Positions 1-40,238 are shown, numbered from the stretch's first letter. The stretch: 40,238 bases of DNA from Candidatus Undinarchaeales archaeon (GCA_030753015.1 JASMDC010000032.1:1-40238); one strand, 5' to 3'. Notes: a model not told the origin generated them from the sequence alone. Made by a program: numbers and translations.

Positions 1-3000
1 GGATGCCGTGGGCGTGAAGTCGCACTCTCCCTCGCACGAGGTGTAGTCGATGTTGTCACCGGCCTCGCAGTTCCCGCGGAGGATGTTACACTCGGGGTCA
101 TCGCCTTCATAGGAGAACGTCTTCGTGTCCTTGTCGTCCCCGCCATGGAGCAGCTCGATCTTCCTGAGCTTGGTCGTGCATTGGCTCGTGAACGAGAAGT
201 GGAGCGGGTCGCCCTTTGAAGGACAGATATTGAGGTCGAGGTCGATGGGCGGATCATAGATCGCGATCTGCGGTTTCTGGACCTTGATATAGAACTCGTC
301 GCATTCGCACTGTTTCACATCGAACGCGCAGGTCGTGGGATCACAGGTGATCTCGCCATCGTTATTCACGTCCCGTGCGATGAGCACCTTGTGCTGGCCT
401 CTTGCGGTATCGGCCGGTATTTGGAAAGAGCAGGTCTGCTCGGTACGGTACTGGAGACCGACGCCCACGCTACATGTAGCTAACGGATCGCCAGCTATCT
501 TGTCCAAGTAGACATATGCCTCTCCTGCAGTACAGGTGACGCGATACTTGAACGATATGGTCGCTCCTGGGCAGAGCTCGGTTATCTCGGGCGAGTCGGT
601 GAGGTCGAGCTGCGGATCGACGACGTCGAAGGACTCGTCCCCCATACCGAGGCGCCATCCATCGGCGGATTTTGCAGAGTTGGCAGATCCGAACTTGCAG
701 ATGCTGGACATACGTGAATCGGAGTACTGGTTGCACCCCCATCCTCTGTCTCCCTCTCCGCCGCAATCGGGGCAAGCGTAGTGGCCGCCGCTGTCGCACA
801 CACGGGTAACGGAGTCGACGTACACCGTGTAAACGCCCGGAGCATTGGGGGCAGGATAGTTCGCCGGTGTCTCGATGTCCGAAGTAGCAGTGCTCCACAC
901 CATGCACTTCGCGCCGCTGCTCTTCCTCAGGAAAGCGATGACTCCTGGATTGCTCACCTTCTTCGTGCAGGAGCCGTCCTCGCACAGCATGCATTCCGTG
1001 TTGGAGAGGTGGCGTGACGATTTGCCTCCCATGTCGATGATGGGTGAGCGATGCATATCGCAGACAGGGTTGGTCCCGGCCTCAGGGATGTCACCGCACC
1101 GTGAGATGCGAGCGTACGTGCTGAAGTAGTGCTGGGTTCCGCCGTGTCGCGAACCGTCGCTGCAGACAACGTTGTACGCTTGAAGGGCCGCCTTGAAGTA
1201 GATGATGTCCCCGGGACAGATCTGTCGTCCGACCTTGTCAGGATCGATGTCGAAGTTCATGGTCACCGTCCCCTTGACACCTGTCGACTGTGCAGCACCC
1301 CAGGTATGGCCACAAGTATTCATCGTACCGCAAACGGCAGCGATGTTCACCTTGCAGGTCCCTGTCTTGCATGAAATGCTCTCATCGTCCCCGGTCCCCT
1401 TTACACGAACAGCGAAGCCTTGGGAGCCCGTGGACGTCTTCGGATCAACGGACAACCGGCACCACGGATTGGCATCCATGTCGTCGAGGAACACACCTCC
1501 GGTCTCCTCGGCCGTCGGTCCCGGACAGGTACCCTGCTTTTTACCGCCCATATGAATATCGAACTCAGAGCCCTTGGGGTAGCACTTGCTGTCGACCTTT
1601 ACGTAGATAGATGCTGCAAGGCATGTATCTGTCGGGAACACGTAGAAGTCGATGTTCCTTCCGGAGACCGGGAGGTTCAGGGCAGGCGACGTCCTGTAGT
1701 ACTTACCCGCGCCGTCCCCTTCAGCGACGATATTGATCGAATCGCCATCGAAGTCAGACGGGATGAGGAACTCGACATAGCCGTTCTCATCGGGATTCTT
1801 GACGTTCCCGATCACAGTGTCGCCGTTGAGCATCTTGACATTGACCCGGTTACCCCTTGTAACCCCCTGGCCCCATTCATCAACGACGCGTACCTTGAAG
1901 GACACACCACGGCACCCGCTGTCCGGTGTCTCGGCAACCGTGATGTCGCTCTTGAGCTTGACGGTCTTATCAGCGATGGACGAGCCCGTCTTGAAGGCAA
2001 CCACCTTGAGCTCGCCGACGAAATACACCATGTCCATGACGGCTTCGAGCTCGGAGTCCCAGTTCAGGATTCCATTCTCGTTCGTAACGCCATAGCTCAT
2101 GACGCGCTCATTGCCCTCGTTGTTGAGGGCCCGGACCTCTACAGAGGCCTCTGGGACACCGACGCCACCAGCGGTCACTTCGAACACGAGCTTGCTCTTG
2201 GGGTGGATCTCTGACACCTCTTCACTGGAGATGTCAAGGACGCGAAGCTCAATGAGTGGCACGTCGACAGCTATGAACTTCTCCCATTGGTAGAAAGCGC
2301 CGAACTCATCAGTCGCGTTCGCGACTAGGCGATAGTTACCTTGATCTATGTTGTGGAGCTCACAGTGGAGGGACGGATCACGTGACCAGCACTGGTGTAT
2401 CACAGCGCCCTCAATGTTGTGGAGGGCCATGTGCGTCTCCACGAGCTCGTCCCCCTCGGGGTCCTCCCATGTGAGGTCGATATCGAACTTGGTGAGCATA
2501 TCGCCCCCTGCTTGAGGGATCTGTTTCATGTGCTCTTCTTCGTTGCCCGCATCGATGATCTTGGGTGGATTGTTCTCGATCATCAACCGGACACCAGTAC
2601 TGTCCCACTGGTCCTCACCTGAGTCGATGAAGATGCCACAGCCTTCGATGGGAGTGCCATACGGATCGAACCTGAAGTAATGGTAATCGTGAGTGAGCTC
2701 TATCTCCTCCACGATCTTCTGGTCGCCCATGAGCGGTTCACATGTGTTGAGTATCTCTTCATCACCCCTGAATAGGACCCAGATGTCACCAAGTTCCTCC
2801 TTGCAGTCGAGGTTCTGGGTGTAGTTGTTGCTCTGGCAGAGGGCGACGGTGTAAGCGACGGGGTACTCACAGTTCGTGGAGGCATAGTACCACACTTCAG
2901 CCTTGTGGTTTCGGTACTTGGTGGTATTGAACATGACCCTGACTTTCTTGGGATTGCCCGAGGGATCGTGGTGCTGGGGGTCGTGGGTGATGCAAGCTTC

Positions 3001-3243
3001 GTTCTTGGTATAGCGTTTCCATGTACACGGATCCTCGGGTTCCCCTGGTTCAAGGGAACAAGCAGCATCGATTACGGCTCCAGTGATGTTGTTATCATCG
3101 GGATCGTTCTCATTGAGAAGGATGTAGGTACTTTTCTCCCGAATACCCGGTTCATCGCCGGCCGCAACGGCGTCGAATGTCGCCAATACGAACGTAACGA
3201 CCGCAAATACCATTAAAAATCTAGTAATATCTCTATTTTTCAC
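1..3243 (-). CDS. Very large secreted Cys-rich surface protein (3' end outside window)
   Basis: I translated the minus strand from 3243 to the window edge and found one uninterrupted frame of 1,081 codons with no stop, so the C-terminus lies outside. The GTG at 3243 gives a complete signal peptide (MKNRDITRFLMVFAVV..., cleavage near AVAA). In-frame alternatives are TTG at 3252 or 3255 (a GGTGG-like site lies just upstream) and ATG at 3213. The mature protein is rich in Cys and Asp/Glu. The first 500 residues look like beta-sandwich modules, including an invasin/Big-1-like stretch around VEVRALNNEGNERVMSYGV. The later half carries many paired Cys, CxxC motifs (YACPDCGG) and a Ca-loop-like DVNNDGEI. 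No membrane segment is seen in this part. It is divergent from the surface-protein cluster at 3334. The role is inferred to be an S-layer or adhesin-type exoprotein; I do not recognise a named family. Confidence 0.85.
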   Translation of the reverse strand, partial: MKNRDITRFLMVFAVVTFVLATFDAVAAGDEPGIREKSTYILLNENDPDDNNITGAVIDAACSLEPGEPEDPCTWKRYTKNEACITHDPQHHDPSGNPKKVRVMFNTTKYRNHKAEVWYYASTNCEYPVAYTVALCQSNNYTQNLDCKEELGDIWVLFRGDEEILNTCEPLMGDQKIVEEIELTHDYHYFRFDPYGTPIEGCGIFIDSGEDQWDSTGVRLMIENNPPKIIDAGNEEEHMKQIPQAGGDMLTKFDIDLTWEDPEGDELVETHMALHNIEGAVIHQCWSRDPSLHCELHNIDQGNYRLVANATDEFGAFYQWEKFIAVDVPLIELRVLDISSEEVSEIHPKSKLVFEVTAGGVGVPEASVEVRALNNEGNERVMSYGVTNENGILNWDSELEAVMDMVYFVGELKVVAFKTGSSIADKTVKLKSDITVAETPDSGCRGVSFKVRVVDEWGQGVTRGNRVNVKMLNGDTVIGNVKNPDENGYVEFLIPSDFDGDSINIVAEGDGAGKYYRTSPALNLPVSGRNIDFYVFPTDTCLAASIYVKVDSKCYPKGSEFDIHMGGKKQGTCPGPTAEETGGVFLDDMDANPWCRLSVDPKTSTGSQGFAVRVKGTGDDESISCKTGTCKVNIAAVCGTMNTCGHTWGAAQSTGVKGTVTMNFDIDPDKVGRQICPGDIIYFKAALQAYNVVCSDGSRHGGTQHYFSTYARISRCGDIPEAGTNPVCDMHRSPIIDMGGKSSRHLSNTECMLCEDGSCTKKVSNPGVIAFLRKSSGAKCMVWSTATSDIETPANYPAPNAPGVYTVYVDSVTRVCDSGGHYACPDCGGEGDRGWGCNQYSDSRMSSICKFGSANSAKSADGWRLGMGDESFDVVDPQLDLTDSPEITELCPGATISFKYRVTCTAGEAYVYLDKIAGDPLATCSVGVGLQYRTEQTCSFQIPADTARGQHKVLIARDVNNDGEITCDPTTCAFDVKQCECDEFYIKVQKPQIAIYDPPIDLDLNICPSKGDPLHFSFTSQCTTKLRKIELLHGGDDKDTKTFSYEGDDPECNILRGNCEAGDNIDYTSCEGECDFTPTAS

Positions 3244-3279
3244 TCTAGCCAACAATACCACCCCCGAAGATTGGACTTC

Positions 3280-3330
3280 TCTTTTAAAAACTTTTAAAGC
3301 TTCGTAGTATTTATACCTTGCGGTGAGTGA
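3280..3330. promoter_or_regulatory. Divergent promoter region for the two surface-protein transcripts
   Basis: The 90-base gap between divergent genes holds three AT-rich boxes: TTTTAAAAA (3282-3290), CTTTTAAAG (3291-3299) and TATTTATA (3308-3315). Read on the minus strand, the first lies about 25-30 bases from a start site near 3260, just before the TTG/GTG starts. On the plus strand, CTTTTAAAG would give a transcript beginning near 3322, at the GGTGA site (3322-3326) seven bases before the ATG at 3334. TATTTATA would instead give a leaderless transcript. Confidence 0.5.
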
Positions 3331-3333
3331 TTA

Positions 3334-5205
3334 ATGCCATTACAGCGGCGCCTTATCACGATTTTATTCGTGGTTTTTTGTCTTTCGTTCGCTAATTCTC
3401 CAAACTTCATCCGCGGCGAGATAGATGGAAGGATGGACAGGACGTCCTATGCTGCTGGTGATACGGCCATTATGAAAGTAGGTATCATGAACAAAGGTTC
3501 CGTACCGGTCGTGGACGGCTACCTGACCTTCATGCTCACCAGAGGGAACGACACTCCCGTCTATCCGAATTATGTCATTGACGAGAACGTGGTCGCTGAA
3601 AAGGTCGCCTATGAGATAAACATCCGACCTATCGACACGATCGAAGTCGAGACCACGTTCGATATCCCAGTGAATATCCCACCGGGAGAATACAGGATGG
3701 ATACATACTTCACAACTCCGAGAAATCCGATTTCAGGTCTTCCCTTCATCTACTTCACTCCGAAACCCATGATGATCCGATGTGGTGAGATCACGATCTG
3801 TCCAACGTTCAACATCACGAACGAAGGCACGTGGAAGGACCTGCGGATCGATCGGGAATCGATGCTCGTTGCCGGGATGCCCGGGCAGACCGGTCGGGTC
3901 GACCGAATGCCTGAGGAGGGCAAGACCGTATTGCCGCTCATAGTCCTCCGTGAGTCGGGTCTCGATCCCCGCACATGGGCGTGGGGCATCGGGAACGTGT
4001 TCGGTGTCAACGAGTGGCGTTTCACACCCAAGGTTGGTTCTGAACAGCCCGTTTCTTTCATGCTCGAGAACCGCGGGCCCACGGACACTACGAACGTATC
4101 GGTCACCGTCGAAGCCTATACATGGGACGACACTAAGCCGGAGTCCGGCCTGACTCCTGAGATCCATTCACGTCCCAAGACGAACAAAACGTATTATGTG
4201 GGCCCTATCAGGATAGGCGAGAAGGTCTGGGCTAACTCGACATTCATGCTCCCGGACCTCTCCACTGCTTACTCCATACTCATCACCGTGAAGGACGAGA
4301 ACGAGACCCTCACCATTTATCGGAGCCGCGTCGATGTATGGGGCGTCGGCAGCCGGATAACGAGCATCAAGCCCTCGAATTACAGGTATGAGTCCGGCGA
4401 TGTGGTCAACATCACAACAATGATCCTGTCAGCATCGGACGGTGTCAACAAGGGAGAGAATCTCTTCCTCAGTATAGAGATCAACGATCCTAAGGGCAAG
4501 GTCGGCTTCTTCGTCCATCCGGAGATGACCATAACAGCGGACGAGGCGTTCAGTTTGATCACGACCAGCATCCCTGCGCCACGCCGGCTGCGTAACTTCA
4601 CCATCCACGCGAACCTACGATCAGGGCCAAAGATCATCGATGACGTATTTATCCACATCGACAAGGACAAATTCCCGGCCAAGCTGGTCAGTGTCAATGT
4701 CACGACCATCAAGAATGGGAAGAATACAAGGGATTTCATGCCCGGGGACAAGATGAGAGTGAATATCGAGCTCATTGATGAGGACGGCGATCCAAAGGAC
4801 GGAACGATCGATGCGAAGCTCATCTTCTCGAGCGAGACGGACGACGAACAGCAGGAGGAGCTCATCGCGTTCGGTAGAAAGATAGATGGGACGTTTACCT
4901 CCGACCTATTGGTGCCACCATCCTGGCTCGGTATGCAGATCACTCTCTTCGTCAAGGAGCGGGAGACAAAGCTCACCGGTTATACCTCCATCTTCATGAA
5001 CGAGTGGAAGCCCCCACCCAAGCCATCAGGTGATGAGGACGAGGTGGATGTGACGATCGAACCAACTGTCGACATCGTCCCCATCATACCCACTGATCCG
5101 AAGGTGTACTATTTCTTCGGTGGCGCGGCCATCCTGGGCATCATACTCTTCGTCGTCATCTTTGCCCTCCCGCCAAAGAAGAAGGTCATCAAGGGCGTCG
5201 AGTGA
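3334..5205 (+). CDS. Membrane-anchored extracellular protein with CARDB/Ig-like domains
   Basis: 623 residues. An N-terminal signal peptide (RRLITILFVVFCLSFANS) is followed by about 560 extracellular residues, one C-terminal membrane helix (about 592-614, FFGGAAILGIILFVVIF) and a short Lys-rich stop-transfer tail (PPKKKVIKG). This is a type I membrane protein with its bulk outside. The body looks like serial beta-sandwich modules: phrases such as SYAAGDTAIMKVGIMNKGSVPV and RYESGDVVNITTMIL are typical of CARDB and macroglobulin-like domains. Asn-X-Ser/Thr sequons are common, consistent with N-glycosylation. GGTGA at 3322 precedes the ATG by seven bases. The next gene begins 12 bases after the stop, so co-transcription is likely. 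The exact role is unknown; surface scaffold or ligand binding is inferred. Confidence 0.8.
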   Translation: MPLQRRLITILFVVFCLSFANSPNFIRGEIDGRMDRTSYAAGDTAIMKVGIMNKGSVPVVDGYLTFMLTRGNDTPVYPNYVIDENVVAEKVAYEINIRPIDTIEVETTFDIPVNIPPGEYRMDTYFTTPRNPISGLPFIYFTPKPMMIRCGEITICPTFNITNEGTWKDLRIDRESMLVAGMPGQTGRVDRMPEEGKTVLPLIVLRESGLDPRTWAWGIGNVFGVNEWRFTPKVGSEQPVSFMLENRGPTDTTNVSVTVEAYTWDDTKPESGLTPEIHSRPKTNKTYYVGPIRIGEKVWANSTFMLPDLSTAYSILITVKDENETLTIYRSRVDVWGVGSRITSIKPSNYRYESGDVVNITTMILSASDGVNKGENLFLSIEINDPKGKVGFFVHPEMTITADEAFSLITTSIPAPRRLRNFTIHANLRSGPKIIDDVFIHIDKDKFPAKLVSVNVTTIKNGKNTRDFMPGDKMRVNIELIDEDGDPKDGTIDAKLIFSSETDDEQQEELIAFGRKIDGTFTSDLLVPPSWLGMQITLFVKERETKLTGYTSIFMNEWKPPPKPSGDEDEVDVTIEPTVDIVPIIPTDPKVYYFFGGAAILGIILFVVIFALPPKKKVIKGVE

Positions 5206-5217
5206 GCAGGGACGGAT

Positions 5218-8200
5218 ATGGGGTCGTTCGGACGAACCCTCGCGGTGGTCGTGGTCCTTGCGAGCATTATCGTCCTGCAAGTAAACGCCTTCGAGACCGA
5301 TCCTCCGTACCGTGAGATACTTCGTGGATTAGCAGCTTCGAAGAGCGATGATGACCTATGTGGACCACCTGACGCTTGGAGCTGCAACATGGGCTATTTC
5401 CAGGCGCGGATGATATCGGCTTACGCGGCTCTCTACCAACAGACCGGGAACACGACGCATCTTGTGTGGATGCGCAACTTCGTTGACACGAAATCCTCTG
5501 GCACTACTGGATGCGGACCTCCAGACGATTGGCAATCTGCAGAGAAGGACCATAGTTTCGTCATGGCGGCCTACGCGCATGCTCTCGAGGTGGAGGGTGA
5601 CGCTGCACGTCGTACACAGTATTCCGGATACCTTGAACAGTTCGCCTCACATGGATCACAGGATGCAGGGACTCCAGGCCCTCATCAGGTCGGTAACGAC
5701 CACAGCGCCATGGTGATAGGCTACCTCCGTGCTTTCGGCCAGACCGGGAGCCAGCCTATCAAGACCCACGTCGACAAGCTCGGTGTCAACGGGTGTTCAG
5801 GTTTGGGTCCGGACCCACAATCACCTGCTTTCTACAGGTGTGACCATACTCTCCTTCAGGCCGAGTATATCATCGGGTACGCGGACGGGTACGAGGCGAA
5901 GGGGGACGCGACCCACCTCAAGCGGCTCAACGCGCTCATGGCGGCCGGCTCGAACGACACGATCTACGGATGTAACGTGGTCGATGATTTCGACTGTGGG
6001 GACAACGAATATCAGGCGCTCATGATGCTCGCATCGGCCCGCGCCTATCAGGTAACACAGAATGTAAGCCATCGGGCAGCCTTGGACCATTTCGCCTCGA
6101 CTGCAGCCGCTGCAGGCGACTGTGGCCCCCCTGATGATTGGACGTGCATGGGTTCCTATTACCAGAACATCTATCTGATATCGTACGTGAACGCGTACCT
6201 CGTAACAGGGAACGATACCTATCTCGGTTGGGCGAACGATATCGCAGAGAAGCTCGTGACCTATTGTGACGGGTACAAGTGTGATACTAACCAGGGTATC
6301 GTCATCATGGCGGCCCAGGCGATCTCGACCCTCTATCCGGACATTAAGCCCATCAATGCAACGCTCAATGACACGGCGAGCGGTCGCGTCGTCCGTCTCG
6401 CTGCACGGGCAAGCGATCCAGCAAAGGGGACGTACCGTGCGCTGCACTATGCACGCCTTGACTATTCGGACATAGCTCACGGGCTCACCTCATGCACGTG
6501 CAAGGTTGACGGAGGGGCCGCATCGGACTGTCTTTCAGGGTCATTCGCATCGGTCGACCTACCACATCCTGGCAATGCGACGATGAACATCAACATCACA
6601 TGTACCAATGCTGCGGGACGCAAGACCTCACGTGTCAGTTCTGTGGTCGTGAAGGAGGATGTGCTCGATATATCCTTCGATAACGTAACCTCTCCCGTCA
6701 ATGAAGCGTTCAATGCCACTGGAACGGTGAACGATGTCGGTTCGCTCGCGTGCACGGCACATCTTGCTCACGAAGGTACTTCCAAGGAGAACACGATGCA
6801 TGCCGGGAGCGGAAAGTTCACCATCGAGGTCGCCCCCACCACGGACGGTGCGTATGAGCTGACCATCTCATGTTCCGCATCAGGGTTCACGACGACGAAC
6901 GTGTCGATCCCCTTCACGGTGGACATCACGCCTCCGGACTTCGACCTTTCTATCGTCGCCACCAACGACGATCCCTCCGTGAACATCACCATTTCTAACG
7001 CTGCGGACGCGACGTCAGCGGTTAATGCTTGCTGGACCACATTGAACGCCACCAACCTTGGTATCAAGGTCCCGTCACAGGGCACGGTCGCATGGAACGC
7101 CTCGGTAGCTTGGGGGTCTCACACGATCGTGGCAAAGTGCAACGACACGTCTGGGAACGTCGGAGCACGGAACTCCACGTTCTGGGTGAACAAGACCGAG
7201 GTCGCTCCAACCCCCACGCCGAACGTGACGGTCGTACCCAACGCCACTGCAACACCCACGCCGAACGCTACAGTGGTGCCCAACGCAACAGCGACTCCAG
7301 CACCCACCCCACCACCTGGCACCAAGACCATTATCATCAAAGCGGACCCGACATCGTTCTGTGGGTATACCGTCCACCTCAATGACATTGCACCAACGGG
7401 CGACACGGCCTTCCTCGAAGTATTGGAACCGGACGGCGCCACACACGTGTTCCTGGTCAACTATACGTCCGTGCAGTCCGGTATAGAGCCCAAGTCCCTT
7501 GAACTGGGTAACTTCTCGATCACTGTGTATCGGGACTGCGTAAACACGGACGCGACCGCGGAGGTCTATCTATCGATGGATGGAGGATGCTCAACGCCCA
7601 CGCCGTCAGCATCACCCACGCCAACTCCCGAGGCAACAAGCACAGCAACACCTTCACCCACTCCAGAAACGAGCATGACCCCAATACCCATCACGGTCGC
7701 AACACCGGTACCGACAGCCACCCCGTTACCTACTCTCGAACCACCAGAACCTGAAGGGACACCGACCCCGACGCCCGTTCCCGACCTGTCCACGTCGCCT
7801 ACGCCCGAGCCCACGATGCGGACGGAGGTCGTAGAACTCGAACTCCATCTTACTCCCACTCCCGCCCCCATACCCGAACGGTACGAAGAACTTGTCTTTC
7901 AGCTCAGCACAGTGGAGCGTGAGAAGCTCGATGCCAAGGGGAGGGCTATCATAGAGATGGCCCAAGAGGCTCTGGATGAAGCACGACAGTTCGAGGCCGA
8001 GGGCGATATCCAGATGGCACGGATAAGATATGGGCGTGCAGAAGTCCTGATCGAAGGTCTAAAGGACAGCCCGGAGGATGATTGGTCCAACCTCGGTTAT
8101 CTCCTTCTGTTCATCTGCCTCCTTACGATGGTGGGTATCGGTCTCCTCTACAAGTCCACGATAAATACCATTGAGACCGAGGGGGATGCGTACGAGTACA

Positions 8201-8550
8201 GCTCGTATTACGCTAACAGTACCGGCTCACCGTTCGTGTGGACCGAGCGTGGTTGGGAGATGGCAGAAGAGGGCGGGGAGCAGACTGCTGAAGCGACCGT
8301 CGTGAGCGAGGATGCGGCCGGACAGGAGCAATCAGTTCAGTCGACGGACCAGACAACTGATGTGGCCACGGAGGCGGTCGTAGCGACCGATGCCGGGTCA
8401 CCTTATGGTACATCCACCTACGACTCATATTACGCTGCACAGTACGGCTACTACTATGCGTACCGTGACACGGGCGAGGTCCAGGCCACTGCTGAAGCGG
8501 ACCAGGAAAACGGTGACCAGACGCCCGCGGAGCAATCCCAACAAATATAA
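5218..8550 (+). CDS. Surface protein: CGPP-W helical repeats, Ig-like domain, Thr/Pro stalk, membrane anchor
   Basis: 1,110 residues. Signal peptide (FGRTLAVVVVLASIIVLQVNA) first. Residues about 25-380 are helical repeats marked by CGPPDAWSC, CGPPDDWQS and CGPPDDWTC, each followed by helices such as YFQARMISAYAALYQQTGN; the pattern suggests an alpha/alpha toroid. Residues about 400-660 hold Cys-containing Ig-like modules ending in GSHTIVAKCNDTSGNVG. Two Thr/Pro/Asn stalk segments flank a small beta domain (about 700-790). A charged helical hairpin (about 895-945) precedes the single membrane helix (about 960-980). The roughly 130-residue cytoplasmic tail is acidic, with Tyr-rich ends (YDSYYAAQYGYYYAYRD). 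The next gene encodes a paralogue. Carbohydrate or protein binding at the cell surface is inferred from architecture; I know of no named family. Confidence 0.85.
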   Translation: MGSFGRTLAVVVVLASIIVLQVNAFETDPPYREILRGLAASKSDDDLCGPPDAWSCNMGYFQARMISAYAALYQQTGNTTHLVWMRNFVDTKSSGTTGCGPPDDWQSAEKDHSFVMAAYAHALEVEGDAARRTQYSGYLEQFASHGSQDAGTPGPHQVGNDHSAMVIGYLRAFGQTGSQPIKTHVDKLGVNGCSGLGPDPQSPAFYRCDHTLLQAEYIIGYADGYEAKGDATHLKRLNALMAAGSNDTIYGCNVVDDFDCGDNEYQALMMLASARAYQVTQNVSHRAALDHFASTAAAAGDCGPPDDWTCMGSYYQNIYLISYVNAYLVTGNDTYLGWANDIAEKLVTYCDGYKCDTNQGIVIMAAQAISTLYPDIKPINATLNDTASGRVVRLAARASDPAKGTYRALHYARLDYSDIAHGLTSCTCKVDGGAASDCLSGSFASVDLPHPGNATMNINITCTNAAGRKTSRVSSVVVKEDVLDISFDNVTSPVNEAFNATGTVNDVGSLACTAHLAHEGTSKENTMHAGSGKFTIEVAPTTDGAYELTISCSASGFTTTNVSIPFTVDITPPDFDLSIVATNDDPSVNITISNAADATSAVNACWTTLNATNLGIKVPSQGTVAWNASVAWGSHTIVAKCNDTSGNVGARNSTFWVNKTEVAPTPTPNVTVVPNATATPTPNATVVPNATATPAPTPPPGTKTIIIKADPTSFCGYTVHLNDIAPTGDTAFLEVLEPDGATHVFLVNYTSVQSGIEPKSLELGNFSITVYRDCVNTDATAEVYLSMDGGCSTPTPSASPTPTPEATSTATPSPTPETSMTPIPITVATPVPTATPLPTLEPPEPEGTPTPTPVPDLSTSPTPEPTMRTEVVELELHLTPTPAPIPERYEELVFQLSTVEREKLDAKGRAIIEMAQEALDEARQFEAEGDIQMARIRYGRAEVLIEGLKDSPEDDWSNLGYLLLFICLLTMVGIGLLYKSTINTIETEGDAYEYSSYYANSTGSPFVWTERGWEMAEEGGEQTAEATVVSEDAAGQEQSVQSTDQTTDVATEAVVATDAGSPYGTSTYDSYYAAQYGYYYAYRDTGEVQATAEADQENGDQTPAEQSQQI
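7210..7293 (+). repeat. Two 42-bp tandem repeats encoding a sequon-rich stalk
   Basis: Two adjacent 14-codon units encode TPTPNVTVVPNATA and TPTPNATVVPNATA. Each carries two N-X-T sequons plus Thr/Pro positions suited to O-glycans. The DNA copies differ mainly at third positions, so the repeat is not freshly duplicated and its protein sequence appears constrained. Confidence 0.8.
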
Positions 8551-8552
8551 AT
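8542..8552 (+). promoter_or_regulatory. TATA box at the end of the upstream gene
   Basis: AAATATAAAT spans the stop codon of the preceding gene and is centred about 26 bases before the ATG at 8574. That spacing predicts a leaderless transcript starting at this ATG and argues against the in-frame GTG at 8568. Confidence 0.5.
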
Positions 8553-8573
8553 GCCCCAGACCAATATGTGGCT

Positions 8574-11500
8574 ATGAAGAGGGTGTGGTATCTTCTTGTT
8601 CTAGCGATTCTGTTCGTGGTTGTAATACCTCTGGCCACCTCAGGACAGGAGGTGACACACGATTATAAGCCATTCATGGAGCGGGTGGCTGCTTCTCGTA
8701 CAGGATCAAACTCATGCGGTCCGCCGTCCTCTTGGGACTGTAGTCACGGGAACGTCCAAGCGGACCTCATCATGGCACACTCGAGCCTTTACAGGCAGAC
8801 GGGTGAGCAGAAGTACCTCGATTGGATGCACGCTTACGCCGACCATAGTTCGACCAATGAGCAGACGGGTGCAGGCCCCGGGGACTACCGTAGCGGGGAG
8901 AAGGACCATGGGTGGTACATGGTCGGATACGCTATGGCCTACCTCGCTGAACCCGACTCCAGTAAGAAATCGACCTACAGCTCCTACCTCGATAATTTCG
9001 CGAACCAGGGTTCGATCGACGCTGGTCCGGTCAGCGGTGGCCAGGTAGGGAACGACCACGTGGCCATGGTCATCGGCTATTCCATGGCCTATGGTGCTGC
9101 AAAGAGCTCGACGGTCAAGGGGCACTTCAGTGGATTCGGCACACAGGAATCGGGCATCGGGTCCCGTACCCATGGTGAGTACATGCTAGGGTACGCTGAA
9201 GCGTATCTCGCTTCGGGTGAGAGCGGGTACAAGTCGACCCTCATCAGCCTGGCGAACACACGGCCCGCCGATCCCAACATCGGGTGCACGACCGGCCATG
9301 ACTGCCACAACGATGAATGGCAGGACCTCATGATCCTCGGTCTCGCCAAGACCTATGAGATAACCGGGACCGCCACTTACAAGGACGAGATGGTAGCGTA
9401 CGCCAACGTCAGGCCGCCCGATTCCTGCGGACCTCCCGACCATTGGGACTGCGGCGACAGCACCCTCCATGCGAACTCTATATTCGCCTATTCCAAGGTA
9501 TACCTCACAACGAACGACCAGACCTATCTCGGCTACCTCGACCAGCTGGGCGACCGTGCCATTAACGGCGCCCCGTGCGAGGTCGTGGGAGATGAGGTTC
9601 ATTGCTCGAGCGGTACGGGCCGGTTACTCATGGGCCTCCAGATCCTTGCCACCATCTACCCATACTTCGGTGAGATCTCGGTATCTCCGGAGACCGCCTC
9701 GACGGACCTGACCCTCTCGGTATCGGTACCTGTCGGTGACCTACCCAAGGTAGAGATCACCGCAGGATACTTCGGTCGATATGACTTCTCCGGCTGGCAG
9801 CAAGGGGTCGCATCCTGTGACTGCTGGCTCGGCGAAACGAGTTATGCAAGCTGCCTGAGCGGTTCTTCCGCAGGATTCCAGGTGGCCACGCCACAGGCCG
9901 GGAACCACACGATCCGAATCGCCTGTACGAACAAGGCGGGTTATACGAACACGCTCACATCCTGGGTCGTCGTATACCCCGATGGGATCCACATCGAACA
10001 TGACGACCTATCCTATGTGAACACGACGACCCATCAGGTCGAGCTCAACTACACCTCTGCCTACGAGGTGGACTGCTCGGCGACATTGATCGGTCCTTCC
10101 GGCACGACGAACCCCCCTATCTCCGGGGACGGAAAGAACGTCGGTACAGCCGCCATAGTCCTCACGCTCTCGCCCGACGGTGAGTACTCGCTCGACGTCG
10201 CCTGCCAGAACAGCCAAGGGAAACAGGCGTCCTTCAACCTCGCGTTCACCGCCGATATTGTCGCACCCGCGACCACGATCGCAGTATTGGAGGAGTACAA
10301 CGTCCAGCCCATCACGGTCGGCGCCACTCAGATAGGTGATGCAACGGCGGGGATCGATACCTGCCGAATCTTCGTTGACGGGGACCTGAGTGGTACGAAG
10401 GCGCCAACTGACGGTTCCGTATCTTGGGATCTCGACCTACCGGAGGCCAGCTACCATTTCAAGATATGCTGCTACGATAAGGCCGGGAACGAGGGATGCA
10501 CGGAGAAGATCTCACAGATCGACCTCACACCTTCGGCAACGCCCCACTCGACCTCTATCGGATTCACGACAGCCACACCATCTGCGACACCTCCGCCTTC
10601 AGGGACACCCTATCCGACCCTCACCCCTCCGCCCGACGTGGTCGTCACGGCCACGCCGGCACCGACACCCGCAGGCCCCTGCGAGCCACCGAGCGAGGAT
10701 GCCATCATCACAAGATGGAACGAGACACATGGAAGAGATTTAACCGATCTCGTCACCGCCAACAAGGCGGCGACGGTGACCCTCCCGTCACGTGATGCAG
10801 AAGGATTCGCATCCGCCCGGGAAGAGGCTGCAGCGCTCATGCGCGTAATGAACGACGAGTACCTCAAGCATTCGTGTGATGTGGGTGTTTTCACCGTTGT
10901 GTTCACAGATGCGGAGACCTCGTACACATCGACACGTGGAGCGGTCGAGTATCTCGAAGCAGGATACATAACCGATGAGCAGTTCATCAACGCCATGCAG
11001 GAGGCGGGCCCAACACCCTTGCCCCCTGAGGAGGTGACCACACCCACCCCGCCACCGGGCGTATCGATCGCACCCACACCGACGATCGGTGTAGTGATAC
11101 CTACAGAGGGTCCGAGCCCTACACCACGAGAAACGGGCGGACTTAGCGGGCTTTCGACACCGACACCAGAACCGTCCGCGACAGCAGAGCCAACAAAGGT
11201 ACCCACATCAGCACCGACCGATACACCGACAGCCACCGCGAAGCCAGGACCCACGGAGCAGGGGAGCTATGTGGCGACCATAACCCCCGGTGCAACAGCA
11301 GGGCCTACGAGCAAGACTGGTGGCGACTCGACCCCACCTCCAACACCCACGGTAGAGCCCATCAAGATCGACGAGGTGGATGTCGACTTCGATCCTGAGA
11401 TGGATGATGTTCGAAAGGAGGATACTGCTAAGGACAGCGTCGCCGAGGCGCTCGAATCCATCGCAGCGACCCGTGGTGAAGGTCTCGATACTAACGAGGC

Positions 11501-12008
11501 CGAGGAATACATCAAACTCGCGGAGGATCGTATCGCCTCAGGGCAGTACGAGGAAGCCGTGAAGTATGCATGGGTGGCCAAGCGTCGTGCGGACGAGGTG
11601 GCCGGCAGGATCTCAGAGCCCTGGAGCTATGTCAACGAGAAACAGCGCTCATCGTTCCCTTTCCAGATCGACTCGACGCTCGCGGCCCTTCTTGGCGGTG
11701 CGCTGATAGTGATGATCGCGGGTCTTGCGTTCTTCGTGAGAGCACAGGCCGGTGGTGTCGACAGCGAGCTCATGGATTACATAGACGGACGACGTGAAGA
11801 CGGGTTCGATGACGATGAGATCGTTAGCGCTCTTCTCGATGCGGGCTATGATAAGGAGGAGATATACGCTGCTTTCGGTCTCGATGTGCCCATAGAGATC
11901 GGAGAGGAGGCCGAGGTGGTCACAGAGGAAGAAGGGGCCGAGGTCACGGAGAGCGTAGAAGAAGTGGATAGCGAGGACTATGTCAGTGGCGAGCCAAAAG
12001 AAGAGTGA
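8574..12008 (+). CDS. Surface protein paralogue: CGPP-W helical repeats, long Thr/Pro stalk, membrane anchor
   Basis: 1,144 residues from ATG 8574 (an in-frame GTG lies two codons upstream). Signal peptide KRVWYLLVLAILFVVVIPL. The N-terminal half is clearly paralogous to the 5218 product: SCGPPSSWDCSHGNVQADL, then NEQTGAGPGDYRSGEKDHGW, then SCGPPDHWDCGDSTLHANS, each followed by the same helical pattern. Ig-like modules follow (about 370-640), then Thr/Pro stalks (about 650-700 and 815-935) around a small folded segment. A helical hairpin (about 950-1020) leads to the membrane helix (about 1036-1056, LLGGALIVMIAGLAFFV). The roughly 88-residue cytoplasmic tail differs from the paralogue: it contains FDDDEIVSALLDAGYDKEE, a short helical motif, and ends in a Glu-rich stretch. 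The 3' end overlaps the HD-hydrolase gene by 29 bases, which suggests coupled expression. Confidence 0.85.
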   Translation: MKRVWYLLVLAILFVVVIPLATSGQEVTHDYKPFMERVAASRTGSNSCGPPSSWDCSHGNVQADLIMAHSSLYRQTGEQKYLDWMHAYADHSSTNEQTGAGPGDYRSGEKDHGWYMVGYAMAYLAEPDSSKKSTYSSYLDNFANQGSIDAGPVSGGQVGNDHVAMVIGYSMAYGAAKSSTVKGHFSGFGTQESGIGSRTHGEYMLGYAEAYLASGESGYKSTLISLANTRPADPNIGCTTGHDCHNDEWQDLMILGLAKTYEITGTATYKDEMVAYANVRPPDSCGPPDHWDCGDSTLHANSIFAYSKVYLTTNDQTYLGYLDQLGDRAINGAPCEVVGDEVHCSSGTGRLLMGLQILATIYPYFGEISVSPETASTDLTLSVSVPVGDLPKVEITAGYFGRYDFSGWQQGVASCDCWLGETSYASCLSGSSAGFQVATPQAGNHTIRIACTNKAGYTNTLTSWVVVYPDGIHIEHDDLSYVNTTTHQVELNYTSAYEVDCSATLIGPSGTTNPPISGDGKNVGTAAIVLTLSPDGEYSLDVACQNSQGKQASFNLAFTADIVAPATTIAVLEEYNVQPITVGATQIGDATAGIDTCRIFVDGDLSGTKAPTDGSVSWDLDLPEASYHFKICCYDKAGNEGCTEKISQIDLTPSATPHSTSIGFTTATPSATPPPSGTPYPTLTPPPDVVVTATPAPTPAGPCEPPSEDAIITRWNETHGRDLTDLVTANKAATVTLPSRDAEGFASAREEAAALMRVMNDEYLKHSCDVGVFTVVFTDAETSYTSTRGAVEYLEAGYITDEQFINAMQEAGPTPLPPEEVTTPTPPPGVSIAPTPTIGVVIPTEGPSPTPRETGGLSGLSTPTPEPSATAEPTKVPTSAPTDTPTATAKPGPTEQGSYVATITPGATAGPTSKTGGDSTPPPTPTVEPIKIDEVDVDFDPEMDDVRKEDTAKDSVAEALESIAATRGEGLDTNEAEEYIKLAEDRIASGQYEEAVKYAWVAKRRADEVAGRISEPWSYVNEKQRSSFPFQIDSTLAALLGGALIVMIAGLAFFVRAQAGGVDSELMDYIDGRREDGFDDDEIVSALLDAGYDKEEIYAAFGLDVPIEIGEEAEVVTEEEGAEVTESVEEVDSEDYVSGEPKEE

Positions 12009-13245
12009 CAAGGTCGTCCGAGACCCCATCCATGGGAACATCTCCGTACATCCGGAGGAGCTCAGGCTCATCGACACACCCGTGTTCCAACGACTTCGCC
12101 GAATAAAGCAGCTCGGCTTCGCGTACCTTGTGTTCCCGACGGCCGTGCACACACGTTTCGAGCATAGCCTCGGTACGATGCACATCGCCTCACGCATAGC
12201 CGAGCATCTCGCTCTTGACACGGTCCCGCTCCTGCGCACCGCTGCCCTTCTCCACGATATCGGCCACGGGCCGTTCTCCCACTCGTCCGAGCTCATCGTC
12301 GAGACCTACTTCAAGGAGCATCATGAGGCAATCACCGGTGACAAGATACGACAGCCCGACGTCGCCGGCGCCATCGAACTTGCCGGGCTCGATGTCGAGG
12401 AGGTCGTTTCCCTGGCCACGGGAGCTGGATCGACCTACCAGAACAAGATCATCTCGAGCGAGATGGATGCCGATATTCTCGACTACATGCTACGCGACTC
12501 GTATTATACGGGCGTCGCGTTCGGGACCGTCGATCTCGATCGGATCATTTCGAGCCTCGAGGTATGGAACGACCGGCTCGTGATATCGGGCAAGAGCCAG
12601 TACAATGCAGAGAGTCTGCTCGTTGCACGCTACCTCATGTGGCCTGTCGTGTACCTTCATAGGACCGAATGCATCGCCGACTGCATGCTCGTCAGGGCCA
12701 TGGTTCGCGCGGTCGAGGACGGCTCGCTCTCCGCTCAGGAGATCTATCGCATGGACGACTACGAGGTCACCGCATACCTCCTGTCTCTGGATGGATATCC
12801 GGCGGACATCATGGGGCGCCTCAACGACCGCAAGCTCTTCGTCCAGCTGGACACCAAGGGCAGGAGCGACCTCACTCCTGAAACACTAGCTCGGCTCATC
12901 GCCCTGCGGGAGGATCCGCAACGAAGCCTTGCTATGGAGAACGCCCTTGCCGACGAGCTCGATGTTCCCAGAGGGTACCTGACAGTCGACGTGCTCAAGC
13001 CTCCTCAGAAGTCGGTCCGCGATTCACCACGTGTCATCCCCGATATCCTCGTGCGGCACGGAGAGGAGGTCGTCCGCATCGACCGGCTCTCGCGTCTTGC
13101 ACGCGCGCTTACAGCAGGGACGTGGGACCACTGGTTCTGTTCTGTGTACGTCGCGGACGAGCACGCGGACAGCGCCAAGGACACGATAGTAAAGAAGGCC
13201 ATTAACTCCCCGCTGCAATATTTAAGTGATTGCATCCTCTCGTGA
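11980..13245 (+). CDS. HD-domain phosphohydrolase (SAMHD1/dGTPase-like superfamily)
   Basis: 421 residues, cytosolic. The N-terminus has the family signature DPIHGNISVHPEELRLIDTP and FQRLRRIKQLG, then the metal-binding set: His57/His62 in HTRFEHSLG, His92-Asp93 in LLHDIGHGPFSH, and Asp in SSEMDADILDYMLRDS (about 163-165). This order matches archaeal and bacterial HD proteins related to SAMHD1 and dNTP triphosphohydrolases, which hydrolyse nucleotides or other phosphoesters. The substrate cannot be read from sequence. The ATG lies inside the end of the upstream surface-protein gene (29-base overlap), so translation is probably coupled. No signal peptide or membrane helix is seen. A promoter for the next gene lies within its last codons. 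Confidence 0.9.
   Translation: MSVASQKKSDKVVRDPIHGNISVHPEELRLIDTPVFQRLRRIKQLGFAYLVFPTAVHTRFEHSLGTMHIASRIAEHLALDTVPLLRTAALLHDIGHGPFSHSSELIVETYFKEHHEAITGDKIRQPDVAGAIELAGLDVEEVVSLATGAGSTYQNKIISSEMDADILDYMLRDSYYTGVAFGTVDLDRIISSLEVWNDRLVISGKSQYNAESLLVARYLMWPVVYLHRTECIADCMLVRAMVRAVEDGSLSAQEIYRMDDYEVTAYLLSLDGYPADIMGRLNDRKLFVQLDTKGRSDLTPETLARLIALREDPQRSLAMENALADELDVPRGYLTVDVLKPPQKSVRDSPRVIPDILVRHGEEVVRIDRLSRLARALTAGTWDHWFCSVYVADEHADSAKDTIVKKAINSPLQYLSDCILS
13215..13225 (+). promoter_or_regulatory. TATA box inside the end of the HD gene
   Basis: CAATATTTAAG is centred about 27 bases before the GTG at 13249. This is the spacing expected for a leaderless transcript of the next gene, even though it lies only three bases past the HD stop codon. 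Confidence 0.45.
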
Positions 13246-13248
13246 GCC

Positions 13249-14184
13249 GTGACCACTCGCGCTGCTATCGGTCTCGCGATCGTCATTATCAGTATCGGGT
13301 GCATGATCATGCTCGCCCCAGGGCCCGAGGAGCCCACCGGCCCCGCACCCACACAACCACCCGGACCATCACCCACTCCCTACATCGATCCCTTCACCCT
13401 CGCGATCACCGAGTGTACTCTCCTTGGCGGAGAAGCGGCGGACCGGTGCCTTCTCAACCGTACCATGGTGATCGGCAACGCATCCATGTGCGGCCTTATC
13501 AACACGACCCTGGTCCATGACTGGTGCGAGCGTGACATGGCGAAGCTACGCCACGAACCTGAGAGGTGTGATGCCGTCGAGACCGAACTCGTCCGAAATG
13601 AGTGCTTCGTAGAGCTTTCCGACCTCACCAAGGATCCGGCCCTTTGTGCCAACATCACGGGCGGCGGTTACAAGGACGTCTGCCTCCAGCGAGCGGTGAC
13701 CATTACCCAGAACGTCTCTCTCTGTAGTGAGATCGTTCGCCAGCGTATGCGTGACGGGTGCTGGTACGACGTGGCGCTTAACACCAAGGAGCCCGGCCTC
13801 TGTGACAATATCAGCGATCCTGCGATCAAGGACGGGTGTATCAATTATGTGGCGACCGTCAGCCTCAACGCCACCCGATGCGTGGGTATCCAGAACGCGA
13901 CCTACAAGGACACCTGTTATGAGTCGCTCGCAAAGCTAACGAAGGTCGGAACGGTCTGTCTCGACATCGGGGATGGCGTGCAGCGTGAGGGATGTCTCGT
14001 GGAAGTCGGGACCAAGACGAACGACGCCGATACGTGCCTTCATGTGACGGACCAGGGGACAAGGGAACGGTGCGTCTACACCGTTGCTCGTGCAATCGGC
14101 GACGGGAGCCTGTGCGAGCACATCACCGATCCTGAGCTTAAAGTTACCTGCACGAGCAGACTTGGCTCCGGGACCGGATCGTGA
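13249..14184 (+). CDS. Exported Cys-repeat solenoid protein, possible lipoprotein
   Basis: 311 residues from a GTG start. The N-terminus is hydrophobic (AAIGLAIVIISIGCMIML). The ISIGC segment could be a lipobox, otherwise this is a signal anchor. A Pro/Thr linker (PTGPAPTQPPGPSPTP) follows. The rest is about nine imperfect repeats of roughly 28 residues with two Cys each, of the form C-x2-I-...-D-x-C-...-A-..., for example DPALCANITGGGYKDVC, EPGLCDNISDPAIKDGC and DGSLCEHITDPELKVTC. Paired Cys at regular spacing suggest one disulphide per helical repeat. There are many N-X-S/T sequons. It is convergent with the GT-C gene, six bases away. Similar Cys-repeat proteins exist in uncultivated archaea; no function is assigned. 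Confidence 0.8.
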   Translation: MTTRAAIGLAIVIISIGCMIMLAPGPEEPTGPAPTQPPGPSPTPYIDPFTLAITECTLLGGEAADRCLLNRTMVIGNASMCGLINTTLVHDWCERDMAKLRHEPERCDAVETELVRNECFVELSDLTKDPALCANITGGGYKDVCLQRAVTITQNVSLCSEIVRQRMRDGCWYDVALNTKEPGLCDNISDPAIKDGCINYVATVSLNATRCVGIQNATYKDTCYESLAKLTKVGTVCLDIGDGVQREGCLVEVGTKTNDADTCLHVTDQGTRERCVYTVARAIGDGSLCEHITDPELKVTCTSRLGSGTGS

Positions 14185-14190
14185 TACCCC

Positions 14191-15735
14191 TCAGCCACCT
14201 TTTACCTTGAAGAGCCATACATCGGCCCGGATGAACGAATGATGCTCGACCTCGTCGAATCTTTCGTGGAGGAGCGTCATGAAATCGGTCTCAGGCTCAC
14301 GATGGGAACGGACGAACCACACGTACCGCGGAGAGCGCTCGTCAAGCGCAGTGGAAATCCGCTCGACATCTTCGCGAGTGCCTCCCATGAGCTCCACGCG
14401 TCGCGATGAGCCGTGTTGACGGAAGTAGTAATCGAACGAGGTGGCGCTCCAGGTGTGGCCGATGATGAGAGCGTCTGGGTACCGACGGTCGTTGGTGACG
14501 ATGTGTCCGATCGCCTCGCGCACCTGCTCCTTGTAAGGGGTGCCGTAGAAGTCCATACGAAGGACGAGGTCACCGAGGAAGAACGCACATAGCACGGTGG
14601 CGACCAGTGCGAACCTACGTGGATCTGGTACGAGCCTGTCCACGGCTCTGGCCAGAAGGAGGTAAGCTGCCGGGAGGGAGATAATGAGGTTACGGTGCAC
14701 GAGGACCGGATTCGAGACGACGGACACCGTGTACGTGACAAGGAAGGGCAACACCAACCATGCGAGGACGATACCGTCTGGTGACCATGCGAACAGTTTT
14801 ACGGTTCTTAGGTCAATGGGGCCATCGTTCTCTCGAAAGATGACTGCAGCCAGTGATGCGTAGAGGATGCCTACGAGCACCAAGAGATATCGGGAGCGGT
14901 TGAAGAGGAAGTAAAGAAAGGCCGCGAAAGCGAACACAGGCTCACCGGGCCTCTCGATCCAGCTGATGTTCGTCCTTGCACCGAACTGGGCCAGCATGGT
15001 AGGTATCCACGGTGCGAATCCCAAGAACACGATCAGGTACATGGTCATGCTCCTGTGGAGGACCCGTCGGTCCCCGATCGACTTCAAGAACGCCCCGGCG
15101 GCCTGAAGACCCACCATGAGGAGACCGAAATAGTGCGTGTATGCGGCCAGGAGCGCGTATCCACTGTATCCTACTATGTACGCGTTATGTATGTGGCGGT
15201 CCATATCACGCGTCGTCATCAGCTCGAACCAGAACCAGTGGGCCATAGAGACGAACAAGAGCATGAGCGCGTTCCCGCGGGCCTCCTGGCTGAAGTACAC
15301 TGGGCACCAGCATACTGCCGTGAGCCCGGCCGCGAGCAGACCGGAACGACGACCGTAGGTCCTCGAACCGATGGCGTACACGACGAGGACGGTCAACACT
15401 CCGGCCACGGCGGACGGCATCCGCAGATGCCACTCAGTATCACCTACATCCAGAACAACGTAATGGACGAGTACGAGATAGAAGGGTGGATGGACATCAC
15501 GGTACATGGCCTCATCGATGACGGTATCGACATCAGCGAACGATGTACGACGCCAGGTCGCGAGCTCGTCGGACCAAAGGGACTGTGCATCAAGTCCATA
15601 GAAACGAAGGCCGACTCCCAGGAGGAGTATCGCCAGAAGTACTACGCGAGCGGTCGCTGCATTAGTATCACTGGCAGTTCTTTCATCACGTTCGACCAGA
15701 CATTGAACCTCCCGTAAGCATGGGTGACCAAGCAC
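14191..15735 (-). CDS. GT-C fold membrane glycosyltransferase (PMT/ArnT-like)
   Basis: 514 residues with about ten to twelve membrane helices. After the first helix comes GLDAQSLWSDELATW; the acidic residue (DE) in the first extracytoplasmic loop is the typical catalytic position of GT-C enzymes. HPPFYLVLVHY and the SQEARGNALMLLF segment match the GT39/GT83-like family, which moves a sugar from a polyprenyl-phosphate donor to protein or lipid outside the membrane. The next gene, divergent, is a dolichol-phosphate-sugar synthase that could make the donor. The start is uncertain: GTG at 15735 is the only conventional codon before the first helix, but a strong GGAGGT (15712-15707) lies downstream of it. 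O-glycosylation of the neighbouring Thr/Pro-rich proteins is an inference. Confidence 0.85.
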   Translation of the reverse strand: MLGHPCLREVQCLVERDERTASDTNAATARVVLLAILLLGVGLRFYGLDAQSLWSDELATWRRTSFADVDTVIDEAMYRDVHPPFYLVLVHYVVLDVGDTEWHLRMPSAVAGVLTVLVVYAIGSRTYGRRSGLLAAGLTAVCWCPVYFSQEARGNALMLLFVSMAHWFWFELMTTRDMDRHIHNAYIVGYSGYALLAAYTHYFGLLMVGLQAAGAFLKSIGDRRVLHRSMTMYLIVFLGFAPWIPTMLAQFGARTNISWIERPGEPVFAFAAFLYFLFNRSRYLLVLVGILYASLAAVIFRENDGPIDLRTVKLFAWSPDGIVLAWLVLPFLVTYTVSVVSNPVLVHRNLIISLPAAYLLLARAVDRLVPDPRRFALVATVLCAFFLGDLVLRMDFYGTPYKEQVREAIGHIVTNDRRYPDALIIGHTWSATSFDYYFRQHGSSRRVELMGGTREDVERISTALDERSPRYVWFVRSHREPETDFMTLLHERFDEVEHHSFIRADVWLFKVKGG

Positions 15736-15760
15736 TTTTATTCTTTCGCGCAGGAGATGA
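15736..15760. promoter_or_regulatory. Shared divergent promoter and plus-strand ribosome binding site
   Basis: CTTTTATTC (15735-15743) reads as a TATA-like box on both strands. The plus strand has GGAGATGA (15753-15760) five bases before the ATG at 15765, which sets that start in place of the in-frame ATG at 15720. On the minus strand the box would start a transcript near 15714, which is downstream of the GTG at 15735. Confidence 0.4.
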
Positions 15761-15764
15761 AGAC

Positions 15765-16481
15765 ATGTCCGCTGATTGGACGACGCTGTCCATCGTGCTC
15801 CCGACCTTCAACGAGCGCGAGAACATCGTTGGGCTAATCGAGCAGCTAAGAGAGCTCTTCGAGGAGCGGGGCTATCGAGGAGAGGTCATCGTTGTTGACG
15901 ACGACAGTCCCGATGGTACCGGACAAGCGGTCGAGGAACTAGCGTCCGGCTGGAAGAACGTTCGGCTCGAGACCCGTCGCAACGAGCGCGGCATCGGCTC
16001 TGCGCATGCAAGGGGGTACGACCTCTCAAAGGGCGATGTCATCATCACCATGGACGTTGACGGTTCCCATGACGTCGCCGACATCCCACGGCTCCTCGAC
16101 CGGCTATCGGACGGGTACGACGTGGTCATCGGCTCTCGGTACGTTCGTGGCGGTGGGACGGACAAGCCGTTCGCCAACCGGCTCATCAGCCTCCTGGGCG
16201 GGCAGTACGCCAGGCTAACTCTGCGTCTGGGCGTCGTCGACAGCACCAACGGGTTCAGGGCGTTCCGACGCAAGGTCTGGGAGCGCATCCGTCATCACCG
16301 GTACAGCGAGCGCAACGTCTTTCTAATAGAGTTCCTCTATCATGCACGAAGGTCGAGAGCACTGATGACCGAGGTGCCCGTGTTCTTCCGAGAGAGGACC
16401 TTGGGCGAATCAAAGACACCCGTGCTTCAAGAGAGCGTGAAGGCATTGATGCTGCCGATACGGCTGCGCCTGGGAGGATAG
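15765..16481 (+). CDS. Dolichol-phosphate mannose synthase-like glycosyltransferase (GT2)
   Basis: 238 residues. GT-A fold: SIVLPTFNERENI at the N-terminus, IVVDDDSPDGTG (nucleotide binding), then the metal-binding MDVDGSHD around residue 95. RNERGIGSAHARGYDLSKGD and DVVIGSRYVRGGG follow the dolichyl-phosphate mannose/glucose synthase pattern. No C-terminal membrane domain is present, so this is the short cytosolic-face type. The reaction would be NDP-sugar plus polyprenyl phosphate giving polyprenyl-phosphate sugar, the donor for GT-C enzymes such as the divergent neighbour. The start is set by GGAGATGA five bases upstream of ATG 15765. The RfbH-like gene follows 11 bases after the stop, then the epimerase gene, forming a three-gene operon. 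Confidence 0.9.
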   Translation: MSADWTTLSIVLPTFNERENIVGLIEQLRELFEERGYRGEVIVVDDDSPDGTGQAVEELASGWKNVRLETRRNERGIGSAHARGYDLSKGDVIITMDVDGSHDVADIPRLLDRLSDGYDVVIGSRYVRGGGTDKPFANRLISLLGGQYARLTLRLGVVDSTNGFRAFRRKVWERIRHHRYSERNVFLIEFLYHARRSRALMTEVPVFFRERTLGESKTPVLQESVKALMLPIRLRLGG

Positions 16482-16492
16482 ACGGTGAGGTT

Positions 16493-17689
16493 ATGGATCC
16501 CATTCGCGTAGGTGACCTGATACTCGGTGACGAGGAACGTGAGGCGATCGGCAAGATCATCGATTCGGGCCGGATCTCGGAAGGTCCGTTCGTACGTAGG
16601 TTCGAGCGCGAGTGGGCCAAGTACGTGGGTACCCGTGAGTGCGTTCTGCTCAACTCGGGGACATCGGCCCTTATCGCAGGTATCGCAGCCCTCAAGGTAG
16701 GAGAGTATATCGACGGTACGAGGGTAGTGACCACTCCTCTCACTTATGTGGCGACCTCAAACGCCATCATCCTCAACGGTCTAGAACCGGTGTACGTTGA
16801 CGTGGACCCAGAGACATTCATCATAACTCCTCAGACAGTTAGTGCCCTGCTCGAGGAAGAGGACGATCCCTCATCCTTCGCCATGCTGCTCCCGGTACAT
16901 CTCATGGGCTACCCGTGCGACATGGACGGGATGGACGCTGTTGTCAAGAAGTACGGTCTGGTGACCTTCGAGGACTCGGCACAGGCCCACGGTTCACGAT
17001 ACAAAGGTAAGCGGACGGGATCCCTTTCGCTCCTATCTGACTTCTCTTTCTACATCGCACATAACATCCAGGCGGGCGAGCTCGGAGCGTTAGTGACCGA
17101 CGATCCCAACATCGCACGGCTCGTACGCAAGATAAAGGCGAACGGGCGGGTATGCGACTGCTCCGTATGCGTTCGGTCCACGGGCGAATGCCCGCACCTC
17201 CGGGATGAGGACGATCCTGATCCGCGGTTCACCCACGACCTCATCGGCTACAACTTCAAGACAATGGAGTTCCAGGCCGCGATAGCGCTCTGCCAGCTGC
17301 AGAAGGCTGATTGGATACTCGAGCGACGCCAGGAGAACGTCAGACGTCTTAACGAAGCCCTCGAACCGCTGGCCGACGTGCTGGCGACACCGCCCTTCTC
17401 TCCTGACGTGAGCTACCTTGCCTACACACTCGTGATAAAGGATCCAAAGAGGTTCCCACGTGCCCGAATTTGTCGTGAAATGGAGCATGCAGGCATCGAG
17501 ACGCGTCCTCTTTTCGGGTGCATACCGACCCAGCAGCCTGCTTATGCATCATACCGCGATCGGTACAAGGGGCGGCTCCCCGTGGCTGAACGGCTCGGGT
17601 CCGACGCCTTCTACGTGGGTTGCCATCAGTACCTTTCCGAAGAGCAACTGGACCATATGGCCTCCACCCTGCGAAAGGTGTTCCGGTGA
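16493..17689 (+). CDS. DegT/DnrJ-fold PLP enzyme, RfbH/E1-like sugar 3-dehydratase candidate
   Basis: 398 residues with the DegT/DnrJ/EryC1/StrS fold: LLNSGTSALIAGIAAL, TTPLTYVATSNAIILNG and EDSAQAHGS. At the place where aminotransferases of this fold carry the PLP-binding Lys (SFYxTKxITxGEGG), this protein reads SFYIAHNIQAGELGA, with His190 at the Lys position. The same Lys-to-His change defines ColD and the E1/RfbH 3-dehydratases. Residues 221-233 then show CDCSVCVRSTGEC (Cys221, 223, 226, 233), in the loop where RfbH/E1 enzymes carry Cys ligands of a [2Fe-2S] cluster. A PLP plus Fe-S dehydratase acting on an NDP-4-keto-6-deoxyhexose is therefore likelier than an aminotransferase. An E3-type reductase partner is not in the window. 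The stop overlaps the next gene's GTG. Confidence 0.85.
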   Translation: MDPIRVGDLILGDEEREAIGKIIDSGRISEGPFVRRFEREWAKYVGTRECVLLNSGTSALIAGIAALKVGEYIDGTRVVTTPLTYVATSNAIILNGLEPVYVDVDPETFIITPQTVSALLEEEDDPSSFAMLLPVHLMGYPCDMDGMDAVVKKYGLVTFEDSAQAHGSRYKGKRTGSLSLLSDFSFYIAHNIQAGELGALVTDDPNIARLVRKIKANGRVCDCSVCVRSTGECPHLRDEDDPDPRFTHDLIGYNFKTMEFQAAIALCQLQKADWILERRQENVRRLNEALEPLADVLATPPFSPDVSYLAYTLVIKDPKRFPRARICREMEHAGIETRPLFGCIPTQQPAYASYRDRYKGRLPVAERLGSDAFYVGCHQYLSEEQLDHMASTLRKVFR

Positions 17690-18582
17690 GCGGACAGCGT
17701 GTGCTCGTCACAGGGGCCGACGGGCTCGTCGGTACACATCTATCCCTCGTGCTCGAGGAGAGCGGTCACGAAGTGGTCCGCTGGGTCTTTGCGAAGGATA
17801 TTCCAGGTCATTCCAGAGTGGACGTCCGCGACCGGGAAACCGTCATTGATGCCTTGCAGGACATCGATGCGGTCGTCCACCTCGCCGCCATAACCGTTGA
17901 GTCCGAAATGGCACGTGATCACTCATTGGGCTTCGATGTCAACATAGGTGGTACCGCGAACGTACTCGAGGCCATGCGCCGTCGTGACGTCCAACGGATC
18001 GTGTACCTTTCCTCTCAGGTCGTGTACGGTAACCGGCCGGGTATCGATGAGGATGACCTGTCAAGCATCGAGCCCCTCTCACCCTATGCAGAGAGCAAGT
18101 ACCTCGCCGAGGAACTGGTCCGTGGCTACGGCCGGGCCTATGGGATAGATATCACCGTGCTCCGCTCATCACACATCTACGGACCGGGGCAACGATCGGG
18201 GGCGCTCGTCCCGCTCTTTCTCCATCGGGTACTCGAGGGTTCAGAAGTAAGGTACGGGAACGACGTGACAAGAGACCTCATATACGTCGTTGACGTCGCA
18301 CGTGCGATCTCAGCGATTCTCCCCGGAGCTCCATCCGGATTGTACAACGTCGGAACGGGCATCGAGACGCGGATCAGTGACCTCATAGATACACTGGCGA
18401 AGGTTAGTGGCAAGCAGGTCTCACGGGTCCATGATCGATCATTAATCCGTGACAATGCGCTGGAGCGCTGGCGCGAGCTAGCTAAGATCGATCGTATCAC
18501 CGATGAGGTGGGATGGAAACCGCAGACTTCGCTCGAGGACGGCCTCCGACGGTTGCTCAAGCACATCAATGATGACGCCTGA
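17686..18582 (+). CDS. NAD-dependent nucleotide-sugar epimerase/dehydratase (extended SDR)
   Basis: 298 residues from GTG 17686, which overlaps the upstream TGA (GTGA) and begins just before VLVTGADGLVGTHL, the Rossmann GxxGxxG motif. The catalytic YxxxK is in SPYAESKYLAEELV, with the usual Ser in VYLSSQVVYGN. ITVLRSSHIYGPGQ and the C-terminal VSGKQVSRVHD region fit the GalE/RmlB-like extended SDR family. These enzymes epimerise, dehydrate or reduce the hexose of an NDP-sugar using bound NAD(P). The position behind the RfbH-like enzyme suggests a modified deoxyhexose pathway for surface glycans. The exact reaction cannot be told from sequence. It is convergent with the 18624 gene. Confidence 0.9.
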   Translation: MSGQRVLVTGADGLVGTHLSLVLEESGHEVVRWVFAKDIPGHSRVDVRDRETVIDALQDIDAVVHLAAITVESEMARDHSLGFDVNIGGTANVLEAMRRRDVQRIVYLSSQVVYGNRPGIDEDDLSSIEPLSPYAESKYLAEELVRGYGRAYGIDITVLRSSHIYGPGQRSGALVPLFLHRVLEGSEVRYGNDVTRDLIYVVDVARAISAILPGAPSGLYNVGTGIETRISDLIDTLAKVSGKQVSRVHDRSLIRDNALERWRELAKIDRITDEVGWKPQTSLEDGLRRLLKHINDDA

Positions 18583-18623
18583 CAGCCATTACGCTCTCGG
18601 TTGAGTGGATCACCGGTTCAATG

Positions 18624-19391
18624 TTATTTCAGCGCCGAGTGGAACACGCTCCACGTCGTTCCCGTCATTGGCGTAGAGACGTTGTTGTCGAACCAATCCT
18701 GGACCTCGTCGATACGTTCCCGGTCGACACCGCCGAGCAGTCCGAACATGCGCACGTAATCATTGACCTCAATGCTGACATTATCGCGAGTAATGACCAC
18801 GTAATCCGACAGACCGTGGTATTCGCAGATGTCACCCTTGGCCTTGAAGATATTGGGATCGAGGTCCTCCTCACAGATCTCACGGTAGGCTTGGGTCACC
18901 GTGCTCGCGTCCATCTGCTTGCTCCATTGAATATTTCGGGGCCGATCTTCATCACGTATCCCGAGCGTGCCTCGTATCCCCTCCATCAGGACCTTGCCAT
19001 CCTCTCGGGTCCCCTCATTGTATCTAATGTCCTTGCTGGACAAGCTGAAGGGCAGCCCACGACCTGACGACGACACTTCGAACACCCGATTGATGCCTAA
19101 AGGCTTCACACCGGCACGTACCGAAAGGTAGTTCCCGTCGTCAGCAAACCGCTGGAGCGCATCCTCGACCATCTTGTATGGCACATGGTCCTCATCCTGC
19201 TCGATGTGGGATGATAGGTTGCAGCTCTCGATCAATCCCTTGTCGAAGTGTTCCGAGTAGGCCTCGACTGTGACATCGCCCGACTTGATTATGATCTTAT
19301 AGGGCTCGCCCTCGGCCTCCCTGATCTGTTCATACGCATCGAAAATGACATCATAGAGGGATCCGCCCTCCTCTAATTGTACATCGTACAT
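18624..19391 (-). CDS. Unrecognised soluble protein downstream of the MoxR module
   Basis: 255 residues from ATG 19391. A TTG at 19436 would add 15 residues, but the TATA box at 19444-19452 predicts a transcript start near 19422, which favours the ATG. No signal peptide or membrane helix. The N-terminal part (YDVIFDAYEQIREAEGEPY, then KIIIKSGDVTVEAYSEHF) looks like a helix followed by beta strands. The middle has SVRAGVKPLGINRVFEVSS, and the C-terminal part includes CEYHGLSDYVVITRDN. I do not recognise the family. It is the last minus-strand gene after the helical-repeat and MoxR-DUF58-VWA genes, but has its own promoter, so a functional link is only suggested by position. Confidence 0.7.
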   Translation of the reverse strand: MYDVQLEEGGSLYDVIFDAYEQIREAEGEPYKIIIKSGDVTVEAYSEHFDKGLIESCNLSSHIEQDEDHVPYKMVEDALQRFADDGNYLSVRAGVKPLGINRVFEVSSSGRGLPFSLSSKDIRYNEGTREDGKVLMEGIRGTLGIRDEDRPRNIQWSKQMDASTVTQAYREICEEDLDPNIFKAKGDICEYHGLSDYVVITRDNVSIEVNDYVRMFGLLGGVDRERIDEVQDWFDNNVSTPMTGTTWSVFHSALK

Positions 19392-19443
19392 TCTTTCAAC
19401 CCCTGCCCTGGGAATGGGCTTGAGACGGTGTGCCAACTAGCGC

Positions 19444-19452
19444 TATTAATAA
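19444..19452 (-). promoter_or_regulatory. TATA box for the 18624-19391 gene
   Basis: On the minus strand this reads TTATTAATA, about 26 bases before a predicted start site near 19422, which leaves a leader of about 30 bases before ATG 19391. Confidence 0.45.
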
Positions 19453-19488
19453 GGACTTGGAACCACTCCGGAGGTGGTCGTCCGTGAG

Positions 19489-20541
19489 CTAGTCGACGCT
19501 CACGTCCTGGTTGGTCCGCCCGTACGTGATGAAGAGAACACGTGCGGAGTCACCCGTCATGAGGGTATTGAAGACCTCGTGATTGAAGAATGAAGGGAGA
19601 CCCCGAGCTTTTGGGACCTGTCTTCCTAGTCGTTCGAGCGCTTTGGTCATCTCCTTTGTCTTGTCCTCCATATCAGGGAACCTGGAGTAGTAAAAGTAAG
19701 CATGCGTGAAAGCATCTGCTGCTCGCTCGTTGTCATCGATGGACTCCCATTCCCCGGCCTCGTTGTTATACCTGGCGCCGAGCTCCACGATGATGTTCGC
19801 CCTTGTCATGGAATCGGCCGACGGCCACTTCCTCTCGATGATCGTCTCCACGAGCTCGGTGGTCCTATTCGGACGGTCCACCTTGTCCCAAATCTCCTTT
19901 GCCGTACTCTCGGCCGATGTCACATCGTCGAGCGAGCTCTTGAGCAGTTGCGTCTCGAAGATCTCTGCGGACCTGGGGAGGAGCTCTTTTACTCTCTCGG
20001 GTTCACCCGCCTGTTCCCACATCCGGATGGCGAACTCCCAGGCACCCTTCATTTCAAAGGCAAGAGCCGCCCGCTCAAACTCGTCAGCAAGGCTCCAGAC
20101 GATACCCGCTCTGAACCAATCACTATTTCTTTCATAGAGCTCGGCAGTGGTCCTGCAGAGCCGCTTCTGCTCGTTCCGTGCAGCAACCGCTTCAGAATTC
20201 TTATCTGCGTCAGTGTAGGCGTCCACGGCCTCACGCCATGTTTCGATGGCCGCATCGAACCTCTCCTGCTTCTCCAAAGCTCGGGCTTTCTTCTCAGAGA
20301 TGACGGCCAGGCCCTCGGGCTCACGGATCTTTGCTAGCACTTCGGCGGCATTGATCCACTCTTCGATGGCCTTCTCGATCTCTCCGTCTGCATCGAAGCT
20401 GTCACCGGCATTCTCGTACGCTTTCGCTGCACGCTGCCAGTCACCGTGCTCCCTCCAAGCCTTTGCAGCGTCAACCCATGCCTCCATCGCCTCTCGTTCC
20501 GATGCGATCTGCTTCCAACTCTTGAGGAAATCGAACACCAT
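19489..20541 (-). CDS. Helical-repeat (TPR/SNAP-like) cytosolic protein
   Basis: 350 residues, with no signal peptide or membrane helix. Consecutive TPR-like helical pairs run from the N-terminus to about residue 290: AWREHGDWQRAAKAYENAG, then AIEEWINAAEVLAKI, AAIETWREAVDAYTDAD, DWFRAGIVWSLADEFERAA and AWEFAIRMWEQAGEPERV. The spacing and Trp/Ala pattern resemble alpha-SNAP/TPR solenoids that act as protein-binding scaffolds. The C-terminal 50 residues (FFNHEVFNTLMTGDSARVL) are not repeat-like. It lies 63 bases downstream of the BatD-like gene on the same strand, with its own TATA box. TPR proteins are common partners in MoxR-VWA loci (BatB/BatC/BatE in bacteria), so a role with that module is plausible. 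Confidence 0.8.
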   Translation of the reverse strand: MVFDFLKSWKQIASEREAMEAWVDAAKAWREHGDWQRAAKAYENAGDSFDADGEIEKAIEEWINAAEVLAKIREPEGLAVISEKKARALEKQERFDAAIETWREAVDAYTDADKNSEAVAARNEQKRLCRTTAELYERNSDWFRAGIVWSLADEFERAALAFEMKGAWEFAIRMWEQAGEPERVKELLPRSAEIFETQLLKSSLDDVTSAESTAKEIWDKVDRPNRTTELVETIIERKWPSADSMTRANIIVELGARYNNEAGEWESIDDNERAADAFTHAYFYYSRFPDMEDKTKEMTKALERLGRQVPKARGLPSFFNHEVFNTLMTGDSARVLFITYGRTNQDVSVD

Positions 20542-20573
20542 GATGTGATCCCGTCTCTGTTCACGTACCGATG

Positions 20574-20583
20574 TAATAAAAAG
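20574..20583 (-). promoter_or_regulatory. TATA box for the helical-repeat gene
   Basis: On the minus strand this reads CTTTTTATTA, about 26 bases before a predicted start near 20552, giving a leader of about 11 bases before ATG 20541. The box overlaps nothing coding. Confidence 0.45.
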
Positions 20584-20604
20584 CTGAGTGACTCTGTCAT
20601 CTGT

Positions 20605-22137
20605 CTATTCTCCGATAACATGCTCGGCATGTTTCATGATATGGTCGAAGTCCTCATTGTTCGTTCGGTACTTTGCGAACGATACAAGAGAGCAGATGTC
20701 AAGACATTCCGCGATATAGACATGGTCACGACCACGGTCCTTCAGCTCACGAACGACGTCGTCGCGAGTGCATTCGCAATCAATGCTCAGCTCATGGCTG
20801 AAGTAGTACCGTACCGCCTCGCTCACGAGCATGTAAGCCTCCTTCTCACGGTCTTCCTCGAACGATCTCTGGGCTTCCTCCAGCATCTCTCGGGTCCGGG
20901 CTCGCCAATCCACGGATGGCTTGGATAAATCAATAGCATCTCGTTCCAAGTCCCGTTCGGCCTTTCGTTGCCGTAGCCACCACCAACCGACAATCAGGAG
21001 CATCAGGATGAGAAGTGAGGCTATCAGTATCCGCCTGGAACGCTCTTCGTCATCAGGATTCATGCGCACGTCCTCGACCGTCTCGTTGAGATCGACCGAG
21101 CCGGTGATCGACTTCGTTTCGTTGGTCTGTGGATTTCGGAGAGTGCGGTTGAACCTGCTCGTACCGTTGGTGGGAAAAGGAACATCGGTCCCTTCTGGCT
21201 TGAATCCCTGCTCCATCGCTTTCTGATCCCGGTCCTGCACCTGCGGATCGGCCTCCACTGCACGTCGCATGCGGTCCAGGTCGTCCTGGACGACGGCCTG
21301 CATCTGCGATACATCGCCGTCCTCCATCGAGCCCTCTATCCGTGCCTGTTGGTCCTTTCTCTGGTAATCGTACTGGAAATCACCGTCGAGACCTTCCCCG
21401 TTCCCGGGATCGATGTTGCTCTCCGAACGCCGGTAGCCTTGTCGTGATAGCTCTCTCTCGGCCTGACGGAACTCCTCGTTCGACTCCAGGGCCTGTTCCA
21501 TGGCCTGCCGACGTGCCTGCTCCTGTGCGATCTGCTGTGCTAGCTCCTGCATGTCGGACTCCATGCCCTGTTGCACCTGATCGATGCGGTCCTGCGTGTC
21601 CTGCGGGCTCGGCGGTTGCTGCTGTTGCCCCTGCTGACCAGAGCTTGAACGCGAGATCGATGTGGACTGGATACGCTGGCCACCGCACTGGAATAGCGTC
21701 GTTATCTTGGACATCTGCCCCTGTGCGGGGCCCGTTACATTGATGGTAAGGGAGTTAGACCGTACCGTTGTCTCGCTCCCCGTCTCAGGGTCCCTGAACG
21801 TGACCTCGGCCGGAGCTATCTCATGCTCCCCGGGCTCGAACGCCTGGATCCCTTCGGTGCCCGTGAGGTCTCCATAATCGAGCGACGCCGCCCCAGGTGG
21901 CGCTTGTCCTTCGAGGCACTCGATATCGATACCGCTCTCACCGATGACGTTCTTATCGACGATGAGCACATCAACAGGTTCGTCGTTCGGGTTGATTATC
22001 TCAAGCCAGACTCGTAGGACGTCCCCTGATTCAACGTTCGTGTTCTCCACGACCTTCTTGATCGTGAGCTCCTTTGCCGAGACGAGGCCGGTGACGAGGG
22101 CAACAAGCACGAGCATAGTGAGGATTCTTCTTTTCAT
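20605..22137 (-). CDS. BatD-like membrane protein with Gln-rich coiled coil
   Basis: 510 residues. Signal peptide MKRRILTMLVLVALVTGLVSA, then an extracytoplasmic beta-sandwich domain (about 23-135; ESGDVLRVWLEIINPNDEPV is CARDB-like). Next is a Gln/Arg-rich, probably coiled-coil region (about 165-310, with GQQGQQQQPPSP and QELAQQIAQEQARRQAMEQ). One membrane helix follows (about 371-388, IASLLILMLLIVGWWWL), then a cytoplasmic helical domain of about 110 residues (EAYMLVSEAVRYYFSHELS) with four Cys, two as a CEC pair. The layout (signal peptide, beta domain, one helix, helical tail) is that of BatD-like partners in MoxR-DUF58-VWA operons. GAGGTGGA precedes the ATG, nine bases after the VWA gene's stop. 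Confidence 0.8.
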   Translation of the reverse strand: MKRRILTMLVLVALVTGLVSAKELTIKKVVENTNVESGDVLRVWLEIINPNDEPVDVLIVDKNVIGESGIDIECLEGQAPPGAASLDYGDLTGTEGIQAFEPGEHEIAPAEVTFRDPETGSETTVRSNSLTINVTGPAQGQMSKITTLFQCGGQRIQSTSISRSSSGQQGQQQQPPSPQDTQDRIDQVQQGMESDMQELAQQIAQEQARRQAMEQALESNEEFRQAERELSRQGYRRSESNIDPGNGEGLDGDFQYDYQRKDQQARIEGSMEDGDVSQMQAVVQDDLDRMRRAVEADPQVQDRDQKAMEQGFKPEGTDVPFPTNGTSRFNRTLRNPQTNETKSITGSVDLNETVEDVRMNPDDEERSRRILIASLLILMLLIVGWWWLRQRKAERDLERDAIDLSKPSVDWRARTREMLEEAQRSFEEDREKEAYMLVSEAVRYYFSHELSIDCECTRDDVVRELKDRGRDHVYIAECLDICSLVSFAKYRTNNEDFDHIMKHAEHVIGE

Positions 22138-22146
22138 CGTTCCACC

Positions 22147-23109
22147 TCACGGGATGATGCGTCCGCCACCGTACCGCAACCACTGCTCGGCGAGGATGAG
22201 GAGCACGGCCATACCCACGAACCAGGGAGCCGTCGAGACATCCTCATTCTCATGTTCTATCTTCTCTGAGAGCGTCTCGTAGATTTGTTCCAGGGTTGTC
22301 ACATCGATGGCGCGAAAGTACTCGCCCCCTGTGGTTTTGGCAATGTGTCGCAATGTCTCCTCGTCCAGACGTGCGTATTGCGCCCGACCGAACCAGTCGT
22401 ACCCGAGCACGACCGGCTTCACGCTGCCTACTCCAACGGTGTAAACCTGCACACCCTCGCGCTTGGCGAAGGCTGCGGCTTCTGCGGGCGGGATGACGCC
22501 TGCATTGTTCTCCCCGTCTGAGAGTAGTATGACCACTTTGCGACGGTTCGGGATAGATGTGATCATGTCCACGGCAAGCGACAGGCCGTCCCCGATAGCC
22601 GTCCGACCTTCCCGGGGCCTTATCGCATCGAGCTTCTGGATCGTCCGGTCCTTGAGCCTGGTGAGGTAGGATCCAGCCGTTGCCCCCTCAGAGAACACGA
22701 TGATGCCGCAATGGTCCACCGGTTTTAGTGATTCTATGAGCACACGAGCGCTCTGCTTGGCCGCCTCCAGACGGGAGGGCTCAAAATCAGTTGCTTGCAT
22801 GCTCCCCGAAACGTCAATGACAAGTACGACGTTGACACCCTTGTGGGTAGCCGTCCACGGGATGTGCAGGTCGGCCAGCGACAGGAAGAGGCATGTAAGG
22901 GCAAGAGCGGACATTAAGAACCCTGCGCTCCTCCGCCACGCGAGCTCGCGGCCACCCGCAGCCTCCCGGACGACCTTGAGACGTGAGAATATGAGGGCGG
23001 CCCGACGCTTGTGCCCCTCGGCCCGGCGGGCCATGTACACGAGCACTAAGAGTACGACGATGCCAGCTGTAAGCCATTCTGGATTGAGAAAGAACCACTC
23101 GTCGACCAT
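22147..23109 (-). CDS. BatA-like VWA-domain membrane protein
   Basis: 320 residues. Two N-terminal membrane helices (about 12-27 and 62-80), an extracytoplasmic von Willebrand A domain, and a C-terminal helix (about 297-310). The metal-ion-dependent adhesion site is complete: DVSGSM at 99-104, Thr in GRTAIGDG and Asp in ILLSDGENN. This is the BatA (Aer-type) arrangement, in which the VWA domain binds a metal and partner proteins and is acted on by a MoxR ATPase. The ATG overlaps the DUF58 stop (TGATG), showing tight coupling. Confidence 0.92.
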   Translation of the reverse strand: MVDEWFFLNPEWLTAGIVVLLVLVYMARRAEGHKRRAALIFSRLKVVREAAGGRELAWRRSAGFLMSALALTCLFLSLADLHIPWTATHKGVNVVLVIDVSGSMQATDFEPSRLEAAKQSARVLIESLKPVDHCGIIVFSEGATAGSYLTRLKDRTIQKLDAIRPREGRTAIGDGLSLAVDMITSIPNRRKVVILLSDGENNAGVIPPAEAAAFAKREGVQVYTVGVGSVKPVVLGYDWFGRAQYARLDEETLRHIAKTTGGEYFRAIDVTTLEQIYETLSEKIEHENEDVSTAPWFVGMAVLLILAEQWLRYGGGRIIP

Positions 23110-24080
23110 CAGTGACGCCTCCTCTCACGTCGCGCAAAGAACTTACGCAGCGGCTCTTCGAAAGGTTCTTCGGTGGATACCTCGACGAGCTGACCATTCG
23201 AGCGACCGACTACCGACACGAGACCTTGTACCTCTTCATCAGCGATATGTGAGAATGCTTCCCTGACCTCGCGATCACTGGTGTCCACGAGCATGTGCTC
23301 ACCCGTCTCTGCGTCCTCGAGCTCCATGAGCCCAGCATCGGGCAGCTCTACTTCGCGCGGGTCCCGGACGCGTACGGCGACGAGGTCGTGACGTGATCCG
23401 AGCACCCTGAGCGGACGCACGAGGCCTTCTTGTTCGGGAAAATCCGAGATGACGAACACGATACCACGCTTCTTTGCCACCTTCGCTAGGAATGCAAGAG
23501 CACCCGGAACATCGGTCCGAGCACCACGAGGACGGTGAGCCACCAGTTCGCGCACGCAACGCAACACATGCTTCCGTCCTCCCCTGGGGGGAAGGTACGT
23601 CACCACCGTGTCGGTGAAGAGGATGAGCCCGACCCGGTCATTGTTACGCATCGCACAGAACATCAACGATGCGGCGATCTCCCGGGCAGCAGCTCCCTTC
23701 TCACGGCCCGAGCCGAAGGCGAATGATCCTGAGACATCTACCACGAGATGTACGTCGATGTTCCGCTCCTCGATATACTCTTTGACGTACGGTGCGTTCA
23801 TGCGCGCGGTCACGTTCCAGTCGATGGTCCGTACGTCGTCACCAGGCACGTACTCCCGCACCTCGGCGAACTCGATTCCCCGGCCCTTGAACGATGAGTG
23901 GAAAGCGCCTTGGAGAAGCCCGGTCACCTTGCCACGGACCCTCAGCTCGAGCCGCTTGACCCGCCGGACTATCTCAGCTGGGGTTTGATGCTCTTCTTCC
24001 TCCAGCTCATCTTCATCTGGGAACGGTCTTATCAGTGAGAGGAACCGGGAAAGAACACCGCCGTCTTCGTTACCCGTCAA
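23109..24080 (-). CDS. DUF58 domain protein (MoxR-associated)
   Basis: 323 residues, soluble. The DUF58 signature is clear: GRGIEFAEVREYVPGDDVRTIDWN and VTARMNAPYVKEYIEERN, followed by a VWA-like core with VHLVVDVSGSFAFGSG. The second half keeps the fold (GIVFVISDFPEQEGLVRPL). DUF58 proteins sit between MoxR and VWA proteins in most such operons and are thought to link the ATPase to its substrate; their biochemistry is poorly known. It starts 11 bases after the moxR stop and its own stop overlaps the VWA start. Confidence 0.92.
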   Translation of the reverse strand: MTGNEDGGVLSRFLSLIRPFPDEDELEEEEHQTPAEIVRRVKRLELRVRGKVTGLLQGAFHSSFKGRGIEFAEVREYVPGDDVRTIDWNVTARMNAPYVKEYIEERNIDVHLVVDVSGSFAFGSGREKGAAAREIAASLMFCAMRNNDRVGLILFTDTVVTYLPPRGGRKHVLRCVRELVAHRPRGARTDVPGALAFLAKVAKKRGIVFVISDFPEQEGLVRPLRVLGSRHDLVAVRVRDPREVELPDAGLMELEDAETGEHMLVDTSDREVREAFSHIADEEVQGLVSVVGRSNGQLVEVSTEEPFEEPLRKFFARRERRRH

Positions 24081-24091
24081 CGGGCCATCAC

Positions 24092-25081
24092 CTACGGGAT
24101 CTCCACTACGTTGAGGACCTGCTGAACGATATCGTCGGTGGTCACGTCCTCGGCCTCTGCTTCGTATGTGAGGATTATGCGATGCCGTAGGACCGACATG
24201 GCCACGGCCTGGATATCCTCCGGGATGACATATCCTCTGCCGTTGAGGAGGGCGTTCGCCCGAGCACCCATAACAAGCCAGATGCTCGCCCGTGGGCTTG
24301 CACCGAACTCTATGAGCCCCTCCATGTCAAGCCCGTATGACGCGGGATCTCTCGTGGCATCCACGAGCTGTGTCGAATAGTCCACAACGCTCTCCTCGAC
24401 GTGGAGCTTTCGCACTGACAGTTGCATCTTCGTCACCGCATCGGCGTCGAGCACCGGCGAGGCGGACGCTTCTGTATCCCGGGTGAATCGGTCCACTATC
24501 GCCCGTTCTTCTTCGATCGATGGGTAGTCGACGAGGACCTTTAGCATGAAACGGTCAACCTGGGCCTCTGGAAGACGGTAGGTGCCCTCGGTCTCGAGCG
24601 GATTCTGTGTGGCGAGCACTAGGAAAGGCTTTGGAAGGGGGAACGTCTCCCCCCCGATCGAGACCTGTCGCTCTTGCATTGCCTCGAGCAGAGCGGACTG
24701 CACCTTGGGCGGTGCACGGTTGATCTCGTCCGCCAGCACGAGGTTAGCGAACACAGGACCCTTGCGGGTAGTGAATGTGGCCTTCCTCTGGTCGTATATG
24801 GTCGTACCGACGATGTCAGCGGGAAGAAGGTCTGGTGTGAACTGTATGCGCACGAACGAGGCGCGAAGTGTGTCTGCCAGTGAATGCACCATGAGCGTCT
24901 TGGCCAGACCGGGCACGCCCTCGAGGAGGACATGTCCATTGGCCAATAGCGCTATGAGGAGCTTGTGGAGCACTTTATCCTGCCCCACGATGACGTTGCC
25001 AATTTCTCCGAGGACCTTGTCGATAGATTTCGTGTGCTTCTCGCTCTGTTTGTTTAGCTTCTGGATAGTCTTGTCCATCAT
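24092..25081 (-). CDS. MoxR-family AAA+ ATPase
   Basis: 329 residues, cytosolic. AAA+ motifs in order: Walker A in LLEGVPGLAKTLMVHSLA, Walker B in LVLADEINRAPPKVQSALLEAMQE, sensor 1 in FLVLATQNPLETEGTYRLPEAQ, and the family-typical SPRASIWLVMGARANALLNGR near the C-terminus. MoxR ATPases act as chaperones that mature or activate VWA-domain complexes. The partners here are the DUF58, VWA and BatD-like genes that follow at spacings of 11, -1 and 9 bases. GGAGGTG lies about eight bases before tandem ATGs (25081 and 25078). A stable hairpin lies just upstream. Confidence 0.95.
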   Translation of the reverse strand: MMDKTIQKLNKQSEKHTKSIDKVLGEIGNVIVGQDKVLHKLLIALLANGHVLLEGVPGLAKTLMVHSLADTLRASFVRIQFTPDLLPADIVGTTIYDQRKATFTTRKGPVFANLVLADEINRAPPKVQSALLEAMQERQVSIGGETFPLPKPFLVLATQNPLETEGTYRLPEAQVDRFMLKVLVDYPSIEEERAIVDRFTRDTEASASPVLDADAVTKMQLSVRKLHVEESVVDYSTQLVDATRDPASYGLDMEGLIEFGASPRASIWLVMGARANALLNGRGYVIPEDIQAVAMSVLRHRIILTYEAEAEDVTTDDIVQQVLNVVEIP

Positions 25082-25099
25082 GGTGAGGACACCTCCCTG

Positions 25100-25123
25100 G
25101 GCGGCCCCCTTTCGGGGACCGCC
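25100..25123 (-). terminator. GAAA-capped hairpin between thermosome and moxR
   Basis: On the minus strand a 10-base stem (GGCGGTCCCC paired with GGGGGCCGCC, one G-U wobble) is closed by a GAAA tetraloop. It begins 42 bases after the thermosome stop and ends 18 bases before the moxR ATG, just ahead of GGAGGTG. There is no U-run after it, so it may be a 3'-end stabiliser, a processing site or a moxR leader element instead of a terminator. Confidence 0.5.
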
Positions 25124-25165
25124 GTTCGCGTTTTCCGCTGGGAAGAAAAGTGGTAGGGGGATGGA

Positions 25166-26821
25166 CTAGAAGTCCATGCCTCCCATACCGCCCATACCCG
25201 GAGGCATACCGGGGGGCATGCCACCGCCATCGCCCTTGGAGAGCTCCTTGGCGACGACGATGTCATCGATGCGAAGCACCATCTCAGCGACCTCGGAGGC
25301 GCTCTTGATGGCCTGCGACTTGAGCAGGGTAGGCTCGATGACGCCCACCTTGTACATATCTATGACCTTACCCCGGAGGATCTCAAGGCCATGCCACTTA
25401 CCGCCCTTCTTCTCATGGGCAGCGCGGATGGACACGAGCTTGTCGATCGGGTCGAGCCCTGCGTTCTCGGCAAGGGCACGGGGGACCACATCGATGGCGT
25501 CGGCGAAGGCGTTGATGGCCAGCTGCTCCTTCCCGCCGACGGTGTCGGCGAAGTGGCGCAGCGTCTTTGACATCTCGACCTCGATTGCACCGCCGCCAGC
25601 GACGACCTTGCCGCCCTTGATGGTAGCGATGACGTCGTCGAGGGCGTCCTCGACAGCGCGTTCGAGCTCGTTGACCACATGCTCGGTGCCGCCCCTCACG
25701 AGGAGGGTGACCGCCTTGGCGCCCTTGCACCCGCGGACGAAGGTCATCTCGTCCCCGGCGATCTTCTGCTGCTCGACGATGTCCGAGTGACCCAGGTCCT
25801 TCTTCTCGAGGTCGTCGAGGTTGGTGACCAACCTGGCTCCCGTGGCCTTGGCCAGCTTGTCCATGTCGGACTTCTTGACCCGGCGGACGGCAAAGATGCC
25901 CTCCTTGGCAAGGTAGTGCTGAGCAAGGTCGTCGATGCCCTTCTGACACATGAGGACGTTTGCGCCGACCTTCTTTATCTTGTCGACCATACCCTTGAGG
26001 ATCTTCTCCTCCTGGTGTAGGAAGGCGTCCAGCTGGTTGGGATCGTTGATGTTGATCTTGGCATCGGTCTCGGTCTTCTTGATCTCGATGGCCGAGTTGA
26101 TCAGGGCGATCTTGGACTTCTTGATACCCCGGGGCATACCGGAGTGCACGCGCTCCTTGTCGATGATGATACCCTCGATGAGCTCGGTGTCCTCAAGGGA
26201 CCCGCCCTGCTTCTTATCGATCTTGACGTTGTCCTTGTCGACGGTGACGGTCTTGCCGTCCTTCTCCACGACCTGGAGCACGGATTTTACGACGAGCTCG
26301 GCAAGGAATTCCTTACCGCCCTCGGCGTTCTTGCCGGTCATAGCGGTCTTGGCCACATTGAGCAGGACTGTCCTGTCCTTGGTGGTGACCTTCTTGGAGA
26401 TCTTTTCGAGGATCTCTTGCGACTTGGACGCGGCAAGGCGGTATCCCTTGACGATGATGGTGGGGTGGATGTGCTGGTCGAGGAGCGCCTCGGCGTTCTT
26501 GAGGAGCTCACCGGCAACCATAACGGCAGTGGTGGTCCCGTCGCCGATCTCCTCGCCCTGCACCTTGGCGACCTCGATCATCATCTTGGCGGTGGGGTGC
26601 TCGATCTCCATCTCGCCGAGGATGGTCACACCGTCGTTGGTGACGATCACATCGCCGAGAGTGTCCACGAGCATCTTGTCCATGCCCTTGGGGCCGAGCG
26701 TGGTGCGCACGACCTCGGCTACAGTGCGCGCAGCAAGGATGTTCATCCGCTGGGCGTCGCGTCCCTTGGTCCTCAGTGCTCCCTCGGGGAGGAGCATGAC
26801 CTGCATTGGTTGTTGAGCCAT
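25166..26821 (-). CDS. ths: Thermosome subunit (group II chaperonin)
   Basis: 551 residues from ATG 26821; two upstream in-frame codons (26842 and 26827) are less likely because GGTGAT ends seven bases before this ATG. All chaperonin landmarks are present: [27 protein letters not shown], the ATP-binding [20 protein letters not shown]-like [11 protein letters not shown] in the apical domain, [13 protein letters not shown], and the Gly-Met C-terminus [17 protein letters not shown]. It forms the double-ring ATP-dependent folding chamber of the archaeal cytosol. The length is typical. Only one subunit gene is in the window, so the complex may be homomeric or have a partner encoded elsewhere. The promoter and leader are unusually long for this genome. 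Confidence 0.97.
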
Positions 26822-26960
26822 TTTCATATCACCTTTCGTCAAATGGGCTGTGTTATGACCATGATGGTCTCGGCAATCACGGGAAGTGTCGGTTATTTCT
26901 CCCTCATGAACACCTTCTAGCCTTTACGGACCGCCTTTTTATCGTAGAAATTATAAACCT
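26822..26960 (-). promoter_or_regulatory. Thermosome promoter and long leader
   Basis: On the minus strand AGGTTTATAA (26951-26960) is a good archaeal TATA box and predicts a start near 26928, with a leader of about 107 bases. The leader contains GACCATGATGGTC (26857-26869), a perfect 6+1+6 inverted repeat, and a four-codon ATG AGG GAG AAA TAA frame (26907-26893) preceded by GGTG. GGTGAT precedes the gene start. The 26961-27052 stretch shows nothing recognisable. Confidence 0.5.
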
Positions 26961-27052
26961 TTCCAAATAAAGCGGGGAAAAATCGCCCCCAGTCACCCGT
27001 TTTTCTGTAGTCACGATGCTTGTGAGTCAAAAATGATACTGCTCAGGAGACA

Positions 27053-27241
27053 TCAAATGTAGGGTTTGTTCCGGGTAAAGGCGTCAGGCACCTTGTACTG
27101 CTTTGCTGCACCCTGTCCGTCCGGGGCCGGGTGGACCTTCTGCGTCGAGGTCATGAACTGGAGAAAACCGTAATGGCGAATGACGTTCATGAACCGTTCG
27201 AACATCTCTCCTGACGGTAATTCGAACGTGATGGAGTACAT
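27053..27241 (-). CDS. Small protein of unknown function (62 residues)
   Basis: 62 residues from ATG 27241; a GTG at 27262 would add seven. The TATA box ACATAAATA (27267-27275, minus strand) is placed for a near-leaderless start at the ATG. The N-terminal half (MYSITFELPSGEMFERFMN, then VIRHYGFLQFMTSTQK) predicts strand-helix-strand, loosely like the first half of ferredoxin-fold Cas2/VapD proteins, but the rest does not continue the fold and no catalytic residue can be assigned. The C-terminal half is Lys/Pro-rich (HPAPDGQGAAKQYKVP). It is divergent from the M42 peptidase. Coding potential is supported by the promoter and codon use; function is unknown. Confidence 0.55.
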   Translation of the reverse strand: MYSITFELPSGEMFERFMNVIRHYGFLQFMTSTQKVHPAPDGQGAAKQYKVPDAFTRNKPYI

Positions 27242-27266
27242 ATACGTCTCAGGTTCGCCCACATCT

Positions 27267-27306
27267 ATTTATGTCTGGCGCGGCCCGGTGAATAAGCATT
27301 TAAAGC
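27267..27306. promoter_or_regulatory. Divergent TATA boxes for the small protein and the M42 peptidase
   Basis: Plus strand: CATTTAAAG (27298-27306) is centred about 25 bases before ATG 27327, predicting a leaderless peptidase transcript and excluding the upstream in-frame ATG at 27180. Minus strand: ACATAAATA (27267-27275) predicts a start near 27245 for the small gene. Confidence 0.5.
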
Positions 27307-27326
27307 TCGTGGCGCGTCCTGCACTC

Positions 27327-28400
27327 ATGATCGATCAATTCTCGCTCTTGAAGGATCTCTCCGAAACGCCAGCAGTATCGGGTGATGAGTTCCGTGTCCG
27401 TGACATCCTTGCCAAGGAGCTTCGTCCTCTGGTCGATGAGGTGCGCTTCGACAAGATCGGGAACATCATAGCCACCAAACATGGGAAGCCTAACGCCCCG
27501 CGCATAATGATCACGGCCCACATGGACGAGATCGGGCTACTGGTCAAGTACATCACCGACGATGGCTTCATCTCCTTCACAAGGATCGGCGCCATCAATG
27601 ACAGGACCCTCATCAACCGCCGTGTCGTTCTCCACGCGAAGAAGGGCGACCTCCATGGGGTCATCGGGACCAAACCACCCCATCTGCGGAAGAAGGGTGA
27701 TGACGACGAAAAAGTGGCCGCGCTCTTCATCGACGTCGGGGCAAAGGACCGTAAGGGTGTGGAAAAGCTCGGTATCGCTATCGGCACATACGTTAGCTTC
27801 GACCAGCGGTTCGAGAACCTTGGCGGAAATAACATCATCACGGGCAAGGCGCTCGATGGGCGGCTCGGCTGCTATGTTATGATAGAGGCAATGCGAAAGC
27901 TCCGTAAGGCTGGATGTACTGTGTACGCAGTAGGGACCGTCCAGGAGGCGGTCGGGCTCAAGGGCGCACGTGTAGCGGCCTTCAGCCTCAATCCGGACGC
28001 TGCTCTTGTTCTCGATGTCGCGGTGGCGGGTGACTTCCCGGCCATGCTCCTGCATGAATCACCGGTCAACATCGGTGACGGTCCGGTCATCATGCTCGTC
28101 GAAGGTGCAGGACGCGGTCTCATCACGCACCCGATCATCCGCGATCTCCTCGTCGCTGCTGCCGATAAGCTCAAGATCAAACATCAGATCAGGGTATCGG
28201 ATGCCGGTATCACGGACGCCGGTAGCATATACCTCACCCGCGAGGGCATCCCGTCAGGCGTGATCAGCATACCATGCCGCTACATCCACAGCCCCATCGA
28301 AGTGGCCAGCATGAAGGACGTGGACGGAGCTGTGAAACTCCTGGTGGCGACAATAAAGGCTGCTGAAAAGGTCACGGACTGGGTCCACAAGGCCAGCTGA
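27327..28400 (+). CDS. M42-family (TET-type) peptidase with altered metal-ligand position
   Basis: 357 residues from ATG 27327. M42 landmarks align well with TET aminopeptidases: His65 in ITAHMDEIGLL, Asp177 in ITGKALDGRLGCYV, Glu207 in VGTVQEAVGLKGA, Asp230 in LVLDVAVAGDFPA and His321 in CRYIHSPIEVAS. The usual motif is QEEVG, where the first Glu is the catalytic base and the second a zinc ligand; here the second is Ala208. The usual DDR is DGR. These enzymes normally form 12-subunit cytosolic peptidases that trim peptides or act on sugars' hydrolysis products (FrvX/endoglucanase-annotated relatives). With one zinc ligand missing, this one may have a single metal, altered activity or no peptidase activity. 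It is convergent with the 28440 gene. Confidence 0.9.
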   Translation: MIDQFSLLKDLSETPAVSGDEFRVRDILAKELRPLVDEVRFDKIGNIIATKHGKPNAPRIMITAHMDEIGLLVKYITDDGFISFTRIGAINDRTLINRRVVLHAKKGDLHGVIGTKPPHLRKKGDDDEKVAALFIDVGAKDRKGVEKLGIAIGTYVSFDQRFENLGGNNIITGKALDGRLGCYVMIEAMRKLRKAGCTVYAVGTVQEAVGLKGARVAAFSLNPDAALVLDVAVAGDFPAMLLHESPVNIGDGPVIMLVEGAGRGLITHPIIRDLLVAAADKLKIKHQIRVSDAGITDAGSIYLTREGIPSGVISIPCRYIHSPIEVASMKDVDGAVKLLVATIKAAEKVTDWVHKAS

Positions 28401-28439
28401 TATGCCGTGTAAGGCACATTTCATATCTGGGCGACGAAC

Positions 28440-28640
28440 TTACTGTTGTTCGTTCTCGGCCTGGATGGCGCGCTGAACACGGGCGTTCTTTTTTGCCCTG
28501 AGCAGCTCATCGATCTCTGTGTCAACTTCCTCGTAGCTCTTGCTCGCAAGCTCGCCGTACACCTTCTTGAGAAGGGTTATGATGACGTCGTTCTGAATCT
28601 TGAAGTGGCGTAGCATCCTCTTGTGCTCTTCGTCCATCAT
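28440..28640 (-). CDS. Small helical protein (66 residues)
   Basis: 66 residues, mostly charged and helical: KRMLRHFKIQNDVIITLLKK, then ELASKSYEEVDTEIDELLR and AKKNARVQRAIQAENEQQ. GGTGAG lies four bases before the first of two adjacent ATGs (28640 and 28637). It follows the PfkB gene by 50 bases on the same strand, so it is probably the last gene of the PIG-L/PfkB operon. No family recognised; a small coiled-coil or DNA/protein-binding protein is possible. Confidence 0.65.
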   Translation of the reverse strand: MMDEEHKRMLRHFKIQNDVIITLLKKVYGELASKSYEEVDTEIDELLRAKKNARVQRAIQAENEQQ

Positions 28641-28690
28641 GATCTCACCGTGTCGGCCGAGGCCTTCGAGCTCGGATGGTCGGGAAACCT

Positions 28691-29629
28691 TTAAATCTCC
28701 ACCTCACGGGCGAGGAGGGCTTCAACCCGTTTTCGGTGAGGGAAGGTATGACCGGCCAGATGAAGTGCTGCCGCAGCGTTCGCGAACCTTAGCATGTCCT
28801 CGGTGGACAGACCTTCATGGTGAGCGTATATGAAGGCCGCGTTGAACACGTCACCCGTACCGGTGGGATCGCGCACGCCACCGGCCCGGACCACGGGGAC
28901 CGTGATGTCCTCATCCCGGGATATGAACCGGGATCCGTTCTCACCAAGATGGAGAACGACTGCCTTGACACCATGTCCGAGGATCGCCCTGGCGGCCTCC
29001 GCAGGATCACGGTCCGGCATCTGTGCGATGTGTACGGCCTCGAGCTCGTTCACGAACAGCACGTCTGTATTCTCAAGCACTCCGAACAGCCCATCGAGTC
29101 GTTCCTCGGTCCATCCCAGATGGTCCCAACCAACATCGAGGAGCGTAACAGCGCCGTTAGCTTGCGCTCTCGAGAAGATCCGTGCAGTCGGTTCTCCCAT
29201 GATGGCCGGTGTGTACCAGTACCCCGCTCTCATTACATACCGGCCCCGTAATGCCTCTTCGGGTACGTCCTCAGCAGCGACGGTTTCGTTCGTCTCTCCC
29301 TGGTCACCCAGGAACGAGCGCTTCCCACCCGTGAACGTCACTGCAACGGTGAGAGCGGTCCGTCCCTTGATGCTCCTGAGTGCAGTGGCCACGTCGTAAT
29401 CGTCAAGCATCTCCTTGAGACGTACGCCCCAGTGATCGCTCCCTATCCTACCGACAAGGAGGGATTCGAGACCGAGTCGCGAGCACGCTACTGCGGTGTT
29501 GGCAGCGTTCCCACCGACGCGTTCGGTGAACACGACTTCCTCCGACACCTCGGGTACGATCGATTCGACGGGAGTCGAGACGAGATCGATGTTCACATCA
29601 CCGATGCAAACGATCTGCGGTACGCTCAT
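28691..29629 (-). CDS. PfkB-family carbohydrate kinase (ribokinase-like)
   Basis: 312 residues. The ribokinase fold is clear: VCIGDVNIDLVSTPVE at the N-terminus, VGGNAANTAVACSRLG (substrate-binding GG motif), and the C-terminal DPTGTGDVFNAAFIYAH with the catalytic Asp and anion hole. These enzymes phosphorylate sugars or nucleosides using ATP. The exact substrate is not evident. The ATG overlaps the PIG-L stop (ATGA). The pairing with a PIG-L-type deacetylase suggests amino-sugar handling (deacetylation followed by phosphorylation), but this is inferred from order only. Confidence 0.93.
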   Translation of the reverse strand: MSVPQIVCIGDVNIDLVSTPVESIVPEVSEEVVFTERVGGNAANTAVACSRLGLESLLVGRIGSDHWGVRLKEMLDDYDVATALRSIKGRTALTVAVTFTGGKRSFLGDQGETNETVAAEDVPEEALRGRYVMRAGYWYTPAIMGEPTARIFSRAQANGAVTLLDVGWDHLGWTEERLDGLFGVLENTDVLFVNELEAVHIAQMPDRDPAEAARAILGHGVKAVVLHLGENGSRFISRDEDITVPVVRAGGVRDPTGTGDVFNAAFIYAHHEGLSTEDMLRFANAAAALHLAGHTFPHRKRVEALLAREVEI

Positions 29630-30339
29630 TGTATGTCACCTCGCACGAGTTCGCTCGGATCGCTGGCGATTCGCGTGTACGACCGTGATGTCCTGAAGGC
29701 CTCGGCAAAGTCCGAGTTGGCAAGGAAACCTCGGCTCCGGCCCAGTGACTCGGCGTACTCGACGAGTCCGGGAAGCACCTCGAGCTGGCTGTCGAAACAG
29801 CGGAGAGCCTCTAGCTTACGTTCGAAGGCCTCTGTCACGTCCACGACGATGGTGGGTCGCGGGAAGAGGTTGAGCACCTCGTACCACAACACCTCCTGTA
29901 CGCGCCAAGGCTCCCCATCCTCTGGATAGACGTTGTTACCGGCCTGCCAGCATGCCTGTTCGACTAGACGGGAGACGGCACTATGCTTGCGGTGCCAATC
30001 TCGCGGCGCATGACAGAACACAAGGGCAGGACGCAGCTCCCGTATATAGGCGATGGCCTGCCTGAGGAGTACATCATCGCTCCGCAGTTGGGGGAGGGAG
30101 GCATCAAGGAGGAAGCGACGTTCGATACCGAGCACCTTGTCAGCCCGCTCGGTCTCCTTCTGGCGGACATCAATGATAGAGGAGGTGTCATCCACTGATG
30201 GAGAGCCGCCGATACCTGCCGTGAACGTGACAGCGGACACAGATCCCTTCTTAGTCAAGGAGGCGATTGTTGCCCCACATCCGATGACGATATCATCCGG
30301 ATGGGCCCCGAAACAGAGCGCTGTGGCATCCACGGACAT
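29626..30339 (-). CDS. PIG-L/LmbE-family deacetylase
   Basis: 237 residues, cytosolic. AHPDDIVIGCGATIASL near the N-terminus carries the zinc-binding HPDD; the second ligand region is DWHRKHSAVSRLVEQA. RQKETERADKVLGI is the usual following helix. The family removes acetyl groups from N-acetylglucosaminyl compounds (GlcNAc-PI, MshB, BshB, archaeal diacetylchitobiose deacetylase). In archaea such enzymes take part in chitin or amino-sugar use. It is coupled to the PfkB kinase by a four-base overlap and follows the small membrane-protein gene by nine bases. Confidence 0.92.
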   Translation of the reverse strand: MSVDATALCFGAHPDDIVIGCGATIASLTKKGSVSAVTFTAGIGGSPSVDDTSSIIDVRQKETERADKVLGIERRFLLDASLPQLRSDDVLLRQAIAYIRELRPALVFCHAPRDWHRKHSAVSRLVEQACWQAGNNVYPEDGEPWRVQEVLWYEVLNLFPRPTIVVDVTEAFERKLEALRCFDSQLEVLPGLVEYAESLGRSRGFLANSDFAEAFRTSRSYTRIASDPSELVRGDIQ

Positions 30340-30348
30340 GTTCCCCGT

Positions 30349-30687
30349 TCAGTCCTTCTCCTTTCCTTTATGGTCCTCGACGATGGTACGTAGGTCATCG
30401 GCGATGGCTCGTAGGATATTGTTGCTCGTATCCTGGCGCTCAAAGAACTCCTCTTCGATCGTGTCGATGCGGAAGAACAGGAAAGCGAATCCGAGAGCAA
30501 CGGCTGATATGAGCAGGATGAAGAACAGGTAGGTGATTACGATCGTGTTGGCCGATTGGAGTGTAAGGAAATCCTGCCATCCCCCTTTCTCGATGTCCAC
30601 GAACCGTGAGGCGATAAGAAATGTGAGGATGAATATCGAGACCATTAGCATACTGTACACGAACGATAGCTTCGTCCCCCCGGCCAT
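30349..30687 (-). CDS. Small membrane protein with two helices and a charged tail
   Basis: 112 residues from ATG 30687. An open frame continues 101 codons upstream, but that part crosses the KaiC-like gene on the other strand, and the TATATA box (30709-30719) predicts a start at this very ATG. Two membrane helices (FVYSMLMVSIFILTFLIAS, then ANTIVITYLFFILLISAVA with ALGFAFLFF) are separated by about 20 residues. A charged helical cytoplasmic tail follows (IDTIEEEFFERQDTSNNIL ... VEDHKGKEKD). It is the first gene of the operon leading into PIG-L and PfkB. No family recognised. Confidence 0.7.
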   Translation of the reverse strand: MAGGTKLSFVYSMLMVSIFILTFLIASRFVDIEKGGWQDFLTLQSANTIVITYLFFILLISAVALGFAFLFFRIDTIEEEFFERQDTSNNILRAIADDLRTIVEDHKGKEKD

Positions 30688-30708
30688 GGATGCGGTGAGG
30701 GTTGCATG

Positions 30709-30719
30709 TTTTATATATC
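30709..30719. promoter_or_regulatory. Single symmetric TATA box serving two divergent genes
   Basis: GTTTTATATAT reads as a TATA box in both directions. Minus strand: it is about 26 bases from ATG 30687 (leaderless). Plus strand: it predicts a start near 30739 with a 15-base leader that includes AAGGTGT before ATG 30754. No second box is seen in the 66-base gap. Confidence 0.55.
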
Positions 30720-30753
30720 TTGCATCCCCATGCCGTGCAAAGGTGTAAGCCTC

Positions 30754-31470
30754 ATGGATCGCATTTCTTCTGGAGTCCCTGGCCTCGATAAGCTCATCGT
30801 CGGGGGCATCCCCCGTGGTTACTCGATGTCGCTCAAGGGACCCCCCGGTTCCGGAAAGACCACCATGGCCCTCCAGTTCCTCATTGAGGGTGCCAGCAAG
30901 GGTGAAACAGGTCTCTATATATCGTTCAAGGAGCCCCTCTCGCGAGTACAGCACATCGCGGACGGCTATGGTTGGAACATTGAAAAGCATCTCGACAATA
31001 ACCTCTTCCTGGAGACACTCTCCACGGACGACGTGTTCGAGCGTTCCATCCCGTCCCTCCTAGCACTCATCGAGCGCTATGAGGCCAAGCGTGTTGTGTT
31101 CGATTCGTTGAAGAAGGTCGTGACGGGCGCAAAGCCGTTCATGAAGGGCGAGGTCGAGTTCGACTTCGACACATTCCTCCGGAAGCTGGAGCAGATGGGA
31201 GTGACCACCATCTTCGTTACCAACCGTGAGAACATCCAGCCCGAGAAGATCGTGTTCGATGCTCTGGACTTCATCTTCGATGGCATACTCATCCTGGACA
31301 TCCGCATCGTGGGCGGCGAGGCCCGTAACTACGTCTACGTCCAGAAAATGCGTGCCACTGCCATCGACCACGGGTTCAGGCCGCTCATCTTCGGTAAGCA
31401 CGGCCTCGAAATCCGCTCCAAGGAATCGGTCTCGGCCAGGGTCAAGGGCTTCTTCGGCGACGAGGAGTAG
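30754..31470 (+). CDS. KaiC-like RecA-superfamily ATPase
   Basis: 238 residues, single RecA/KaiC domain. ISSGVPGLDKLIVGGIPRG is the family opening, with Walker A GPPGSGKTTM at 29-38 (Lys35). The Glu of LYISFKEPLSRV follows, and RVVFDSLKKV is the Walker B-like strand. An upstream in-frame ATG at 30706 is disfavoured: GGTGT lies eight bases before ATG 30754. Single-domain KaiC homologues are abundant in archaea, where they act as ATP-dependent switches in signalling and motility (ArlH is a relative). The next gene, five bases on, encodes a seven-helix membrane protein, which suggests a membrane-linked signalling pair. Confidence 0.93.
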   Translation: MDRISSGVPGLDKLIVGGIPRGYSMSLKGPPGSGKTTMALQFLIEGASKGETGLYISFKEPLSRVQHIADGYGWNIEKHLDNNLFLETLSTDDVFERSIPSLLALIERYEAKRVVFDSLKKVVTGAKPFMKGEVEFDFDTFLRKLEQMGVTTIFVTNRENIQPEKIVFDALDFIFDGILILDIRIVGGEARNYVYVQKMRATAIDHGFRPLIFGKHGLEIRSKESVSARVKGFFGDEE

Positions 31471-31475
31471 CCTGG

Positions 31476-32123
31476 ATGGAGCTCGACGTACCTCTGTACG
31501 GGCTTGCCGTCATTGCATCCGTCATCCCTATAGGCATGCTCCTCTCCCGTGGGATTCGCCGTCTTGATAGGATGCTGTTCGCGGGATTCGTCGGCACTCT
31601 TGGACTGGCATCCCTATTCAGTATCCCTTTGCATTTGGAATCATATGTATCGCTCCATCCCTACCTTACTATCGTGTTCAACGCATTCATGCTTTCCTCG
31701 GCCTGCTTTGCCCTGTTCTCGACTACCGCCCTGCGACGAAATCTCGATGGCCAGGATCTCGTGCTCGCGTTCCCCGTCATGCTCGTGGTCCTCTACTCCC
31801 TCATCATGCCGAGCCAGGATACCGACCTTCTTGGAACGCACCTCCATATGACCATGCCGCTCTTGGTAGTGTCCCTGGTGTGCTACATGAGCATGATGGG
31901 TGCTGCCGTGTACAATCTCACATGGGTGTACCATCATATGGACGTGGGGCCCCGCCAGGAGCGCATGCTCGTGGTCCTCTTGGGATTGACCATCCTTACA
32001 GGATCCGAGCTCGTCACGGCCTTCGAGGTCTTCATGAGACTTGAAGCGCCGGCGTTCCGGCCCGTGGGCATCGTTCTCTGTGCCATCATGGTCACTTATG
32101 CCTTCACATCTAACCACTCTTGA
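31476..32123 (+). CDS. Seven-helix membrane protein paired with the KaiC-like ATPase
   Basis: 215 residues with seven predicted membrane helices: LYGLAVIASVIPIGMLL, MLFAGFVGTLGLASLFSIP, LTIVFNAFMLSSACFALF, VLAFPVMLVVLYSLIM, LLVVSLVCYMSMMGAAVY, MLVVLLGLTILTGSELV and VGIVLCAIMVTYAF. Loops are short and no catalytic domain follows. The topology resembles the 7TM sensor regions found at the N-terminus of some archaeal histidine kinases, here free-standing. The gene begins five bases after the KaiC-like stop, so they are almost surely co-transcribed. Sensor or anchor for the ATPase is an inference. Confidence 0.8.
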   Translation: MELDVPLYGLAVIASVIPIGMLLSRGIRRLDRMLFAGFVGTLGLASLFSIPLHLESYVSLHPYLTIVFNAFMLSSACFALFSTTALRRNLDGQDLVLAFPVMLVVLYSLIMPSQDTDLLGTHLHMTMPLLVVSLVCYMSMMGAAVYNLTWVYHHMDVGPRQERMLVVLLGLTILTGSELVTAFEVFMRLEAPAFRPVGIVLCAIMVTYAFTSNHS

Positions 32124-32173
32124 TGTACTGGGCTCTGTTGTCCTTGTGAGAGGATCCGTAGAGCCTAAGGTGA

Positions 32174-32183
32174 TTCTTTATAA
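32174..32183 (+). promoter_or_regulatory. TATA box for the glutamine amidotransferase gene
   Basis: TCTTTATAAC lies about 30 bases before ATG 32210, predicting a transcript start near 32205 and a leader of about five bases. No Shine-Dalgarno site is seen. Confidence 0.5.
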
Positions 32184-32209
32184 CGAAAGAAAGGACTTCT
32201 AACTACCCA

Positions 32210-33004
32210 ATGTGTGACCTTATGGGCGTGAGCGCCTCGAGCGAGGCCCATATAACCCCGTCGATCGAGCGATTCATGATGGGGTGGCGAGACAATCCCC
32301 ATGGCTGGGGGGTGGGTGTGTATGGCGGACGTGCTGTTTCCATCTTCAAGGAAGCAGCCGCATCGAGAACTAGTTCGCTCCTATCCACCCTCACAAGCTC
32401 GGGTATCTTTGCATCGCGCTTGCTGGTATCCCATATCCGTAACATGACCGTTGGAGGCCAGAGCCTTGCCAACACTCATCCTTTCACGCGAGAGCTCAAT
32501 GGTCAAGACCATTTGTTCGCGCACAACGGCACCTTGCGCCGGGTGCGCGACATCACAACCGAGCACTATCACCCCGTTGGCACCACGGACTCTGAGCATG
32601 CGTTCTGTGTAATCATGGACTCCCTTCGTCTGGCAGGACGACATGCCACACAGGAGGAGCGTATCGAGGCCGTGTCGGATGCAGTTGACACGATTATCAC
32701 TCGTGAGCTCGAGGTCCCACACCCCCTTGGTAGATCGTCGGCGAAGTTGAACGTCCTCTTCTCGGACGGCGAGCTCCTCATCGCGTACAACAGCGGATTC
32801 CGCCCCATGTCCCGGGCACACCATACATTCGATGACGGCACGACCATCGGTATGGTCGCCTCCGAGCCCCTTGATGATGAGTTCGAATGGGAGGTCATGG
32901 ACATCGGCGAGTTCATCGTACTGGACCAGGGCACCATCATCGACCACCGCTGCATCAACGGCTGCCCCCCTGAACTGGGTGGGATCCCCGCTCGCTCGTC
33001 GTAG
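32210..33004 (+). CDS. YafJ-type class II glutamine amidotransferase
   Basis: 264 residues. Cys2 directly follows the initiator Met (MCDLMGVSA), as needed for an N-terminal-nucleophile amidotransferase. NPHGWGVGVYGGRAVSIFKE, VSHIRNMTVGGQSLANTHPF and DHLFAHNGTLR are the conserved glutaminase segments. TTDSEHAFCVIMDSL then places it in the YafJ/GATase_6 group. The domain releases ammonia from glutamine; no synthase domain is fused, so the acceptor is unknown. It has its own promoter and is convergent with acs copy 1 across a hairpin. Confidence 0.92.
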   Translation: MCDLMGVSASSEAHITPSIERFMMGWRDNPHGWGVGVYGGRAVSIFKEAAASRTSSLLSTLTSSGIFASRLLVSHIRNMTVGGQSLANTHPFTRELNGQDHLFAHNGTLRRVRDITTEHYHPVGTTDSEHAFCVIMDSLRLAGRHATQEERIEAVSDAVDTIITRELEVPHPLGRSSAKLNVLFSDGELLIAYNSGFRPMSRAHHTFDDGTTIGMVASEPLDDEFEWEVMDIGEFIVLDQGTIIDHRCINGCPPELGGIPARSS

Positions 33005-33056
33005 GTGCGAACGCCTCATTGAATTGCTAATTTTCTAGCTAGTAAAAGAACGCTGA

Positions 33057-33079
33057 GGGGCCCGCAGTAAACAGGCCCC
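33057..33079. terminator. GC hairpin between convergent genes
   Basis: GGGGCC (33057-33062) and GGCCCC (33074-33079) form a six-base stem with an 11-base loop. T-rich tracts flank it on both strands (near 33030 and 33090). It lies between the ends of the amidotransferase and acetyl-CoA synthetase genes, so it may serve both. Confidence 0.4.
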
Positions 33080-33103
33080 CTGTTCTCCTCTTTTAGTATA
33101 TCT

Positions 33104-35092
33104 CTATCTCCCCTTCTCTTCGAGGAGGTGCTCCTTGAGGAGACGGTCGACAACGCTCGGATCTGCGAGTGTTGAGGTGTCGCCCACGTTCTCGTGCCCC
33201 TCGGCCACGGCCTTGAGTATCCGCCGCATGATCTTGCCCGAGCGGGTCTTGGGCAGAGCATCGGCGAAGTGGATGTATTCGGGCGTGGCGATGGGGCCCA
33301 TGGCCTTCCTTACCTCCTTCACGAGTTCCTTCTTGAGGCCGTCGGATGTATCGACGCCGGTCTTGACGGTCACGTAGGCATAGATCCCCTCGCCCTTGAT
33401 ATCGTGCGGGATGGGCACAACGGCGGCCTCGGCCACACTAGTGTGGCCCACCAAGGCCGACTCCACCTCGGCGGTACCGATGCGGTGGCCGGACACGTTC
33501 ATCACGTCGTCCACACGGCCCATGATCCAGAAGTATCCGTCCTCGTCGAACCGGGCACCGTCTCCGCTGAAGTAGACACCGTCGAACCTGGACCAGTAGG
33601 TATCCTTGAACCGCTGGTGGTCCCCGTACAAGGTCCGCATCAGACCGGGCCACGGCTTCTTGATCACAAGGTAGCCGCCCTCGTTGGCCTTCGCTTCGGT
33701 GCCATCCTCCTTGAGGATGGCGGGTTCGATGCCGAAGAAGGGCATGATACACGAGCCGGGCTTGGTGGGGTGAGCACCGGGGAGCGGGGTGAGGAGCACG
33801 CCGCCGGTCTCGGTCTGCCACCAAGTGTCCACGATGGGGCACTTCTCTCCCCCGATCACCTTGTGGTACCACATCCATGCCTCGGGATTGATGGGTTCGC
33901 CAACGGTCCCCAGGAGGCGCAGGGAAGAGAGGTCGTGACGTTCTGGCCATGCCTCACCGGACTTGATGAGGGCGCGGATGGCAGTAGGGGCTGTGTAGAA
34001 TATGTTCACTCCGAATTTCTCCACAATCTTCCAAAACCGGTCGGGAGCGGGGTAAGTGGGCACTCCCTCGAACATGACGCTCGTAGCGCCGGCGCAGAGA
34101 GGACCGTAGAGGATGTAGGAGTGACCCGTTATCCACCCGATATCGGCAGTGCACCAGTAGGTGTCATCGTCCTGGTGGTCGAAGATGTAGTTGAAGGTCG
34201 TCGTGGTGTAGAGCATGTAGCCGCCAATCGTGTGCAGCACGCCCTTGGGCTTGCCCGTGCTCCCCGATGTGTAGAGGATGAAAAGCGGGTCCTCCGCGTC
34301 CATCTTCTCGGCGGGACATTCGGGCGAAGCGTTCTTCATGAGATGGTGATAGTAGTGGTCCCTGCCCTCCACCATATTAACATCCATCTTCCTGAGGCGC
34401 TTGACAACGACGACGTTATCGATGGTCGGACACTCGGCAACGGCCTCGTCCGCTTTGTCCTTGGACATGATCGTCTTACCGGCCCGGTAGTAGCCGTTGG
34501 AGCAGATTAGGAGCTTGCAACCGCTGTCGTTGATCCGGTCCCGAAGGGCGTTGGCAGAGAAGCCGCCGAAAACAACGGAGTGGACGGCGCCGATGCGGGC
34601 GCAGGCCAGCATGACCACGGGGAGCTCAAGGATCATGGGCATGTAGATGGCAATGCGATCACCCTTCTTCACGCCCAGGCTCTTTAGCACATTGGAGAAC
34701 TTGCATACCTCCTGGTGGAGCTTCCAGTAGGTATAGGTGTGCGTCTCGCCCTCGGGCTCGCCCTGCCAGATGAGAGCTGCCTTGTTCTTGCGCCAACCGG
34801 AAAGGTGCTTGTCGAGGCAGTTGGAGGAGGCGTTGAGCTTACCACCCTTGAACCAGCTGAACGTAGACTCCTTCTTGTCCCACTCGAACACCTTGTCCCA
34901 GCCGGTACTGAACCAGTCGAGGTTCTCCTTGGCCTGTTTCTCCCAGAAGGCCTCGGGATCCTTGATCGACTCGTCGTAGAGCTTCTTGTATTCCTTCAAG
35001 TTCTTGATGTGCGCCCGCTCAAGGAACTCATTGGGCGGTGGGAACTTGCGCTTCTCGTCCATCATTGAGGTTATGCTATTTGCATTTGCCAT
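33104..35092 (-). CDS. acs: Acetyl-CoA synthetase, AMP-forming (copy 1)
   Basis: 662 residues from ATG 35092; GGTGAGAT lies six bases before it, so the ATG at 35170 is not used. ANL superfamily motifs: [20 protein letters not shown] at about 263-280 (P-loop), [11 protein letters not shown], the WWQTETGG segment, and the acetylatable Lys620 in [13 protein letters not shown]. Length and motifs are those of true acetyl-CoA synthetases: acetate, ATP and CoA give acetyl-CoA, AMP and PPi. A second copy of equal length lies 524 bases upstream in transcription order. Over 33441-34627 the DNA looks identical to copy 2 by eye; differences are confined to the ends. Confidence 0.96.
33441..34627. repeat. 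1,187-bp direct repeat inside acs copy 1
   Basis: This block shows no difference by eye from 35953-37139 (constant offset 2,512). It is bounded by single substitutions at 33440/35952 and 34628/37140. Flanking parts of the two genes carry scattered, largely synonymous changes. Confidence 0.85.
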
Positions 35093-35182
35093 CGGGATCT
35101 CACCTAAAGGACCGTTCTGTGGATGACCATGGAAGGCTTCGGTGCGACTACCATGATCACTGTGATGCACAACCAGGAAACA

Positions 35183-35195
35183 CCTTAAAAAACTT
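35183..35195 (-). promoter_or_regulatory. TATA box of acs copy 1
   Basis: On the minus strand AAGTTTTTTAAGG predicts a start near 35164 and a leader of about 70 bases, which ends in GGTGAGAT. The acs copy 2 promoter has a matching TTTTAAGG box at a similar distance. Confidence 0.45.
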
Positions 35196-35333
35196 TTGAT
35201 ATTGCGCCCATTACAGATATCATTGATAAGATTACTGGGCTTATTAATTAGTAATTGAAAACAATAGACGACGTTTCAATAGAAATTGATCTGTAGGCGG
35301 ACATCCTCTCGAACGTACCAGAGATGCTCTCGT

Positions 35334-35480
35334 CTACGCAATCGTACCGGGTCTCACGGATAGGTCGATGGTGAACGACCTGTACAGCTTCGCGTTCCAG
35401 GTGAGGACGCTCTCCCCATAATCTCGGGTCCCCGAGCATCTCCCCGTGAACTCAAAGGCACCATGGAGCACGAGGTCCAT
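35334..35480 (-). pseudogene. Short coding-like remnant between the acs copies
   Basis: In the 445-base gap between the two acs genes, the minus strand has a 48-codon frame from ATG 35480 to a TAG at 35336-35334. It reads MDLVLHGAFEFTGRCSGTRD then YGESVLTWNAKLYRSFTID, and the frame stays coding-like for about 15 codons upstream of the ATG, back to a stop. Third positions are strongly G/C, as in real genes here, and the peptide is not of shadow-frame composition. It may be the 3' end of a gene truncated by the acs duplication, or a small intact gene. No family recognised. The rest of the gap holds only the acs copy 1 promoter and the copy 2 hairpin. Confidence 0.3.
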
Positions 35481-35565
35481 GATCTCTTGAAAGGTATCTT
35501 TCGCGGGATCGGGGACCGGAACGTCCCGTCGCCACTAATTACGACGATACACCCTGAAAGATAGG

Positions 35566-35597
35566 CGGAAGGGCCCGGACTCACCCGAACCCTTCCG
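35566..35597 (-). terminator. Hairpin after acs copy 2
   Basis: CGGAAGGG (35566-35573) and CCCTTCCG (35590-35597) form a perfect eight-base stem with a 16-base loop, 18 bases past the acs copy 2 stop on the minus strand. The T/C-rich TATCTTTC follows. Both acs copies have a GC hairpin just past the stop, but with unrelated sequences. Confidence 0.5.
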
Positions 35598-35615
35598 ATA
35601 GAGCTTGCTGTCCTA

Positions 35616-37604
35616 CTACTTACACTTCTCTGCGAGGAGGTACTCCTTGAGAAGGCGGTCGACAACGCTCGGGTCTGCGAGTGTTGAGGTGTCGCCCACG
35701 TTCTCGTGCCCCTCGGCCACGGCCTTGAGTATCCGCCGCATGATCTTGCCTGAGCGGGTCTTGGGCAGAGCATCGGCGAAGTGGATGCACTCGGGCGTGG
35801 CTATGGGGCCCATGGCCTTCCTTACCTCCTTCACGAGTTCCTTCTTGAGGTCGTCAGATGTATCGACGCCGGTCTTGACGGTCACGTACGCATAGATACC
35901 TTCGCCCTTGATATCGTGGGGGATGGGCACAACAGCGGCCTCGGCCACACTGGTGTGGCCCACCAAGGCCGACTCCACCTCGGCGGTACCGATGCGGTGG
36001 CCGGACACGTTCATCACGTCGTCCACACGGCCCATGATCCAGAAGTATCCGTCCTCGTCGAACCGGGCACCGTCTCCGCTGAAGTAGACACCGTCGAACC
36101 TGGACCAGTAGGTATCCTTGAACCGCTGGTGGTCCCCGTACAAGGTCCGCATCAGACCGGGCCACGGCTTCTTGATCACAAGGTAGCCGCCCTCGTTGGC
36201 CTTCGCTTCGGTGCCATCCTCCTTGAGGATGGCGGGTTCGATGCCGAAGAAGGGCATGATACACGAGCCGGGCTTGGTGGGGTGAGCACCGGGGAGCGGG
36301 GTGAGGAGCACGCCGCCGGTCTCGGTCTGCCACCAAGTGTCCACGATGGGGCACTTCTCTCCCCCGATCACCTTGTGGTACCACATCCATGCCTCGGGAT
36401 TGATGGGTTCGCCAACGGTCCCCAGGAGGCGCAGGGAAGAGAGGTCGTGACGTTCTGGCCATGCCTCACCGGACTTGATGAGGGCGCGGATGGCAGTAGG
36501 GGCTGTGTAGAATATGTTCACTCCGAATTTCTCCACAATCTTCCAAAACCGGTCGGGAGCGGGGTAAGTGGGCACTCCCTCGAACATGACGCTCGTAGCG
36601 CCGGCGCAGAGAGGACCGTAGAGGATGTAGGAGTGACCCGTTATCCACCCGATATCGGCAGTGCACCAGTAGGTGTCATCGTCCTGGTGGTCGAAGATGT
36701 AGTTGAAGGTCGTCGTGGTGTAGAGCATGTAGCCGCCAATCGTGTGCAGCACGCCCTTGGGCTTGCCCGTGCTCCCCGATGTGTAGAGGATGAAAAGCGG
36801 GTCCTCCGCGTCCATCTTCTCGGCGGGACATTCGGGCGAAGCGTTCTTCATGAGATGGTGATAGTAGTGGTCCCTGCCCTCCACCATATTAACATCCATC
36901 TTCCTGAGGCGCTTGACAACGACGACGTTATCGATGGTCGGACACTCGGCAACGGCCTCGTCCGCTTTGTCCTTGGACATGATCGTCTTACCGGCCCGGT
37001 AGTAGCCGTTGGAGCAGATTAGGAGCTTGCAACCGCTGTCGTTGATCCGGTCCCGAAGGGCGTTGGCAGAGAAGCCGCCGAAAACAACGGAGTGGACGGC
37101 GCCGATGCGGGCGCAGGCCAGCATGACCACGGGGAGCTCGATGATCATGGGCATGTAGATGGCAACGCGGTCGCCCTTCTTCACGCCCAGGCTCTTTAGC
37201 ACGTTGGCGAACTTGCATACCTCCTGGTGGAGCTTCCAGTAGGTATAGGTGTGCGTCTCGCCCTCGGGCTCGCCCTGCCAGATGAGAGCTGCCTTGTTCT
37301 TGCGCCAACCGGAAAGGTGCTTGTCGAGGCAGTTGGAGGAGGCGTTGAGCTTACCACCCTTGAACCAGCTGAACGTAGACTCCTTCTTGTCCCACTCGAA
37401 CACCTTGTCCCAGCCAGTACTGAACCAGGCGAGGTTCTCCTTGGCCTGTTTCTCCCAGAAGGCCTCGGGGTCCTTGATCGACTCGTCGTAGAGCTTCTTG
37501 TACTCTTCGAGGTTCTTGATGTGTGCCCGCTCAAGGAACTTCTTGGGCGGCAGGAACTTGCGCTTCTCGTCCATCATCGAGGTTATACTATTTGCATTAG
37601 CCAT
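35616..37604 (-). CDS. acs: Acetyl-CoA synthetase, AMP-forming (copy 2)
   Basis: 662 residues from ATG 37604; GGGTGAT lies six bases before it, so the ATG at 37628 is not used. Same motifs as copy 1 ([29 protein letters not shown]) and the same length, with only a handful of differences: K for P18, E for K33, A for D59, A for S123, V for I137, I for L145, C for Y near the C-terminus, and EYLLAEKCK against EHLLEEKGR at the end. Both copies look functional. The two genes have separate promoters and 5' leaders, so they may be expressed under different conditions. Confidence 0.96.
35953..37139. repeat. 1,187-bp direct repeat inside acs copy 2
   Basis: Partner of 33441-34627. No difference seen by eye over the whole block, including third codon positions. 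The opposite-strand open frames in the two blocks also translate identically, which supports DNA-level identity. Confidence 0.85.
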
Positions 37605-37696
37605 CGGAAGATCACCCTTTGGGCTCATTTACCATGCGACATGGAATGCGGATGTTATATCCGTCCTTTCCACGGCGTCCCATTCTTGGTTTGAGC

Positions 37697-37705
37697 CTTA
37701 AAAGT
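37697..37705 (-). promoter_or_regulatory. TATA box of acs copy 2
   Basis: On the minus strand CTTTTAAGG predicts a start near 37675 and a leader of about 70 bases. The leader contains CGGAT-ATAAC-ATCCG, a short hairpin, and ends in GGGTGAT before ATG 37604. Confidence 0.45.
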
Positions 37706-37731
37706 CTTTTGGTTAGAATCGATTCCCGTGT

Positions 37732-37745
37732 CGTGTTTTAACACG
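37732..37745. promoter_or_regulatory. Palindrome upstream of acs copy 2, possible operator
   Basis: CGTGTT-TT-AACACG is a perfect 6+2+6 inverted repeat, about 30 bases upstream of the acs copy 2 TATA box and about 30 upstream of the plus-strand box at 37774. It sits where an activator or repressor could act on either gene. No equivalent was noticed upstream of copy 1. Confidence 0.35.
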
Positions 37746-37773
37746 GCAGGGGACGCCCGACAATGAGCCAAGA

Positions 37774-37782
37774 CGTATAAAA
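37774..37782 (+). promoter_or_regulatory. TATA box for the 37812 gene
   Basis: CGTATAAAA overlaps the in-frame ATG at 37782, so that codon cannot be the start. The box predicts transcription from about 37804, eight bases before ATG 37812. Confidence 0.5.
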
Positions 37783-37811
37783 TGTATGAGGCATTACCAT
37801 CCTACGGAAAG

Positions 37812-38486
37812 ATGGGACAATATACAGTCATAACCTTGGTCTTCGTCCTTCTCCTTGTCCCAGCCATTCCTTTCGATGCGGTCAACGTCGTTCTAGATCC
37901 TTCCGCGTATTCAATATGCGCCGGAGAGAGCGTCACCCTCAATCTCACTATAGAGAATCCAACAAACGACCAGCAGCTCTACGTGTTCGAGGTCGTGGAC
38001 GAGACGTTCGGATCCGTGTTCGAGGCCCCCGATCCCGAGAAACGGTCCCTGGGCCGCGGCATGTCGATGTCCACCGACCTCAATGTCCGTGTCCGCCCGG
38101 ACGCTCCGGTAGGGACACATACCCTCGTGGTACGTGCCTCGTTATCGATCGATCCGAACCAGGCCAGTACTACCGAGGGATCGATCACGATCAAGGAATG
38201 CGAGGGATCGACCGGGATAAAAGCTGACAGAGATTCATCTAAAAAGACCGGACTCCCGGTTCCACTCGTAGCAGGCGTCGTACTCATCTTCCCACTTCTA
38301 GCAGTCGTGATCCTAATAGCGAGCAGAATGCACCCGCCCGAGCCGGAACCTGTCCCCGTTGTTCAGATGACCGGCCAGGTTCAGGACTACAACGCGTACG
38401 GATATGCAATGCCAGGCTATTATGCGAATTATCAGTACCCAGGTGGATCGTACTACTACAACCGGTACGGCCAGATACAGCAATGA
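37812..38486 (+). CDS. Small type I membrane protein with Tyr-rich tail
   Basis: 224 residues from ATG 37812; the promoter overlaps the earlier ATG, and this start gives a clean signal peptide (GQYTVITLVFVLLLVPAIPF). One extracellular beta-sandwich domain follows (about 27-130): DPSAYSICAGESVTLNLTI and RPDAPVGTHTLVVRASLSI are typical of CARDB/NEW-type domains. A short linker leads to the membrane helix (about 150-170, LVAGVVLIFPLLAVVILIA). The cytoplasmic tail of about 50 residues is Pro- and Tyr-rich (YNAYGYAMPGYYANYQYPGG, then SYYYNRYGQ), like the tail ends of the 5218 product. It is convergent with the antiporter gene, 12 bases apart. Function unknown. Confidence 0.75.
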   Translation: MGQYTVITLVFVLLLVPAIPFDAVNVVLDPSAYSICAGESVTLNLTIENPTNDQQLYVFEVVDETFGSVFEAPDPEKRSLGRGMSMSTDLNVRVRPDAPVGTHTLVVRASLSIDPNQASTTEGSITIKECEGSTGIKADRDSSKKTGLPVPLVAGVVLIFPLLAVVILIASRMHPPEPEPVPVVQMTGQVQDYNAYGYAMPGYYANYQYPGGSYYYNRYGQIQQ

Positions 38487-38498
38487 TGAGCTAAGTGC

Positions 38499-40229
38499 TC
38501 AGTGCTTCCGCGTCTTATGATGTTCTTCGTGGTGCTGCGGGGGGTACTGTGGTTGATATTTCTGGGTGTCGTACTGCTCGTTGTGCCCTTGCGCTGAACC
38601 CGCCACGGCCATCCTGTGAAGCTCGTTCGCTGCATTCTTGCCATGCATCTCATTCTGGGCCAGTCGATGGAGCTCTTCCGCCGTGTCAACGTGCCCTTTA
38701 CGTCCCCCGTCCTCGGTCCCGGACTCTGACCCTGGGGGAGGCGGGGGCGGGGGCATCCCGACAGAAGGTTGAACGGTGTGATGCTCCTTGGCGAATATGT
38801 CATGTCCTTCGTCATGGTGATCGTCGAGCACGTCCTTATTTTCGGACCCATTTCCCTCATCTTTCTTACCATTTCTTGAGATGAACCATACACCGATAGT
38901 GCAGAACAGGATGGTCAGGATGATCACGGTGAACGCGATGTCCGAGAACAGTTCGATCCCCGAGAACGCTTCCATCTTAGTCAGGCCATAGCTCGCTGGC
39001 AGTTGCGCGAGGACGGCGGGCGCCAATCCACGCGGCAACATGGTCGTGATGAGCCTGATCTCGTTCTCGAACTCGCTCCGCTTCGTAGAGATGAGCACCG
39101 AGATGTAGCGGACGACGATGATCGCGAGGGAAATGACAAAGCCGAGGATGAAGGGTTTGAGCTCGGTCATCAGGTCCGGCGCGTTCAGGTTCGGAACGCT
39201 GATGAGAACTCCAAGGTACACGAAGAAGAATACCTTGACGAAGAAGGAGATCTCCCGATGGAAGAGCTTGACGTCCTTGTCGATATAGAGCACGTCCTTG
39301 AGCCGGAATATCTTTGCGAACTCGCGCCCATTGCCAAGCACGAGCCCGTACATGAGCACGCCGATCGCACCGGTCCCTTGAAGGATCTCCGTTATAGAAT
39401 AGACGATGAAGATGAGAGAGACGACAAGCAGGTACACGAAGTCGTGGCCTGCGAAGTGCTTGGAAATCACCAGCCACAGGACGCCGAAGAGCAGGCCGAT
39501 CATACCACCGATGGAGAACCCGGACGCCACGTCGTGCGCTGCCTCCATGACGGGTCCCCGGTCCTGGGGCCCGGCCGCCATCGGCTGGACGCTCATGAGC
39601 ATGAAGTTCATGATCGCGATCGCTGTTACCACCGTAAGACCATCAGTGATTGCCGACTCGAGGTTGAGGAGGGTCACGGTCTTCTCCCCCGTCTTCACCT
39701 TGCCCATGAGGGGGATGACGATGGCCGAGCTCGTCCCTCCGAGCATCGCTCCCAAGAGCCCGCCCAGCAGGGGTGGCATGCCCCAGGCATAGAGGACCAG
39801 CGTCACGGCTATGACGGAGAAGATCAGGTTCATGATGGCCAGCAGGGTCGCCCTGGGGATGCCCTCGAGCAGCTCTGCGAACTTGATGTTGAGCCCGCCG
39901 TCGAACAGGATGACGGCGAGCGCCAGCGAGGCGAAGTACGGTGCAAGGCTCTGGAAGATAACGGGATCCACGATGTTCGTTGCCGGGCCGAGGATGACGC
40001 CAACGGCTATGAGGATGAGCGGATCGGGGATCATGGTCGTCTCGAATATAAGGTTCGAGAAGAAGCCGATGATGATGATGCCTCCGAAGATGAGGAAGGC
40101 GATCGGGATGGCCAATGTGCTCGCGCCCTCTGATTCCGATGTTGATACCACCGTCGCGTTGGCATCCTGGCCGACCACGAAGGAGAGGGCGATAAGGAGA
40201 ACGAGGATTGCAGCGATCCTACGGGGCAT
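38499..40229 (-). CDS. Cation/proton antiporter (CPA family) with His-rich cytoplasmic tail
   Basis: 576 residues. An N-terminal signal-like helix (RRIAAILVLLIALSFVVG) precedes about twelve membrane helices with CPA features: PDPLILIAVGVILGP, LALAVILFDGGLNI and AMLGGTSSAIVIPLMGK. The key helix reads LESAITDGLTVV, so the usual Asn-Asp (CPA1) or Asp-Asp (CPA2) pair is Thr185-Asp186. The transported ion is Na+ or K+ in exchange for H+ by family. Residues about 452-576 form a hydrophilic tail with some 15 His (DDHHDEGHD and QHHEEHHKTRKH), a PPPPPPP run and two ELHRLA/ELHRMA repeats; these suggest metal or pH sensing. Only nine bases of upstream sequence are in the window, so the promoter is not visible. 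Confidence 0.9.
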   Translation of the reverse strand: MPRRIAAILVLLIALSFVVGQDANATVVSTSESEGASTLAIPIAFLIFGGIIIIGFFSNLIFETTMIPDPLILIAVGVILGPATNIVDPVIFQSLAPYFASLALAVILFDGGLNIKFAELLEGIPRATLLAIMNLIFSVIAVTLVLYAWGMPPLLGGLLGAMLGGTSSAIVIPLMGKVKTGEKTVTLLNLESAITDGLTVVTAIAIMNFMLMSVQPMAAGPQDRGPVMEAAHDVASGFSIGGMIGLLFGVLWLVISKHFAGHDFVYLLVVSLIFIVYSITEILQGTGAIGVLMYGLVLGNGREFAKIFRLKDVLYIDKDVKLFHREISFFVKVFFFVYLGVLISVPNLNAPDLMTELKPFILGFVISLAIIVVRYISVLISTKRSEFENEIRLITTMLPRGLAPAVLAQLPASYGLTKMEAFSGIELFSDIAFTVIILTILFCTIGVWFISRNGKKDEGNGSENKDVLDDHHDEGHDIFAKEHHTVQPSVGMPPPPPPPGSESGTEDGGRKGHVDTAEELHRLAQNEMHGKNAANELHRMAVAGSAQGHNEQYDTQKYQPQYPPQHHEEHHKTRKH

Positions 40230-40238
40230 GGGGTAAGG

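Follow-up and report, generated by a model that had tools for sequence, protein, structure and literature searches.

Toroid-headed surface proteins of an Undinarchaeales archaeon and their HD phosphohydrolase neighbour

In a 40,238-nucleotide stretch of DNA from Candidatus Undinarchaeales archaeon (GCA_030753015.1, JASMDC010000032.1:1-40238; here called the window), two large genes for surface proteins, A and B, are followed by a gene for an HD-domain hydrolase. The original prediction saw in them a coupled surface signalling or defence system, with a receptor outside the cell, a single membrane helix, a short interaction motif inside and a nucleotide-cleaving enzyme. Do A and B work with the HD enzyme, and if not, what are they for? 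The host genome amounts to 3.85 Mb in 117 contigs with an estimated contamination of 5%; the other species of the class examined have 0.6–1.1 Mb. Archaeal-type genes in the host DNA include one for a Cpn60/TCP1 chaperonin; a search of the host genome for archaeal SSU rRNA found none.

The three genes of the prediction were placed correctly, but the run to which they belong is longer, with five plus-strand genes between 3334 and 14184 separated by intergenic gaps of 12, 17, -29 and 3. The 29-bp overlap between the second paralogue and the HD gene holds up: the sole later start of the HD frame ahead of its conserved VVRDPIHG is a GTG at 11986, which still lies inside B, so that the overlap (23–29 bp) is real and unavoidable. 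On the other strand, a further gene, truncated where the contig ends, points away from this run. The features are as follows.

1–3261, minus strand: gene encoding a large secreted, Cys-rich protein (at least 1087 aa); the frame is still open at the contig start
3334–5205, plus strand: 623-aa surface protein with signal peptide, C-terminal TM and weak MG2/arrestin-like beta domains
5218–8550, plus strand: toroid surface protein A, 1110 aa, ATG start
5287–6330, plus strand: toroid domain of A, profile match 3.1e-148 with its own sequence inside the profile
8568–12008, plus strand: toroid surface protein B, 1146 aa, GTG start
8634–9662, plus strand: toroid domain of B, modelled with 6–7 helical hairpins (pLDDT 81.6, pTM 0.85)
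11763–11897, plus strand: tail motif of B, SELMDYIDGRREDGFDDDEIVSALLDAGYDKEEIYAAFGL, a generic-looking juxtamembrane helical motif
11980–13245, plus strand: SAMHD1/EF1143-like HD phosphohydrolase, 421 aa, HD and HD_assoc_2 domains
13249–14184, plus strand: 311-aa Cys-repeat protein with signal/TM and TP linker, the last gene of the run, without a Pfam family

The Cys repeats of this last protein follow the pattern C..I....R..C....A, and similar repeats occur in a membrane protein that carries the tail motif of B (L090, behind the motif) and in an open reading frame 5' of the toroid gene on C84 (L051:7285-7914). Next to the surface-protein run, 14191–18582 holds PMT_2, GT2, DegT aminotransferase and NAD epimerase genes; these glycosyltransferase and sugar-nucleotide genes plausibly serve surface glycosylation. 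Farther along, 33104–37628 on the minus strand encodes two adjoining acetyl-CoA synthetase-type paralogues of 688 and 670 aa.

A and B are indeed paralogues of about 1,100 residues, as B finds A at E 1.4e-96 in a genome search; their head domains are 35% identical. Both are built in the same order: a signal peptide, a Cys-loop helical head of ~340 residues, Ig-like modules (in A, a Pfam match to Big_13 at 2.4e-4), a Thr/Pro-rich stalk at about residues 640–900, a single C-terminal TM helix (~959–978 in A, ~1037–1057 in B) and a cytoplasmic tail. The tails differ, as was claimed, and are unrelated: that of A is Tyr-rich and disordered-looking, that of B acidic with a UBA/RecX-like motif. The CGPPxxW mark by which the heads had been recognised is present in both proteins (residues 48, 99 and 302 of A; 50 and 287 of B), but it is really a two-cysteine loop, C-G-P-x(2-4)-W-x-C, which precedes inner helices and reaches 5–7 repeats at most, in the C84 and C62 paralogues. 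NCBIfam has no name for A or B, PHROGs returned for them just one unnamed family, over the stalk of A, and every Pfam score on the two heads fell under its curated cut-off (GH127, 18.0 against 24.9; GH88, 15.3 against 26.6). This side of the prediction is supported: A and B are anchored at the surface, have a helical toroid as their head and belong to no curated family.

The assignment of the HD-domain hydrolase is solid, with Pfam matches to PF01966 (4.4e-14) and to PF19276 (4.8e-39; 134.5 bits against a cut-off of 23.1, residues 184–403). Its catalytic residues are intact (H61 in HTRFEHS, H92-D93 in HDIGH, D165 in MDADILDY), in register with the motif of 2hek and 2q14, and its nearest solved relatives are 2hek (E 9.6e-52), 2q14, EF1143 (2o6i, 7.1e-37) and SAMHD1. 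EF1143 hydrolyses dNTPs (PMC12186491). From these sequence matches, the protein is best read as a SAMHD1-like dNTP triphosphohydrolase or a closely related phosphohydrolase, with dNTPs as its presumed substrate. In three classmates (G005, G008 and G009; loci L072, L073 and L074), the HD gene adjoins genes for SHMT, ThyA (thymidylate synthase) or DHFR, which points to dNTP metabolism. Of 87 archaeal genomes of good quality, 66 carry this common gene, nearly always with no toroid gene. A search of GTDB r220 contigs for relatives gave one bacterial locus, from Salegentibacter flavus.

Could B, by way of its DDDEIVSALLDAGYDKEE tail, pass a signal to the HD hydrolase whose gene overlaps its own? 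The overlap and the same-strand run favour such a scheme, and HD dNTPases can be defence effectors, CloA in Clover being an example (PMC12265719). PADLOC gave a partial match of the HD protein to a dGTPase model (residues 28–114 to positions 46–129 of 395), and none of its models picked up A or B or either flanking gene; nor did Pfam recognise a CloB-like nucleotidyltransferase among the genes scanned. The distribution of the two genes speaks strongly against coupling. HD was found in 76 of the 101 genomes searched, against toroid matches in 3 of the 101, and not one of 20 HD neighbourhoods that we read directly, four of them from classmates, contained a toroid gene. A wider search with the toroid profile matched 13 of 393 other archaeal genomes; the profile, used in both searches, derives from host sequences and may therefore miss distant toroid genes in other genomes. 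Real counts may be higher, but in the 20 neighbourhoods read directly such missed genes are unlikely to hide an HD adjacency. Four of these 13 genomes are without HD. The other nine have it on a contig different from the toroid gene's or, where the genome is a single contig (G027, G068 and G178), at a distance of about 57 kb or more. The two come closest in G068, where the toroid gene occupies 446–450 kb and the HD relative at 389 kb is a weak one. Outside the window, no HD gene was seen near the five further toroid genes of the host genome or those of the 13 other archaea, and since HD is single-copy in the host, its other toroid genes have no HD partner of the same family. Homologous receptors without an HD gene nearby had been named in advance as an outcome that would refute the pairing; this is what the 13 other toroid genomes show, and the pair was not seen to recur.

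The tail of B gives the same answer. It is acidic and carries an LMDYI..DGFDDDEIVSALLDAGY motif, which had been proposed as a short interaction motif for the enzyme. With a profile of four tails, we searched the host genome and 100 other genomes, and found ten occurrences in the host, spread over eight proteins (B and seven others), as well as matches in 14 of the 100 other archaeal genomes. Most carriers of the motif are small membrane proteins whose architectures are unrelated, and it may stand at either end, which argues against an HD-specific dock. Single members weakly match the UBA, RecX_HTH1 and RepB_primase_C models, and the motif seems to be a generic helical one, cytosolic and of UBA/RecX type. 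Taking together the lack of recurrence, the abundance of HD without toroids, its thymidylate-cycle neighbours in classmates and the generic tail, we consider the receptor-HD signalling model mostly refuted and its truth very improbable. The HD gene is probably a common, independent neighbour of A and B rather than their partner. At most it shares a transcript with the surface genes; it is co-located and possibly co-transcribed, and its place within the five-gene same-strand run would allow co-regulation. That a signalling system is unsupported spares further effort on this idea.

What, then, do the heads of A and B do? An AlphaFold2 model built from an alignment of five paralogous heads (A1) has a mean pLDDT of 81.6, a pTM of 0.85 and 6–7 hairpins. 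In VIA-align, it resembles most closely a LanC domain (Z 23.3), followed by GH47 (20.8), AGE (~18) and GH76 (17.6), and Z values of 17–23 cover 265–316 residues of known toroids; Foldseek matched it to AGE at E 1e-5. The predicted head is an (alpha/alpha)6 toroid, a closed ring of six helical hairpins. It is unusual to find such a toroid as a stalked surface head, here one for which neither Pfam nor NCBIfam has a curated model.

The fold neighbours, which are mostly sugar enzymes, raise the main rival to a binding function: the toroids may be surface carbohydrate-active enzymes of GH76, GH47 or AGE type that act on envelope glycans. Also consistent with this are the GH127 and GH88 matches, sub-threshold as they are, and the glycan-processing genes downstream at 14–18.6 kb. 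A profile of 23 toroid domains searched against the PDB found GH76 mannanases best (E 6.5e-9), via short repeat matches, but the profile of A and B alone matched no chain at E<=1. Over the 23 domains, the columns conserved at 75% or more include ones of Cys, Gln, Tyr, Gly and Trp, besides a few of small or hydrophobic residues, while Asp, Glu and His stay below that level in every column; a glycosidase-type carboxylate pair common to the family is thus not apparent. A carboxylate pair has been proposed for GH76 (PMC4321491), and no adjacent acidic pair of this style is conserved in the 23 domains, a comparison in which the GH76 register is uncertain. EKDH and GNDH motifs at the starts of inner helices are common to A and B and missing from the other members; kept in these two alone, they suggest that the A/B pair could be catalytic or metal-binding. 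We regard an enzymatic role for the toroids as rather unlikely. The same columns argue for binding over catalysis, as Cys, Gln, Tyr, Gly and Trp are retained where acidic residues and His are not.

The distribution of the family also bears on its role. The host genome has five strong toroid copies (two on C43 and one each on C84, C62 and C95) and two divergent ones (C33 and C52), while none of nine other species examined in its phylum has a toroid gene. A search of GTDB r220 contigs with full-length B found no relative. In nine of the 13 other toroid genomes, 18 domains belong with A1 to a single family (hhalign probability 99.7); two of the 13, G383 and G292, have weak matches, which are probably to generic six-hairpin proteins. 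Several divergent paralogues in one genome, single TM anchors and varied tails would also suit structural, S-layer-like components of the envelope, and the repeated two-cysteine loops would suit rigid extracellular parts. The patchy occurrence of toroids in other archaea is unlike that of a clade's S-layer protein, however, and in nanohaloarchaea and relatives the toroids are paired with giant adhesin-like proteins, so we find a structural rather than a recognition role improbable.

Within the host genome, the toroid genes have recurring company. The C62 locus, which has no HD gene, combines a toroid gene with a gene for a 1112-aa relative of the Cys-rich protein of the window, directly beside it, and with one for a paralogue of the 623-aa MG2-like protein (31% identity over 544 aa), no more than about 5 kb off; the relationship of the Cys-rich proteins was found by genome search and by blastp (E 6.8e-21) and was missed by phmmer. 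The recurring set is therefore a toroid protein, an MG2-like membrane protein and a large Cys-rich secreted protein. A full-length Cys-rich paralogue on C106 (L153:6525-13406) has 2293 aa with 116 Cys and finishes at the C terminus in TAPGTG-hydrophobic-RKRD, and its N-terminal half is 56% identical to the protein of the window; no toroid gene was recognised in the 20 kb read at this locus. We also noted propeller-like proteins on C62 (L052:9544-11475) and C52 (L055:3419-5602), matching each other at E 8e-37, each near a toroid-type gene.

In other archaea, the company is different. In seven genomes (families f21, f102 and f89), the neighbour of the toroid gene encodes a homologous giant surface protein; the two genes are in tandem in G192 and divergent in G027, G178, G068, G320, G231 and G302. 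Those of G027, G178 and G068 (L131, L141, L129, L142, L134 and L143) are directly adjacent, head to head. The toroid proteins beside giants have two toroids, Ig-like modules and a TM anchor. In four genomes, the giant open frames span 8891 (G027), 9433 (G178), 8592 (G068) and 7869 codons. Giant SPEARE-type proteins are described for Ca. Nanohalovita BNXNv and Ca. Nanohalococcus SVXNc in PMC10266531, and our frames fit the proteins named there, that of G027 being close to BNXNv_0298 (8,880 aa) and that of G178 to SVXNc_0300 (9,409 aa). A term search of that paper returned no mention of a toroid neighbour. The window has no SPEARE-type giant, and a search of the host genome for a homologue gave weak propeller or Ig-like matches only. 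Separately, the propeller-like protein on C52 weakly matches a SPEARE-type giant (E 2e-6).

Based on the fold, the conservation, the architecture and the neighbours, we lean, with modest confidence, towards A and B being members of an adhesin- or receptor-type surface family that belongs to an adhesion gene set, with the toroid as a mainly non-catalytic binding head and the HD enzyme unrelated to it. A and B would be single-pass archaeal surface proteins in which Ig-like modules and a Thr/Pro stalk hold out the toroid, itself made of helical hairpins that two-cysteine C-G-P-x-x-x-W-x-C loops connect. The mouth of the toroid barrel may be ringed by the Trp and Gln residues with which inner helices begin, and the ligands of the head may be glycans or glycoproteins, either from the envelope of the cell itself or from partner cells. 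The family would act within the set of toroid, MG2-like TM protein and large secreted Cys-rich protein, while in nanohaloarchaea and relatives its double-toroid homologues are genetically paired with giant SPEARE-type proteins. The tails of A and B may be generic cytoplasmic segments for anchoring or interaction, and the HD enzyme would control the nucleotide pool, co-located with the surface genes but not a signalling partner.

A bolder extension of this binding model is that the toroids are the recognition subunit of cell-cell contact machines, with SPEARE giants as partners in nanohaloarchaea and relatives and a different, large Cys-rich secreted partner here, in an organism whose genome is several times the size of its classmates'. 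We offer this idea tentatively, as a minority possibility. If true, it would mean a two-component adhesion module with interchangeable partners across archaea. In any case, the toroid protein beside SPEARE-type giants is a testable candidate partner for host-cell recognition by nanohaloarchaeal symbionts.

Comparison with known systems places each component. The heads of A and B have their overall fold in common with LanC cyclases, GH47, GH76 and AGE epimerases, at about 7–14% sequence identity in structural alignments; A and B differ from these in their CGPxxxWxC loop repeats, surface anchor, Ig-like modules and TP stalk, and no conserved acidic pair is evident in their family. The HD protein resembles SAMHD1/EF1143-like phosphohydrolases over most of its length and has the same catalytic residues, but it sits inside a run of surface-protein genes, an unusual position for such an enzyme. 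As for the nanohaloarchaeal proteins, they carry two toroids each against one in A and B, and the large Cys-rich protein of the window, cut by the contig end, has no significant similarity to the nanohaloarchaeal giants (best E 0.03). They nevertheless combine a homologous toroid (hhalign 99.7%) with Ig-like modules and a TM anchor, as A and B do, and their loci, like the window, have a divergent gene for a large surface protein next door.
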